From NCBI GenBank assembly GCA_918797485.1, contig CAKKNE010000004.1, positions 806,001-870,000 on the forward strand: a stretch of 64,000 nucleotides of DNA. Direction: 5' to 3'. Both the position numbers and the translations under genes were made by a program. Positions 1-64,000 of this stretch are shown piece by piece; position 1 is the stretch's first letter, and each line of letters starts with the position of its first letter. The notes under the pieces were generated by a model. The model saw nothing but the letters and a program-made list of their open reading frames with translations. It did not search any database and was not told the origin of the DNA. The stretch comes from Pelagomonas calceolata (Eukaryota > Sar > Pelagophyceae > Pelagomonadales > Pelagomonadaceae).

Positions 1-1023
1 CTTGTACTGGTGCACAGGGCCGTCACACAACCTAACATGGACCACGACGTCGTCACTGTCTGGTCGCTCCTCTAAATCACCATCTTGGACCCGCATCGCG
101 TCTCGCAATTGCGGTCGTAGACCAGCATACAACGAGTAGCGCTGCCAGTACCCTAGCAACGAAATACATTGCGTGTCGTCCTGGAGCGACGAAGCGAAGT
201 TCTGCACCTGCTTCGGGAAAGCCAACCGTCGAGAATCCGCCGGCCGCTCCACAAGTAGTAAAGTCCCTTTCTCCCTATACTGACTTTCCACAGGTATCAA
301 CGGCGCACATTTCGCGTCGGCGTCCGCTTGGTAGCCGAGCGACGCCTTCCCAAACACGTCCGTGAAGGCCTTCCAGCCCTCGATCGTGTGCGGCGCGACG
401 CGCTGCGGTTTTACGGGCCCCTCGTCCTCGCGCATCTTGCGCGCCGCGAACGCCGCCCCGGCATCGAGCGCCACGAGCTTGCCGAAGGCCCACTGGAACA
501 ATTGATTGCCCAGGCCGTTGTGGTGGATGGCCACGACTATTTTTTTGGCATGCTGATCTGCGGCGGGCGGCCGCCACGTCGTCGCGTCGAAGGCGCAGGC
601 CGCGTCGATGGCGCCCAGGTGGGCGTCGCGCTTCGACGAGGCCGGGCCTCGATGATGCGCGGCTTCCAAGACTAACAGTGCTCGGCAGAGGAATCCGCCT
701 CTGTCCAAAGCGGTTTTGGTGAGTGGTCTCGCGGATGCGGAGGCCACGACGCGCTGGCAGCCTCTCGCATCTCGTCGACTTAAAGATGGTAAGGTGCAGC
801 GTTTATTCACGGGCGGCCGTTGGACAGAAGGCGTCTGGAGGAGTTGGGCGGCCGCTCGGGCCAGAGCGTGGGCATCTTCCAGGGTCCTAGCTTCCAGCAC
901 CTTCCGCGCGAGCTGGACGGCGCGGCCTTCTCGTGTAACGGGCTTCTCCTTTTTTTGCGACGAGCCGAACCACGACCTCTTCTCGGCCGCCGCCGCGGCC
1001 ACCAGGAGCAGCACGGCCCTCAT
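1..1023 (-). CDS. GT11-like glycosyltransferase, incomplete at window edge
   Basis: An open reading frame with no stop runs from an ATG at 1023 off the left edge (341 codons visible). It opens with a hydrophobic leader (MRAVLLLVAAAAAE) typical of a secretory signal peptide. Around residues 165-190 it has GLGNQLFQWAFGKL followed by LDAGAAF, which matches the GGLGNQLFQ nucleotide-sugar-site motif of family GT11 (alpha-1,2-fucosyltransferase-like). Close to the window edge VVVHVRLCD resembles the second GT11 motif (HxRxxD). Family knowledge suggests a Golgi enzyme adding fucose or another sugar to glycans. Acceptor and donor cannot be read from the sequence. The first ~150 residues are low in recognisable features and may be a stem. 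The gene is transcribed away from PUS7, and the shared upstream region contains the recurrent promoter motif at 1154. Confidence is high for a real gene, moderate for the family. Confidence 0.72.
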   Translation of the reverse strand, partial: MRAVLLLVAAAAAEKRSWFGSSQKKEKPVTREGRAVQLARKVLEARTLEDAHALARAAAQLLQTPSVQRPPVNKRCTLPSLSRRDARGCQRVVASASARPLTKTALDRGGFLCRALLVLEAAHHRGPASSKRDAHLGAIDAACAFDATTWRPPAADQHAKKIVVAIHHNGLGNQLFQWAFGKLVALDAGAAFAARKMREDEGPVKPQRVAPHTIEGWKAFTDVFGKASLGYQADADAKCAPLIPVESQYREKGTLLLVERPADSRRLAFPKQVQNFASSLQDDTQCISLLGYWQRYSLYAGLRPQLRDAMRVQDGDLEERPDSDDVVVHVRLCDGPVHQYK

Positions 1024-1153
1024 TTGCGGTCCTCAATGCGGCATGCTGCCCCGCGCGCGCGGGCAGCCGTCTTCAGTAGAATGGTACGGACTTCGCGACG
1101 AGCGATGCCGCTGCGACGGCTCGCTGCGGCTGCGCGCAAATTTTCCTGGCTTT

Positions 1154-1172
1154 CTAGTGTCTTACCGCTAGC
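1154..1172 (+). promoter_or_regulatory. Recurrent intergenic motif CTAGTGTCTTA...GCTAGC
   Basis: CTAGTGTCTTACCGCTAGC lies in the 423-bp region between two divergent starts (1023 minus, 1447 plus), about 130 bp from the first and 275 bp from the second. The same word recurs in many other intergenic regions of this window, so it is probably a promoter element. The rest of 1024-1446 shows no gene. Confidence 0.55.
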
Positions 1173-1446
1173 TTGCCATTATTTCGAGGGCTGGAGCTTG
1201 TTGAGCCTGCTGAAGATCTAACCTACACCGGTATAGGTTGATCAGTGGTCGTTAGGCACCGCACTCACACCAGCCCTACGAGGACGCGACTCGTTCGGAA
1301 CACTTCGCGCTGTGTCGGAGCCAGCTCGACTGCCTGTTGCAGCCTCCCGGCACGACGCGACGCGCCGTGGCCACGTGACGCCGTCGCGTGAAAGAACCCT
1401 GGACGCGCTCGCCGCGCTCGAAGCCGCAGCCCGGCCGCCGCCACCG

Positions 1447-3135
1447 ATGACGTCCTGGTGGTGCGCCGGCGGCGAGCCTTATACCGCGTGCGGCCTCTTC
1501 GAAGGTCATGTGGACGCCAACGCGCCCGCGTCGCCGTCGAAAACGACTCACATCGAGCTCGAGTTCGTCGAGCTGCCGAAACGCGACGGCGAGGTCGAGG
1601 TCGAGATGCAGGACATGGGTCAGTCGTGGATGCAGCCTCCGTCGCAACTCCCCTATGCTACAAGTACCGAAGGTGTCGGCGGACGATTGAAAGCGAAACC
1701 CGAGCACTTCCGCGTCACCGAATTGTTGAGAAGTGCACCAGACGGCAAAAAAGATAGGGGCGACGCCTGCCACTACGTCCTCAGAATACGCAGACAAAAC
1801 CGCACGACCGAGTGGGTCCGTAGGAGGTTGCAGGAGGCCTTTGGTTTATCATCCTACAGGGACGTCGGCGTCTGCGGTCAAAAGGACAAGCGTGCAGTAA
1901 TCGTCCAGCACTTCTCCGTGCCGTCCTTCTCGCCGAAATTCGAACGGAACGTGCCGCTCGGCGAGTGCAAGATGCTGGCGCCGTGTCGCGGTGATTTAGA
2001 AGTGTTGGAAGTGATGGTGTCGTCCACCAAGTTGCGACGTGGTTCTCATCGGTCGAACGCGTTCCAGGTCGTGCTGTCGGGTGTGGATCGCGACGCGCTG
2101 GAGGCTTGCGAGCTCACTTTGAAGAGACTGCAGTTCACTGGCGTGCCGAACTACTTCGGGCCGCAGCGCTTTGTATGGATGCGGCGTCCTTCCTTCGACG
2201 GGGCGATGGCATCGTCGTGAGACCACGTCGGCTCGCCGGCGTCGACGCGATGCCGCGTCGCCGCGACGCTATCGACGCGGCCGCACGAGAGTCTCTCCGC
2301 GCTGCCGCGACGCTGTCGACGCTGCGACACAAGAGTCTCCACACAGGGCAAGGGCTGCGCGACAGCTTTACGAGGCTACAAGGACCTGAAAAAGCTCGAG
2401 GCTACGTCCGGGGCTGAACGAAGGAAGCTGCGGAACTCGTTACGGCACGAGCCTATGAAAAAGTTCGCGTGCGAGGCCTTCGCGTCGTCCGTCTTCAACT
2501 GCTACGTCGCCGAGCGCTTGCGGCAGGAGACCTTCGATGCTAGGTTAGAAGGTGATTTAACCTCAAGGAAGGGGTTGGGTGGTGGGTCTGCCACGGCGCG
2601 GGAGACCCTTACTGGACCTCTCATTGGTCGAGATCTACTGAAGCCTGCCGAGGGCACGAAGAGTGCTCTGTTCGAGAGTCAAGTACTGGAGAAGATTGAC
2701 CTGAACGAGGAGACTGTGGCTTCTGTCCTCGAAGGGAAGAGGAGGATCGCACGCCTGCCGGTGCCTGACGTCCAGGTGTCACAACATGACGAGGGCGTGT
2801 TGTTTGAATTCTCGCTACCGGTCGGTTGCTATGCCACGTCCGTTTTGAGAGAGTTCGCCAAGTGCGACCTATCATCAACCTGCGACTCCGGTGATGATAG
2901 TGATGGAGACCGCACGGTCGAGGCGGAGCCTGTGATAGAACGAAATGGCAAAAAGGGCGTTAGGTTTGCGGCGTCGCGGGCGGAAGCGGGCCGCGGCCGG
3001 CGCTTAGAAAGGTGGCTCGTCGACAAGGAGGGCAAGCGGGGCGACCCGCCGCGGCTCAAGGCGAAGAAGAAGGTGAACGGCGAGGTGCGGAAGCGTCGGG
3101 CGAAGAAGACGGTGGACTACGACGAGGTGACCTAA
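1447..3135 (+). CDS. PUS7: tRNA/mRNA pseudouridine synthase, TruD/PUS7 family, two exons
   Basis: Joining 1447..2172 and 2347..3135 gives 504 aa. The enzyme isomerises uridine to pseudouridine in RNA. Visible motifs are GQKDKRA (TruD catalytic motif, with the nucleophilic Asp of KDKR), GVPNYFGPQRF just before the intron, TGPLIG, and LPVGCYATSVLREF near the end, all in family order. The tail is Lys/Arg-rich (AKKKVNGEVRKRRAKK) and may be nuclear-targeting. The start at 1447 is the first ATG in frame; the frame is open upstream without another Met, so a longer N-terminus through an unseen exon is possible. The intron falls exactly in the conserved QRF/G block: CGC TTT, then GGC AAG restores QRFGKG. 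The stop lies 39 bp from the end of the convergent F-box gene. Confidence 0.88.
2173..2346 (+). mobile_element. Introner-type intron in PUS7
   Basis: A 174-nt GT-AG intron begins GTATGGATGCGGCGTCC and ends GTCTCCACACAG. The interior is a GC-rich self-complementary core rich in gacgcg and gcgtcg words, the same texture as other introners in this window. The 3' end matches the CCACACAG terminus of the intact element at 55300. No clear target duplication remains, so it looks older. Splicing here restores the conserved TruD motif, which supports the boundaries. Confidence 0.75.
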
Positions 3136-3174
3136 CTTTTGGTTTTGTAGCAAGTACACAAAAGAACATTTATC

Positions 3175-4431
3175 CTACCACTCCGAGAACGACGCGCGCG
3201 CGAGCACCGCGTCGTCGTAGAACTCGCCGACCTCAGGGAACTGGGCAGGCTCCCAAAACCCCTTGGGCAAGACGCCGTCGTCCTCCCACGGCTCGAGGGC
3301 CGTCCACCCATGACGGCCCCCCATCGACCAAGACACTGACTTTTCATCGATCTTGATGTGCACTTGGACGCCCGCCGGCACATGGCGCTGAATAAGCGCC
3401 ACGTACTGCGATCGTGTCAAGTTCGGTATCTTTGTACTCTGCAAAACCAAGACGAGCGCCTTGAGCGAGCGAGGCGCATGGGCGAACACCGAGTAATTAC
3501 TTTCGTCGGCCCACGTGTCGTACTCGGAGTCCAGCTGTAATATCAATATTTCGAGAACGGGACAGATCGCATGAACTCGAGTAAAAGCAGTTTGAAGCTG
3601 GTACAATGGCAAAAAGGACTCCCAGAGCTCTAGAAGGGTCATGTGAGGAAATAAGCCGGCCGGGGTTGATGCATGAACGATATCTGCCAACCCTAGCGTT
3701 CTAAGCTCAACAAGTTGCGCGGCTTGCTCGCGGTCCATGAGCGTCCTAGTTTGAACCATGTCCGCTGGTACACCTTCGGGCGCGAGGAGAGCATACGAGG
3801 AGTATTGCCCGGATTGGTCTGGCCGCAGGAAGAGGTCCGCGCCGATCCCGGCTAACTCGAGGCGACGGAGATTCGGGAACTTCTTGTAGAGTGCGCGGGG
3901 CTGCTGACCGTACAGAAAAGACTCCTCGGTCCCTTGCCACCCGTTCCATTCAAGGAAGGGCGCGACGAGACATCCGGCACCAAACAAGGGGCTGAGCGCG
4001 GCTGCCTCGTCATCGTAGTGTTGCAAACATTTGGTGGCGAACAATATATCAATGGTGACCTTCTGCAGACGGGAGAAGCGCTGTCCTGCCAGGCCGCGCC
4101 CGAGCGAGTACGGTGGTTTGTCCCGGGACGCACATTCTGTAAATTCCACGTGGCGCGTGTGCCGCTCGACCGCCAGCCGCAGCTGCTGCGGGGCGCGCTC
4201 CCACGCAGAGACAAGGCAATGATCGTCGTCACCGAGTGGCAAGTTTATCGCGAGCGTCAGCGTCCGCCAGTGCACGGGCGCAGCGTGAGCTTTCAACCAG
4301 GCCTTGTTCAGGCACCAGCGCCGCGCGGCGATGTCGTTGAGCGTGCACAGGTACTCGAGGACGTGCGCGAGGACATCGTCTGGCAAGGAGGCCTGCTGGT
4401 GCTCGGCTGCCATCGGCGCAGGACTCGCCAT
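3175..4431 (-). CDS. F-box-like protein
   Basis: Single exon, 418 aa. Residues ~14-60 (ASLPDDVLAHVLEYLCTLNDIAARRWCLNKAW) have the LPDDVLxxVLxYL pattern and trailing Trp of an F-box, which would bind SKP1 in an SCF ubiquitin ligase. The remainder is rich in Leu with irregular repeats (for example LRRLELAGIGADLF and LRTLGLADIVHAS), compatible with a degenerate leucine-rich-repeat substrate-binding domain. The start is the first ATG after a long stop-containing upstream region. It is convergent with PUS7 (39 bp between stops) and divergent from the large membrane protein at 4871. The substrate is unknown. Confidence 0.68.
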   Translation of the reverse strand: MASPAPMAAEHQQASLPDDVLAHVLEYLCTLNDIAARRWCLNKAWLKAHAAPVHWRTLTLAINLPLGDDDHCLVSAWERAPQQLRLAVERHTRHVEFTECASRDKPPYSLGRGLAGQRFSRLQKVTIDILFATKCLQHYDDEAAALSPLFGAGCLVAPFLEWNGWQGTEESFLYGQQPRALYKKFPNLRRLELAGIGADLFLRPDQSGQYSSYALLAPEGVPADMVQTRTLMDREQAAQLVELRTLGLADIVHASTPAGLFPHMTLLELWESFLPLYQLQTAFTRVHAICPVLEILILQLDSEYDTWADESNYSVFAHAPRSLKALVLVLQSTKIPNLTRSQYVALIQRHVPAGVQVHIKIDEKSVSWSMGGRHGWTALEPWEDDGVLPKGFWEPAQFPEVGEFYDDAVLARASFSEW

Positions 4432-4870
4432 AGCTGGCTTGGCGTGCTGAGGCTGTTGGCAGGACTGAAAGCAATCGCAAACAAGCGTGAGGAGTCAGCG
4501 CCGCGCCAGCAACCACGCGAGCCAAAAAGTCGTGCTAGAGTAGAGAGACACACTAGTTTTGCTTGCGGCCACAACTCAGTGCGGCCGCTGCGGGCACATC
4601 TAGACGTGCGCGAGCCTGCACATTCTCGCTCGGAGCGCTCTGACAGCGCACAGAGCCCGTTCACGCACGCGCGGCGCGAAAAGACCGCGGAGAGCGCCGG
4701 AGGAAGCGGAGAGCTGTACCTTCAGGCGCTGCGAGTATCACGCGTACGCACGTCAAGACGTCCTCAAAAAGCCACGCCACGGCGCGCTGAGACCTCCAGA
4801 AGCCACGCGCTGACCGAGGAGCAATTTCAAGAAGAAGGCGCGCCGCACTCGACGGCGAGGATCACCGGAG
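4432..4870. promoter_or_regulatory. Divergent promoter region with a variant of the recurrent motif
   Basis: 439 bp between divergent start codons with no convincing gene. At 4534-4557 there is a diverged copy of the recurrent motif in reverse orientation (GCTAGAG ... GACACACTAGT), 103 bp upstream of the F-box start. Confidence 0.4.
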
Positions 4871-7800
4871 ATGGCCTTCCTCGCGTCCTTCTTGCGGACG
4901 CTGACGCTCGCCTTCGCGGCGTTACATTTTTTGGACCCGGCACCGCTGGGCCGGGGCCCGCGCGCGCCGCGCGTCGACCCGCGCCAGTGCGCCACGCGCT
5001 CCAAGGAGCGCGCGGCGCGCGCGGCGCTCTGGCAGCGCGCGAAGGCGAACACCTGGGCGCGCCTCACGAGCTTTTATGAAGGCATCAAGGCGGAGCTCGC
5101 GCGGCGGTCCCGATGCTGGGCCGCGGCGCCGGATTTGATTCCGGCCGCGCGGTGCTTCTGGCGCGCGGAGCTGCCGCTCCCTCCGTCCGACGAGGAGAGG
5201 CGGTCCGTGCGGGAGTTGCTGCGGTTCGCCAATATTACGGGGAAGCTGGCCCGCGAGACGAAGCGCGACGTCTTCCGGAAGATGCGAGACGAGGACCTAG
5301 CCCGGAGGGGGGCGCGCGCGTCGCAGCTCTCGCCCGACTACGAGGCGGCGACGACGGAAGTATGGCGCCATATCAGAGCGACGCCCCGCGGCGCGCCCAA
5401 CACTACGGACGTGCGGGCCTGGGCGGACAAAGTCGGCGAGTGGGGTCCTGAATGGCTCGCGACCTTCGCTCAGCGCTCCAACGCAACCCTCTTGGAGGAC
5501 AAGCAAGCCATCGCCGCCGCGGAGCTCGCGTTCCACCTCTTCGACCCGGGCCTGCAGCTCAAGGTGACGACGAACCTCACAAAATTGTCCGAAGCGCTCG
5601 CGCGGCCCTTCAATGGGGACTACGCGCCCGTCCGGTTAGGTGTGATACCTCTGCGGGGTCGTAGACAGCGATTGTTCGCGGGCTGGGCGCTCCTGCGCAT
5701 GATGGATCGCGGCGGCGACGCGCGGGACGCGGCCTACGAGGCGTTGAAGAGTCACGCCGGGTCCGTCGCCGAGAGCGTTTTGGACCCGCTGACGCAGTTA
5801 GTGGCTCTCCACATGATCACGCACCTGTCGCAGGACGACGAGGCGGCGAAGTGGATGGCCATCCTGTTTCCCTCTAAACAACTGTGCGCGGCGCTCGAGG
5901 GTTACCTTTTCGACGGCCACGGCGAATGCCGTCGTGAGGAATGGTCTCGCAGTGACGAAGAGAAGGTCTGGCTGCTGGAAGCCGGGTATAGGGCCGTCTG
6001 GGGCCTCGCTTCTAACAGTGGAGCTATGGCGGAGCACTGCGGCCGCGGCCTCGTCGCGGCCATCACGCAGCCGGGGCGGGACTTTTTTCGAGAACGGGAG
6101 CGCGCCGTGGCATTAACTGGCGACGCGTCGGCGCTGACGGCCTACGACTACGAGGCCGCCACTATCAGAAATGCGGCCTTCGCGCTGCGCATACTAGCTA
6201 GAAATGACAAAGCGCGGCGCCACGTCGCGCTTCAGTTAAGCTTACCGGAAGCGGCGACGATCGGCGATATTGATGAGGCCATCATGGTGGCCTCCGGGGC
6301 CGACGCGGCCTCGGGCCTGGAGAGCGCCTTTGCGTTTGTCGGACGGACGGTGCCGCCGTTCTTGCGGCGGGACGCGCAACGGGCGGTGGCGCGGACGCGC
6401 GTGGCCTGGCACCACCCGGCGCACGCTGCGCCGGCCGTCTACGGGTCCTTGACGGTTGAGTTGCTCGCGGCGGGCTTACTGCGGGCGTCTTGGTTGCGTC
6501 CGTTCCTCGGGAACGAGGCGACGGCGTCCTTAGTGAAGCGGGCGAACGAGCAGGCGCTGTTCTCGGCCGAGGCGCCGAAGCCGGCTTCGAAGCCGGCCGT
6601 GGCGTTGATCCGATGCGGCAAGGATAAGGTCGCCGAGACGTGCGAGGCGTGCCTCTCGCACCAAGGCATGTGCGCCGGCGACTGCACACTTGGGGGCTAC
6701 TTGTCCTTTTCACAAACGAATATGGACTTATGGACCGAGGTACACCCCGAATGGTCCTACGAGGACTATGACCGCGCGGTCCAGGCGCGCTGGGACGCCC
6801 TAGACGAGGACGGCAAACGGATCTTCGGCCGAGATGGCGTCTGCGAGCCGCAGCCCGTGCTGGTCGACTGCGGCGGCGCCCAAGGCCTGGTCGCGGAGTC
6901 GTGCGAGGCGTGCGGGGCGCGCCACGGTATGTGTACAGGTGCCTGTCACTGGGTTCTGCCGGAAACTCCAAAACCCCCGAATTGGCTCCAACGGAAAGCC
7001 GCGGAACTCGGTGCGTATAACCGGAAAAATGCGCCGGGGGTTTACCGCGCATTCGAGTCCGTGGGCCTCGGCGGGTCGGACCGGCTGTACGGACAGCCCG
7101 ACGCGAAGCAAGAGTGCCCCGCCGGGGAAGGCGCCGACGGCGAGTGCCTGTCGACACGCGTCTGCGCGCCGATCCCCTTCCCGCAAAAACCGGAAGAAGA
7201 CACCTGGGCCAAGGCCAAGCAGGGCTTGTCACTCTTCGGCAAGGCCGCAGGCCAGTTCATCAGAGAGACGTGGCCCGCTCTACTTATCTTAGCTATCATA
7301 GCCTTCATACTAATCTCCCAAAGAACAGTAATACAACATGTGCTCCACAAGATGTCAGAAACGTTCTTTGAGCTCTACATCATCGCCTTGACCGATGCTT
7401 GTGTGAGGCACGCGCTGCTCATGGGCGTCGCTATCATTGCCTGGATGCGAGTGGGCGCGCCGTGGCTCCCGTTCATCTTCGCGCCGGTATTTTATGGTAC
7501 TCTGTTGCCTCTATGGTTTTTACTAGCTTGTTGGTTGCTCGTATGCGTGGTAGTACCGGTCTGGGCGGCGCATACGATGCATAGATTTGGAAGAGCTTGT
7601 TATGATGCGTTCAAGCGGCGACGAGCGTCACGAAGAGCGGCGCGCGACGGCCGCAACGCTTTGCATGAAGGTCGCGATGGAGTCGAGGCCGTGCTGGCCG
7701 GCGCGCTGGATGCACAAGGGCCACCACCAGGAGCGATCCATTTAAGAATACGATGCAACGGGGAGGTTGTGTACTTTAAGGTAGGGCTCCAGGTGTCGAT

Positions 7801-9214
7801 CGGTGCGGTCTTCGAGGCCTTTGCGGAACGGAAGCGCGTTGGGGTCGAGGCGTTGCGGTTCCGCGTCGAAGGTGCTGATAGCGATGTGAGTGATACGGTC
7901 CCTACCGTCGGTCAGCTGGGTTTCGCCAATTTAATTTTGATCGACTGCTTTGTCCGCGAGACTGCGGTCTCGGCGGAGGAGGAGCGGCGGCGCATGGCGG
8001 CGGCCGACGCGGCGTCGAGGCCGATGAACGCGGCCGTGGTCGTCGCGACGCCGGAGGAGCTCGCCGCGATCGCGGAGCGGCGCGACGAGCGGCGCGCCGT
8101 CGAGGCCGGGCGGCGCGCGGTGGCCGCCGCCGCGGCGGAGCGGCGCGCGGCGGCCGGCGCCGAGGAGACCAAGGACGGCGAGGCGCCGGCCGCCGCGCCT
8201 GAGGCGGCCGACGCGGCGGCGGCTGCCGAGCTCGACCCCACCGTCGCGGCTTTACTGGCGCACGTCGGCCTCGCGCGCCTCGCGGCCGACTTCGCGCGCG
8301 AGCAGATCGACGCGACGAACATTAAGGACGTCGCGGTCCAAGATCTAGTGGGCCCGCCATTGAACCTCGCGCCCGACGACGCGCGACGACTCGTGGAAGC
8401 GGTGGCCCGCGCGGCGGCTCTCCGGGCGTACCTCGACCGCGCGGAGCTCGGCCACTTGGCGGTGGCGTTGGGTGATAGGACCGTCGAGTCGCTCGCCCAT
8501 CTAACGGCCGAAGAACTGGCCGCGCTAGGCGCCGACGACGCCCAGCGATTACGAGACGCGATCCGCGACCGCCCGCCGGGCCTCCACGACTCCCTCGAAA
8601 GAGTCGAGGCCGCCGTGGATCAAGTAGCTGCCGATTTACACGCGCAGGGCGCGGCGCAGTGGGCCGATTTAGCTGCAGACGTCGCCGCGGAGGCCTCGGA
8701 CGCCATTAAGGGTTGCGCGTCGACTCTATTATTTGTCATTAGTGTCGCGTTGGTGGCGCCCCTGATAGCGATGTGCACGGCTTTGTACATCTTGACCCTG
8801 GAGATCGCACTCGATAGCATTGATCACGTACTGTGCTCATATACGAACGACGTCCACGTCTGGCAACAGGCTCTAGGAAACGCGTGCAACGCTATATTTG
8901 TCTTGACGCTCGCCGGGCCACTACTACAAGCAGAGAGGCGCATGGTCGCGCGCGTGCAAGTTATGGCGGCGCTGGGACCTCTCTTGAGGTGTATAGATTC
9001 ACTCAAACATAGATTGACGCGGCGCGCGGTCGAACGACGAGAGGTGAATGACGGCGACGTCTGCCCCATCTGCCACGAGGAACTTACGGATCAAGAGATG
9101 GGTCCGCTCGCGTTCTGTCGGTGGGGGTGTGGCCGGGCGGTGCACGACGAGTGCGCCAAATTATGGCTGACGAAGTCGGACTCGTGCGTGCTCTGCGGCG
9201 CGGCGTGGTCCTGA
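4871..9214 (+). CDS. Large membrane protein: signal peptide, Cys motifs, SUMO-like domain, SAM-like region, RING finger
   Basis: Single exon, 1447 aa. A signal peptide (MAFLASFLRTLTLAFAALHF) leads a ~780-residue presumed lumenal region. That region ends in two copies of a Cys motif (VAETCEACLSHQGMCAGDC near 585 and VAESCEACGARHGMCTGAC near 670). Hydrophobic helices follow at ~800-907. Residues ~954-1028 (IHLRIRCNGEVVYFKVG ... LILIDCF) have the pattern of a SUMO/ubiquitin-like fold. Then come an Ala/Arg-rich coiled stretch, a region of two SAM-like helical units at ~1120-1235, and more membrane helices at ~1277-1355. The C-terminal RING-like zinc finger at ~1397-1445 reads CPICHEEL ... CRWGCGRAVHDEC ... 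CVLC. The RING suggests a membrane-embedded E3 ubiquitin or SUMO ligase. The ligase role is inference; the domain order is seen. Confidence 0.7.
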   Translation: MAFLASFLRTLTLAFAALHFLDPAPLGRGPRAPRVDPRQCATRSKERAARAALWQRAKANTWARLTSFYEGIKAELARRSRCWAAAPDLIPAARCFWRAELPLPPSDEERRSVRELLRFANITGKLARETKRDVFRKMRDEDLARRGARASQLSPDYEAATTEVWRHIRATPRGAPNTTDVRAWADKVGEWGPEWLATFAQRSNATLLEDKQAIAAAELAFHLFDPGLQLKVTTNLTKLSEALARPFNGDYAPVRLGVIPLRGRRQRLFAGWALLRMMDRGGDARDAAYEALKSHAGSVAESVLDPLTQLVALHMITHLSQDDEAAKWMAILFPSKQLCAALEGYLFDGHGECRREEWSRSDEEKVWLLEAGYRAVWGLASNSGAMAEHCGRGLVAAITQPGRDFFRERERAVALTGDASALTAYDYEAATIRNAAFALRILARNDKARRHVALQLSLPEAATIGDIDEAIMVASGADAASGLESAFAFVGRTVPPFLRRDAQRAVARTRVAWHHPAHAAPAVYGSLTVELLAAGLLRASWLRPFLGNEATASLVKRANEQALFSAEAPKPASKPAVALIRCGKDKVAETCEACLSHQGMCAGDCTLGGYLSFSQTNMDLWTEVHPEWSYEDYDRAVQARWDALDEDGKRIFGRDGVCEPQPVLVDCGGAQGLVAESCEACGARHGMCTGACHWVLPETPKPPNWLQRKAAELGAYNRKNAPGVYRAFESVGLGGSDRLYGQPDAKQECPAGEGADGECLSTRVCAPIPFPQKPEEDTWAKAKQGLSLFGKAAGQFIRETWPALLILAIIAFILISQRTVIQHVLHKMSETFFELYIIALTDACVRHALLMGVAIIAWMRVGAPWLPFIFAPVFYGTLLPLWFLLACWLLVCVVVPVWAAHTMHRFGRACYDAFKRRRASRRAARDGRNALHEGRDGVEAVLAGALDAQGPPPGAIHLRIRCNGEVVYFKVGLQVSIGAVFEAFAERKRVGVEALRFRVEGADSDVSDTVPTVGQLGFANLILIDCFVRETAVSAEEERRRMAAADAASRPMNAAVVVATPEELAAIAERRDERRAVEAGRRAVAAAAAERRAAAGAEETKDGEAPAAAPEAADAAAAAELDPTVAALLAHVGLARLAADFAREQIDATNIKDVAVQDLVGPPLNLAPDDARRLVEAVARAAALRAYLDRAELGHLAVALGDRTVESLAHLTAEELAALGADDAQRLRDAIRDRPPGLHDSLERVEAAVDQVAADLHAQGAAQWADLAADVAAEASDAIKGCASTLLFVISVALVAPLIAMCTALYILTLEIALDSIDHVLCSYTNDVHVWQQALGNACNAIFVLTLAGPLLQAERRMVARVQVMAALGPLLRCIDSLKHRLTRRAVERREVNDGDVCPICHEELTDQEMGPLAFCRWGCGRAVHDECAKLWLTKSDSCVLCGAAWS

Positions 9215-9425
9215 TCGTGTTCGTCGCCGCGCCGTCGACGCGGCGTCGGTGGCGTGCCGCAGAGTAGCTACGCGCCCGCCCCACGCCGTCGCCGCAAAGG
9301 CCCCGCGACGGACGCCGGCAACGCGCCTTGCGGGAGGCCTGTACTATAAGTGTTGAAAGATATTAATTACTCGACTCGTAGATGCGGAGTAGTGGCATGA
9401 ATTCTCGCCAGGCGCGTCGCCTGCG

Positions 9426-10031
9426 CTAGCCAGCGCCGGCGCAAGCAGCAAAAATCGCGAAGGGGCAGCAGAAGATGAAGAAACAGACCTGGCAGCAGGC
9501 CGCGTCGCCGGGGCCGATCCACGCGCCGCACGGGTGCGTCGGCTTTTTTTTTATGCCCGCGAGCGGCCGGCCCTCGCGGTCGACGGGCCGCGGCGGCACG
9601 GGGATCGTCAGCGGCGCGCCGGGCGGAACGCCGTGGGGCACCGTCACGTCCAGCGGCCGCCCGTCCGTGAGCGTCACGCGAAAGACCGAGCCTGGGCCCA
9701 GGCCCGGCGGGACATTAACAGTGACGGTCTCCGGTGCAGAGACCGACGCGACGCCCACTCCGGGCTGGCTGACGACGGGCGGCGGTGGGGGCATCACCGG
9801 GGGCGGTGCGGCCGCGACCGGGAAGTGGATCTGATGGCCCGGAGGCGTCCCCGGCGGGACGTTAACCTTAAGAATGCGACCATCAGCAAGCTGGACATGC
9901 ATTATCGACCCGGCGGGGTGCGAGAACGCTTGCATCGTTGGCAGTGGCAGGCTCTCCTGGGCGACCGCCTCCACCGGCACCGCTACCCCTGCATACGGCT
10001 CTGGCTGCATCGGGTAGGCTGCGAACGACAT
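9426..10031 (-). CDS. Pro-rich protein with two VPPG repeats and Cys-rich hydrophobic tail (tandem family member 1)
   Basis: 201 aa if started at MSFAAYPMQPE, where similarity with its neighbour begins; an upstream in-frame Met adds 21 residues. Two related repeats are visible: VQLADGRILKVNVPPGTPPG...FPV and VTLTDGRPLDVTVPHGVPPG...VPPRPVD, separated by a proline linker. The C-terminus (CCQVCFFIFCCPFAIFAACAG) is hydrophobic and Cys-rich, a plausible palmitoylated or membrane-inserted tail. No enzymatic motif is visible and the function is unknown. It is a clear paralogue of the gene at 10333-10968, and their 3' flanks share a gaattctcg-containing stretch. Confidence 0.7.
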   Translation of the reverse strand: MSFAAYPMQPEPYAGVAVPVEAVAQESLPLPTMQAFSHPAGSIMHVQLADGRILKVNVPPGTPPGHQIHFPVAAAPPPVMPPPPPVVSQPGVGVASVSAPETVTVNVPPGLGPGSVFRVTLTDGRPLDVTVPHGVPPGAPLTIPVPPRPVDREGRPLAGIKKKPTHPCGAWIGPGDAACCQVCFFIFCCPFAIFAACAGAG

Positions 10032-10163
10032 CGGGCAGGCTTTACGCCGTTGACGGCAGCTTGGAGGCCTCGCAGCAATGCACGACCGGCGCACTAGTCG
10101 AACAAAGCCCTTGGGGCAGCCCTGCGACGCGCACGCGAGCTCGCGCTCGATCCTCCCGCGATC

Positions 10164-10187
10164 CTAGAGTGTCTCACGGGCCACTAG
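10164..10187. promoter_or_regulatory. Recurrent intergenic motif, diverged copy
   Basis: CTAGAGTGTCTCACGGG followed by CCACTAG, 133 bp upstream of the start at 10031 on the minus strand. It is a diverged copy of the recurrent motif with the terminal CTAG words kept. Confidence 0.45.
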
Positions 10188-10332
10188 GATTTCCTACACA
10201 TCAGAGCACTGCACGAGCTTTTCAGACTAAGTGTTGTTAAAAAGATTATTACTCTTCGGACACACTAGAATGAATGTGAATTGAACGTTCGAAAAAGGCT
10301 CGGTCGTAGTAGTAACATGAATTCTCGCGGCA

Positions 10333-10968
10333 CTAGTGTTCGCTGACGAATCTGAGAAGCTCGGGTCTGCAGCAAACAATGGCGAGGGGGCAGCAAATCA
10401 AAAAGTAGAGACATTCGCTGAGTGGGCCCGTCTCTCTCCGGCTTCTCCCTAACGGGCGTCCGTCCCGGTCGACGGGGCGCGGCGGAACTGCTACCGTGAG
10501 CGTGCATCCGGGTTGCACACCGGCCGGGACGGTGACATCTAGATCGCGGCCGTCCGTGAGCTTTATCCTGAACACCGCGCCCGGCGCGCTGCCCGGTGGG
10601 ACTTGGATCGTCACCGTCTCGGGCGCATAGACGGGCGGCGGTGGGGGCATCGCCGGGACGCCCGCGCGCGCCATAGGCGGCTGGGGTGCGGGCGCCAACT
10701 GAGGCGGTGCGGCCGTCACCGGAAAGTGGATCTGCCGCCCGGGTGGGGTGCCCGGCGGGACCTGAACGTCGATGATGCGCCCATCGGCGAGTTGCACGCG
10801 CATGATCGAGCCGGTCGGGTGTGCGTAGGCCTGCATCGTCGGCAGTGGCAGGCTCTCGTGGGCGACTGCCTGTACGGGCGCTAGGGGCGCTACAGGCTGC
10901 ATCTCATTGACCGGCACCGCTACAGGCTGCGCTACCCCTGCATACGGCTCTGCCTGCTGCTTCTCCAT
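10333..10968 (-). CDS. Pro-rich protein with two VPPG repeats and Cys-rich hydrophobic tail (tandem family member 2)
   Basis: 211 aa starting MEKQQAEPYAGVAQPV. It shares with the previous gene the SLPLPTMQA(Y/F) block, the two repeats (VQLADGRIIDVQVPPGTPPG and IKLTDGRDLDVTVPAGVQPG), the VPPRPVDRDGRPL block and a Cys-rich tail (ECLYFLICCPLAIVCC). Family function is unknown. A short repeat of this VPPG type could form a beta-rich binding module, but that is only an inference. The recurrent promoter motif lies 72 bp upstream. An in-frame upstream extension exists but is not shared with the paralogue. Confidence 0.7.
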   Translation of the reverse strand: MEKQQAEPYAGVAQPVAVPVNEMQPVAPLAPVQAVAHESLPLPTMQAYAHPTGSIMRVQLADGRIIDVQVPPGTPPGRQIHFPVTAAPPQLAPAPQPPMARAGVPAMPPPPPVYAPETVTIQVPPGSAPGAVFRIKLTDGRDLDVTVPAGVQPGCTLTVAVPPRPVDRDGRPLGRSRRETGPLSECLYFLICCPLAIVCCRPELLRFVSEH

Positions 10969-11039
10969 CGGGCAGGCTCGCAGCAACGCACAAAGCCTGT
11001 GGGGCAGCCTGCGGCCGAGCCTGAAATCTTGCACAATTC

Positions 11040-11062
11040 CTAGTGTCTTATAGGCCGCTAGC
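11040..11062. promoter_or_regulatory. Recurrent intergenic motif
   Basis: CTAGTGTCTTATAGGCC then GCTAGC, 72 bp upstream of the minus-strand start at 10968. Near-perfect copy. Confidence 0.55.
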
Positions 11063-11164
11063 AAGACGCCGTCGACGCGACGATGCACATTCGATAAGTC
11101 TTGAAAGATTATAACTACAGGAAGTGGATAGAAGACGTGGACTTTCGAAAAAGGAAGTGGCGAG

Positions 11165-11800
11165 CTACCCGTGATGCCTCTTGTGGAGAAGCATCGCAAC
11201 GGGGCAGCAGAGGACGTAGAAGAGGAGGACGCCGCACTCCTCGCCGACGCACTTGGTTCCCGCGGGCCGTCCCTCGCGGGCCGTCTCCGGAGGAGCGGCG
11301 CCGGGTTGGCGGGCGACGGGCGGCGGCGGTATCATCTGCCGCCTGGGCGGGCTGCCCGGCACGGTCTCCCGGAAAGTCTGTCTCGCCAAGGCGGCGTGCT
11401 TCTCGTCGACGGCGCACATGAGCTGGTGCAGGTTTCTCGCGTCCTCGGCGGCGGCTGCGGCGGCCGCGGCGTCCGCCGGGACGGGCGCCGGCGCTCGCGG
11501 CGCGGTCGCCTGCTTCACGAGGTAGCGCCGGATCGCAGCATCCTCCGCGGCGGCCGCGGCGGCCCGGCGGCGGGCCTCGGCGGCCGCCGCGGCCTGCTCG
11601 TCCACCGCCGGCTCGGCCCGGCGCGGCGCGTACAGCGTGTAGCGCAGCCCCGGTGGGGGCAGCCCCACCGGCCTTTCCTCGATGGTCGGCATGGCCCGCG
11701 GCTCGAACCGGAAGCTCGGGGCAGCCTTAGAGCGCCGCCGCCGCTCCTTTAGGAGCCTGGCATAGGCATCGGCCTCGCGCGCGTGCAAATACGTGGCCAT
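11165..11800 (-). CDS. Ala-rich protein with Cys-rich hydrophobic tail (tandem family member 3)
   Basis: 211 aa. The N-terminal half is basic and then Ala/Glu/Arg-rich, likely helical or coiled. The C-terminus (CVGEECGVLLFYVLCCPVAMLL) has the same Cys/hydrophobic layout as the two genes downstream, including the shared LCCP core, so the three form a tandem set. The VPPG repeats are missing, so this member is either a diverged paralogue or has gained a different N-terminal half. Function unknown. Confidence 0.62.
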   Translation of the reverse strand: MATYLHAREADAYARLLKERRRRSKAAPSFRFEPRAMPTIEERPVGLPPPGLRYTLYAPRRAEPAVDEQAAAAAEARRRAAAAAAEDAAIRRYLVKQATAPRAPAPVPADAAAAAAAAEDARNLHQLMCAVDEKHAALARQTFRETVPGSPPRRQMIPPPPVARQPGAAPPETAREGRPAGTKCVGEECGVLLFYVLCCPVAMLLHKRHHG

Positions 11801-12140
11801 CGCGCCGCCGCGCGGCAGCTATGACGCTGCCCCAAGCCGCCCGCGAATCCGCGAGGACGCAGCGCTGCACCGCGCGCGTCCGCGATCAGGCGGGCCGTGA
11901 CGACAAAGCAGGATTTTGACATGCAGTAAGTATCCGTTGAGGGGGAATCGAGGTCTCTCCGCATGCGCGTGCCGCTACACGGTTATTCGCGACGTTTACC
12001 ACCGCAACAGAAACACCAGGACGGGTTTCGCTGCGCCGGGGCCCCAGACGCGGGATACTCGCCGCTCCGCGAGCGAAACACAGCTACCCGATAGCTACCC
12101 CCCAACACGCCGTCGCCGCGACGAAGCACATCTACTAGAT
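11801..12140. other. Intergenic region without visible gene
   Basis: 340 bp between the third tail-family gene (its promoter side) and the stop of the CDK7-like gene. I see no motif copy, repeat or RNA gene. Confidence 0.4.
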
Positions 12141-13046
12141 TTAAGAAACGACCGGCCGCAGCTCGGGCGGCGGATCTCTAGAAAAGTAGTCGTCGGCGAG
12201 CGCGTCGACGGCCTTTGGCCGTCGCCCCGGGTCCAGCACCAGGAGCCGCGACGCCAGCGGTAATGCGGGCGACTCCTTGCCTAACGTCGCGCCCAGCGTC
12301 ACCGCATCCGACTCGGCCTTGAACTCGACGTATTTTCTCAAACAAGAAACGTCGGGCCACGTCTCTTCCGTCGGCACGCCGAGCACCGAGAAGATCCGCG
12401 CCAGTTGGTCGACCTCGTCTTCGCCCCTGAACAGGGGCCTCCCGAGAAACAGCTCGACAAAAATACACCCCGCCGACCAGACGTCCAGCGCGAAGCCGTC
12501 GTAGTGACTGGCCCCGAACAGCAGTTCAGGCGGCCGGTACCATAACGTGCACGCCTCGTACGACATCGCCGCATCTACAGCTGCCGGGTACCGCGCGTAC
12601 CCAAAGTCCGCCAGTTTCAAGACGCCTCGTCTATCCAAGAGTAGATTGGCCGGCTTGATATCCCTGTGACAGATCTGGTGCGCGCTGAGGAACGCCAGAG
12701 CGTCGAGCAGCTGAAAAACATAGCCCTTGGCCTGGGCCGGCGTGATGCGCGGGCCCGGGCCGTACAAAACACGTTCGAGGTCCGAGGCTAATAGTTCAAA
12801 CACTAACGATAAAGCCTCTCCTGAGGCATCGGGAAATACATCATGCAACACCACGATATGAGCGTGTTTGACCCCGCGCAGCATCTTGATCTCTCGGAGG
12901 ACCTGAAAGTTAATTCCCTCTTTTTGGGCACCTGCGACGCGTACTTTTTTTACGGCTACGGCGAGGTTGTCCTCCTTCCGCGTCGCCTTGCGGACGACGC
13001 CCCACTGGCCGGAGCCTAGCGCGGCGCCGATGGTGTACTTGTCCAT
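12141..13046 (-). CDS. CDK7: CDK7-like cyclin-dependent kinase (CAK/TFIIH kinase)
   Basis: 301 aa beginning MDKYTIGAALGSGQWGVV. All kinase landmarks are present: a Gly-rich loop (GSGQWG), the VAVKKV lysine, ICHRDIKPANLLLD, ADFG, and WYRPPELLFG with the following DVWSAGC. The C-terminal end (YFSRDPPPELRPV) matches the YFSNRPGPTPGCQLPRP end of CDK7 rather than CDK1/2. CDK7 phosphorylates other CDKs and the RNA polymerase II tail as part of TFIIH. The T-loop position equivalent to human Thr170 appears to be Ser (MSYEACTLW). The frame stays open upstream of this Met, but the chosen start gives the normal kinase N-terminus. Divergent from the 13.5-15.2 kb locus. Confidence 0.85.
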   Translation of the reverse strand: MDKYTIGAALGSGQWGVVRKATRKEDNLAVAVKKVRVAGAQKEGINFQVLREIKMLRGVKHAHIVVLHDVFPDASGEALSLVFELLASDLERVLYGPGPRITPAQAKGYVFQLLDALAFLSAHQICHRDIKPANLLLDRRGVLKLADFGYARYPAAVDAAMSYEACTLWYRPPELLFGASHYDGFALDVWSAGCIFVELFLGRPLFRGEDEVDQLARIFSVLGVPTEETWPDVSCLRKYVEFKAESDAVTLGATLGKESPALPLASRLLVLDPGRRPKAVDALADDYFSRDPPPELRPVVS

Positions 13047-13251
13047 TGCTGCTGCTGTTTTTTTGCGACGGCGGCGCGTGCTGAGTTGCGCTGTCTCGCA
13101 GCCCCTAGGTACAGGCAGTGCTGCCAGGCGGCGCACGCGTGCCTCTAGCACTTGGTGCCCTTGAAATCTGAGTTCAGTAATGAGGCGAAAACACGGCAAC
13201 CACGTCTAATCTAGCAGCGATTGCGCTTGCGCTTTGCGCTCGAGCCTGTTT

Positions 13252-13274
13252 GCTAGTGTCTTACAGCAGCTAGC
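13252..13274. promoter_or_regulatory. Recurrent intergenic motif
   Basis: GCTAGTGTCTTACAGCA then GCTAGC, 206 bp upstream of the CDK7-like start. It is followed by an A/T-richer stretch. Nothing else is recognised in 13047-13550. Confidence 0.55.
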
Positions 13275-13550
13275 TGCGGCAATTATTGATAAGTCGCGGC
13301 TAGCGAACGGAGGGACCTCGCGCAAGAACCGGAGCAGTTAATCCTTCTTGATACCCCTTTCGAGTTGCCTGAACGCCTCACGCTACGCCGGCGTCGCCCG
13401 TAACTTTACAGAGGCAGACAAGCTTTCGGAGAGCCAAATGCAACACGCAGCGGCGCGCGGCTCCGACGATCACCGCACGCGCGCGCAGGCTCTCATGACG
13501 TTCCCCGTCGCAACGGCCGCGATGGCCCCGCCCCACAACTAAAACTTAGT

Positions 13551-13853
13551 GCAGTCGGTCGCGTCTGATCGTCTCGAACTACTTCTGTCGCGATGTCGAC
13601 GACGCTGATGTCGGACTGATCGACGACCTGTCGGGCCAACGGTCGACTCGACCATCAACCGACGGTCGTGACCGACGCCCGGGAAAGCGTTCGAGTCGTC
13701 TGCGAGCCGACGACGGGCCGCCGATAGAAACGACGTCCGTCGGAGTCGCTGTGCGGTCGCGGGAATTTTACGAGAGCTACCGATGCGGACGCCGCGACGC
13801 CTTCGGTCGAGGCTTCGTCGCTAGAGTGCGACCCTTGACTTCTCCACAGGTAC
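13551..13853 (+). other. Possible upstream exon of the 13.85-15.2 kb gene
   Basis: A stop-free stretch without an ATG reads into protein-like sequence at its end (VGVAVRSREFYESYRCG, then RDAFGRGFVARV), directly before the next frame opens with YMPLYSTEHNDRYRF. The two would join after skipping a short piece ending CTTCTCCACAG at 13852. That looks like a splice acceptor, but I cannot place the donor or a start codon. Treat this as a hint that the gene starts further left. Confidence 0.3.
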
Positions 13854-14264
13854 ATGCCCCTCTACAGCACCGAACACAATGACCGGTACCGGTTCGTCGC
13901 CTTCCAGTTCTACCATCCTGATGAAGTCCTGGGCAACACGAAGTTCGTGACGCGCCTCCACGCGTTTCTAGCCGGCGCCGCGGACGACGGGAAGCTTCCC
14001 ATCAAGGCAGATATGATCAATTTGATCCTCGCGACAAAGGCGACGATGAACTCGTACAACGTCGCCGAGGACAAGGTCTGCGGAACTTCTACGTGTCGCG
14101 GCGGCGTCCTATGCGTGCGCGCGGAGCAGGAAAAGCACAAGCTTTTGAGGATGGTCAAGGGCCGCGAGGTGCTCGACCCGCCGCCTGTGGATTTATTCAA
14201 GAAGCGAGGCAATGGTTCGGCCCAACTACGTGGGTACGAGCCGCGCGAGCCGCGCGGTTCATGA
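13854..14264 (+). CDS. Unrecognised protein, probable exon
   Basis: 136 codons open from an ATG that sits directly behind a splice-acceptor-like CTTCTCCACAG, so the Met may be internal. The sequence (YRFVAFQFYHPDEVLGN, LILATKATMNSYNVAED) looks coding and unlike the Arg-rich shadow frames. No domain is recognised. It overlaps the next frame by 53 bp in a different phase, so the two are probably exons of one gene joined by a splice I could not fix, or separated by a frame change. Confidence 0.45.
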   Translation: MPLYSTEHNDRYRFVAFQFYHPDEVLGNTKFVTRLHAFLAGAADDGKLPIKADMINLILATKATMNSYNVAEDKVCGTSTCRGGVLCVRAEQEKHKLLRMVKGREVLDPPPVDLFKKRGNGSAQLRGYEPREPRGS

Positions 14265-15204
14265 AGAGAGGACGTACGCCGTCTGCGTCGCTGTGAGTGA
14301 AGTGCTCGTGGAGGAAGTCATCGGCCGGAGGCGAATGAAGAAATTTAGGGTCGTCTACGGCGTGCATCGCCGGCACCATAGCGGAAACCCGGTTGGGGAC
14401 GTCTTCGAGACCATCGATGGGCAAGACGCCTTCAATCGGGCGCTGCCGGAGGAACCCCTGGAAGTCGCTACCGCCGAGGCTTTACGCATGGCGCTCGACG
14501 CGCGGCCCGCGGCGCCGCCGTCGGCGCCGGCGCCGGCGCCGGCGGAGCATCCGAAGCTCGCCGAGCTCCGGGACTTTATCAGAAGCCGTGACGGCGACCC
14601 GAGTCTCCTCGACGGCTGGACTATTGATGAGACCAACAAGAAAAGGCCCTTCGTTCACCCGGTGACGGGCGTTCACTACGACAAGAGCCGCCTCCTGCAA
14701 CTGCTCGACGTCGGCGCTGCCCAGCCCAGTCGCGAGGGAAAACGCGCGAGAAGGACGCCCAAGAAAGCCCAGGACGACGAGGACGCGCGCCTCGCTCCCG
14801 AGGAGTCGTGCGTCCGTCGTCATGGCCTCAAGTGCATTAGTTGTGACTTCGAGGGAAAAGACCACGACGACCTGAAACAGCACCGCGCGGACAAACACAA
14901 GGACGAGCGTGCCGACCAGCGACCGCCAGGAGAGCCTTGCGGCCGGTGTCGCGTTTGCCTCCTGCCGCCACTCGGTACCTGGGTACCCGGATCCGATCGG
15001 CCGCTCTACGAGCCAGGTGACGCCGGTCCCTCGAATTGCGCGAACGCATCCAACCATCGCGACCAGGCCTTCGCGATCGAGCGGCAGGAAAATTTGGCTC
15101 GCCTCGCTGACCATGACGCGGAGAGGGGCCGACGACCGCGTGCGGCCGCCCCTCCCAAGAAGCCGCCCAAGAAGAAACGCCGCGCCAACCCCAAAAAACG
15201 CTGA
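14212..15204 (+). CDS. Unrecognised basic protein with a C2H2-like zinc finger
   Basis: 330 codons; the coding part most likely starts by MKKFRVVYGVHRRH at 14335. A Pro/Ala linker precedes a conserved-looking helix (KLAELRDFIRSRDGDPSLLDGW). A Lys/Arg-rich patch follows, then a C2H2-like finger (CISCDFEGKDHDDLKQHRADKH), another Cys cluster (CGRCRVCLLPP), and a strongly basic C-terminus ending KKKRRANPKKR that could be a nuclear signal. A DNA- or RNA-binding nuclear protein is a reasonable guess only. GTGAGTGAAG at 14293 is a strong donor sequence that could be part of an unresolved intron. Confidence 0.5.
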   Translation: MVRPNYVGTSRASRAVHEERTYAVCVAVSEVLVEEVIGRRRMKKFRVVYGVHRRHHSGNPVGDVFETIDGQDAFNRALPEEPLEVATAEALRMALDARPAAPPSAPAPAPAEHPKLAELRDFIRSRDGDPSLLDGWTIDETNKKRPFVHPVTGVHYDKSRLLQLLDVGAAQPSREGKRARRTPKKAQDDEDARLAPEESCVRRHGLKCISCDFEGKDHDDLKQHRADKHKDERADQRPPGEPCGRCRVCLLPPLGTWVPGSDRPLYEPGDAGPSNCANASNHRDQAFAIERQENLARLADHDAERGRRPRAAAPPKKPPKKKRRANPKKR

Positions 15205-15221
15205 CGACCTCGCGCCTCCAA

Positions 15222-15310
15222 ACCCGACGCCGCGCCGACGCCTGCGCCGCGCCGACGCCTGCGCCGACCTGCGCCGACGCGACGCCTGCGCCGCGCTGAC
15301 GCCTCGCCGA
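15222..15310 (+). repeat. Short GC-rich tandem repeat
   Basis: Imperfect repeats of a gcgccgacgcctgc unit just behind the stop of the preceding gene. The rest of the 561-bp gap (15205-15765) holds A/T-richer sequence with AATAAA near 15732, possibly a poly(A) signal for the plus-strand gene, and no further gene. Confidence 0.6.
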
Positions 15311-15765
15311 CTCCTGAACCGCCCGCGGCGACTCCTGGGCCTACGCCCTGACCGACGCCATATCCACAAAAACTCGACGTGCTGCTCACTCCAAACCGGA
15401 CTTTGTCTGCTGCTGTACTGTTTCGGGACCTTTAGATACATCCCTTTTGCCTTTCGTTTTTTGCTCGGTTCGCAGTCTACATGCGAAAATGATCCCGAGC
15501 CCGTCTGGTTGTACGACTGGGTCTCTCCACCGTGGCTTTTTTCTCAAGCTGGCGGTGTTTCATCTTATCCTAGAAAAAATATCCTTCTGTCAACTTAGAT
15601 CGCGGCAATTCGCGACAGCAGGATTCAAGGTTAAGAGCCGGGCGATATAGATACTTCCGCACACTGGTGTGCGGCATCGGCGCACTGTCGTCCAATTGAG
15701 GGCGCGACGCGTAAGTATGTCGTTTTTCTAAATAAATTCACATAGAATATATACCTAAGCTAGAA

Positions 15766-18700
15766 CTAGTCCTCCTCCTCGAGCGACCGCGCGATGGCCT
15801 CGTCGCTGGCCGTGTTGTTCTCCTGCCGCGCCCGCGCCTTCGCGCGCAGGTCGTCGAGCGTCTCCTCCTCCGGCGGCTTTTGGCCCCAGCCCGGGAACTT
15901 GTTCTCCTCCGTCTTCTTCTTCGAGCCAAAAAAGGACGTCATCGTCGCCTGCTTCTTCGGCTTCTCGGCCGTCGTCTTCTTCTTCGGGATCGGTTGATCT
16001 ACATCAATCACCTCGACGGGCTTTCCGGTAGGTTTGGAAGCTGAGGCCTTCTGGCGCTTCGGCGCCGGGTCGACGGGCCCCTTCTCCTTCTTCGGCCTTG
16101 GCGCTTTCCGTTTCTTCGCGGGTTCTTCTACAGCAGCGCCGGTCGCGGCCCGTACGAGCGCGAGGTGGCGCGCGTTTAATTTGGTGCGGTCCTGCGTGGA
16201 TTGAATCGGTGATGGTGGGTCGCGGCGACGGCGACGCGCGGCGAGGGCCACGCGCCGATGGCGTGGCGATAGCGTCGCGGCAGCGGCGCGGCGATGGCGT
16301 AGAAGGGACACCGACGACAAACGGGCAGGTGCGGCAGCTTCTTCTCCGGCTTCTTGGCCGCGGGCTTCTTCTTGCCGTTCGCGTCGCCGTTCGCCGGCGC
16401 GGGCGCCGGCGCTTCCGCGGCCGGCGAGAGCCAGGCCGGCGGCTTCGGTGGAGGCTGGGGCATGTCCGACGGCCAATCTAGAGCTTGATCTTCCAATATA
16501 GCCTCCCGTACTTTCTCCGACGCCAGGGGACCGTGCTCGAGGACGCCCTTCAGCAGACACAGGTCGTGGCGCGCGTCCCACCAGGGCGCCGGTCGAGAAG
16601 AGACGGCGATATTCTCCATACCTAATGCTGAACGTATTTGATCCGTGGAGGGGTTCTCTCCAAGGGCCTTCAGGGCCTTATCTAGCAAAACCCGAGACAC
16701 TTCGAGATCATTGGCCGCTTCCAGAATCTTCTTGCAGCGGTTGCTGCCGTCCCTATCGTCGTTCTGGGCGCAGACGTTCGCGCCGAGGTAGCCTGCGTTG
16801 TACAGAGCGGTGACGGCGTGCTCATGGCGGTCCGTCCCATCGACGCGACGACGCGACGCGACGGACGCGTGTGCCGCGTCGCGGCGACGGCGTGTGGGCG
16901 GCGCCAGATTCAAGGACACGGCATGTAACCAGGCGTGTTCGTCGCGCCGTAGAACGCCGCGATCAGCGTCTCGAGGTCAATACTTCTATCGGGCGCCTCG
17001 CGCTTGACGATGGCCGTCAACGAGCTCTTCAAAGCTCGATTACGAGTGATGAGCTTCGAGACCCAGTCCTGGTCGATATGGCCTCCGGACTTCATCCGCC
17101 GCCACGACGACGTGTCGTCACCTCGTTCTTGAGCAACATGATGTCTCTCGCGAGCCATGGCGCGACCGTAGGACGCGAGAGCGTCGTGCGCCGCCGAGAT
17201 GGCATCTTTCGGTTCCGGCCTCCGCTCGAGCGAACAGTAGCCGCGGACGAAGCGAGACGGGTCCATCCCGATAGGCCTTTTCGGCAGCACGAGCCGCAAC
17301 TCCCGAGCCTGCGTCTTGCCCCAGTCGTACGGATGTTGTTCTTTTTTATCTTCGGGGACGTCCTCGTAGTAGTCCGCGTCGCGCTGTCTCTTCTTCACGC
17401 GATCGACGGGACCGTAGTTGTGGACGTATTCTTTATCTCCTTGTTTTGCTTTCCTCTGGGTAGTATCCACAATCTCCTTCTTCTGCTTGAGAGCATCCTT
17501 GCCCAGGGTCTTCTCCCTGCGCGGCACCGACACCGTTGCCGCGGCTCCCGCGCGAGACGCGTAGGCTCTCTGACGGCCGCAGCGACGGCGTCGCGGTGGC
17601 GTGATATCGTGGAGACGCCATCTTCACAAAGTTGAAGTTCAGAAAACTTCGGAAACGGACGCTGAGTCACGGACCAGAAGTCGGGATCATCAAGAGCGAT
17701 CTTGTCCTCCTCCTTGCTCGCGACGAAGGTTGCTGAGGATAACGACTCCAGGGCACCACCGGAAGTGTCAGAAGCCAACACCACGGCCTTCGAGCGCGTC
17801 GCGAGGATATCATCTAAAGACTGGTCGCGGAAGGCCTTCGCGTCCTCATCATCATCACCATCCAATTCTTTATTCACCGCATGCGGTTTAAATGAGACGG
17901 CACCAGCACCTTGTTTGAGTAGTGATTCATGCAAGTGCCTATTACCAGCATTGGCCGACGCCATCCCATCTAGCACGGCTCGATCCAACGAGAGCTTCGC
18001 CGTCGCGACCGCGTACATGTGCGCCTCGTAAGTGCCCGCCGTCAGCAACCGGTAGACCGTGACCTTCCGCGTCTGGCCGATGCGGTGGCACCGCGCCATG
18101 GCCTGCACATCATTTTGCGGGTTCCAGTCCGAGTCGTAGACGACGACCGTGTCCGCCGCCACCAAATTGATGCCCACGCCGCCCGCTCTTGTGGAGAGGA
18201 GCATGACGCGCACGGCACCCTCGCCTTGTTGCGCGAACTGGTCGATCTGCTTCTGCCGGTCTCGGCCCGTGACGCCACCATCCACGCGACCGTGCGCGTA
18301 CTTCGCACTCCTCAGGTAATCACTCAACACATCCAGCATCATGACGAACTGCGAGAATATCAAAACTTTCCTGTTACTTTCCTGGAAGAGTCTCGGGAGG
18401 AGTTTGTCGAGGAACTGCAATTTCCCGCACGCGCCTACCAGTCTTTCTCTTTCCGTCTGGCCCGACAACCTCGCTTCCTCTTGTCTCTCGACGCCCTTCA
18501 GGAGAAAGGGATGGTTGCAGCACTTCCGCAGCTCCATGGCCAGGTTCATGAGGCTCGGGCCGTCGACGGGCCGGCCCGTGCCCGCGAGCATGAGGACGTT
18601 TTTTTCGTAGAGCGCTCTGTAGTACCTTTTTTGGAGCGGGGCCAACGCTACGGAGACCACAATTTCCTCCTTCGGCGGCACGGACTTTTCGACGTGGGCC

Positions 18701-21481
18701 TTGACCCTTCTTAACACGTAGGGGCGCATCTCGTCGAGTAGTGAGCTGAGGACGGAGCCGTCGTCCTCGGCATCCTCATCTTTTTCTTGCACGGCCAGGC
18801 CTTCCGCGGGCGCTTCGTGGGCGCAGGACCTGCGTATTACGTGTGTGACTGCGATCTGCGTGGTCGAGCGTGCGACTCACGGGGCGCCGCGGCGACAGCG
18901 TCGCGGGAGGCCGTGCCGCTTCCCGGCCGCGCCTCGCGCCACATGTACGCCATCGGCCGCCGCGCCGGGGGGTATTAAGTCGAAAGAAAGACGCCGGGAA
19001 CGCGCGCGTACTTCTCGACAAATTCCTCAGAATCCTCGCCAAATTGTTTTTCGTCGCAAAAAGATAATAAGGACCAGAGCTCCGTCATGTTATTTTGTAA
19101 AGGTGTCCCCGTCAACAACAACCGAGATATGGCCTTGAACGTGCCGTTGTCGCCGTGTAGAGTTCTGTACAGTCTAGAGTGTGGGTTCTTCAGTCTGTGA
19201 GCCTCGTCGACGACCAACAGACTCCAGGATATAGCACCAAGAGCGTTGGCGGAGTCCTCCAACAGTAGTTGTTCGTAGGTCGTCACGACCACATCCACCG
19301 AAGGAGTCTTTGGCGTCTTTACCTTGGGGTTTCTCTTCGCGGCCGTTTTGCGCGCCATGAGGTCCAAATTTCTCGCCTCTAGACGAGAAGCTTGGCTCCC
19401 GTGGTAGACCATGACATCTAACGCGGACCAATGTTCAAATTCTCGCTGCCAGTGGGCTAACGTCGACAGGGGTGCCACTACCAATGCAGGGCCTTGCGCG
19501 CCGTAGCGCTCCTTGGCCATTCGTACTAATGATACCGTTTGCACGGTCTTCCCGAGGCCCATCTCGTCCGCCAAGATGGACGACCGCTTCTGCAAGTAGT
19601 TAAAGGCCAGCCAAGCCACGCCGTCGATCTGATAAGGGCGCAAGTGCAGAGGACCTCCTCTATAAGGTGCTAATGGTACGGCCCGCTTCACGGCCTTGAC
19701 CGAGGCCTTGTCCTGGGCGGCTCGTGCCGACGCTTGACTGCGAGTGGGCTTCGACGCAAAGCGTCTCGCACAAGCAACAACTCTCGCATCTAGGTCTTCC
19801 CGGTCGGCACACGCCTCCAGCACGTCGGACCACCTTTCTCTAGAAGCTTCGTCGTAGCCCAGACCCGTCCACTTCACTAGTACGTCTTCCGCGTCGGGCG
19901 GAGCGACCGTGGCCGCACATAGAGCTACCGCATCAGCGACAGCCTTCCTCCGAGCCTCGCCCTGGGCCTCGGTCTCCTTGAGCGCCGATTCGTACTGCTC
20001 CGCCGCGAACTTGCGCCGCGCCGCGGCGTCGTCGAGGTCGACGCCGCTCGCGGCCGCCTGCTCCTCGTAGTTATTCTCCTCGCCCTCCATGATGCCGTCC
20101 TCCTCGAGGTCGGGAGGCGGTAGATTCAACGCGAGGCGCTTCTCGCCGGCCTCGCCCCCAACCAGGCCGGGCAGCTCGAGGACGCGCTCCTGCGTGCGTG
20201 TGGAGTGAGGGTCGCGGCGGCGGCGTGTACTCTCGAGGGCGGCTAGGCGACTGCGACCTCTCTACGCCATCGATGCGACGCCTCCACGCCATCGATGCGA
20301 CGCACCGGTCGACGCGACGCGAGGTGCCACTCTCGCTCGTGGCGCGTCGATGGCGCGACGACGCTCAGTTACAAAGGACGCCGGCTACAAACCACCTCGA
20401 CCATCTGGGGATCAAAGGCCCTTTTAGCACAGGGCGGCTTGCCGATCTCCGGGACCTGGCCCTTCCTTTCTCGACCTTGCAACGACATGATCGCCCTTTG
20501 ACAAGCTTTTTGATCTATGGACTCCAAATCTCTTTTCGTCTCCCAGGACACGTGCAGGAACGAGAACTGCTTCCACTTGACCAAGTACCGCGTGATGGGC
20601 AGGTCCTCGTCCTCCGGGAGCGCCTCGCCTCCATCAGGAACATCCATGGCCGAGCCGTGGAAGACGTGCTTCGTGCGCATCTTCTCGAGGATCGGCCGCC
20701 ACTCCTTCTTCGTCAGCGTTTCCTGGCACAAGAGCCGTTCGATGCCCTCCTTACTATCCGTCGGCGGCGGGGACCTACGACCCTTCTTCGTGCCGTAGGT
20801 GTCGCCCCTCGCGCGGGGCGAGCCGTCGCTCCCGACGTCGATGTCGGACTCGTCCTCCGCACTACTTCCAACTTCGACGTACGACTTCTGCGCCGCGGCT
20901 CGACGACTAGACCGCTCCTTCTTGGGCGGCGCGCGCCTTTTTCTAGGTGGTGACGGCGACTCCGACGAGTCGTACCTTCTCGCCCTCCGGTTCCTCCGCG
21001 GCCGGTTGTCCTCCTCCTCCCACTCGCGCTGGAGCCGCCGCGCCAACGCCTCGTCGTCCTCGGCCTGCGAGTCCTCGTCCTCGTCCTCCTCGTCGTCCTC
21101 GGCGTCGCCGTCGTCCTCGTACGCCTCCTCCTCTTCCTCCTCGTCGGCCGCGTCGGCCATGTCCTCGTCGTCGTCATCATCAAAGAGCTTGCCCGGCGAC
21201 GCCGCGGGCGCGACGTCGTCGTCGTCATCATCATCAGCGAAGAGGTCGTCGACGGGTTGTTGTTGCGTAGGCGGCGGCTGCGTCACCGCGGGCGGCGCCG
21301 CGGGCGCCTCGGTCGCCGTCGGGGCATTTTCTTGCGTTACCGTTGGCGGCGCCGGCGCCGGCGCGGCAATTGGTTGCGAGCCGTCCGGTGCCGCGGGCGG
21401 CGCGGGCGGCGCGCTGGACGGCGCGCTTGGCGAGGGCGGGCTAGGGTCACTCTCCGGCAGTGCCGGATTTGAATTTTCCAT
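15766..21481 (-). CDS. CHD1-like chromatin-remodelling ATPase, six exons
   Basis: Best model: 21481..20393, 20189..19002, 18855..17617, 17569..16930, 16792..16323 and 16191..15766, about 1683 aa. Order: a long acidic N-terminus; a chromodomain near 300-360 (ITRYLVKWKQFSFLHVSW); a second near 420-450 (DVLVKWTGLGYDE); SNF2 ATPase with DEMGLGKT (~571) and DEAH (~692); helicase C with STRAGGVGINL and ARCHRIGQTRKV; then a SANT/SLIDE-like region (WWDARHDLCLLKGVLEHG). Two chromodomains before the ATPase and SANT-SLIDE after it are the CHD1 layout: nucleosome spacing and transcription-coupled chromatin maintenance in the nucleus. The tail has VEVIDVDQ (SIM-like), QATMTSFF (PIP-box) and DEAIARSLEEED (UIM-like). 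The first two intron positions and the last are well supported. The third, fourth and exact exon edges near 18.85, 17.6 and 16.8 kb are approximate. Confidence 0.85.
16192..16328 (-). mobile_element. Introner in CHD gene (last intron)
   Basis: The 137-bp element is flanked by GTGCGGTC and GTGCGGCA (6 of 8 identical), a decayed target duplication. The plus-strand left end CTGCGTGGATTGAATC resembles the CTGTGTGGAAATCA terminus of the intact element at 55300. The core is self-complementary (cgccgatggcg, cgcggcgatggcg). Spliced from 16322 to 16192 (GTTTGT...CACGCAG) the frame is kept. Confidence 0.72.
16793..16929 (-). mobile_element. Introner-like intron in CHD gene, boundaries approximate
   Basis: A core rich in cgacgcgacg and gtcgcggcgacgg words interrupts the coding frame. 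A duplication GGCGTGCTC/GGCGTGTTC (8 of 9) sits at 16812 and 16932 and suggests insertion. The splice model GTTACATG...AACGCAG keeps the frame, but another pair is possible. Confidence 0.55.
17561..17611 (-). mobile_element. Mini-introner in CHD gene, boundaries approximate
   Basis: Only ~51 bp, between CGAGACGC (17553-17560) and GGAGACGC (17611-17618), a 7-of-8 target duplication. The coding frame on the right side (KFSELQLCEDG) and the one on the left (TVSVPRREKTLGKD) are in different phases and need a splice here. GTCTCC...GTCAG at 17616-17570 would keep the frame, with the donor GT lying inside the duplicated target. Confidence 0.5.
18856..19001 (-). mobile_element. Introner-like intron between SNF2-N and helicase-C exons
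   Basis: About 146 nt with an in-frame stop soon after the donor side. It starts GTTCCCGGCGTC, like the GGCGTCC 5' segments of the PUS7 and first CHD introns, and may end CACGCAG. A second AG at 18829 is an alternative acceptor. The core is GC-rich and self-complementary. Confidence 0.6.
20190..20392 (-). mobile_element. Introner in CHD gene (first intron)
   Basis: 203-nt intron, GTTTGTAGCCGGCGTCC ... CACACGCACGCAG, phase 0 on both sides. The core has two copies of a gcatcgatggcgt word and inverted gtcgcgtcgacc words. The 5' end matches the last CHD introner (GTTTGTCGTCGG), so the two belong to one subfamily. Confidence 0.7.
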
Positions 21482-21709
21482 CGCAGCGATGGCTTCCGGC
21501 GCGCTGCGCTGGCAATTTAAATCGGTTTCCCGGCTGCGTATCGCTGGCGCTTAGTGCGCAATGATGCCGCAAATACACTCGCCGCGTACGGCCATGCGGC
21601 TTTTGGGAACCTACTAGCCTCGCAGCCATTCGACGCTTCTTCGTCGTGGAACTGTCGTACGCACGGCTCCGAGACGCCTCGCCGGCCGAAGCTCGAGTTT
21701 CGTCTGCTT

Positions 21710-21734
21710 GCTAGTGTCTTTACAGACCGCTAGC
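21710..21734. promoter_or_regulatory. Recurrent intergenic motif in a divergent promoter
   Basis: GCTAGTGTCTTTACAGACC then GCTAGC. It lies 229 bp upstream of the CHD start (minus) and 101 bp upstream of the zinc-finger gene (plus). No other feature is seen in 21482-21834. Confidence 0.55.
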
Positions 21735-21834
21735 TCGAGTTTCGCGCGGCCGTATCGGATGCATAACTCGTGGCTCAGGCAGTAATCAGTGGTGCAACTG
21801 CTCAAACCAACGCCTCACGTCGCACAGAGCAGCC

Positions 21835-23538
21835 ATGGCGCGCGGCCGCGGCAGAGGCAGGGGAAGAGGCCGCGGCCGAGGCCGGGGCCGAGGCCGCTGG
21901 ACCTGTCTCATCTGCACCTTCGCCGAGAACCACGCGAATAGGAAGAGATGCGCGATGTGCACGAACCCCCGCGGCGCGACGAGCGCGACGGCCGCGCCGC
22001 TGCCGGCGCCAGCCGAGGACGACGACGACGACGACGACGAGCCCGAGGTCGTCGCGCCGCCGACGCGCAAGCGCAAGCATGCGCAACAGTGGACCTGCGG
22101 CGCGTGCACTTTTGTCAACGAGGGCGGCCGGACCTGCGACGTCTGCGGCGCGGCGCGGACCTACGACGCCAAGCGGCCGGCGGCGGCGCTGCGCGAGCTC
22201 GCGGCGCACAACGCCGTGCCGCCGCCGCGGCCGCCGCCGCCCACCGGCGGCGACGACACGCCCGAGGCCGACGACGCCGACATGGCCGAGGCGCCCCCGG
22301 AGGCCGAGGACGCGGCCGAGGAGCGACCGCTGCATGTAGACGACGCCGACGACGCGCCCGTGGCCGAGGAGCGACCGGCGCCGCCGGACGATGACGACGC
22401 GGAAATGGCCGAGGACGCCTCCGACGCGGCGGCGGCGGCCGACGACGGCGGCGTCGCGGGGCTCCTCCGGTCCATGATGGTCGCCGAGCAGACGTCGCGG
22501 CAGGAGTCGGGCGCCGTCGTCGCCGTCGCCGCCTGCCGCGACACGGTCGCCGTCGCCACAGCTAGATCGATCTCATTGCTACGGCTCGAGGGCGCCGCGG
22601 ACGTCCGGGAGCTGCGGCGGTGCGCGTCGCCGGGCGGTTCCGTGGTGGCCGTCGCCGTCGAAAGGCGCGGCGATTTTCTAGCCGTCGCGTGCAATAGTCG
22701 AGGTGACGACCGGCTGCTGGCGGTCTACGACTTTGGCGCGTCCGAGGCGCCGAAGCTGCGAGCGCGGCCCCAAGGCAATCAGAGGCGGTCGAAGACGCGC
22801 TTGCACCTCGACGTGGACGGCAATGAATGGGCGGCGCGCTGGTGCGAGTCCTACAACGATGATAGACCCGTGGCGCACAGGTGGGACTCGGCCGAGACTT
22901 GGGTCGCGTTGCCCTTTCCCGATGACGTGACGCTGGTGCGAGACATGACGCGGGGCGAGGGTTCTAAAAGGAAATGGACCTGCGCCGTCTGCAGCGGTGC
23001 TGAAACATGTGTAATTCTCTGGGACGAGAGCGGGAGCCGGTCGTTCGTGCTCCCAGTCGAGCCGCGCGCCTACGTCTTCGTTCCGAGTGGCGCGTCATGT
23101 AGAGTGGGCCGCTGGGCCGCGGCGCACGCGTCGGACGCGGCGGAGGGCTACGGGTCCTTGGTTTGTGTCGCGCACGCGGCGACGGCCGACGGGATTACAG
23201 CGGTGGCCTGCGCGGTCCGCAGTGACCTCAAGGCCGCAAAGGCGGCGTCGGGCGCCGCGCGGCGGTCTAGCATAGAGCAGGTGCCTCCGGCGCGGCGCGT
23301 CGCGGCGGGCGGGCCGTTCCTGTGCGAGGCCGGGACCGGCGCGTCGTTTCGCGTGCACGACGTCGTCGGCGAGCAGTCCTCTCATTTGGAGGGGGAGGGC
23401 GAGGCTGACGTCGGCGCCTGCGCGCGGCTCTGCGTCGTCGACCGCGGCGCCGCGGGCGCGTGCGTCGTGTCGACGCACGCGGGCGCCGACCGGGAAGTGC
23501 GCTTCCTGCCGCTCACGGTGACTGGTGGGGGGTCCTAA
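21835..23538 (+). CDS. RG-rich protein with two RanBP2-type zinc fingers
   Basis: Single exon, 567 aa. It opens with an uninterrupted run of Arg-Gly pairs (residues 3-20). Two RanBP2/NZF-type fingers follow: WTCLICTF ... CAMC (~22-45) and WTCGACTF ... CDVC (~86-106), each with the W-x-C-x2-C ... C-x2-C pattern. A very acidic Ala/Asp linker follows, and from ~220 a globular region with short beta-like blades (VVAVAACRDTVAVATARSISLLRL). Such fingers bind single-stranded RNA (ZRANB2/FUS type) or ubiquitin. With the RG tract, RNA binding is the better guess. The C-terminal half might be a degenerate beta-propeller; I do not recognise it. Divergent from the CHD gene. Confidence 0.72.
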   Translation: MARGRGRGRGRGRGRGRGRGRWTCLICTFAENHANRKRCAMCTNPRGATSATAAPLPAPAEDDDDDDDEPEVVAPPTRKRKHAQQWTCGACTFVNEGGRTCDVCGAARTYDAKRPAAALRELAAHNAVPPPRPPPPTGGDDTPEADDADMAEAPPEAEDAAEERPLHVDDADDAPVAEERPAPPDDDDAEMAEDASDAAAAADDGGVAGLLRSMMVAEQTSRQESGAVVAVAACRDTVAVATARSISLLRLEGAADVRELRRCASPGGSVVAVAVERRGDFLAVACNSRGDDRLLAVYDFGASEAPKLRARPQGNQRRSKTRLHLDVDGNEWAARWCESYNDDRPVAHRWDSAETWVALPFPDDVTLVRDMTRGEGSKRKWTCAVCSGAETCVILWDESGSRSFVLPVEPRAYVFVPSGASCRVGRWAAAHASDAAEGYGSLVCVAHAATADGITAVACAVRSDLKAAKAASGAARRSSIEQVPPARRVAAGGPFLCEAGTGASFRVHDVVGEQSSHLEGEGEADVGACARLCVVDRGAAGACVVSTHAGADREVRFLPLTVTGGGS

Positions 23539-23680
23539 GTTTTGGCATACTACTACCTGTCGCCAGTGTCCTCGGGCCGCCGTCGCCGACGCAATGGCTT
23601 ATTTATAAATATTAGCATGGCAGGATATGCCGCGCCGGTTCTCGACGCGACGAAGAAGGGGGCGGGCGATACGAACTGCG

Positions 23681-23754
23681 ACTGCGACCGATGCACCGTG
23701 GCGATACACAGGGGGCGACTGCGACCGATGCACCGTGGCGATGCACCGGGGGCG
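23681..23754. repeat. 37-bp tandem duplication in 3' flank of gene A
   Basis: Two copies of a ~37-bp unit (ACTGCGACCGATGCACCGTG and following bases) between the zinc-finger gene and the stop of gene A. Related single copies (gactgtgaccgatgcacc) occur in the flanks at ~34020 and ~46020, so this is a decayed piece of the same duplicated flank. Confidence 0.65.
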
Positions 23755-23780
23755 AGTCCGGCGAGCTCGCGGGGAGGCTA

Positions 23781-26700
23781 TCACACCTCGCCCGTCTTGG
23801 GCGGCGGCGGCGGCTGATCAGCGGCGGCCGCGGGGGGCTTGGCGGGCGCGGTCCGCCACGGCCCGTCGTATGCCGCCTCGGCGGCGCGCGCGCCGGCGGC
23901 GTCCTTGAAGACCACCATCGCGGCGTTGCCGCTGCCGAGGCCGACGTTCAGCACGGGCGCGAGCGCCTGGAACGTCTCACGCAGCGTGTCCTCCGTCGGC
24001 CGTGCGGCGCCGCGCGGCCACGACACCTTGAGAATGCAGGCCGGGTCGTAGGACGCCGGCGTCGGGCGCGCTGTCGGTTTCGCCTCGGGGTACGGCCAGG
24101 GCGGCAGCGACTGGCCGCCCGGGTAGGCGGCCGGCTTGGACATGTCGCTGAGCTCCAATGCGCCGCCGGCGGGTCGCGGCGGCGCCTTTTGGACCTCGAG
24201 CTCGACGTCGACCTCGACGTTCCTTTCGAAGGTGTCCTGGTCTTCTTTGTTCGTTTCGTGAGTCTCGACGTCGATGGCGTCGTAGTTCGCCCGGGCGGCG
24301 TCGTCCCACGTCGGTTGTCTCTGATTCGCCTCGATCTGAGCAGTTTTCTGGCGATGGTAGCGATGGTACGCGTAGTAACCGATGGCGGCGACGGCCAGCA
24401 AGAAGACGGCACCGGCGGCCAGCCCGCCGCCCGACGCTGCCGCAGTTTGCTCGTTCTCATCTTGCATTTGCTGGAGCATGTCGTACAGTACTTGAAGGTC
24501 GACTGGCTCTTCGCTGGAAGTCTTCTTCCACGACACGTCGAAGGTCATGCTGTGTGATTCGGGGCCCCGGGCCGGCTTCGACCAGGAGGACGTGCCTATG
24601 TCCCAAATTGGGTATTCGACTGCAATCTCGCCGTACGACCTCGAAGCAGGGTTCTCGTCCATGCTTGTCTGGTACTGGTACACCTCCTGGATGCCGTCAT
24701 CGTCTGGATCCTCGCAATCCGCGTAGAGTTCGAGCTGGATCTTCGAGTACTTGTAGCACTGATCTGGCATGTCGTCGTTCCGCGCGACGAAGATGTGAAC
24801 CTCGGACTGTCCGTACGGAATCGGGTCAATAACCAGGCCGTCTCCGTCCCGCATATTTAGGTTGGTTAGAGATACCGCACCCATCTCGAGCGCGCCCATG
24901 TCGCCCTCAGGACACTCGTCGCCGGCATCCGTTTGTTTCCCCGAGTACCACCACGTCGTGCCGCCGTTGGCCGCGCGGAGCCAGTACCGCACGCCAGCTC
25001 GCCAAGGCGATCTGTTCTGAAGCTGCACGGAGAAGAAGGCGGTCTCGCCGGGTTCCAGGTCTTTGCAGCCTTCGGTTGCGCACTGCGGCGTGATGCTAAT
25101 GATGCTGACCCCGCTGTCCCGCCGTGTCGTGCCCGTCTCACCGGGGCACGACGAGAAGCCCCCCAAGGTCGTGAAAATGGGCGTGCCGTAGGTCGCATCC
25201 ATCGCGACCTGGACGGCAAACACGTCCCTCACGTTGTCATCTTTAAGGGAAACAGCTACGGTGTGCGTGTGTCCGGTCTCCTTGTTGGCGGACCGCGACA
25301 TGCTCACCGAAAATGAATCTGTTTCTGCGTGACCCCACGTACCACAGCCCTGGATGCCGAGCTGCAGGCGGCGGCGACACCCGCCGCCTTCGGGGGGGCC
25401 CTCGTGTTCGGGCGTGTTGATCTTCTGCGCGGCCGTGAGAATCTCATTCATTTTATCCTTGGTGGCTTGGTTCACTGGGAGTTTCCGTCGCCCCTGCTCG
25501 GGCGCAGCCGCCGCCTCCTCCACCAGCTTCCGCCGTTTCTCCGCGAGCGCCTCGGGCGTCACCTCGAGCAGCTTCTTGGACACGGCGTGCACGGGACCGC
25601 TCGTCGGGTACGCGTAGCCGGCCAAGGACACGAGGCCACTGCTTGAACGAGACTCGTCGGTCAGGCGCCGGCCGATCTGAAAACCAAAACTACCGTCGTA
25701 GTTCCAGCCGCCCTCTAACGACCCATCCGTGGTCACGGACACATCGGACCCGCGCGCCTCCGCGACGTCCCACGAGAAGTCGACGCCCGTCGAGCCGGAG
25801 AACGTGAGGAATCTTTCCGTGTCGCTGAGGAAGTTTAACGCGCTCAGATAATGAGCTCCGCTCATGGTCGTTCCGATGCCGGGCACCGTACCGTCTCGCT
25901 TGCAGAACGTCTTCACAGACTCGATGTCAGTCTCAAAGCCGCACACGCCGAGGAGCGTCTGGACAAGGTCCACTTTCTCTCCGATGTTTTGGTAAGCGGT
26001 GCACAGAGGATGAAGATTGGTGGGATCTATCTTGCTCGTTGCCACGGCGCAAGCTTTTGCTGCTTCCGTGACGCTATCACTCACCTTGCCGACCGTGTCC
26101 TCGATATATTTGTGCCCGTCAAATCCTGCAGATTTTTCCTTAATATCGTCGGTGACCCCTCCGTCTTCAACTCCCCCATCAGGTATCACAGACTGCATGT
26201 CCTCGCCACGCTTGTGCCTGTTGAGGTTCTCAATCCCCCGCGCGACGAAGTCCTTGACTTCGGAGGACTGCGCGTCGCTTAGGTCGTTTAGGTCTTTGTG
26301 AAACTTTGTAAAGTCCGTGTGCAAACCGTCCATTACCGTCTGAAGCTGTGCGGCGACGCTCGTCTTCTCGGTTGCCCGGTAGGCTGTGAGCACTTTCTCC
26401 CAATTAGTTAGCTGTGTTTGCAGTTTCGTAGCGTCCATGCCCTCACCTGATATTTCCATGTCTCCATTACCTATGTCCCGAACCGCTTCGCCCAAACGCT
26501 CGATCGTCTTCTCGATCTCGTAGACCGTCATGACGTACGTCGTGATCCTCTCAGGTATGAACTCGACCGTCTGCCTTCCGGCGAGACAGATCTCACCGTT
26601 TCCATTTTTCCCCTCTCCCTCTGGTGGGTCTCTGTAGACCTCTATGGCCGAGATGAAGCGCAGGTTGGCGCCGCCACCAATAATAACATCGGACGGCTGG

Positions 26701-29700
26701 CCCGCCAGGTATGGCGAGTCAGAAGTGGTGATGGCAATTCCAAAGGAGATGCCGATGTCAAAGTGTGACGATGATCCGCGGCTGACGGTAATGCTAGTAC
26801 TATCTGACTGACCTCCTCCATGGTTGGTTCCAATACCCACGCCGTTGAAAATGACCCCGGGCGGCGCAGTTTTGAAACCGCCCTGAATGCCTCCAGAGGC
26901 GCTCCATTGGAACGTCTTGCCCAACGTTGCGGCGTGCGCGCCCTCGATGGCCATGGACGTCGAGATTGTTGACCCTTCGACGAGCGTGGCCGTCGACGCG
27001 CCGCCCGGCGGGTCGCGGAGGACCGAGAAGATCAGACCCTCCACGGCCGTCGTCCAGACCTGAGGAACCTCCTCAGCGATCGATCCCAGTATCAGCACGT
27101 GGCGCTCGAACAAAATCCTGGCGTTGTCGAACGCCCGCGTGAACTCCACGCTGATCTTCTTCGAGAAGGGCGCGAAGGGGTTGGGTTCGCCGGCCGTCAT
27201 GAAATGCGTGAACTCGAGGATGGATCCATCGCTCGACTCGGAGCAGGCGGTACTCGGGGTGATACTTGGGCAGCTTTCCTCGTAGTCCTCGGGGGTCACG
27301 CCGTCGGCGACATGGATCTTGATCTGGTGGTCGTCCGACGGCAGGTTCACACTAGGCGGTGGGTTATTCTCGTAGCCGTTACATTTGCCGCCCTCATCCC
27401 ACGGATAAATACCGTCGGCACCACAATTTGGCTCGCGCTCCACGAGCTCGAACTTGAACTCCACGACGTCGCCCTTGTTCAAGATCGAGTCCTCGTTGCT
27501 GGTACAGGCCTCGCCGTAAATGTTAATAGTGTCGTCCGTTTCAGGGTCATCCGTGAGAGGTTCGGGGGGCGAGAGCAGGAGGTCCTCGATTTTAGATCCG
27601 GCCTTTACTGCATTGAGACAGAGCGGCGAAATGATTTCGAACTGAACCAAGGCCGCCGCCGCGCTATTGTGGGCGAGATCCCTGCCAAAGTTTCGATCTA
27701 CCGGCAGCTCGTCTACGTAGGTGTAGTCCATGGTCGCGCAGGGTCTCTCTGCGCTCCCGGATACGTCGGGGATCTTCGCGCGGCAGCCGCGGAGCATAAT
27801 TTCCTCAGCGTTCACGGTGTCATCATCGTCACCAGACACGAAAAGCGTTCCTACCATCTCATCGCGCGGCGTCGGACCGTCAGGGTCGCCATCGCAGTCG
27901 TGAACCACGAGCTCTTGGTCGGCATTAGATAAAGTGCCGGGCGGGTAGTAATACTTCGGCTCGTCGACCTCGTCCGCCTCGAGCACGCGCACGTCGAACG
28001 CGGCGGCTCCGAGCCAGAAGGCGGCCTCGCCCCGCAGTATCCAGGCCGGCAGCTCCCACCCACAGCGCGCGACGCTCGCGACGACCGGCACGCCATTCAC
28101 GTACGAGGCCGGCTCTCGATTCGCGCCCGCGACGAGTCTCGCGGAGAGGCTCTGCATACTCGTGTCGAGGAAGTGGACCTCGGCATTTTCGTCTGCCTTG
28201 TAGTTGAACGTCGGCGCCTGGCCACCCGATGGATTGACCGAGAATTGCGTTGCTTGGGCGGCCGAAAACGCGTGCGTGACCGAGAACGTGTGCGCGACGG
28301 AGTTGAAGCTACAGAGGTAGTCCTTTACACACTGATCCGAAGGCCTCGGATCGTCGTTGAACTGAAACCCTATAGTATCATCCCAACCCGTAATAGAGAT
28401 CCAGGATCCCGCCTGGTAGCTTTCCGACGCAGATTTCCCTCCGTTCGGCTCATTGTAATATGTTGATGAGGCAGTCTCTGCCTCTCGCAGAAACCACGGC
28501 GACCCCGCGACGCTCGTCCAGCCAGCGACGACGGCCCCCGCGTCGTCGCTATTCATCGCGTACGTAATGGTTTCGGGATAAGTCCCATGCTGCTCGCGGT
28601 AGACGCCGACGAGGTTGGGCAAATGCTCTTTGCCCGTGATGCTTTGGTACTTATCACGCACGGCCTTTGCGTGCTCGTAGCTCCGCGGGACCCAGATGTC
28701 GTAGCCAGCGGGGCAGGAGTTGTCGTCGAAGTGACCACATGTCAGAGTACCATCTATCACCTCGAGGACGTCTACAAACTGCGTCCCCGTCGTGTCCGTG
28801 AATTGGACGCAGTGAAGCGAGCGGCCTTCGTGTGTGGACGTGCCAACAGCCGTGCACTCGGGCGGAGAAGCGCCGCCGTAGTATTCTTTCAGGCTGAGCG
28901 TCACAATCTCACCGTTGAAGACGGCGGTCGAGTACGTGCCGTCGTCCTGCAGCTCCACGTCTTCGACGGCTCCCGAAGCGCGCGTGATCTCGAGCTTTGC
29001 GCCGTCGACGGAACAGATGCACTCCTCTGTGTCCGCCCTCGTGTAGATGGCTGCGACCGAGATGGCGGTATCGGGGGCGAAGCCGGATCCGGTATCTTCC
29101 TGCCAAGTACCAGATACTGCCTCAAGGTCCTGGGCCGAGTCAGCCACATGTATCGCTGCAGAAGCACTTCCACAGCCGTCACTTCCGATGTGCCATTTTC
29201 CAGTTTTGTACCAAATATACTGATCGCTGCTGCAGTCGACGCACTCGTAGTAGGGCACATCCTCGCACAGCCCGTTCTGCCGGTACGTCCCGTGCGTGTC
29301 TTGATGATTGGAGGTTCCTGAGACAAGGAAAGAGTCTAACAGGAACTGGAACTTCGTGTGAGGGCAGTCCTCAGCGAAGTAAGCGGCACCGAAGCCGGCG
29401 TGCGACACGGTGCCCGAGATGACGACGGCCGTCTCGTCGATGAAGGTCAAGGGGGCCTCCTCCAGGTGGCGCAAGATCGCTTGCTGGGTTGGGGGCTCGA
29501 AGTCGTGTTCCAGTATTCCGAGGACCTTGATCGGATCGCCCCAGATCCGGCTGGTAGCAGAAGTTGGGTCAGTAGAAGAGCCGGTCAAGGTAGCCCAACT
29601 GGATCCAGCGTAATTGTTCGTAGTAATACAGGTAGATTCGTCGTTGATAATCCAAACTTTATCCGCGGAACGCCATAGGTAGCCACCGCAATCCCTGCAC

Positions 29701-32700
29701 TCGTAGCGGGGCATGCCGTTGCACAGAGCTATGCTGTTGCTGCTGCTATCAGGAACGGGGAAGTATGCCCCGTTCCTGTCCAGCGAGTCGTCGAATCCCG
29801 AGACCCTCAATGGGCTCTCTTGGTCGTAGTCCGCGCCCTCCTTTTTATCACTTAACTTCTCGACGTCCACGCGGAAGTGCTGCGTTTTACTAAACCAATT
29901 GCTATCCTGGACGCGCACCCTTAGCACCGCTTCTCCGTAGGCATCTGTCTCTTCCTCGAGGAATTCCCTGTATGTCTCATCGACGTCCACTTTGCCGCTG
30001 CCATCATCTTTCATGCGCGACAGCTTCACGGTGACTTTCTCGACTGGTCCACCTCCCTCGGCCACGACGGAGACCCGAACGTCGCCAAACCACGTCACGA
30101 TGAAGCCGCTGGTTGTGGACGAAGAAGCCCCGCCCTGGAGTCGCCGCGCGCGCCTCCGGGAGCCGCTGCTCGATAGGGCGAATTTGTCCCCGCTCACGCC
30201 GACCTTGTCCTTGATCTCGGCGCCAGCCGCGTCGAGCGGCACGATGGCGTAGCCGACCCCAAGGCCTGGCTCTGATCCTGTCGTGGCGTCGCGGAAATCC
30301 AGATAGTTGTGCGTGAGCCCACACGTAGAAGAAGAGACTTCGCGCAGGAGCCGGGCCGACGTGTCCTCAGCGAACGGCGCGGAAGGGTCGTATTTGTAGA
30401 TGCGGTAGCCGCTCGCCACCGTCGACGTGTCGAGCCAGCTAATCGAGACGCCTTCCTTGCCCAGCATGCGCGGGAATATATCCATGGGCGTTCCGTCGTA
30501 CTGGAGGCCCGTCGTGCAGCGCGTCGTTGTCGTGATGCCCTCCGTATCTAAGTCGCAAACTGGAATCTCCTTCAAGCAGATGTCCGAGAGCGTGACTTTG
30601 GCGGCGTCGTACCACGGATCCGCGACGTACACGGCAGCGTTCTCCCGAGCAGGGGTCGAGCCCCCGGTAGAGGTGGCGAGCTTAACGCCATCGACGTACA
30701 GGACCAGCTTGCTCTTATCGAGAACGACCTTGATGTCGTAGGTCCTTCCGGCCGTGAAACCGAAGGAGGTGTCGGTGGATGCACCACAGCAAGTGTCATG
30801 GTTTACGTACAGTCTGTTGTCGTTTGGTTCAAACCAGATGCCAGGCATGCGGTGGCCATTTTCGTCGCCGATGTGAAAGACGGACTGCCACGCGCCCGTG
30901 ATGCTCCAGTCACCCGCCAGCTCCATCGTGAACGAGAGCACGTAGTCCTCGAACGTGACATCGGCAGTCCCCACCTTGTTACCCTTGGAAGCGGTGTATG
31001 GACCGGGCAGACTCAGCGCGCACTCGGCCTGGCCCACACCAGGACAGAACTTCGTCTCGACGCAGTAGCTGTGCTTGCTGATGGCGAGCGCCTCGACCTC
31101 GCGAAAGATAACGTCGGAGATCGTCGCTTTTACTGGCGCGTACCAAGGACCGCCCACATATAGCACGCCGCCGTCCGCGGGCGCACTCGTCGAGGTTCCT
31201 TGTGTAGAGACTTCCAGCAGGCCGTCCACGTAAACGCTGAGCAACGAGTCAATATTGGTGATTCTGATCTCATAAGATTCGCCCGCCTTGAACACAGTAG
31301 TCGCATATGCATTTGTCTCCCCACTGTTTTCGTTGCTACGGGCAACATACAAGCGACCCACGTCCGAAAACCAGAGACCGGGGTAGCGTAGCCCGTTCGC
31401 CTCGTCCTTGCCGGTCAGATGGATAATAGAAATGGTAGATCCGAAAACCTCATCTTGATCCATGGCGATGGTGAGCGAGAGCTCGTAGTTGGCCGGTGTC
31501 GGCACCGTGCCCAGGTTGCAGCCGCCGTCGGAACACATGTTACCAGAATTATCTCCGCAACCGGAACCAACCGCGGCGTCCAACGTGCACCAGCTGCCGC
31601 ACGGGCCACCGGCAGTGTACGAGGCGTCGTTGTAGCAGATCCCTGGAATACTTACGTGTGGGTACGGGAAGCTCGCGGGGCACCCGCATGCGCCGACGTC
31701 GATCGGCGCGCTGTACTCGCTTGGCCATAAATTAACGACGAGCTCGCCGTCTGGCGATTCGACGCAGCTTCCCTCGGAGGTAATCTCACCCGCGGCCGTG
31801 CAGGGGCTTCGATGGTGAGACTCTACCTTGTAGTCGGGACCGAGTTGGAACTTGAACTCGCACTCGGAGTCGAATTCGCCGCGGCAGTCGTTAGAATCTA
31901 CGTTGCTGTCTCCACTCGAGACGTCGTCATCCCAGCTATCGTACGCAGAGAGCGCCTGGCCGTTGAAGAAGGCGCACTGCTGGAAGATGATCTTCTCGCC
32001 GCGGTCGACGGTCCACTCGAGTTCTGGTTTAGCCTGATTCTGGGTTGTACATTCGGTGTTCGTAGAGAGGGGATTCGGATAGGTCGCCGTCATCGCCGAG
32101 ATTTCGCCGGAGCCGCTCGGCTTATCGTGGTAGTCCTTCGTGCCCTGCGTCTCCAACCGGTCGAGCTCATCCTGGATCATGTCCGTGATGGTCACGTCGT
32201 TCTCGTCCAGCTTGACGCCATCTCTCGACCAGATGTGCGACACCTTCAAAGGAATCGCCATGCCACCGTCCGCTATCGCCCTCCTTGCCTGCGCGGACAG
32301 TGAGTCACCGACGAACGCGGCCTCGGTTAATAATTGCATTGATAGACGCTGGCCCTCGCCTCGGTGACGCTTAAATGATTGTCCGAATTCACGTCGAATG
32401 CACGGAACGCTGCCGAGATGCCCGAGAAGGCCTCGTTCCTCGAGAGCACTCGCGCGTGCCGCGGCCATTGCACTTCTAATACAAGAAATCCGAGCGACAC
32501 CGCTGGCTTCGTGCCCGCGCATTCAGCTTGATCGCAGTTCGTGCCGGTTTGGCCGGGTGCGCAATCGCACTCGTTTTCGCTCGTTAAGCCGCTCTGGTTC
32601 GGGTCCCAAAGACTCTCAAGGTAGCCAGCGTAGCCGACGTCGCCGCACTTCAAGCATTCGCCGGCTTGGCCTCCCGTCGCGTACGTTCCCGCGGGACAGA

Positions 32701-33654
32701 TCGAGCAAGAGTTGGGTTGACCTGCTGTCGAGGACGTGCCCGCGGGGCACGGCTGGCACGTGCCGCCCTGCACCGAAAATTCTCCCGCGGCGCAAGTCAC
32801 GCAGGCCGTGTGCGCCGAGTTAGACGTCTGGCCCGCGGGGCAGGCGGCGCACGCAGTTCCCGCGCTCGAGATGTAGCCCGCGGGGCAGTCTTGACACCCG
32901 CTTTTGGCTGAGTTCGACGTCTGGCCCGCGGCACATATTCCGCACGAGGCCCATGCCTCTCCAGAGTAGTATCCCGTGGCGCATGCAGGACATCCAGTGT
33001 TCCTCGCATGAGGAGAGTAAGTCCCCGCAGGGCAGTTCGTGCAGCCGCCATTGGCACTCCCGGAAGAGTACTTGCCCGCGCCGCATTGACCGCACGAACT
33101 CCACGCCGCTTCGGAGTACCATCCCGCGCCGCACAAGTGAACGCACGAGGTTTGGGATCCGGCACTTGGTTGATACGTCCCGGCTCCGCATGCAGTAGTC
33201 GCTCCGTTGTTGTAGATATTACTATAATATCCTGCTGGAGCCGATAGGCATGCGCCGAGGGAGGTTGTCCAGCTGTAATAATCGCAGCAATAGCCGTGAC
33301 CGTAACCTGGCGTGTGGCTTCCGGGTCTACCGGGCGGGCAATACTGGCCATGATAATGACAACTCCATCCGCTACACCTGCGTCGTTTCGAGGTTAAGTC
33401 TGCCGACGGACGCGCGAGCACGATCGGTCGGAACACCGGTTTGATTTCTACACTGCGCGATACGACGACGCGACACCATTGTTGGCGTCTCCTGCTGCGA
33501 ACCCCGCCGCCGCCAGCAGCGCGCCGCCGACGCGCCCGGCTGCGGACCCGCGCGCCGCGAGCACCAGCGCCGCGCTCCCGGCTGCCCTGGGGTGCTGGCA
33601 GGCTGCCGCGAGCACCAGCGCGGCGGCGAGCGGGGCAGCCTTCTCTTTTACCAT
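23781..33654 (-). CDS. Giant receptor-like protein A: Cys-rich repeats, EF-hand, LamG domains, TM, cytoplasmic RRM-like domain
   Basis: Exons 33654..33452, 33377..32348 and 32288..23781, 3246 aa. A signal peptide (MVKEKAAPLAAALVLAAA) leads GCC2/GCC3-type repeats (CPAGTYS, CPAGQTSNSA) to ~residue 340. An EGF-like CDCAPGQTGTNCDQ and an EF-hand loop (DVNSDNHLSVTE, ~397) follow, then two LamG/concanavalin-like domains (~675-810 and ~858-988; LYVDGVKLATS, VYVDGLLEVST), an FN3-like segment, and long ectodomain regions including LRDPPGGASTATLVEGST. A helix (GAVFLLAVAAIGYYAYH, ~3035) crosses the membrane. The cytoplasmic tail ends in an RRM-like domain (~3163-3226: ILKVSW ... AAMVVFKDAAGARAAEAAY), close in pattern to the DNAJC17 RRM. 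A surface adhesion or recognition role is inference. Paralogue of gene B. Splice sites were inferred from frame and comparison with B. Confidence 0.8.
32289..32347 (-). other. Short 59-nt intron in gene A
   Basis: Needed to join the EF-hand exon to the next frame, which continues RAIADGGMAIPLKV and aligns with the unbroken HALRDGGMAVPFEV of gene B. GTCTATC...CCGCGCAG keeps the frame. A GCCCTC word at both ends may be a target-duplication trace, so it may be a decayed introner absent from gene B. Confidence 0.55.
33378..33455 (-). mobile_element. Introner in gene A, first intron
   Basis: A 78-bp element between CGCTACAC and CGCGATAC (6 of 8 identical). On the gene strand it starts CAGTGTAGAAATCAAACC, close to the CTGTGTGGAAATCA terminus of the intact introner at 55300. 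Donor GTAGAAATC and acceptor ACGCAG give a 74-nt intron (33378-33451) and keep the frame between the signal-peptide exon and the first Cys-rich repeat. Confidence 0.75.
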
Positions 33655-33862
33655 CGGGCGTGCTCTCGTCGTGTCAGGTGCTGCCGCGCGACGCGGTACG
33701 CCCTCTCGGAATTTGGCTCTCTCTCGGCCGGCCGCTGGGCGCGGCGAGCCGATCCGCGCAGATCGCGCCGCGCAAGACCGCTCCGGGAAGGCCCGGACGA
33801 GTCCCACGCAACCCTCGGGAGGGATCTCGCGCGGCGCTCGCGACGGCCGCCGCGCGTGCCAC

Positions 33863-33929
33863 CTAGAACATGATCGACATGGCGTTGCCCCGCCCGCCCT
33901 TGGGCGCCACGAGCCGGCCCTTGATGAAG
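33863..33929 (-). pseudogene. Duplicated C-terminal fragment of the PA28 gene (copy next to gene A)
   Basis: The minus strand reads GRLVAPKGGRGNAMSIMF then a stop, the last ~18 codons of the PA28 gene at 46468-47175 (GKLVAPKGEGGNAMSMF). Nothing upstream of it codes for PA28. It sits 209 bp upstream of the gene A start, the same arrangement as PA28 and the array at the right end. Confidence 0.75.
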
Positions 33930-34248
33930 TATATTTATATTTTAATGTTGCTTTGCTTAGGGCTACTTAGCACCGTTTGTTCTCGGCGCGGGCGAAGCAG
34001 GCGATACGAACCAGCACAGTTGCGACTGTGACCGATGCACCTTTAGCGACTTCCGGGCGGCGCTGGGCGTGTGCGTGCGGCCGCTCAGCAGCGGCGAGAC
34101 GTAGAAACTGTTAATCTCTTTATACTAGGGGATACTACACCGGGGGCGGCCCGGGTGCAACGGGAGCTGATGGGGAAAGGGAGTCGCTGTTTGCCGATGT
34201 ACCGTGGCGATACAACGAGGGGAGTCCAGCGAGCTTATAAGGAGGCCA
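33930..34248. repeat. Duplicated flank between genes A and B
   Basis: Together with 33766-33929 this matches 45751-46253 at roughly nine bases in ten (for example tatttatattttaatgttgc and cgagacgtagaaactgttaa are identical). It carries the gene B 3' flank followed by the PA28 tail and the gene A promoter. No separate gene is seen. Confidence 0.75.
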
Positions 34249-37200
34249 TCACACCTCGCCCGTCTTGGGCGGCGGCGGCGGCTGATCAGCGGCGGCCGCG
34301 GGGGGCTTGGCGGGCGCGGTCCGCCACGGCCCGTCGTAGGCGGCCTCGGCCGCGCGCGCGCCGGCGGCGTCCTTGAACACCACCATCGCGGCGTTGCCGC
34401 TGCCGAGACCGACGTTGAGCACGGGCGCGAGCGCCGCGAAGGTCTCGCGCAGCGTGTCCTCCGTCGGCCGGGCGGCGTCGCGCGGCCACGACACCTTGAG
34501 AATGCAGGCCGGGTCGTAGGACGCCGGCGTCGGTCTCGTCTCGGGGTACGGCCACGGGGGCAGAGACTGGCCGCCCGGATAGGCGGAGGGCTGTGGCGGC
34601 GCCTTTTGGACCTCGAGCTCGACGTCGACCTCGACGTTCCTTTCGAAGGTGTCCTGGTCTTCTTTGTTCGTTTCGTGAGTCTCGACGTCGATGGCGTCGT
34701 AGTTGGCCCGGGCGGCGTCGTCCCACGTCGGCTGTCTCTGAGCCATCTCGACCTGAGCAATTTTCTGATGGTGGCGATGGTACATGTAGTAACCGATGGC
34801 GGCGACGGCCAGCAAGAATACCGCGCCGACGGCCAGCCCGCTGCCCGACGCCGCCGCCGTTTCCTCGTTTTCTTCTTGCATTTGTCGGACCATTTCGAAT
34901 AGCTCTTGTTGATTCTCGAGTAGTTGAGCGAGCTGGTCTTTTTCGCCAGCACCTTCCTTCCAGGACACGTCGAAGGTCTTCCTAGACGTGTCGGGGCCGT
35001 TGGCCTTCGACGCGTCCGTGAAAGTGTAGAGGTCACAGTGTTTGTATGGGGCCCATGGGTCCTTCGCCAACAACTGTTCCCGTTCCGTGGGCATGGCGGT
35101 TGGAGCGAAGCTGACATGATCGTCCTCTTCTTTCTCTTTTTCTGGAAATGTTAGATCATCCTTCTTCGTGAGGAGGTGGGTGGTCGTTTGGCGCGTCTTG
35201 TAGTCTTTGTGGTCTGCGGGTTTGGTGACGTCGTAAGTCACTAAGTCGTCCACCAGGCAATCGCAGCCGTTCTGGCAGCGGCATTGCCCGGTCACCTCCT
35301 CCCAGTCGATCGCCTTGAGCTCAAAGGGCCCGTCGACTGGCGAGCACTTAAACTCCTCACCCTTGTCATCCGTCTGTTGTATGAACGAGATCGGGCAGCC
35401 TTGCGCGGCTGCAGACTCCATCGAGGGAACCTTCTCGATCTTGTTAAGGACCTCGATTTTTTCATTACACTTCGACCAGCAACTCGCTGGAGACAGCGTG
35501 CAGTCCACGGCCAGGTTCAGGTCCGAGTAGCACCATTTACCGTCGCCATGATACGTGGAAGCGGGAGTGGTGCCTGCGCCGGCACCAGTAGTAGCAACGA
35601 TGCCATCAAGATCAACGATGCCCGCGGCAGGACAGTCTGTTCCAGCCGAATCTTCGTCAGCACATTCAGCAACTAAGGTGATGCCGGGGTCCAAACCGAC
35701 GGGCCGCCCGACAAACTTCGGGTGGACCACGCTAACAGCGCCATTCTCAGGATCCATGTGCGCCTGGTACTGGTACACGTCCTGATTGTTGGCCCAGTCC
35801 GTGTCCTCGCACACCGCAACGAGCTCGAGCTCGAGGTCTGAGTACGAGCGGCACTGCGGCGTGAAGTCGCGTCGAGACACGAGAAGCCGAATCTCGGACT
35901 GGCCGTAGGGAAGCGGCGCGAGTTCTTCGCCAGCGCCGTTGCGGAGGTCACCGGAATCGGAGCCAAGAGGGTTGATCAGCAAGGAACCGAGGTCGCCGGG
36001 GGGGCACGCCTCTTCAACAAGCCGGGCGTACTTGCCCGAATCCCACGCCGTCGAGGCGCCGTTCACCGCGCGGAGCAAGTATCTCACGCTCGTCACCCAG
36101 GGCGAGAGATTTTGGAGCACCACGGAGATAATGGCGTCCTGGCCGGGCTCGAGATCTTTGCACTCGCACGTCAGCTTGCTTTTGCAAAGGGCCTCGCCAG
36201 TATCGGCGCTTTCTTTGATATCAGCATCGGAGACACACAGAGGCTTGATCTCCTTGATCGTCACGCGCGAGTCGCGCCGCGTCGTGGCCGTCTCGCCGGG
36301 GCACGACGAGCGGCCTCCCATTGTCGTGAATATGGGTGTGCCGTAGGTGGAGTCCTGCGAAATCTTCACGGCGAAGACGTCCTGCGCGTTTCCGTCCTTC
36401 AGGGAGACGGCGACGGAGTGCGTGTGCTCGGCCTCCTTGTTCGCGGCGCGTCCCAACGATACCTCGAATGAAGAGGATGTCCCGCCTTCGAAATCGGCGC
36501 ACGCCGTGATGCCGAGGCGACGGCCTCCTTCGTCGGACATTTTGGTCAAGCGCCGACGGCATGGGTTGCTGTCGTCGGGTTCATTCATCTTGTTCGCAGC
36601 CGCATTTACAGCGGCTACATCAAGCTTGTCCTTTAGCCGCCGCCTCTCCTCGAGCGCCTCCGGCGTCACCTCCAGCAGCTTTTTGGACACGGCCAGCACT
36701 TTTCCAGTCGTAGGGTAGGCATAGCCGGGCACGCCTTTATCGGTGGCCTCTAGGCGCCGCCGCCCGATATTGGCACCGAACCCAAGGCTCCCGCCTATTG
36801 CGTCGTTGACGGCCCCGTCGTGCGTCGAAGAGAGTTCCTGGCCGCGAGACTGCGAGACATCCCAGCTGAGTTCGATGCCCGTGGTCCCAGAGAACGTGAT
36901 GAAGTGCGTGGTGTCGGATAGCGCGTCGAAAGCGCTGATGTCCTCGTAGTTGCCCGTATCCGCCCGATATGGGCCTTTCTTGCAGAACCTGTGCGAAGAT
37001 CAAACCTGAGGTCGAATGGGCCCGCGAAGAAAATGATTGAATTCAAAAGCACTGTGCAGAACGCTTCTACCGCGTTCAGTCCGTCCTTTAAGTCGCAAAT
37101 GCCGAACAGTGAAGACTTGAGCTCGAGCTTCTCATGGATCTCCTTGTAGACACTGCACAGCCGGGCCCCTCCGCCGGGCTCCGCGAGTTCAACGCTAGCG

Positions 37201-40200
37201 ATGCAGTCGCTATATACAGAATTAACTCGGTCCAAAACGTCGTTCTCGTAGAGCTCTAGCCGAGGGCGGTCCGCGACATCCTCCATCGTTTCCGCATCGC
37301 TTAGCGCTGTATCGCCCACCGGTCCCAGATTATTCTGCTCCCGATGGTAGATTAACTTGTGCTTTTCAAGTTCGTTTAGACCATGTGACAAAAAGTCAGA
37401 GAACTGATCTGCCTCAAAACCACCCGTGGTTGCAGCCTGTAGAAAGCTTTGAAAGTTTTCGTGGATGATGTCCAACTCGTCCTTGAGCTGCTCGGCGACT
37501 GACAGCGCCTGGTCCTTGATTGTCGCGGCTCTGTAGTTCGCGAGCACGGTCCGCCAGTTCTCGATCTGCTTTACGAGGTCGTCGCGCGGGTCGGGCCCGC
37601 CGCCCTTCGCCTCGATCTTTGTGTTCGGATCGGTCAGCGCCGCACCGATGCGCTCGATCGTCTTCTCGATCTCGTAGACGCTCATGACCCACGTGCTGAT
37701 CTGCTCGGGTAGGAACTCCAGGGCAGTGAGGCCGCCAAGACAGAGGCCGCCAGTAACGTCGGGATCCACCTTCGCATAGATCTCGATGGCCGAGATGAAG
37801 CGCAGGTTCGCGCCGCCGCCGATGATCACGTCGGACGGCTGGCCCGCGATGTAGGGCGAGTCGGACGTGCTGATGCTGACGGAGAAACTGATGCCGATGT
37901 CGAAATGCCGCGAAGTTGAACGCGAGACGGTCACGTCCGTGGGCGTGTGCGCGTAGGAAAAGCCGGCGTTAAGGCCAACTGAGGCAACGTTTTTAATCAC
38001 AAACGCCCCGACGCCCAATCCTCCTTTCACAGCGACTCCAGCGCCAACCGAAGCGCCAAACTCAAAAGAGTCTTCCAGCTGGGCGGCGTGCGCGCCTTCG
38101 ATGGCCATGGACGTCGAGATGGTGGAGCCTTCGACAAGTGTGGCCGTCGACTCGCCGCCCGGCGGGTCGCGGATGATCGAGAAAATCAGCGTCGGATTCG
38201 TGGCTGCTGTCCAGACCTGCGGCACCTCTTCTGGAATCGACCCAACAACCAGCACGTGGCGCACGAACAGAATCTTGGCGTTGTCGAACGCCCGAGTAAA
38301 CTCCACGCTCAGCTCGTGCGAGAACGGCGCGAACGGGTTCGGCTTGCCCGCCGTCATGGTGTGTTTTAATGTCGCGGTTCCAGCATATTCGCCGCTGTCC
38401 CCGATTCCGCTGACACCGTCGGCGACTCGAATCTTGATCTGGCGGTCCGTCGGTAGGCTATCATGCGCCGGCAGGGAAACGTCATTGTAGCTGCTACATA
38501 TATCCCACGGATAAAGACCGCTGCCTGGACACGTGGGCTCGCGCTCCACGAGCTTGAACTCTAGCTCCACAGCGTCGCCCTCGCGGAAGATTGCGCCCGT
38601 GTTCGTGGTGCAAGCTTTGCCATACAGTCCATCCTCCTCGGGCTCGGGTAATTCCGACAGGAGCAGCATGCTCTCCGGGCCGTCTATAGGGTAAGCAGCG
38701 GTATCCCGGAGAAGTGGTTTTCCGGCATTGTCTACACCAGGGTCGATGAGCTTCTGGACAATCAAATCGGTCACCGCATCGGCTGCTTTTCCGCTTGACG
38801 ACACAGTTACAGAGTCCAGGCAGAGCGGCGAAATGATCTCGAAGTCAACCGGCTCGAGGTTGGTAAGGTCCGAGAGGTCCTTGTCAAAGTTTCGAGTCAC
38901 CGGCAGCTCGTCCACGTAGGTGTGGTCCATGGTTGCACAGGGAAGCCTCTCGGTCTGGCACTTTTTATTGGCGGGAGTTTCACCTTCGCCGCACTCTCGC
39001 ACCTCGGGGATCTTCGCGCGGCAGCCGCGGAGCATAATATCTTCAGTACTCTGGGTGCCACTGGCATCGGTCACGAAGAGTGTTCCGACCATGTCGTCGC
39101 GAGATAGCGTATCCTCATCGCAGTCGGGGACCGCTAACTCCTGGCCAGCATTAGACAGATCACTGAGCGGGTAGTAGTACGCCGAGTTGTCGACCTCGTC
39201 CGCGCCAAGCGTGCGAACCTTGACCGCGGCGGCCCCGACATTGCCAAAGTCGGCGACGCCCCCCAGCGTCCAAACTGGTTTCTCCCAGCCGCAGCGCGCT
39301 ACGCTCGCGACCACCGGCAGGCCGTTCACGTAGGATGCCGGGGCCGGGGCTGCGCCGTGGACGAGCCTGGCAGAGAGGCTCCGGATACTATCGTCGACGA
39401 AGTGCACCACGGCGTCTTGGGTCGCCATGTACGTAAAGCTCGGCAAGACGCCGTCCTGCTTGCTAATCAGGGAGTCCCCCGATTCCTGGGTGACCGAGAA
39501 CGCGTGGAGGCTCACGCGGCTACAGAGGTAGTCGGTGAAACACTGTTCCGGACTCTGGCCCGGCAAAATCGGAGCGTCGTCAAACTGAAACCCTAGAGTA
39601 TCATCCCAACCCGTGATAGTGATCCAGGAGCCCGCCTGGTAGTTCCCTGCAGATGTCCCGCCGTCCGGCTCAGTGTAGTATCCTGATGCCTCAGCTTCTC
39701 GCAGGAACCACGGCGACCCTGCGACGCTCCGCCAGCCGGCGGCGACGGCTCCCGAGTCGTCGCTGTTCATCGCATATGTAATGGCTTCGGAATGAGCCCC
39801 ATCCTGCTCGCGGTACACGCCGACGAGTTTTTTGAAATTGCTATTAATGTTCGTATCATCCCAGATCGCCTTTGCGTGCTCGTAGCTCCGGGGGACCCAG
39901 ATGTCGTAGCCAGCGGGACAAGAATTAACGTCGGTGTGATCACAGGTCGGAGTACCTGTCACCGCGACAACGTCGACTAGGGATTTGTCCGGCAGCTCGA
40001 TGCAGTGAAGTTTCCCGAGGCTACTATCATCTGGGTCATAGTCTCGGCTTTCGACTTTCTCGCAGTCCGAATTCACACCAACGCCGTAGTATCTGCCCAG
40101 GTAGAGCGTCACCTGCTCGTCCTCGAGAACTGCAGTCGCGAACCTTCCGTCATTTACTGTCACTTCTTCGTGGTCTCCAGATGCGCGTATGATGAACACC

Positions 40201-43200
40201 TTCGCGCCGTCGACGGGGCACATGCACTCGCTGGAGTCCTCGCTCTTCGTGTGTGGACAGTCGGCGGCGAAGTAATTGGCGTCAAGGCCGGCGTGCGAGA
40301 CGGTACCGGAGATGATGTTGACCGTCGTGTCAGTGAACTCAAAGGTGGTCTCGCCGAGGTGCTTCACGGACAAGTCCTTGGAAGGGGGCGAGAAGCCGTG
40401 AATTACATCGACATTGTTCGCGTTCTTTGACGTCTTCTCGACCTCCACGCGGAAGTGCTGCGTGAGGGTAGTCCACGACGTATCTTCGACGCGAATATTT
40501 AGCAGCGCTTCCCCGTACTCGTCCGTTTGCGCAGTGACGAAGCCCATCTGATAATTCTGGTCGATAGCGTTGTTGACCAAGTGGGCAACCTTCACGGTAA
40601 CGTCCTCGACTGGCCCGCCGCCCTCGGCTTCCACCTTCACCCGGATATCGCCAAACCACGTCACAATAAAGCCACTTGTCGTGGACGAGGCCGACGCCGA
40701 CGAAGAACTGAGTCGTCGGCGCCTCTCGGAGGACAACGACGCGGAGCTGCCCCCGCTCACGCCGGCCTTGTCCTTGACCTCTTTGCCGGCGTCGTCGAGC
40801 GGCACGATTGCGTAGCCCACTTGTAGGCCCGGCTCCGAACCGGTCGTCACGTCGCGGAAATCTATATAGTTGTGCGTGAGACCGCATGCAGAAGTGGAGA
40901 TCTCCTTCAGGAGCCGGGCCGACGTGTCCGTGGCGAACGGCACAGAAGCATCGTACTTGTAGACGCGGTAGCCCGTCGCGACTGTCGACGTGTCGAGCCA
41001 GCTGATGGACACGCCTTCGTTGCCCAGCATGCGCGGAAAAATATCTGCAGGCGTCCCGTCGTACTGAAGGCCGGTCGTGCAGCGCGTGACCGTGAGAGCT
41101 GGGTCGGCGAGAGTCGCGTCGCAGACCGCAGTGCCGCTGGGGCAAAACTTCGTCTCGACGCAGTAGCTCTGCTTGCTGATGGGCAGGACTTCGAAAGAGC
41201 TAGTTGTCGAGAAGCCCCTCACGTACGCGTAGGTGTTGCTGTATGCCATAAAGCCGAGGTAAGTCGTCGTCCCAAATGCGGAACAATAAGATCTGCTAGA
41301 CGTAAGGACATCCACGCCGTCGACCGTCCACGCATCCAGGTACACACAATTGTTCCTCGTCGCAAAGACCAAGCGCCACGTGTGCCACTGCGTTGGGTCT
41401 GTCACGTCTGCCGGACCGTACCACGTCTGGCCTGCCACAGAGTTATCCCACTGATAGTCGCCAAGGCCATACCTCCCTCCATCAGAGATCCACCAAAGAT
41501 CAGGTGTCTCCCGACCCGTCGAGCCCAACGACGAACGAAACGGCTCGAAGAACCAATGCGGCGTTATGCTCGACTGCTGTCCAGTCACGGGTGTCGTACA
41601 GTCGGCCTCGTAGCAACCGCGGGTCTCGAACTCGACGACGAGGGAGCCTTCGAAGTCCCATGTGACGGGAACGTCGAGCGAGCATGCCCCGAGGGTCTTC
41701 ACTGAGAGCTCGCTCGCCGTGACGGAGCACCCCGAGGTGCTGCCGATAGCAGAGGCGAGGTTGACCGGAGCCGCAATAGCCGCTTGCTGGTGGTAGCTTT
41801 TGACCTGGTAGGAGTCTGGCAGATAGAACTCGAATTCGCAGACTTGAGCTCCGTCTGTCCCGCTGCAGTCCGTAGAATCGACATTGCTTCTCCCGCTCGA
41901 GACGTACTCGTCTAGATTGGCGAGAATGTTGCTGCTTTTTGAGAAGAATCGGCGTAGATACGCGTAGGTGCCGCCGTATGTGGCTAGTCCGAGGTATGTT
42001 GTTTTGCCATACGCGGAACAATACTTGCGAGTGGCCGTAAGGACATCTACGCCGTCGACCGACCAAGCATCTAGGTACACACAATTGTTCCTCGTCGTAA
42101 AAACAATGCGCCACGTGTGCCACTGCGTCGGGTCTGCCACGTTGTTTGGGCCGTAGTTAGTCCTGTCTGTCGCAGAGTCATCCCAAGAATAGTCACCAAG
42201 GCCATAGGTAGCTGTATCTGAGATCCACCAGAGATCAGGCTGCTCGCGGCCCGTCGAGCCTAACGACGAACGGAACGGCTCGAAGAACCAATGCGGTAAA
42301 ATGTTCGTCTGGCCTCCGGTCACGGAAGTCGTACAGGCTTCCTCGCGGCAGCCGCGGGTCTCGAACTCGACGACGAGGGAGCCTTCGAAGTCCCACGTGA
42401 CCGGCACGTCGAGCGAACATCCATCATTGCCCGTAAGCAAGAGCTCGCCGTCACTCGTGACGGAGCACCCCGAGCTGGTGCCGATGGACGCCTCTAGATC
42501 GAGCTCCGTGTCCCGAGAGGGCGCCTCACCGTTAAAGAAGGCACACTGCTGGAAGATGGTGTTGTCGCCGCGGTCGACGGTCCACTCAAGGAGCGGTTGC
42601 TCCTCGTGCTGGTCCTCACACTCATCCTCCGTAGTGAGCGGATTGGGATAGGTCGCCGTCATTGTATCGATTGCGCCGGCGCTCATCGAACGTTCGTAGA
42701 ATTCCTTCGTGCCCTGCGCCTCCAACCGCGCGAGCTCGTCCTGGATCATGTCCGTAATAGTCACGTCACCCCTGCACGTTTCTGCTGCCACCCACGTCGA
42801 ACCAACGCAGCATTTACCGCTCGAGGGACAGTACTGGCCTTCTACGGAGCAGTCCTCGGCGCAGGAGTCAGCAGCCTCGTGGATTTCCACGCGCGCCCCG
42901 TTTTCCACGCGGGACCAAACGTGGGACACCTCAAAAGGAACCGCCATGCCGCCGTCCCGCAGCGCATGCCGTGCCTCGTCGACGCTCAGACGATTGTCCG
43001 AGTTCGCGTCGAACGCGCGGAACGCGGCCGAGATGCCCGAGAAGGCTTCGTTTCTCGAGAGCATTCGCGCGTGCCGCGGCCACTGCACCTCCAAAAGGAG
43101 GAAGCCGAGCGACACCGCCGGCGTAGTGGTCGCGCAGGTCTCCTGCTCGCAGTTCGTACCGGTCCTGCTCAGGGCGCACTCGCACTTATCCCCACTTGTT

Positions 43201-45542
43201 ATGCCGCTCTGTTCCACGTCCCAGAGGCTCTGGTCCCAGACGTCCTCCACGCACATCACCTTATCAAACTGGAAAGTTTGCTTCGATGAACCAGTGCCCC
43301 ACCATGGGTTAGAAACTGCGATAGTTGGAATGCCGTCGCAGCCGGTAGCGTGGTGCGTGGCGCAAAAAGTGTACCCGGATTCCAGTGAGCCCATTTGGAG
43401 CCATTGGTTGTCGTTGACTTCGAAAGAGCTAGTTGTCGAGAAGCCCCTCACGTACGCGTAGGTGTTGCTGTATGCCATAAAGCCGAGGTAAGTCGTCGTC
43501 CCAAATGCGGAACAATAAGATCTGCTAGACGTAAGGACATCCACGCCGTCGACCGTCCACGCATCCAGGTACACACAATTGTTCCTCGTCGCAAAGACCA
43601 AGCGCCACGTGTGCCACTGCGTTGGGTCTGCCACGTCTGCCGGACCGTACCACGTCTGGTCTGTCGCAGAGTTATCCCACTGATAGTCGCCAAGGCCATA
43701 CCTCCCTCCATCAGAGATCCACCAAAGATCAGGTGTCTCCCGACCCGTCGAGCCCAACGACGAACGAAACGGCTCGAAGAACCAATGCGGCGTTATGCTC
43801 GACTGCTGTCCAGTCACGGGTGTCGTACAGTCGGCCTCGTAGCAACCGCGGGTCTCGAACTCGACGACGAGGGAGCCTTCGTTCCACGTGACGGGAACGT
43901 CGAGCGAGCATGCCCCGAGGGTCTTCACTGAGAGCTCGCCCGCCGTGACGGAGCACCCCGAGGTGCTGCCGATAGCAGAGGCGAGGTTGACCGGAGCCTT
44001 GATAGGTGCTTCAGCATTGCAATCCGAAGAGTAGGGAATCCAAGCGTCGGTCTGGTCGACCGCACCTGTCCGCGAGGGGTCTTCCCCGTTTGGACATAGG
44101 TCGCTGTACGTTGCGAGCGAAAGTCCGAGCGCCGCGCACGTCGCCTTCTGTCCTTCCCACGAGTAGTCCCCCGATGTTATTTGCGTCCAAAGTGTGCGGC
44201 GAGGCTCGCCGCACTTTGTGCATTCGGTGGCGCCTCCCACCGAGTACGTTCCCGCGGGACAGAGCGTGCACTGGCCTTGCCCTGGCTCAACGAACGTACC
44301 GGCGGGACACTGCGTGCACGGCCCATGCGGACCAACGATTCCCGAGGCAAATCGGCGTAGATACGCGTAGGTGCCCCCCCATGTAGCTAGTCCGAGGTAC
44401 GTTGTCTTGCCGAACGCGGAACAATAAGAGCGGGTAAACGTGATGATCTCCGCGCCGTCGACCGTCCACTCGTCCAGGTACACGCAGTTTTCCCTCGCCG
44501 CAAAAACAAAGCGCCACGTGTGCCACTGTGTAGGATCCAGTCCGTTTGGACCGTAGTTGGTCCTGTCTGTCGCAGAGTTATCCCACTGGTAGTCGCCAAG
44601 GCCATCACCATTTGAGAGCCACCAAAGATCGGGCGGCTCGCGACCCGTCGAGCCTAATGCAGTACGGAACGGCTCGAAGAACCAATGCGGCGCAGTGGCC
44701 GACCCGACTGGGTCACATTCCTCATCGAGGCAGCCCTTCGTCTCGAACTCGACGACAAGGGAGCCTTCAAAGTTCCAGGTGATCGGCACGTCGAGCGAAC
44801 ATCCATCATTTCCCGTCAGCAAGAGCTCGCCGTCACCCGTAACGGAGCACTCCGAGCTGCTGCTTTCTATAGCTGCCTCCAAATTGATCTCCGCGCCTCT
44901 AAACGCATCGTCGCCCTGTCCTGCGGCCGAAAACGACCCGGCGTCGCACTGCGTGCACGAACTTGCCCCGACCCCTGAATACGTGCCCGCGGGACAAGTC
45001 GTGCACAAGTCGGCTCCCGCCGCCGCATACGTGCCCGCGGGACAGGACGTGCACGAGCCGGCCGCAGCCCCGGCGTACGTGCCGGCGTCGCACGGCGTGC
45101 ACTCGTCGGCTCCCTCCGCCGAGTACGTGCCAGCGGAGCATGTTTCGCACTCGCAGTGTGTGGCCGCATATTCGCCTGCTGCGCATGTCACCTTATCATT
45201 GAAAGGATTGCAACCCCTGCGTGGTACCGACACGGTTTCTGGCGAAGCGCGAGGGCGAGCTACTGTACACACTGCATCGCGCGTCGTCGTGCCATCGTCA
45301 AGGCGTCGTTGGTCCTTGAGCCCGACGTCGGGCGCGCCACGCATTTTGTTCCTCCACGGCCCGAGCCACCAGCGCCCAGCGGCGCCTTCAGACTCGTCTA
45401 CCTGCCCCGCCGCCGCGAACTCCGCTCCCGCCAGCAGCGCGCCGGCGCGCCAGGCCGGGCTGCCCGCGAGCGCCGAGGCCGAGACGGCGGAAGAGGCCGC
45501 CACCAGCGCGGCGACGGCGAGGGCAGCCCTTGCTCTTTCCAT
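34249..45542 (-). CDS. Giant receptor-like protein B: four repeated ectodomain modules, EF-hand, TM, cytoplasmic RRM-like domain
   Basis: Exons 45542..37063 and 36988..34249, 3739 aa. A signal peptide (MERARAALAVAALVAAS) leads Cys-rich CxxCPAGTY repeats (~120-205). A ~190-residue module follows four times (~214-404, 515-708, 1015-1205, 1255-1448; hallmark DFEGSLVVEFETRGC, PHWFFEPFRSSLGSTGRE, CVYLDAWTVDGVD). Between modules 2 and 3 lie the CECALSRTGTNCEQ EGF-like motif and an EF-hand (DANSDNRLSVDE, ~841). The later ectodomain, the TM helix (~3540, GAVFLLAVAAIGYYMYH) and the RRM-like tail (~3651-3716) align with gene A. The last ~130 residues are nearly identical to A except for a short deletion. 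The start is chosen at the signal peptide; the frame is open for 369 bp further upstream, through the duplicated PA28 tail. Probably a cell-surface recognition protein. Confidence 0.82.
36989..37054 (-). mobile_element. 66-bp introner with perfect 8-bp target duplication in gene B
   Basis: The element lies between two copies of TGCAGAAC (36981-36988 and 37055-37062). The left end CTGTGCGAAGATCAAAC resembles the intact introner terminus CTGTGTGGAAATCA. On the gene strand the intron can start at the GT of the first GTTCTGCA copy and end at CGCACAG, removing 74 nt (36989-37062) and restoring EAFCKKGPY exactly. Gene A has no intron here (TFCKRDG). Confidence 0.85.
41188..41772 (-). repeat. Ectodomain module 4 of gene B, near-identical to module 2
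   Basis: 585 bp that match 43417-43998 with only about eight substitutions and one codon indel (WDFEG versus WNEG). Modules 1 and 3 are clearly more diverged. Points to recent conversion or duplication within the gene. Confidence 0.85.
43417..43998 (-). repeat. Ectodomain module 2 of gene B, near-identical to module 4
   Basis: 582-bp partner of 41188-41772. Identity stops sharply at both ends (after the TTCGAAAGAGC word on one side and GACCGGAGCC on the other), as expected for a duplicated or converted block. Confidence 0.85.
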
Positions 45543-45750
45543 CGTTAAGCCCTTTTCTGATTTGCTCCTCCCAAGGTGCTGGCGCGTGACCGCGCACCGA
45601 GACCTTTCTACTCGCGCACGACCAAGCTCGTCAATGCCTGGAAGGTGCTGCCGTGCTGCCGACAGACCGCGGCCCGGTGCGCGGCTGCCTCCCGCCCGAG
45701 AGCAGCGCAGGCGCTGGCTCAAATTCCGGCAGGCGGCGGGATCGCCGCGC

Positions 45751-46253
45751 CGCGCAAGACCGCTCCGGGGAGGCCCGGACGAGTCCCACGCATCTCTCGG
45801 GAGGGATCTCGCGCGGCGCTCGCGACGGCCGCCGCGCGCGCCACGTAAACGAGAGGGGCAGCGACACCTAGAACATGATCGACATGGCGTTGCCTCGCCC
45901 TCGGGCGCCACGAGCCTGTCCTTGATGAAGTATATTTATATTTTAATGTTGCTTTGCTTAGGGCTACTTAGCACCGTTTGTTCTCGGCGCGGGCGAAGCA
46001 GGTGGATACGAACTGTGACTGTGGCCGATGCACCTTTAGCGACTTCTGGGCGGCTGGGCGTGTGCGTGCGGCCGCTCAGCAGCGGCGAGACGTAGAAACT
46101 GTTAATCTCTTTATACTAGTAGGAGATGCTACACCGGGGGCGGCCCGGGTGCAACGGGAGCTGATGGGGAAGGGGAGTCGCTGTTACGGAACGGCGGCCG
46201 ATACACCGTAGCGATGCACCGGGGGCGAGTCCAGCGAGCTTATAAGGAGGCCA
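45751..46253. repeat. Duplicated flank upstream of gene B
   Basis: Partner of 33766-34248. It holds the gene B promoter side (with 45543-45750), a degraded PA28 tail and the 3' flank of a lost third paralogue. No intact gene. Confidence 0.75.
45868..45930 (-). pseudogene. Duplicated C-terminal fragment of the PA28 gene (copy next to gene B)
   Basis: Matches the PA28 3' end (gacatggcgttgcc, gggcgccacgagc) but has small deletions, so the LVAPKG-type frame is no longer continuous. It lies 325 bp upstream of the gene B start. Confidence 0.7.
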
Positions 46254-46318
46254 TCACACCTCGCCCGTCTTGGGTGGCGGCGGCGGCTGATCGGCGGCGG
46301 CCGAGGGGGGCTTAGCCG
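46254..46318 (-). pseudogene. 3'-end remnant of a third giant paralogue (C)
   Basis: The minus strand reads KPPSAAADQPPPPPKTGEV then a stop, the same last residues as genes A and B. Similarity ends at ~46318, and the sequence passes directly into a copy of the promoter-side flank (gccgcgcaagagc). The body of the gene is absent, so only its two ends remain. Confidence 0.8.
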
Positions 46319-46467
46319 ATCCGGTGCCGCGCAAGAGCACTACGGGGCGACCCCGAGGAATCCCACGCACCCCTCTGTAGACATCGCGCGCCCGGGCGCG
46401 CCGCCGGACCGCGCGCGCCCGGCGCGACGAGCTAGCACGAGCACTTTAGACGAGGACGCGAGGACAC

Positions 46468-47175
46468 CTAGAACATCGACATGGCGTTGCCGCCCTCGCC
46501 CTTGGGCGCGACGAGCTTGCCCTTGTTCTTCTCGAGGCAGTCGCCGACGGCGATGTACGCGTCCCGCACGACCTCCAGCAGGAAGATGAGGGCGAAGCGG
46601 TGCTGGACGTCGAGCTGGGCGACGGCGGCGACGGCGTCGGGGAGGGGCTTGGCGGAGGACGTTTTTGTGGTGGACGACGACGATTTCCCGCTCTTCGCCG
46701 TCGTCTTCGCCTCGGTCCCCTTCTCCTCGTCGGTCGACGACGACGTGGCCTCGGACGTTTCCGTCGTGGTCCTGGCGACGACCTTCTCCAACAAGGCGGC
46801 CCGGTCCTTGTGGTAGGCCGGTAGAGCATCTAATAGTCCCTTGCATTCCTTGCCCGTCTCCTTGACGAGCTTCGCCACCTCGAGCTGGATCGCCACCCCG
46901 AAGTTGTTGCCGTCTTCCACTTTGGGGACGTGCAGCGTGATGAAGCGCTCGATCTTCCGCAAGTCGAGCACGCAGGCCGCGGCCTCGCCTCTCGCGTAGG
47001 TCTGCAGCTCGCAGAGCTCGGCGTTGACCGCGGCCGCCGTCGCGCCCTTGGTGTAGGTCTTCTCGGCGTCCGCCAACGAGGTGGCCTGGAGCGCGCCGAC
47101 ACGGCCGTCCAACGCCATGACCTTGTCCCCTAAACTCGCCTCGAGGGCCTCGACCTCGCGCCTGCGCGGGGTCAT
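46468..47175 (-). CDS. Proteasome activator PA28 (PSME/REG) subunit
   Basis: Single exon, 235 aa, the usual size for the family. The signature VPKVEDGNNFGVAIQLEVAKL aligns with IPRIEDGNNFGVAVQEKV of PA28. The C-terminal helix pair FALIFLLEVVRDAYIAVGDCLEKNKGKL and the exposed end NAMSMF correspond to the residues that dock into the 20S proteasome alpha ring. PA28 forms a heptameric ATP-independent cap that opens the proteasome gate. The homologue-specific insert (~150-185) is Ser/Thr/Lys-rich. An in-frame stop directly precedes the chosen ATG. Its 3' end abuts the giant-gene array, and its last codons were copied twice into that array. Confidence 0.82.
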   Translation of the reverse strand: MTPRRREVEALEASLGDKVMALDGRVGALQATSLADAEKTYTKGATAAAVNAELCELQTYARGEAAACVLDLRKIERFITLHVPKVEDGNNFGVAIQLEVAKLVKETGKECKGLLDALPAYHKDRAALLEKVVARTTTETSEATSSSTDEEKGTEAKTTAKSGKSSSSTTKTSSAKPLPDAVAAVAQLDVQHRFALIFLLEVVRDAYIAVGDCLEKNKGKLVAPKGEGGNAMSMF

Positions 47176-47410
47176 TCATTTGTTATCTGGGTGCGCAGCG
47201 CGACCACCCATCGATTGCGGGCGTCGACGGCGTGGAGGTCACGACTCAGCCGGAAGGCGCCGCGTCTGTGATCTATGCACCGTGGCTTGCGCGGACGCGT
47301 CCTTGAGCTGAGCAAACATCCTTTCAGTCGCGCTGCTTGCGGCTCAAAAACAACTGCTAGCCTAGCTCCAAATGGCGGAAAAAAAAGCCAGGCGGCCGGC
47401 GCCTCGCGCG

Positions 47411-47432
47411 AGCTAGCGTAGTGCGACACTAG
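47411..47432. promoter_or_regulatory. Recurrent intergenic motif, reverse orientation
   Basis: GCTAGCGTAGTGCGACACTAGC, 236 bp upstream of the PA28 start. The two CTAGC ends and the ACACTAG half are conserved. 47433-48229 contains no convincing gene, only low-complexity Arg-rich frames. Confidence 0.45.
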
Positions 47433-48260
47433 CAAGCGCAGTCCAGCCCTCCTAGCTAAAGGAGGGTCCTGCCGCCCCCGGGGAATGGTAGTCGTCGCAA
47501 ATTAAAATCGAAATTCGCACGGGCTTGCAGCTCGGTGCTAAAGGCTGTGCTTCCGTGCGCAGCAGAGGCAGCCCCAACAACTAAATGGCTCCTTCAGTGA
47601 GTCGTTCGGTGGTCTGGCAAGCCTTTTAGCACCTTCCCGCTACTCGCCGCGGTCTGTGGAGCGGCATGTGGCCCAAAACACTATGGATTATGCTAGCGGC
47701 AACCAACACACTAGGCAAACCATTTGTGAGTTTGGTCCGAAGGCCCCTCCTGCGCCAGCGCAGCACCGTGCGCCAGCGACGCGCACACGCCGGCGTGGTA
47801 CACCAAAGCACCAGCTGCCTTGAAATTTACAGCGTCGGGCTGCACTTGCGCAGCACCAGGGGCCTTTTTACCTCCGCTGCGCCAGCACGTCATCAGAGAC
47901 GCTTACCGGTCAGAAGAAGGACACGTCCGGCGACGACACACCGGAGAGGCCCACCGCGAGGCCCGCGGCGCTGGCCCCCTGCCCCCAGAGAGCTTCTGGG
48001 AGGACGCGCCCCTCGATAACAGGAGGCTCGACATAACGCCACGCCCGCGCGCAGGTCGGGTCGTACCTTCGAGGACAGCATCGTGGTCGTCGCGAACAGT
48101 GCGTAAATCAAAAAGAGGAGGCGCCTTCGACGTTTTAGCTTTAGTGGTGATCGAGAGCCGCGCGGGTGCGGCAGCGGCAAAGGCGCTGCTCGGCGAAGCG
48201 TCGCTCCTGGGCGTACACGCGGCGCTCGCTCGGCGCCGCGAGCCGGTGCGTCGAGGGCGT

Positions 48261-49010
48261 GGCGCCGCGCGCCGACGACCTGGGCCAGGCCGCCGTCCGG
48301 CAGCGCCGGCGCCGCCGCGGACCGGCGCTGCGCGTCGCGTCGCTGGCCCTACGCGTCGTGCCGGCGGGCCTGCGCGAGGCGGCGCGTCGTGGGCGTGGCG
48401 CTGGCGCCGCGCGCCGACGACCTGGGCCAGGCCGCCGTCCGGCAGCGCCGGCGCCGCCGCGGACCGGCGCTGCGCGTCGCGTCGCTGGCCCTACGCGTCG
48501 TGCCGGCGGGCCTGCGCGAGGCGGCGCGTCGTGGGCGTGGCGCTGGCGCCGCGCGCCGACGACCTGGGCCAGGCCGCCGTCCGGCAGCGCCGGCGCCGCC
48601 GCGGACCGGCGCTGCGCGTCGCGTCGCTGGCCCTACGCGTCGTGCCGGCGGGCCTGCGCGAGGCGGCGCGTCGTGGGCGTGGCGCTGGCGCCGCGCGCCG
48701 ACGACCTGGGCCAGGCCGCCGTCCGGCAGCGCCCGGCGCCGCCGCGGACCGGCGCTGCGCGTCGCGTCGCTGGCCCTACGCGTCGTGCCGGCGGGCCTGC
48801 GCGAGGCGGCGCGTCGTGGGCGTGGCGCTGGCGCCGCGCGCCGACGGCCTGGGCCAGGCCGCCGTCCGGCAGCGCCGGCGCCGCCGCGGACCGGCGCTGC
48901 GCGTCGCGTCGCTGGCCCTACGCGTCGTGCCGGCGGGCCTGCGTGAGGCGGCGCGTCGTGGGCGTGGCGCTGGCGCCGCGCGCCGACGACCTGGGCCAGG
49001 CCGCCGTCGG
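48261..49010. repeat. 142-bp satellite, about 5.3 copies
   Basis: Copies begin with GGCGCCGCGCGCCGACGAC at 48261, 48403, 48545, 48687, 48830 and 48972: spacing 142, 142, 142, 143, 142. Copies are almost identical; the last is cut at ~49010. Stop-free in several frames on both strands because it is very GC-rich, and the period is not a multiple of three, so I do not call it protein-coding. Confidence 0.9.
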
Positions 49011-49272
49011 GCCGATCGTCTTGAACGCCTACTACAAGTGGACGCGAAGACGAGCGCCACAACGAGGTACTCGTGAGAGGTTTGAGAGGAGGGCGTGTGC
49101 TTCACGTACTACTGATGGACGTTTCGAGAGCTGACGTGTGAGATGGTTCGAGAACGCCCACAAATGCGACCGTCACCGCGCAGGCCTTCGACTGCTCTCT
49201 ACTTCAAGAGCAAGGGGTGCCCTACCAAGACACGCGCTGCGTGCGTGTAGACGGACTGCGGGCCCAAGCAAG

Positions 49273-51984
49273 ATGGGCGTCACGGGTTCGAGAGTCGAAA
49301 CGCCGTCCGAAGAAGTGCTCATGAAGTTAAGCGGCTGCTCGCGCGACCACTTTACACGGACGAACGAAGCTCTGGTCTCCGAGGTGATCTGGACCGAAAC
49401 CAGCCGGGACCCGAGAACACCTCTAGTCGTAACCTTCATCAACCGGCCGCGCCCCTCTGGCAAGGCAGTCCGCAACCGGCCACCACCCCCTGAAGGCACG
49501 CGAAGGACGTGTCCGTGGCCCGCGACACAACCTGTACCTCCGGATTTTTCCGAGCGAGCAGGCGGACGCGAAGGCCTGCGTGCTGTGCTAGCGGGAGAAA
49601 CGCAATTAAATCGTGGCCTCTTGAAAAACATCTCTAAATTCTTGACACATCCGCACATGCCGGCAAAGAAGACCGCGGAGCCCTGGTACGTCGCGATGTA
49701 TCGGAGGCTCTGGGGCTACGAGCGCGCGTCCTTGATTGATCCGGATCATGAAGCTTTACGAGAGAAAGGCAACACCCCGATTATATCAAATCTGCCACCG
49801 GCCGTCAATTCAAAGATACAAGTGCACACGTACAGCGCCGGCGCGTGCGATGACGAGGCGGCTCGCAAGCTCGCGGCGGAGCTCGCGGCGGATCCCGCTG
49901 CGGACGCCTTAAAGGAGGCGTACGCACGCGAGCAGGCCGCGGTGGTAGGGCAGCCCGAGTGGTTCGACGCGGTTGTGCTTGGGTGTACTCGAAACGGCGT
50001 GCTCGAAGACGGTGTGCTGGAAGTCTGCTACGAGAGTGATGGTTCTTTGGACTACATCAAGTGGCCTGACGAGAAAGCAGACATCAAAGTCGTCGAGGCC
50101 GCTGCCGGCCCCGTTGGCCAGGAGTGGTGCGAAGTACCCATGAACTCCGATTATCAACGCGTCGCCGTCGCGTGTGGTAAAGCGTTCGGAGATGTTTTCT
50201 ACCCCCAGCTCGAGCCAGACGAGGCCCATCTCAAACCGATTCGATATGCAAACCTTTCGTACATCCATCGAAAGGGGAATTGGAAAAAAAACTATCCAGT
50301 GGAACTACTCCCGTGGCCGCTGCCCGTCCACAAAAATTCCGGAGGTAGAAGCCTGATCCAGCCCGTCGACTGCAGTGCAGTATTCAATGTTCAAAAAAGA
50401 GGGCCACGCCATCGACGCGACGTTGTCCGTAACCTGAGTCACTGGTTGATGTCCACACAGTTCGATCCATTTGCGTGGCGGCCCGATGGCGTGCGCACGC
50501 CGGGATGTTCGCTGCACACATATCTCGACATGTGCACGATACCGTTATTGGGGGCGGGCGTGCTAGAGGAGACCAACTGGAACACGGCCTTCGGCTCAAA
50601 GCCCGATGAGACGCATGAGTACGAGGGTCCCCGCCACTCGCGAAGCTTCGTCGTGCACGGTGAGATCTGGGATCGGCTGCTCGACGATCCTTCTATAGAT
50701 GAGCGCGTCCGCAAGTGCTTCAAGGCGCTCCCCGAAGGACCGCCCAAGGAACTCGTCCGCATTGCGCTCACGCTCCGCTCCGGGACCGCCGAGAGCGTCG
50801 GCTGGTGCGTGTGCATCACTGGTTTTAAGTTTGCGCAATTCCTCGCGATCGAACATTATGGCATCGACGTTATGGATCTGCGTGACGCGCTCTTCTGGCT
50901 CAATCGTACGTTTGGCAGCACCGAGGTCACGTGCGGCGAGCAGGGCTTTGTGAGCATTGCGCTGGAATGGTACGCCTTCCAGTCGCGGCGCGTGTCGACG
51001 AAGAAGCTCTACCTGGACAGTGAGTGCCGGCGCCGCCCGCTCTACCTGGCGATGTCTCGAGATGTCGAAAGCGGCACGCTGCTGTACGAGAAGCTGCCCG
51101 ACGGCACAGTGCGCTGCTACAGGAGCAGTTCAGGCTTCCAGGCATCTAAGTACGGCTACCGCTTTGACGAATGGGTCGTCATGCCGGTGCCGTCCTGGGT
51201 CACGGAGCCTAACATCGGCATCGCTTGCCCGCTCCACCCGCCCGAGTGCCACTTGGCCGAGCGCCTCGAGCGCTTCGGCCTAGAGCGCTGCATCTCTGTA
51301 TGGCCTGGAGATAAGTGTATACATGTCTTCGAGAAGCTCCGCAAGCGCATGGGCGCTAGGGCTTACGAGAAGTCCAAAACCTTCTTCGTCGTCGTCCGGC
51401 ACATCATCAGCGGCCTTACCGGCCGGCGCGGTGTTGTCATTTTCAATAGAGAAAAAGTCGTGTTCGCATCACTGAGTGGGCCCCGTGACCTGTACGCATT
51501 CAATTATCCGCTGCACCTCATTGACAAGCCGTGCTTGAACCGCGTCCGGTTGGCTGCCGACGGAACGCCGCACTGGCGCTACGACCGCGCTGTTACTGGC
51601 TACCAGTCGGTCGTGTATCCGTTTGCCGACTGGATGTTTTCCCGTGGCGTTCAAGCTAAGCATTGGCTAGCCCCTTCCAACTACACGGCGCACCTGCGCC
51701 TGTTGCGCGTCGCGCTCGACGCAACCAATGCTACCATCCCGCCCGCGTTCCCAGAAGCCGGCGATTATCTCAAAGCGGAGCGATTAGCGGGGCGATTGAC
51801 GAATCAGGCCTTTGATTATTGCACCTTCCATAATGCCTACAGAGAAATGAAGAAGCACCAGCCCCTAATTCAATTGAATGGTGGCGCGAGCGCGCTCTGC
51901 CTGGGAGCCCCGACGCCGCGGGAACTGGCCGAAGGCGCCGTGATCGAACTGGCGGAGGGCCCAGCCTTCGCGGCGGCCCTGTGA
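49273..51984 (+). CDS. Unrecognised 903-aa protein with myristoylation-like N-terminus
   Basis: The frame is open from 49138, but the ATG at 49273 gives MGVTGSRVET, which fits an N-myristoylation signal (Gly2, Ser6), so I chose it. The protein is globular with even composition and many aromatic residues (EPWYVAMYRRLWGYERASLID, WCVCITGFKFAQFLAIEHYG, YRFDEWVVMPVPSWVTEPN, FNYPLHLIDKPCLNRVRL). I recognise no domain, signal peptide or membrane segment. Residues 370-396 are an in-frame introner-like insert, so the mature protein may be 27 residues shorter. Downstream of the 142-bp satellite; no operon-like partner. Confidence 0.65.
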   Translation: MGVTGSRVETPSEEVLMKLSGCSRDHFTRTNEALVSEVIWTETSRDPRTPLVVTFINRPRPSGKAVRNRPPPPEGTRRTCPWPATQPVPPDFSERAGGREGLRAVLAGETQLNRGLLKNISKFLTHPHMPAKKTAEPWYVAMYRRLWGYERASLIDPDHEALREKGNTPIISNLPPAVNSKIQVHTYSAGACDDEAARKLAAELAADPAADALKEAYAREQAAVVGQPEWFDAVVLGCTRNGVLEDGVLEVCYESDGSLDYIKWPDEKADIKVVEAAAGPVGQEWCEVPMNSDYQRVAVACGKAFGDVFYPQLEPDEAHLKPIRYANLSYIHRKGNWKKNYPVELLPWPLPVHKNSGGRSLIQPVDCSAVFNVQKRGPRHRRDVVRNLSHWLMSTQFDPFAWRPDGVRTPGCSLHTYLDMCTIPLLGAGVLEETNWNTAFGSKPDETHEYEGPRHSRSFVVHGEIWDRLLDDPSIDERVRKCFKALPEGPPKELVRIALTLRSGTAESVGWCVCITGFKFAQFLAIEHYGIDVMDLRDALFWLNRTFGSTEVTCGEQGFVSIALEWYAFQSRRVSTKKLYLDSECRRRPLYLAMSRDVESGTLLYEKLPDGTVRCYRSSSGFQASKYGYRFDEWVVMPVPSWVTEPNIGIACPLHPPECHLAERLERFGLERCISVWPGDKCIHVFEKLRKRMGARAYEKSKTFFVVVRHIISGLTGRRGVVIFNREKVVFASLSGPRDLYAFNYPLHLIDKPCLNRVRLAADGTPHWRYDRAVTGYQSVVYPFADWMFSRGVQAKHWLAPSNYTAHLRLLRVALDATNATIPPAFPEAGDYLKAERLAGRLTNQAFDYCTFHNAYREMKKHQPLIQLNGGASALCLGAPTPRELAEGAVIELAEGPAFAAAL
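50380..50460 (+). mobile_element. In-frame, stop-free introner-like insert
   Basis: 81 nt, GTATTCAATG ... GTCCACACAG, with the introner core word CCACGCCATCGACGCGACG. The 3' part (CACTGGTTGATGTCCACACAG minus its first base) matches the intact introner end CTGGTTGATTTCCACACAG. The length is 27 codons without a stop, so both splicing and retention keep the reading frame. Confidence 0.65.
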
Positions 51985-52130
51985 CAGAGACGGAGCTGCG
52001 TCGGGTCATGGCGCGGCGTGGCGTCGGCCCGCCCGACGACCTCGAGGAGCTTCGACGAATTAGTAGCTTAACTAAGCTCGTTTATTTGTATTATGACTAC
52101 TAGGGATGCGCGCCGCGGATAGCGTGCTTA

Positions 52131-52236
52131 AAGACACTAGCAAACGCCGCTCTTGGTTTTGGCAAGCTTAGGGGAGCTTTTTGCAAGCTCACTCTAGCTC
52201 TGCCGCCGCGTTTGCTAGTGTCTTGCTACCGCTAGC
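52131..52236. promoter_or_regulatory. Inverted pair of the recurrent intergenic motif
   Basis: AAGACACTAGCAAACG at 52131-52146 and its perfect reverse complement CGTTTGCTAGTGTCTT at 52209-52224, 62 bp apart. The second continues to a full motif ending GCTAGC at 52236. Located 402 bp upstream of PCIF1. The rest of 51985-52637 has no gene I can support. Confidence 0.6.
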
Positions 52237-52637
52237 TGCCACGGACAAGTCTGGCTTGCTACGCTTTATTGCGAGTCGAGGTGCGCCTGAGACGACTCCG
52301 GGCGTCTTATTGCATCGCCAGAGACGGCAAGAACCACCGCTCGTTGCAAGCGCGCCGTAAAACTTGCATAACTTTGGGCTGAGTCGGTTTCACCTTTTTT
52401 GCGTATGCTGAAAGACATCGGAGGATTCTAGTATGTCTATAGGCTAGCGTGAAAATAGCCTGCCTGCAGGCCAGCAGCGGCAAGTGAGGCAAGCTGCTGC
52501 AGATGTTAGCTGTCCAATCCTGAAGGCACGCATGGCAAGATAGTGACGGACAGCCGCGAAGAGAGTGCACGGCTTTTTTAGCGCGGAAAGCAACACACCA
52601 GTGAAGCTGCACGCTGCTGCTCAACGAGAGCTGAGAA

Positions 52638-54053
52638 ATGACGCACATCTGGCACGCCGACGAGCGCATCGCCTGGCCGACGGAGCGCCGAGGCGCCGCC
52701 GACGAGCGCTGCGACCCGGCCGCGGAGCTCGCCCGCTTCGGCCGGCTCAAGACGCTACGCAGTTTGCTGCAGCGCCTCGTGACGCAGCACGGCGGCCAGG
52801 GCGCGAGCGCACCGCCGCTCGCCTTCGAGCGCTGGCTCGCGCGCTCGGCGCTCCGGCGCGCGGCGGAGGCCGATCCCGTGCTGCCGGCGGCGGATGGTGT
52901 CGACGAGCAGCTTGTGGCAGACCTTTCGCGATCTTTGCCGCGCGAGAAGGCCGTCATCATTGCGGAAGCCCTATCGGCACGGAGCCGCGACGACGCCGCG
53001 CGGCAAGCAGCCGTGTTTTCGGACTCCGAAGCGCAGGCGCCAGCGCCCGCCGCGACGCAGCGTTTGGTCAAGGCCGTGCGTCGGGCGGGAAAACCGCTGC
53101 CGACGGACGCCGCGGCCTGGGCAGAGCTGGCGACCGCCGCCGAGGCGCTCGCCGCGCACGCGCGGAGTCGGGCCGAAGTGCGGCCTACTTACACGGTCGT
53201 CGTCGACCGCGACGGGCCGAACGTGCGGCTGGCCGCGATGGACGGCGACGCGCCGAAGAAGCCGTACGTGCTGATCTCCCACGACCACTACGCGAAGCTC
53301 ACGACGCTCCACGCGCGCTACGGTGCCGGTGACCCCGACGAGCGCATTTTTTGTCTTGTGACGCGCTATGAAGCATTGAGGGGCGCCGGGTTCCAGTGCG
53401 CCGTGCCGGGCGCGTGCTTCGAAAGTTTGCGCGAGTTCCTGGGAAATACGATAGAATGCTTCGCGTCGCCGCTGAACTGCCGGTTCGAGCGCTACTTCAG
53501 CGCGTTTCCTGCGCTGGAGCGCGCCTTCGGGAGCCTGGGCTCGTTCTTCGACGAGTGGTCCCGCATCGAACAGGGCTCCTTCGAGGTCAACCCGCCCTTC
53601 GTGCCCGAGGTCCTCGCCTTCGCGGCGGCGAAGGTTGGCGAGCTGCTCGGCGACGGGGCGAAGGGCGCGCTCTCGTTCCTCGCGGTCGTGCCGGACTGGG
53701 GCGGCGGGTCGTCGGCGGCGCAGGCGCTCCGCGAGTCGCCGTTCCTCCGCGCCAACGTCACGATCCCGGCCGCCGATCATGTGTTTGTGGATGGTGCCCA
53801 ACACCGCGTCCGGGACCGGCACCGACCCTCCAGCTGGGATACGGCAGTTCTCCTACTCCAGAATGACGCCGGCGCGGCGAAATGGCCCCTCGACACGAAG
53901 ACGCTCGCGCGCGTCGCTCGGGCGTCGTTCCGCCGCGCGGCGAACGAGGCCGCGCCCGAGGGGGCGGAGGATCTGCAAGCTTGGGAGAAGCGCGGGCCCA
54001 GCCGCGGGGGCAAGAAGCGTCCGCGCTCCGCGCCACCAAAGCAGAAGATGTAA
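52638..54053 (+). CDS. PCIF1: Cap-specific mRNA (2'-O-methyladenosine-N6) methyltransferase, PCIF1/CAPAM family
   Basis: Single exon, 471 aa. The catalytic block is nearly textbook: IECFASPLNCRFERYFSAFP (~272-291), FGSLGSF, then GSFEVNPPFVPEV with the NPPF catalytic motif at residues 318-321, followed by LSFLAVVPDWGG, VFVDGAQHRV and NTAVLLLQNDAG-type DTAVLLLQNDAGAAKW. PCIF1 methylates N6 of a 2'-O-methylated adenosine next to the mRNA cap, in the nucleus, using S-adenosylmethionine. The animal N-terminal WW domain (RNA polymerase II tail binding) is not visible. The C-terminus is Lys/Arg-rich (RGGKKRPRSAPPKQK), likely nuclear. It converges with TRAPPC2L, with 18 bp between stops. Confidence 0.9.
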   Translation: MTHIWHADERIAWPTERRGAADERCDPAAELARFGRLKTLRSLLQRLVTQHGGQGASAPPLAFERWLARSALRRAAEADPVLPAADGVDEQLVADLSRSLPREKAVIIAEALSARSRDDAARQAAVFSDSEAQAPAPAATQRLVKAVRRAGKPLPTDAAAWAELATAAEALAAHARSRAEVRPTYTVVVDRDGPNVRLAAMDGDAPKKPYVLISHDHYAKLTTLHARYGAGDPDERIFCLVTRYEALRGAGFQCAVPGACFESLREFLGNTIECFASPLNCRFERYFSAFPALERAFGSLGSFFDEWSRIEQGSFEVNPPFVPEVLAFAAAKVGELLGDGAKGALSFLAVVPDWGGGSSAAQALRESPFLRANVTIPAADHVFVDGAQHRVRDRHRPSSWDTAVLLLQNDAGAAKWPLDTKTLARVARASFRRAANEAAPEGAEDLQAWEKRGPSRGGKKRPRSAPPKQKM

Positions 54054-54071
54054 TGTTTCTTTCACAATAAA
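54054..54071. terminator. Shared convergent 3' end
   Basis: Only 18 bp separate the stops of two convergent genes. CACAATAAATTACC spans the gap and supplies an AATAAA-type signal for the plus-strand gene, so both transcripts must overlap past each other's stop. Confidence 0.5.
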
Positions 54072-54647
54072 TTACCTCGGAGGTGTTGGAGGAGGAGTCG
54101 GCCGTTGCGACGGCGGTGCCCGCACGACGGCCGCGCTCTCCAACCTCAGTCGCACGGCCTCGTCGACGCGCGTCGCGAAGACTGGAGACGTGATCTCGCC
54201 CCCGTCCAGTTTAAAGAAGGGGTTCGCCAGGCACTTGGCGTAGGCCTTTCTCGCGTCAGCTAAACATGCGCGGACGTGTGCCTCCGGGACGCCCGCGGCC
54301 GCGTCCAACACCGCGCACAGGGTTATGCCCGTCGCCGTCCTACTGGCATAAAGTTTGCGGCCGTCGACCGTCGTCGCCACACCCAGGAACTCGTCTCGGC
54401 TATTCTCCTGCGCTTGGGCGCACTCGTCGACGACGTCCAGGGAGCACAGGATGAGATTCCGCAGGTACGCGTCACTATTCGCGTCGTAAACACGGAAAGC
54501 GAGTGGCCGGTTCTTCTTCCCGATGACGGCGAGTGCGGCGCAGGCCCTTGGGCTGGGCTTGCGTGCAGGCACAGCTGGTGGTACGGGCGCGGGCGGTGCC
54601 GGCGGTGGCCGTGGTGGTGCTGGGACGCCTGGTTGTGTAGTAGCCAT
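54072..54647 (-). CDS. TRAPPC2L: TRAPP complex subunit 2-like (Sedlin-like) protein
   Basis: 191 aa. A Pro-rich N-terminal ~30 residues precedes a Sedlin fold: ALAVIGKKNRPLAF, LILCSLDVVDE, FLGVATTVDGRKLYASRTATG, ITLCAVLDAA, then VRACLADARKAYAKCLANPFF and ITSPVFATRVDEAV. The order and spacing match TRAPPC2L (VGKNNHPLY, HTSLDVVDE, YLGLLY, NPF, I(T/S)S..F..RV). TRAPP is a tethering and Rab exchange-factor complex at the Golgi and endosomes. The Pro-rich ends are additions relative to the usual ~140-residue protein. The recurrent promoter motif lies 55 bp upstream. Confidence 0.82.
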   Translation of the reverse strand: MATTQPGVPAPPRPPPAPPAPVPPAVPARKPSPRACAALAVIGKKNRPLAFRVYDANSDAYLRNLILCSLDVVDECAQAQENSRDEFLGVATTVDGRKLYASRTATGITLCAVLDAAAGVPEAHVRACLADARKAYAKCLANPFFKLDGGEITSPVFATRVDEAVRLRLESAAVVRAPPSQRPTPPPTPPR

Positions 54648-54701
54648 GCTCCTTGTGCTTCCGTTGCGGTGCTGCTTCGCGGCGCGCCTGCTGTCGATTT
54701 A

Positions 54702-54725
54702 GCTAGCGGCCTGTAAGACACTAGC
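54702..54725. promoter_or_regulatory. Recurrent intergenic motif, reverse orientation
   Basis: GCTAGCGGCCTGTAAGACA then CTAGC, 55 bp upstream of the TRAPPC2L start. Complete copy. 54726-55021 is A/T-rich with short palindromes (for example gtaaagtacttac) and no gene. Confidence 0.6.
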
Positions 54726-55021
54726 AATCTATACCTAGGGAGGTACTTATATCTATCATACTTATAATAAGAAATAAAATTTAGGAAGACACTGAAGATT
54801 ATTCTGGCCTGCTTGGCTTACTCAGCGTGGTATGGTAAAGTACTTACTACCGAGGACCGCTATACATCTATAGTACATATGTATAGCAAGCAAGCCGCGC
54901 CGTCGAAGGAGGTGCGTTGTTATGAAAGAAGGGACTCCGCCCACTAGTCCTAGCACCGTAACAGAAAATCGTTTAGCAAAAGCTCTTCTACTTAGGACTT
55001 CGTCTTTCAGACCTACATGAC

Positions 55022-55839
55022 CTACATGAGGTACATGTAGTAGTACGCCGCCGCCGCGCCCGCGACGCCGAGCGCGACGAGCGGCCCGGCCACGCCGCCA
55101 CCCGACGACCCCACCAGGTCGCTCTTCTTGTCCAGGATCTGGTCCTCGGGCACGGTCCAGTCGCACACATCACTCTTGCACGTCTTGCTGAAGGCGGCGA
55201 CGACGTCCTTGGCCCACTTCGCGACCGCCTCGTCGCCCGTTAACGTCTCGTTCTCGTCGACTTCGACGCGCGCTAACATGCGCTTGGACCCCAGGGCGCC
55301 TGTGTGGAAATCAAAATTTTACGGCGCGTTCGTGAATCATCGCGTCGTCCTCCACGCCATCGACGCGACGCCTGCTCGATGGCGTGGCGATGCCGGTTCC
55401 TCGCCGCTCGACCGAGCCAGGTGGGCCGCGTCATCGCCGAGAAGTGCACCCGACACACTGGTTGATTTCCACACAGCAGGGCGCCCATGAGTTTGTCCGT
55501 CAGGCGCGGGCAGTTCTGGAAGGTCTCGTAGTCCGTCGAGCCATACCCCAGCACGCAGTGCTGCTTGCCCGCGAGCACGCCCTCGTCGGCCGTGTAGAGC
55601 GCCCGCAAGAAGTTCTCGAAGTTGCTCGGCGGGTCGCCGTCGCCGTAGCTCGACGACACGATGACGAAGGCGTCGTACTTCGCGGCCAGCGCCTCCAGGC
55701 CGACGGACGCTGCGTCGTTGCCGGACATGAAGTCCTTCGACTGGTCGAAATTGGCCTTGGGCCAAGTTTTCGAGAGGCGCTTGGCGTGGCGCTCGGAGCC
55801 GCCGGACTCCGTGCCGTGGATGCAGATCACTTTCACCAT
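55022..55839 (-). CDS. Tail-anchored flavodoxin-domain protein, two exons
   Basis: Exons 55839..55473 and 55299..55022, 214 aa. The flavodoxin fold is clear: an N-terminal beta strand with the FMN phosphate loop region (ICIHGTESGGSERHAKRL), then SSSYGDGDPPSNFENFLRAL, and the third FMN loop (CVLGYGSTDYETFQNCPRLTDKLMGAL). After the intron come MLARVEVDENETLTGDEAVAKWAKDVV and a C-terminal hydrophobic helix (GPLVALGVAGAAAAYYYMYLM) that would anchor it in a membrane. It probably carries electrons via FMN; the partner is unknown. No FAD/NADPH module follows, so it is not a full diflavin reductase. The splice keeps the frame as ALLCALGSKRM, with a few extra residues from the duplicated target. Confidence 0.82.
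55300..55476 (-). mobile_element. Intact introner element with perfect TIRs and 8-bp target duplication
   Basis: 177 bp between two copies of CAGGGCGC (55292-55299 and 55477-55484). Both termini are CTGTGTGGAAATCA in inverted orientation, 14 bp perfect. The core is a hairpin of cgccatcgacgcgacg and its complement. The intron used by the gene is 55300-55472: donor GTGGAAATC lies within one inverted repeat and acceptor CCACACAG is the end of the other. It encodes no protein, so it is a non-autonomous transposon acting as an intron. Confidence 0.93.
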
Positions 55840-55840
55840 C

Positions 55841-55899
55841 TTAGCTGCGCTGTTGGGGGTGGCAAGCGTGTTAGCTGTGCTGTTGGGGTGGCAAGCTTG
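55841..55899. repeat. Two-copy 30-bp tandem repeat upstream of the flavodoxin gene
   Basis: TTAGCTGCGCTGTTGGGGGT-type unit repeated at 55841 and 55871 with two changes and one indel, starting 2 bp from the start codon, so within the 5' untranslated or promoter region. No gene is seen in 55900-56221. Confidence 0.75.
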
Positions 55900-56221
55900 T
55901 GTGAGCTGTGTGGGCTCGCTCGTTGCAAACGCTTCGATCTCTGGTTTTTAGTGCAAGCGGTGCTGCTTTGGAAGAGCTGCAGTTGCAATTTCGCGCGTCG
56001 ACGGCGTCGCGAGGCGGTGCTTAGGCGACTGCTACGTGCCACCTCGATGTGGATGCGAGCACGAGCTCGCCCCCTCGAACGCCGCCGCAACAGCCGTGGA
56101 CAGACATATAGAGACCTGCTACCAGCGCTCCGGGGCATTCAGGGAACTCGCAGTTGCGCGCGCGGAGACGGCCGCCCACAAGAGGCCGTCGATGCGCCAT
56201 CGAACGAACCTAAACCTAAAG

Positions 56222-57718
56222 TTAAGACACCCCCGAATCCGGCGGCCGCAGCGCCAGGCACGGCTCCGCCGAGAACAGGTGTAAAGACAGGACGCAACCT
56301 CCCATGGGCACCACGAGTAAACAACTGGCAATATTGACCGCGGTCCAGTAGCCGCTCTCGCCGGCCCAGACGATCGGCGCCGTGAGTAACGCCGCGAAGC
56401 CACCCAGCGTATACAAGAGACCGGCCGTCCGCCCTATGCTTTTCTGCCCAAAAAGTCCAGCACAAAAGTTCGGCACGGAGGCGTAGAACGCCGCCCGATA
56501 CGCGGCGTAAATGATCGCGCCGAAGATCTGAGCTGTAACTGTGGGAATACAAACGCAGATGCTGAACGCGAGGCCTATCAGATTAATCACATGAGCCGAG
56601 GCACATAAGCCAATGCGAAACAAGTACGCCAAGATGGGAATCCACAGACAACCGGCCACGACCAACCCCGAGATCAGCTCGGGCACGCCGTTCGTGCCGT
56701 CGCCGATCGCGTCGAGCCAATCATATATAGTACCTAAGTACCCTATCGCTTTGAACATCCCGAGCGTGACCCACGTCGCCAGGAGCGCGAACTCGAGCGT
56801 GTAGAGCTGGCCCCGGCCGAAGGGCCTATCCTTTAAGCGTAATGCCGTCGCATTCTTCCGATCATCTATTTCATGATCGACGGCGTCGCATCCACTCAGC
56901 CGCCAGCAGTACGCTAAAGCTATCGTGAGTGCTAGCGAGAGGACCGCTAGCAGCAGGAAGGCGACGCGGAAGTGGCCATAATTATTATCGAAGAGGTTTA
57001 GGATGCCTTGCACCGCTAAAAAAACGCCGCTCGACGAGTCGTACAAGCAAGACGCCGCCGTCAAAAAAACGACTCGACTTTCCGTCAGGCCCGCGGCCCG
57101 GAACGAGGCCAGGAAGAAGCCCATGCCGCCGACGCCCAACAGCATGAACGCGACAAACAGACACCAGTCGCCGAACCAGTCGAAGAGCCCTATGAGCACG
57201 TAGCCCGCGACGTAGCACGCTCCGGACAGTAGGACCGTGACTTCCGAGCCTTGCAAGTCGACCAAGACGCCGATGAGGAAGGCGCTGCCCTCGTTGACGA
57301 AGGACGCTAGCGAGTACACCGCGGATAACGTCTCGATCTGCGCCGCGCAGGCCGAATCCGACGATTCTACGATGACTTCTTCCGCGTCGCACTCGTAGAG
57401 AAAAGCCCCCCTTTCGACCAACATGGCCTGCATCGGCGTCCAGCCATATATAGGGCCCGCGAACATGAGGCATGACAGTAAAGCGAGGTACGGCGTCACC
57501 TTCTTCGCGACGGGGTGCGTCGTATCTCGACTCAGTAAAGGCGTCGCCTCCACCGCAAAACCTCTTCCAGAACCGTCCATTTCTTCGGTGGCCTGGCAGC
57601 AGGCCTCGCCCAGGAGGTTCACGCCCAAGGCGTCGTTTCTGGGTGACGGGCCCTGCGTCGTGTTGTCGATAATCTCTAAATCGGCATCTCGTCGTCGCGG
57701 GGACTCGGGGTCCGACAT
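56222..57718 (-). CDS. Major facilitator superfamily transporter
   Basis: 498 aa from MSDPESPRRRDAD. The frame is open further upstream, but that part is Arg/Pro-rich and unlike protein. About 12 hydrophobic helices are visible: six before (for example YLALLSCLMFAGPIYGW, VAFMLLGVGGMGFFLASF) and six after a charged central loop (DAVDHEIDDRKNATALRLKD). The GYGW-like first helix and the FxxxSFRAAGL segment resemble the SLC43/FMP42-type branch of MFS, which carries amino acids in animals, but I would not assign a substrate. The 31-residue N-terminus is acidic and cytosolic. 57719-58081 contains no gene or motif copy that I can support. Confidence 0.72.
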   Translation of the reverse strand: MSDPESPRRRDADLEIIDNTTQGPSPRNDALGVNLLGEACCQATEEMDGSGRGFAVEATPLLSRDTTHPVAKKVTPYLALLSCLMFAGPIYGWTPMQAMLVERGAFLYECDAEEVIVESSDSACAAQIETLSAVYSLASFVNEGSAFLIGVLVDLQGSEVTVLLSGACYVAGYVLIGLFDWFGDWCLFVAFMLLGVGGMGFFLASFRAAGLTESRVVFLTAASCLYDSSSGVFLAVQGILNLFDNNYGHFRVAFLLLAVLSLALTIALAYCWRLSGCDAVDHEIDDRKNATALRLKDRPFGRGQLYTLEFALLATWVTLGMFKAIGYLGTIYDWLDAIGDGTNGVPELISGLVVAGCLWIPILAYLFRIGLCASAHVINLIGLAFSICVCIPTVTAQIFGAIIYAAYRAAFYASVPNFCAGLFGQKSIGRTAGLLYTLGGFAALLTAPIVWAGESGYWTAVNIASCLLVVPMGGCVLSLHLFSAEPCLALRPPDSGVS

Positions 57719-58081
57719 GCGGCGGCGTGGGCAGCCTCTGATGAAGGCAGGGCTGCGCAGCCGTCTCGCGCGCGATCCGTTGGCGGCGTCGTGCGCTTGC
57801 CGCTCTTTCTCGTCGACAGCTGCGTCGAGACAAGCGCCAGCTTGTGTGGGCGTCGAGCCAGGCGCGCGAGAGGAAAGGGGGAAATGGGCAGATACGTTGC
57901 GCCGCGCGGGCGACGCGCGGCCGGTCCCGGAGCGCTCCCGGCCGCGGCGACGGCGTTCGCGGCGCGCTGACGGGTCGTGTGGCCCGTTCGGGGCGCGCGA
58001 CGCGCGGCGGCCGGGACGCTGCACGCCGCATGAACCCATGCACTACTCGGAACATACCGCCCACAACCTAAAACGAAACAA

Positions 58082-59287
58082 TTAATAGAGCCCCCCGACG
58101 TCCGCAACCTCGTCCACCTCCGCCGCCCCACGCTTGCCCGCGACCGCTCGTTCAACCAACCGGTTCTCCTCGGCCAAATCCCTGGAAACAATATCGCAGT
58201 ACCGCTGCAGCGGCAGGATCTTCGGCCGGTCGTCGTGGATGCCGAAGGGCTCCTCGATGATGTGCCCGATCTCCTCGGTCGCGAGGAGCATCCACGAGAG
58301 TAATGCTGTTGCTGGTGGTACCAATAACAAAGGCATGGACTGGACGAGGATGATCGGGCTTCCCAGCGTCCAGATCGATAGCAAGCGAGACGTATGTCTG
58401 GAGTAGGAGAGGGGCACGGGCGTCCCGGCGATGGCTTCCGCGTCGCCGATGGCGTCTTGCAGTTCCAACAGTAAGCTCTCGAGCTGCCACCAGAGGAGAT
58501 GAGAGGCGGACTGCGTGTCTTCCGACGCTCTTCGCACCGCATCCACCCTAGATGATAGAGCGTACGTGCACGCTAATGGTAAATTGTCCGCGGATTCCAG
58601 TTCTCTCCTCTCATCATTCCCGAGGCAGTGGAACTCGTCGAGGCGGCGCTCTCCTCTCAAATGCTGTTTGAGGGCCAAAGGGAAGGCCTCGAGCCATCGC
58701 AGCAGCGCCGCGGTCTCCTCTGCTTCATGTTCGGGCGCCGCCGTCGTGACGTACGCTCGGCACGTCCGCGCCGTCGCTCTTACCCTATTCACGACCTTCG
58801 CCCAGACCTGGCGGCCCTCCCAGAACCGGTCATAAGATTGCGACGTCCGGAACGCGAGCAGGATGCCCAGGATGCCTCCGCTCAGCTCGAAGGGCGCCCC
58901 CAAGTTCAAGTGTTCCGCTTCCAGGAGTGTCGTGTCAAACGCGAGGTGCTCCGCTCGTATCGCGTAGGCCAGACCCGACACGAGAATCGCAAAAAACGTG
59001 TTCGCCACGAGGTGCCCCTGCACCCGCTGGAGCACGCTCGACGACGGCAGGTTCCGCAAGTTCAGCCACCAGTCCGCGATGGAGTAGCGCGTCGGCGCAT
59101 CCAAGGTGTAGCCGTCCTCGTCGGCGTACGCGGCCAGCCGGTCGAGGTAGGTCTCCTGCGTCCTGGCCGGGGCATCGGTCGGGAACTCGTCCGAGGACGG
59201 CGCGGCCTCGCGTCTCGTCGCGCGCCGCGGCGGCGCGACGAGGGCGTGTGCTGCCACGAGTAAAGGTGTCAGCGCGAGCGCGCGCAT
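58082..59287 (-). CDS. Bestrophin-like anion channel, probably plastid-targeted
   Basis: 401 aa. Family motifs: the first membrane segment with RVQGHLVANTFFAILVSG, then GGILGILLAFRTSQSYDRFWEGRQVW, PVPLSYSRHTSRLL, and EEIGHIIEEPFG, all in the order of plant and algal bestrophins (UPF0187). The N-terminus MRALALTPLLVAAHALVAPP is a signal peptide followed by an ASAFAP-like cleavage motif (AHA-LVAPP) and an Arg/Ser-rich stretch, the bipartite leader used by stramenopile plastids. In algae such channels sit in thylakoids and pass chloride or bicarbonate, and some serve the CO2-concentrating mechanism. The direction of use here is inference. Shares a divergent promoter with the DENN gene. Confidence 0.85.
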   Translation of the reverse strand: MRALALTPLLVAAHALVAPPRRATRREAAPSSDEFPTDAPARTQETYLDRLAAYADEDGYTLDAPTRYSIADWWLNLRNLPSSSVLQRVQGHLVANTFFAILVSGLAYAIRAEHLAFDTTLLEAEHLNLGAPFELSGGILGILLAFRTSQSYDRFWEGRQVWAKVVNRVRATARTCRAYVTTAAPEHEAEETAALLRWLEAFPLALKQHLRGERRLDEFHCLGNDERRELESADNLPLACTYALSSRVDAVRRASEDTQSASHLLWWQLESLLLELQDAIGDAEAIAGTPVPLSYSRHTSRLLSIWTLGSPIILVQSMPLLLVPPATALLSWMLLATEEIGHIIEEPFGIHDDRPKILPLQRYCDIVSRDLAEENRLVERAVAGKRGAAEVDEVADVGGLY

Positions 59288-59499
59288 CGTTGGCGTTACC
59301 GCGACGACGGGTGCGCGTCACGCTGCACCAAGCCACTGAGGAGGCTGCAGCTGCTGTCCCACTGAGATGCGGCGCTTGGTGTCCGCACAAACTTCTGAGG
59401 AGCGGCGCACGGGCCCACGCTATTAGTGCCTGACTGGTGCCGCGTCGTGTTGCGAGTCAGTTGCTGTTATGACGGCAAAAAACAGAGCACAGCATATTC

Positions 59500-59522
59500 C
59501 TAGTATGTCAGTGTACGCTAGC
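59500..59522. promoter_or_regulatory. Recurrent intergenic motif, diverged copy in divergent promoter
   Basis: CTAGTATGTCAGTGTAC then GCTAGC, 213 bp from the bestrophin start and 212 bp from the DENN start. The middle is diverged while the CTAG ends are kept. No gene in 59288-59733. Confidence 0.45.
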
Positions 59523-59733
59523 GCGCGTTTTTTACGCAATTTGCTTGGCAGTGCGAGACAAAACACGAATAGCACTGCAACAGATCGTGAACACAACGCG
59601 CTGAGCCGCCCGAGGCCACCTGTCACCGAATAACTCGAACGCGTAACCCCATGCGTCATTGCTTTGGCAGAGCACACGAAAGCAAGCAGAGCACTGCAGA
59701 GGAAAGCAAGCGACGCACAAAAAGCAAACAGGA

Positions 59734-62700
59734 ATGGAAACCTTCGCAATATGCGGCATCGACCACACGACGACCACCGATGACGACGAAGAGCACGCGC
59801 AAGTTATTGTGGACGTAGCTGTGATAGCCGCCGACGCGGCGGTCGACGCCCCGTGGGAGCGCTGCGTTGGAGAGACGAACATCGGCTTAGGGCTGCGGCG
59901 CGTCGGCATCGCGGTGCGCAAAGCGGCTAGGACGGACGCGCCCGCGTACGTCGTCGACGCACGTATATCTGCGACGCGGCCCGGCAATGACCGCGGCTGG
60001 ACGGCCTGCGCCCAGCTAAATGGAGCGAACCCGTCTTTATCATCGGGAGGATTGACCGGGTCGCTGCGCGCGCCTTTGTTGCTCTGGCGCCGCGTCGCCG
60101 CGCCCAGCGACCGCGCCGCACCTTTGGTAGCGTTACGTCTGACGACCGGCACTCCACAAAAGCCCTGGGCGCCTTTATCAATACCTACCACTACAAATTT
60201 CCCGCGGACCACTGCCCTATTCGACAGACGGGGCCAGGCCCGTTTGTATGGAGTCCGCGCGCCACCGATGAAAGCTCCTCCACAAATACTAGCGAGTTGG
60301 GGCCGGCCGCCGCCCAGATTGGCCGACCTCGTTTTTGATGATGACGCCTCTGTGAAGAGGAAGCCGCGCGATTCATTGACTTTCGAGGAGTTTTCCTTCA
60401 GCCTCACGGACGCAACGGGTGCGATAACCTTCGTGAGCTGCGTGCGCTTCGACGCGCCCCTCTCCAATCAACAGGGCGCGGAGATACGCTGCGAGCCCGT
60501 GGCGTTCTGCCTCTTGTATCGTAGATCAGACGCGCGCGCGGCGATGCGCACGGCGTGCGTCGAGCTCTACCGCCTCTACTTGTCGAAGCACCCTAGAGCG
60601 TTCCGCGTCCTGCTCGCGACACTGGCACATTTGCCTTTGCCTTCACCTGATGAGCGCGTCGACCTGCGTATTAGTTTTGTCGATGAAGATGGATCAATGG
60701 CGCCGTTGCGGGAGATTTCTGTAAGGTCGTCTCGGTTATTACGGGCGGGCCTGCGGTCCGTGGATGATGCGCAGGCGTGGCGCGCGTTTCTTTCTTCGTT
60801 AGCACCCGACAACTTGGTGAGAGTTGTGGAACTCGCGTTACTGGAAAGACCGCTACTCGTGTGTGCGTCGTCGACCCCGAGCTGGTTCCTCGATTGTTTG
60901 AGAGCGGTCTTGTACCCGCTGCACTGGGCCCTGCCTTGCGTGGATCGCGTGCCGCGCGACATCGGCCACGACCTCGTGAGCGGCGTCGTGCCCCTGCTCG
61001 CCGCGTGCCGCCTGGGGCCGGGGGCGGCGCCGGCGCGGAATCGGTGCTTTAGTGAACCCGTAGATCACTCGGTCGTCGTCGTGGACCTCGACTCAAAAGA
61101 AATCGATTTTGGCCTCAAGCTCCACGCGTCGGCGCCGCGTATCTCCCAAATGCACCGGCGGCGCTGCTGCGGCGCGCTGCGCGTGATTGGCGACATTGAC
61201 GGCGAGGGCGTGGCGATCCGCGACGTCTTCGCGCAACTGGTCGCTTCCGTCCTCGAGGGCCACCGGGCGTGCCTCAACCTCCAGAAGCGGGACACGCGGC
61301 GCCTGAGTGTGAGTGATATCATCGACGCGAAACGCTTCTCGCGAGGGGACCCGTTCCGCTGCGAACTGGGCGAGACCCAGGCCTTCGCCGAATTTGTCAG
61401 AAGGGCGGTGGAGCCCGACGTGGACGACGGTGCCGTCGACGTCACCGTAGGTGGCCTCGCGGCGCAGCTGCGGGCCCGCGACGAGACGACCATAGAGTGT
61501 TCGGCGGCCGTGACGCTGCCCTGCGTCGCCTCGACGGAAGAGACGAACTGGGCTTCCCTAGTTGGAGACGCTTCAGAACGCGTCGACTTTGAGGATTTGA
61601 GGATGCGCATTCAGACGGCCTCGGCGTCGGACGCGGCGACGCCGGCCGAGCGCTACCGGCGCGACGCCCTCGCGGCGGCGGGGCGGTCTCAGTTAAATCT
61701 AGATGCAGACCCGGCCCGAGGCGCCGTCCGCGACGTGGCCGAGCTCCATTTTTTAACTTTGCCGCGGTTTGTCAGGCGACGCCGCACGGCCGCGCAGATG
61801 GCCTGGGGGCTGCTGCGGGCGCTGGGGCTGCTCCGGCACCTGCTCGCGAACAGGTTGGTCCCGAGCGAGGCCGCCTGGCGCGCCTTGTTGCTCGCCGCGG
61901 GCCAAATCAAGGCGACAGCCACCGACTTAACGGTGCGGGAGTTCGCCCGGGACGTCGCGCGGGCGCTCTTCCGCGAGATGCAAGCATGGGACATAAAAAT
62001 AGGGCCCCAGACCTTCGCGCTCTGGTCGTTAGCGGTAGCGGGAGACGAAGACGCAGGATACGCCACGGAGGACGATGAATTAGCGGCGCCGCGGTTGTTT
62101 GCCCGCTCCGCGACCTGGTCGGCCGAGGACGCTGGTAATGAATGTCCGTGGCTCTGGGACGCGGGCGCGCAATTTTGTCAGGAGCGAGGCGTGTCCACGG
62201 CGGACCTTGGGGTGCTCTGCGCCAAGGATGACGACGCCTGTTACGCGCCGGGCGACGCGTTCTTTGGGCGGGGCGGCTCACCGCCGACGCCGAAGTTACC
62301 AGAAGCGTCGGAGCGGCGCATTGTGCTCAAGCCGGGGGCCGTCGGTTGTGAAGCTTGCGGGGCAAGAGCGCCCGAGCCGGCCGTGCTGGCGGCGGTGCTC
62401 CACGGCTGCCTCGGGCAGTCGGCGTGTGCCAAATGTGGTGCATCTGGAGATGGAGTGAAACCGACGCTCGTCGTCCTCGACAGTGTGATCGGGCCCCAGG
62501 TCGTGGCCTACCTCGCGCCGCGGGCGATACGCCTGGACGTGGACGCGCGCATCCGGCGCCACGGCGAGGCGTCGCTCGCGGCGGCGCGCGTGGTTGCGGA
62601 CGCGCCGGACGTCTTTTATAGTGCCTTGTGGTGGTCCGCGCGGCTCCGCCTGCCGCCGCCGTTCCGGGGCCGCGGCGACCACGCGCTGCACCTGGCGCTC

Positions 62701-62808
62701 CAGTCGTCGTCCGGCGACGTTGGGAAGGACGACCGGCTGGCGGGGGCGCGCGATGCGTTCGGGACGCTGCCGCGGTCGGGGCTGGAGGTGTGGCTGCCGG
62801 CGTTTTAG
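59734..62808 (+). CDS. Tripartite DENN-domain protein
   Basis: Single exon, 1024 aa from METFAICGIDHTTT; an in-frame Met 25 codons upstream is less likely. The uDENN strand FEEFSFSLTDATGAITFVSCVRF (~215-240) is followed by YRRSDARAAMRTACVELYRLYL. The cDENN core is LALLERPLLVCASSTPSWFLDCLRAVLYPLHWALPCVDRVP (~375-415), then the dDENN-type helices (DVFAQLVASVLEGHR). A later helical part (QMAWGLLRALGLLRHLLAN ... LFREMQAWDIKIGPQTFALW) looks like PPR-type repeats, as in DENND4/Crag. Near the end are two CxxC pairs (CEACGA, CAKCGA) forming a probable zinc site. DENN proteins are Rab exchange factors in membrane traffic. The Rab partner is unknown. Confidence 0.8.
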   Translation: METFAICGIDHTTTTDDDEEHAQVIVDVAVIAADAAVDAPWERCVGETNIGLGLRRVGIAVRKAARTDAPAYVVDARISATRPGNDRGWTACAQLNGANPSLSSGGLTGSLRAPLLLWRRVAAPSDRAAPLVALRLTTGTPQKPWAPLSIPTTTNFPRTTALFDRRGQARLYGVRAPPMKAPPQILASWGRPPPRLADLVFDDDASVKRKPRDSLTFEEFSFSLTDATGAITFVSCVRFDAPLSNQQGAEIRCEPVAFCLLYRRSDARAAMRTACVELYRLYLSKHPRAFRVLLATLAHLPLPSPDERVDLRISFVDEDGSMAPLREISVRSSRLLRAGLRSVDDAQAWRAFLSSLAPDNLVRVVELALLERPLLVCASSTPSWFLDCLRAVLYPLHWALPCVDRVPRDIGHDLVSGVVPLLAACRLGPGAAPARNRCFSEPVDHSVVVVDLDSKEIDFGLKLHASAPRISQMHRRRCCGALRVIGDIDGEGVAIRDVFAQLVASVLEGHRACLNLQKRDTRRLSVSDIIDAKRFSRGDPFRCELGETQAFAEFVRRAVEPDVDDGAVDVTVGGLAAQLRARDETTIECSAAVTLPCVASTEETNWASLVGDASERVDFEDLRMRIQTASASDAATPAERYRRDALAAAGRSQLNLDADPARGAVRDVAELHFLTLPRFVRRRRTAAQMAWGLLRALGLLRHLLANRLVPSEAAWRALLLAAGQIKATATDLTVREFARDVARALFREMQAWDIKIGPQTFALWSLAVAGDEDAGYATEDDELAAPRLFARSATWSAEDAGNECPWLWDAGAQFCQERGVSTADLGVLCAKDDDACYAPGDAFFGRGGSPPTPKLPEASERRIVLKPGAVGCEACGARAPEPAVLAAVLHGCLGQSACAKCGASGDGVKPTLVVLDSVIGPQVVAYLAPRAIRLDVDARIRRHGEASLAAARVVADAPDVFYSALWWSARLRLPPPFRGRGDHALHLALQSSSGDVGKDDRLAGARDAFGTLPRSGLEVWLPAF

Positions 62809-62885
62809 TTGTTGTTGTGTAAGATTACTGTCTCTGATGGACGCCTAGCGCGGCGACGAGGCGGCGGCGTCTCGTGGGCGCCGAC

Positions 62886-63704
62886 TTAAGGATCCTGGTC
62901 CCCGGCGTCGGCGCCCTCGCCCGAGAGCGCCGCCTGCATAAGCTCGGCGAAGGCCTCGGGGTCGCGCGCCTTCAGCTCCGACAGCTCCTCAATGGCAGCG
63001 TTGGCTTCCTGCGGGTCCATGCCCAGGTGGCCCGCGATGGCCGACGCGGCGGCGAACGGCGTCGCCGCGGCCGCGAGCTGCGGCTCGGGCGGTGCAAGTT
63101 CGCCTGGTACTGCTTGCCCGAGCAGTTCGCGCAGCGCGAAGCGGGCTCGCGCCTGTCGTAGACCGCCCTCAATATTACGGGTGGACGGGTGCGCTCCGCC
63201 GAACACGCGCCGCGCGGTCCGTGCCGTCTCCTCGAGTATCGTCAAGGCCTCGCGGAGATCGTCGAGCGTGGCGGCGGGGTCTGCGCAGAAGGCCATTGCG
63301 TAGTTTGTCCTCATCCCGAGCGTCATCTCATGACTCTCGCCGAGAACACGTCGCGCCACGGGCAGCGTTTTGCGATACAATGCCTTGGCTTCTTCGGAGC
63401 GCTGAAGTTGAATAAGGGACCCCATGTAGTTGATTGCTGCTCGGAGGGTGCTAAAATCTTCCTCGCCGTTCGTGTCGTCGGCGCACGCCTCGACCGCGAC
63501 CGCGACGGCCTCCTTGTATTTTTTGTCGGCGTGATATTGCTCCGCGTTGCCGCCGCGGTGTATTTTCTTACACATTTGCTTGTGGCCGCGGCGCCAGTGG
63601 TCATGTTGGCAAGTTTTGTTGCAGTATCTGGTATGGCATCTAACGCATCGCGGCGCGTCGTGGGCCAGTGGGGCGGCGCAGGCGGCGCAGGTTGTGAGGA
63701 TCAT
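62886..63704 (-). CDS. MYND zinc-finger / TPR-like protein
   Basis: 272 aa. Residues 6-46 form a MYND finger: CAACAAPL ... CVRCHTRYCNKTCQHDHWRRGHKQMC, with all Cys/His ligands. A helical repeat region follows (EQYHADKKYKEAVAVAVEA; LIQLQRSEEAKALYRKTLPVARRVLG; ALTILEETARTARRVFGGAHPST) of the kinesin-light-chain/NPHP3 TPR type. The end is acidic. MYND and TPR modules both bind peptides, so an adaptor role is likely. Pelagophyte genomes are known to carry many proteins of this kind. It converges with the DENN gene (77 bp between stops) and has a motif copy 59 bp upstream. Confidence 0.8.
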   Translation of the reverse strand: MILTTCAACAAPLAHDAPRCVRCHTRYCNKTCQHDHWRRGHKQMCKKIHRGGNAEQYHADKKYKEAVAVAVEACADDTNGEEDFSTLRAAINYMGSLIQLQRSEEAKALYRKTLPVARRVLGESHEMTLGMRTNYAMAFCADPAATLDDLREALTILEETARTARRVFGGAHPSTRNIEGGLRQARARFALRELLGQAVPGELAPPEPQLAAAATPFAAASAIAGHLGMDPQEANAAIEELSELKARDPEAFAELMQAALSGEGADAGDQDP

Positions 63705-63763
63705 TTTTGCGTCGGCGGGGCGTCGAGAGGGTCGCGGGCGTCGATGTGAATGCGGTGAGGCTG

Positions 63764-63785
63764 GCTAGTATCCTTAGAGGCTAGC
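63764..63785. promoter_or_regulatory. Recurrent intergenic motif
   Basis: GCTAGTATCCTTAGAGGCTAGC, 60 bp upstream of the MYND gene start. The terminal GCTAG words are perfect, the centre slightly diverged. Confidence 0.5.
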
Positions 63786-63869
63786 TCAAGAAAAGTTAAT
63801 CAACAGCGCAGCCAGCCAGTCCTACGAGTCGACGTAGCCGAGGTAGGCGTACGAATGCCCGCGATATAA

Positions 63870-64000
63870 CACACGTGTGCCTGGCGCACGCACGCTGCAT
63901 TTGTCGCATCGCTGCGAGAACCACAGCTCCAAGCCAGCTCCAAGCCACACACGTGCCTGGCGCACCACTGCATTGTCGCACGAGAACCACAGCTCCAAAA
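63870..64000. repeat. Tandem repeat running off the right edge
   Basis: Unit beginning ACACACGTG(TG)CCTGGCGCAC and ending GAGAACCACAGCTCCAA, first copy 63870-63946, second from 63947 to the window end with small deletions. Nothing coding is seen. Confidence 0.7.

Follow-up and report, generated by a model that had tools for sequence, protein, structure and literature searches.

The tails of receptors usually hold kinases, adaptor motifs or disordered segments, and the RNA-recognition motif (RRM) is a fold known chiefly from proteins that bind RNA. RRM-type domains have nevertheless been described in membrane proteins. MAN1 (LEMD3), of the inner nuclear membrane, binds SMADs through a C-terminal, non-canonical RRM (UHM) in which a Trp near beta-4 is used (PMC6294489, extract), and the plant membrane protein ERD4, a DUF221 transmembrane protein placed in the chloroplast, was modelled with two RRM-like folds that have non-canonical RNP motifs (PMC3303787, extract). 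For DNAJC17, a nuclear J-domain protein whose RRM has a similar fold, attempts to recover bound RNA failed (PMC13388955, extract). A link from the cell surface to the mRNA machinery is described for ADAM15, whose tail of about 100 residues binds a proline-rich part of PABP; the extract of that report does not describe the tail as an RRM (PMC6161846).

Pelagomonas calceolata is described among the most abundant eukaryotes of the ocean (PMC9481584, extract). In a stretch of 64,000 nucleotides of its genome (the window), we found two genes, A and B, whose products are giant, apparently single-pass (type I) surface proteins whose C-terminal, cytosolic part has an RRM fold. Among the papers listed in our literature search, none reports a giant surface protein of type I that bears an RRM-type domain, in line with the unfamiliarity remarked on in a preliminary description of this DNA, but RRMs of membrane proteins as such are known from the extracts on MAN1 and ERD4. 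MAN1 differs in having two transmembrane (TM) helices, LEM and winged-helix domains and a nuclear membrane location, whereas A and B have one TM and a giant ectodomain; they gave no LEM match at E <= 1 and have only one strong TM besides a signal-like start. ERD4, with two RRM-like units, is likened here by description only. The locus places the fold on the cytosolic side of a giant surface protein, under strong constraint, and lets one test directly if an RRM fold that lacks RNA-stacking residues can act as a receptor docking module.

Gene structures and predicted topology

The features of the locus, in positions of the window, are as follows.
23781..32522, minus strand: gene A main ORF (2913 aa), with ectodomain, TM and cytosolic RRM tail; upstream exons reach ~33654
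23784..23855, minus strand: gene A C-terminal extension, RTAPAKPPAAAADQPPPPPKTGEV
23838..24038, minus strand: gene A RRM-fold domain, 67 aa
24084..24128, minus strand: gene A cytosolic motif, AYPGGQSLPPWPYPE
24372..24425, minus strand: gene A TM segment by hydropathy, GLAAGAVFLLAVAAIGYY
32360..33654, minus strand: gene A 5' region, with a candidate signal-peptide exon (ATG 33654) and Cys-rich repeats
34249..36988, minus strand: gene B exon 2, with ectodomain end, TM, cytosolic RRM tail and stop
34306..34506, minus strand: gene B RRM-fold domain, 67 aa, 97% identical to that of gene A
34540..34584, minus strand: gene B cytosolic motif, AYPGGQSLPPWPYPE
34786..34839, minus strand: gene B TM segment by hydropathy
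37063..45542, minus strand: gene B exon 1, with signal-peptide-like start, ephrin-receptor-like repeats and ectodomain
46191..46325, minus strand: third-copy remnant of a gene 3' end (last ~20-23 codons, stop and 3' flank)

Gene A thus spans 23781 to ~33654 and gene B 34249 to 45542. Two giant paralogues had been proposed here, and both are indeed present on the minus strand, the product of B being 3739 aa long and not 3716. The two exons of B are separated by a 74-nt GT-AG intron, picked from 11 frame-keeping candidates because it reproduces the sequence of the homologues. In A, the ATG at 33654 opens a sequence resembling a signal peptide and 72 two-intron models keep the frame; the second intron (32289-32359) would be GC-AG, the sequence across its junction being fixed by P0001, a protein from another source that is identical to A. 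The need for an intron in B and the ambiguity of the first exon of A among these models could suggest that a surface protein and an RRM gene have been wrongly fused by the gene model or the assembly. This is very improbable, since late ectodomain, TM and RRM lie in a single ORF in A, the ectodomain end, TM and RRM lie in a single exon of B, P0001 shows the same fusion and the divergent protein P0002 carries the same TM-RRM tail; an artefact of splicing or assembly is therefore rejected.

By hydropathy, the top segment of B is the TM near the C-terminus (2.07), followed by the signal-peptide-like start (1.95) and a weaker segment within the ectodomain (1.60), and the A ORF has one segment of at least 1.6. 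Acidic residues precede the TM and basic ones (HRYHRQK or HRHHQK) follow it, giving A, B and P0002 one TM with the positive side C-terminal, with the weaker 1.60 ectodomain segment in B. The signal peptide, judged by hydropathy and not by a dedicated predictor, is a hydrophobic start in B and a candidate start exon in A. From these features we infer a topology and a surface location, presumably in the plasma membrane; hydropathy and fold prediction together support the surface protein with a TM and a cytosolic RRM fold that had first been put forward. Since the model of the ectodomain core (991 aa, 6 sequences) has a mean pLDDT of 30.5, no ectodomain fold is claimed.

The tail domain has a predicted RRM fold

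Structure prediction, recommended in the preliminary description, yielded an RRM fold: the AlphaFold2 model of the tail domain has a pLDDT of 80-92 over residues 11-80 of 97, with strands at 14-18, 41-46, 51-56 and 74-77 and helices at 28-36 and 59-68, and the fold-search matches listed are, by title, overwhelmingly RRMs. ERD4, which is kin to the OSCA channels, OSCA itself and MAN1 are not named among the matches listed, an absence that is no evidence. In the Pfam profile search, a check recommended alongside, the 199-aa tail of A had no RRM_1 match, its sub-cut-off matches being Lin-8 (19.5 bits, cut-off 34.1) and DUF4523 (13.9 bits, cut-off 27), but RRM_1 passed its cut-off of 20.7 bits in the kin proteins L020 (34.4), L021 (37.4; also over the DUF4523 cut-off, with 28.4 bits vs 27) and P0004 (22.9), and stayed under it in L022 (20.2) and P0003 (16.2). 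Single-sequence searches of solved structures gave no match with the tail, as 199-aa or 97-aa query, so that the family profile and the model carry its assignment; a domain of P0004 matched RRM proteins 13 times, weakly (best E 0.016).

The likeness to the DNAJC17 RRM, initially considered the closest, does not go beyond pattern level. DNAJC17 was singled out by neither profile nor fold search, as 2d9o, which we take to be its RRM structure, came 41st in the fold list and was absent among the best 60 of 179 profile matches. Neither the A ORF nor the two B pieces gave a DnaJ match at E <= 1.

Nearest kin and origin of the domain

With 63% identity, the third RRM of L020 (G000:C3:3522771-3526004), a RhoGAP-like protein with RRMs (the RhoGAP-RRM protein) encoded in the same genome, is the nearest kin found for the tail of A. 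Taken together, the RRMs of A and P0002 share 63-66% identity with the third RRM in L020 and in its counterpart P0003 (63-64% for the A tail), and the lead-in YDPA is common. L020 and P0003 differ from A and B in having three RRMs and a RhoGAP match, which in both is under the Pfam cut-off of 24.5 bits (22.4 and 24.4 bits, respectively). A more distant relative of these proteins, P0004 of Aureococcus, gave no RhoGAP match at E <= 0.01. The other proteins found with a family domain are soluble-looking, with no TM noted in those of them that were tested, and one has a RhoGAP-like region. The RRM of the receptors looks borrowed from a cytosolic protein. Two distant predicted-protein homologues, P0006 and P0007, have the ectodomain and a TM-like segment and no RRM, and the RRM tail is therefore probably a lineage-specific gain. 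In the domain tree, receptor domains and third RhoGAP-protein domains form a joint clade at 91/94 that is not starred and is open inside; 1 of the 14 inner branches is starred, and because the tree resolves so little, neither the donor nor the direction of transfer is proven.

Two of the protein searches rated only those candidates with the most words in common (7986 and 7984) and may have missed relatives. Among viral contigs, two stretches fitted a pattern and neither encodes a relative, near records possibly being excluded. Within the window, positions 1-23780 and 45543-64000 gave no tblastn match to A, B, P0002 or P0006 at E 1e-3; this search was insensitive to short pieces, as it missed the third-copy remnant.

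Homogenisation and selection in the tail

A and B are nearly identical in TM and tail (tail 97%, ectodomain 53%). Synonymous divergence drops there as well, dS being 1.03 over 459 ectodomain codons and 1.99 in the last 200 ectodomain residues vs 0.12-0.22 in TM and tail, which indicates that the identity is largely homogenisation by gene conversion. The homology continues beyond the stop codon, the third 3'-end remnant lies upstream of B, and the B ectodomain is closer to P0002 (65%) than it is to A (53%). The tail identity could be a mere by-product of gene conversion and tandem duplication, the RRM having no special function, but this is improbable given that the RRM is under purifying selection (A vs B dN/dS 0.10, 9 synonymous and 3 nonsynonymous changes, Fisher p 0.00036) and that the tails of A and B are 91-93% identical to that of P0002 (RRM alone 87-88%). 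Across sources, the tail is 93% and the ectodomain core 65% identical. The initial argument from conservation to function, based on TM and domain being the best-conserved parts, goes too far, since most of the A/B identity reflects homogenisation. For the TM, where changes are few (3 synonymous, 11 nonsynonymous), dN/dS is 1.21. Domain capture, followed by homogenisation between paralogues, is the probable history.

Possible functions of the tail

None of 9 family domains has an aromatic residue at RNP2-2, RNP1-3 or RNP1-5, where the eight RRM loci that score best in this genome, judged by eye, have one in 8/8, 7/8 and 5/8 cases. With these RNA-gripping residues lost, a RhoGAP-like protein among the kin and a domain that looks borrowed from a cytosolic protein, protein docking is more likely than RNA binding; of the two functions offered earlier, tethering RNA and binding proteins, the evidence inclines towards the second. 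We tentatively propose, with a probability of roughly 0.45, that the receptor gained a non-canonical RRM copy that serves as a protein-docking module. A receptor that originally had a TM and only a short tail would have acquired the domain, probably from the RhoGAP-like protein or a relative, after which the tail would have stayed almost the same while gene conversion copied it between A and B. By analogy with the RRM-type domain of MAN1, it may dock proteins and thereby link the receptor with whatever partners the RhoGAP-RRM protein has, and so with Rho/cytoskeleton signalling. The UHM hallmark is an R-X-F motif between helix 2 and beta-4, where A and B, unlike MAN1 and RBM39, have G-P-W-R.

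A tether of RNA at the plasma membrane through a non-canonical surface is possible, though less probable than docking. It would use a Trp pair conserved after beta-1 in 16/16 and before beta-4 in 13/16 family domains, counts that include near copies and leave out two divergent domains. The pair lies near loops 1 and 5, loops used for RNA by quasi-RRMs; those of hnRNP F hold G-tracts by loops 1, 3 and 5 and beta-4 (PMC4081072, extract). The spacing of the conserved Trp presumably differs from that in hnRNP F. The domain has a net charge of +2 and a pI of 9.1, compatible with RNA contact. Against such a tether stand the missing aromatics and the RhoGAP-like kin, as well as the weak binding to which single RRMs tend. 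Rather unlikely is a tail acting as trafficking or anchoring determinant, in which AYPGGQSLPPWPYPE and the poly-Pro C-terminus act and the RRM is mostly a folded spacer. YPGGQSLPPWPYPE is the same in A, B and P0002 behind a linker that differs, the last 24 residues are the same in A and B with 0 synonymous changes in the C-terminal extension, and AYPGGQSLPPWPYPE recurs in the tail of another TM protein, L023 (E 5.3e-4); selection on the RRM and its identity to that of P0002 nevertheless exceed the needs of a spacer.

Beside the docking module that we prefer, a more doubtful variant would see lineage-specific giant receptors with a cytosolic RRM gained from a RhoGAP-like scaffold, whose Trp pair binds RNA or takes a stretch of the tail itself as switch ligand, in which case contact outside would act directly on RNA or translation close to the membrane. 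A candidate UHM-ligand Trp lies in PPWPYPE of the same tail.

Gene models and ectodomains

Genes A and B are paralogues encoding a giant ectodomain, a transmembrane (TM) segment and a probably cytosolic tail with a predicted C-terminal RRM fold. The gene B intron was chosen from 11 frame-keeping candidates because the homologues' sequence results from it. For the 5' end of gene A, the frame is maintained in 72 different two-intron models, with a second intron that would be of the GC-AG type.

23781-32522, minus strand: main ORF of gene A, 2913 aa (ORF reading)
32289-32359, minus strand: putative second intron of gene A, GC-AG ends (placed from database protein P0001)
36989-37062, minus strand: 74-nt GT-AG intron between the two pieces of gene B, 3739 aa (splice modelling)
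46191-46325, minus strand: remnant of a third copy of the receptor 3' end, with the last ~20-23 codons, stop and 3' flank (homology to A/B)

Above their Pfam cut-offs are Laminin_G_3 in gene A (32.0 against 27.6 bits) and an ephrin-receptor-like domain in gene B (30.6 against 23.1 bits), and EF-hand matches in B fall below theirs. The start of B is signal-peptide-like (hydropathy 1.95), its single strong TM-like segment lies close to the protein end (2.07) and a weaker hydrophobic segment is present in the ectodomain (1.60); one segment of at least 1.6 was found in A's ORF and one in P0002, a divergent receptor with the same tail. Basic residues follow the TM segment C-terminally. Pieces of A's ectodomain (within residues ~1214-1422) recur, by sequence match, in other giant ORFs of the source genome, G000, in which the window spans C4:806001-870000:

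G000:C2:5250785: ORF of 5670 aa
G000:C3:3804414-3811085: ORF of 4183 aa, several copies of a piece
G000:C4:4695360: ORF of 7126 aa

Homogenisation of the tails

The preliminary description took TM segment and RRM to be the best-conserved parts between A and B, and this to imply function. The high identity holds, with 97% over the tail (from YPGGQ), but synonymous divergence there is low as well: dS is 0.12 for the TM segment (38 codons; dN/dS 1.21), 0.19 for the juxtamembrane part (77 codons; 0.12) and 0.22 for the RRM (61 codons; 0.10), compared to 1.99 for the final 200 residues of the ectodomain (176 aligned codons; 0.39) and 1.03 over 459 ectodomain codons. Homology extends beyond the stop codons, and upstream of the third 3' end no ectodomain was detected. 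Ectodomain core identity is 65% for B-P0002 and 53% for both A-B and A-P0002, and tail identity to P0002 is 93% for B and 91% for A, so that A and B seem to have diverged before the split from P0002, with their tails homogenised later; gene conversion explains this most simply.

P0002 likely derives from a sister species, since P0003, like P0002 an ENA entry, shares 67% identity with its counterpart L020, the RhoGAP-like three-RRM protein. Alternatively, P0002 may represent an additional paralogue; searching G000 with the tail returned nothing beyond A, B, the 3'-end remnant, domain kin and the TM protein L023.

Distribution of the receptors

A protein search with the tail (7986 candidates scored) gave two matches, P0001 (identical to A) and P0002, and one with the ectodomain (7984 scored) gave six, adding P0005-P0008. 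P0005 stops before the TM segment, P0006 (Pelagophyceae sp. CCMP2097) has a TM-like segment followed by ~75 residues, the distant P0007 has one followed by a short tail, and P0008 is a weak match known by its score (E 5.7e-4). Among the five C-termini read, the RRM is thus seen in A, B and P0002 but not in P0006 and P0007. L023 (G000:C4:3104000-3113500, ORF 1770-6347), Pro/Thr/Ser-rich N-terminal of its TM segment, contains SAYPGGASLPPSPYPETK in its tail as the receptors do, and a motif search (E <= 5) found three places in total, A, B and L023.

Protein docking or RNA binding by the RRM

Aromatics at the RNA-stacking positions RNP2-2, RNP1-3 and RNP1-5 occur in 0/9 family domains at each position (A; L020 1-3; L022 1; L021 1-4), counted from 13 rows after excluding B and P0002 as near copies of A and the second L022 and fifth L021 domains as divergent. 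The eight best-scoring RRM_1 loci of G000 (L004 and L005 being identical), a selection by score that biases towards canonical RRMs, have them in 8/8, 7/8 and 5/8, as read by eye. A Trp immediately follows beta-1 in all 13 rows, and in 16/16 of a second set including near copies and excluding the two divergent rows. Another Trp precedes beta-4 (Y-x-G-P-W or alike) in 13 of these 16, Met or Leu standing in the other three; with the two divergent rows, which lack it, the count is 13/18.

About where this second Trp lies, UHM domains have R-X-F, of which A and B lack both R and F, and MAN1, a precedent for a protein-docking tail, has Trp855, which contributes to SMAD2 binding according to PMC6294489. 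Of the two roles proposed initially, RNA tethering or protein binding, the missing stacking residues and the MAN1 precedent favour the latter. We put at roughly 0.45 the probability that the tail would act as a protein-docking module whose partners are common with the RhoGAP-RRM protein, a reading for which the RRM evidence weighs more than the RhoGAP match. RNA may nevertheless be bound through loops rather than the sheet, since quasi-RRMs contact RNA in that way (PMC4081072); against a tether stand the absent stacking residues and unsuccessful attempts at isolating RNA bound to the RRM protein DNAJC17 (PMC13388955). Among the papers that searches of the open-licence literature listed, none reports a receptor with its own cytosolic RRM and none, by title, concerns a RhoGAP plus RRM protein.

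Kin and probable origin of the domain

The RhoGAP-RRM protein whose partners the tail would share is L020 (ORF 3272-6505), with P0003 as its counterpart. Both combine RRMs with a RhoGAP-like region, its RhoGAP match just below cut-off. The domain family is also present in Aureococcus (P0004), which aligns with the N-terminal region of L020 and has no RhoGAP profile match at E <= 0.01; L020, P0003 and P0004 share a WLYRD stretch. In the tree, the receptor domains group with domain 3 of L020 and P0003 and domain 1 of L022 (support 91/94, not starred, without resolution inside the group); the domain would probably have passed from the RhoGAP-like protein or a relative to the receptors.

L021 (ORF 2557-6231) has at least four domains of this Trp-marked family and L022 (ORF 2858-4702) two, both with REAP...HHK-type stretches. 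L072 (G000:C2:3644690-3644869 and downstream) has, after a same-family domain, numerous GAPFGQAP-type repeats that bring FG nucleoporins to mind.
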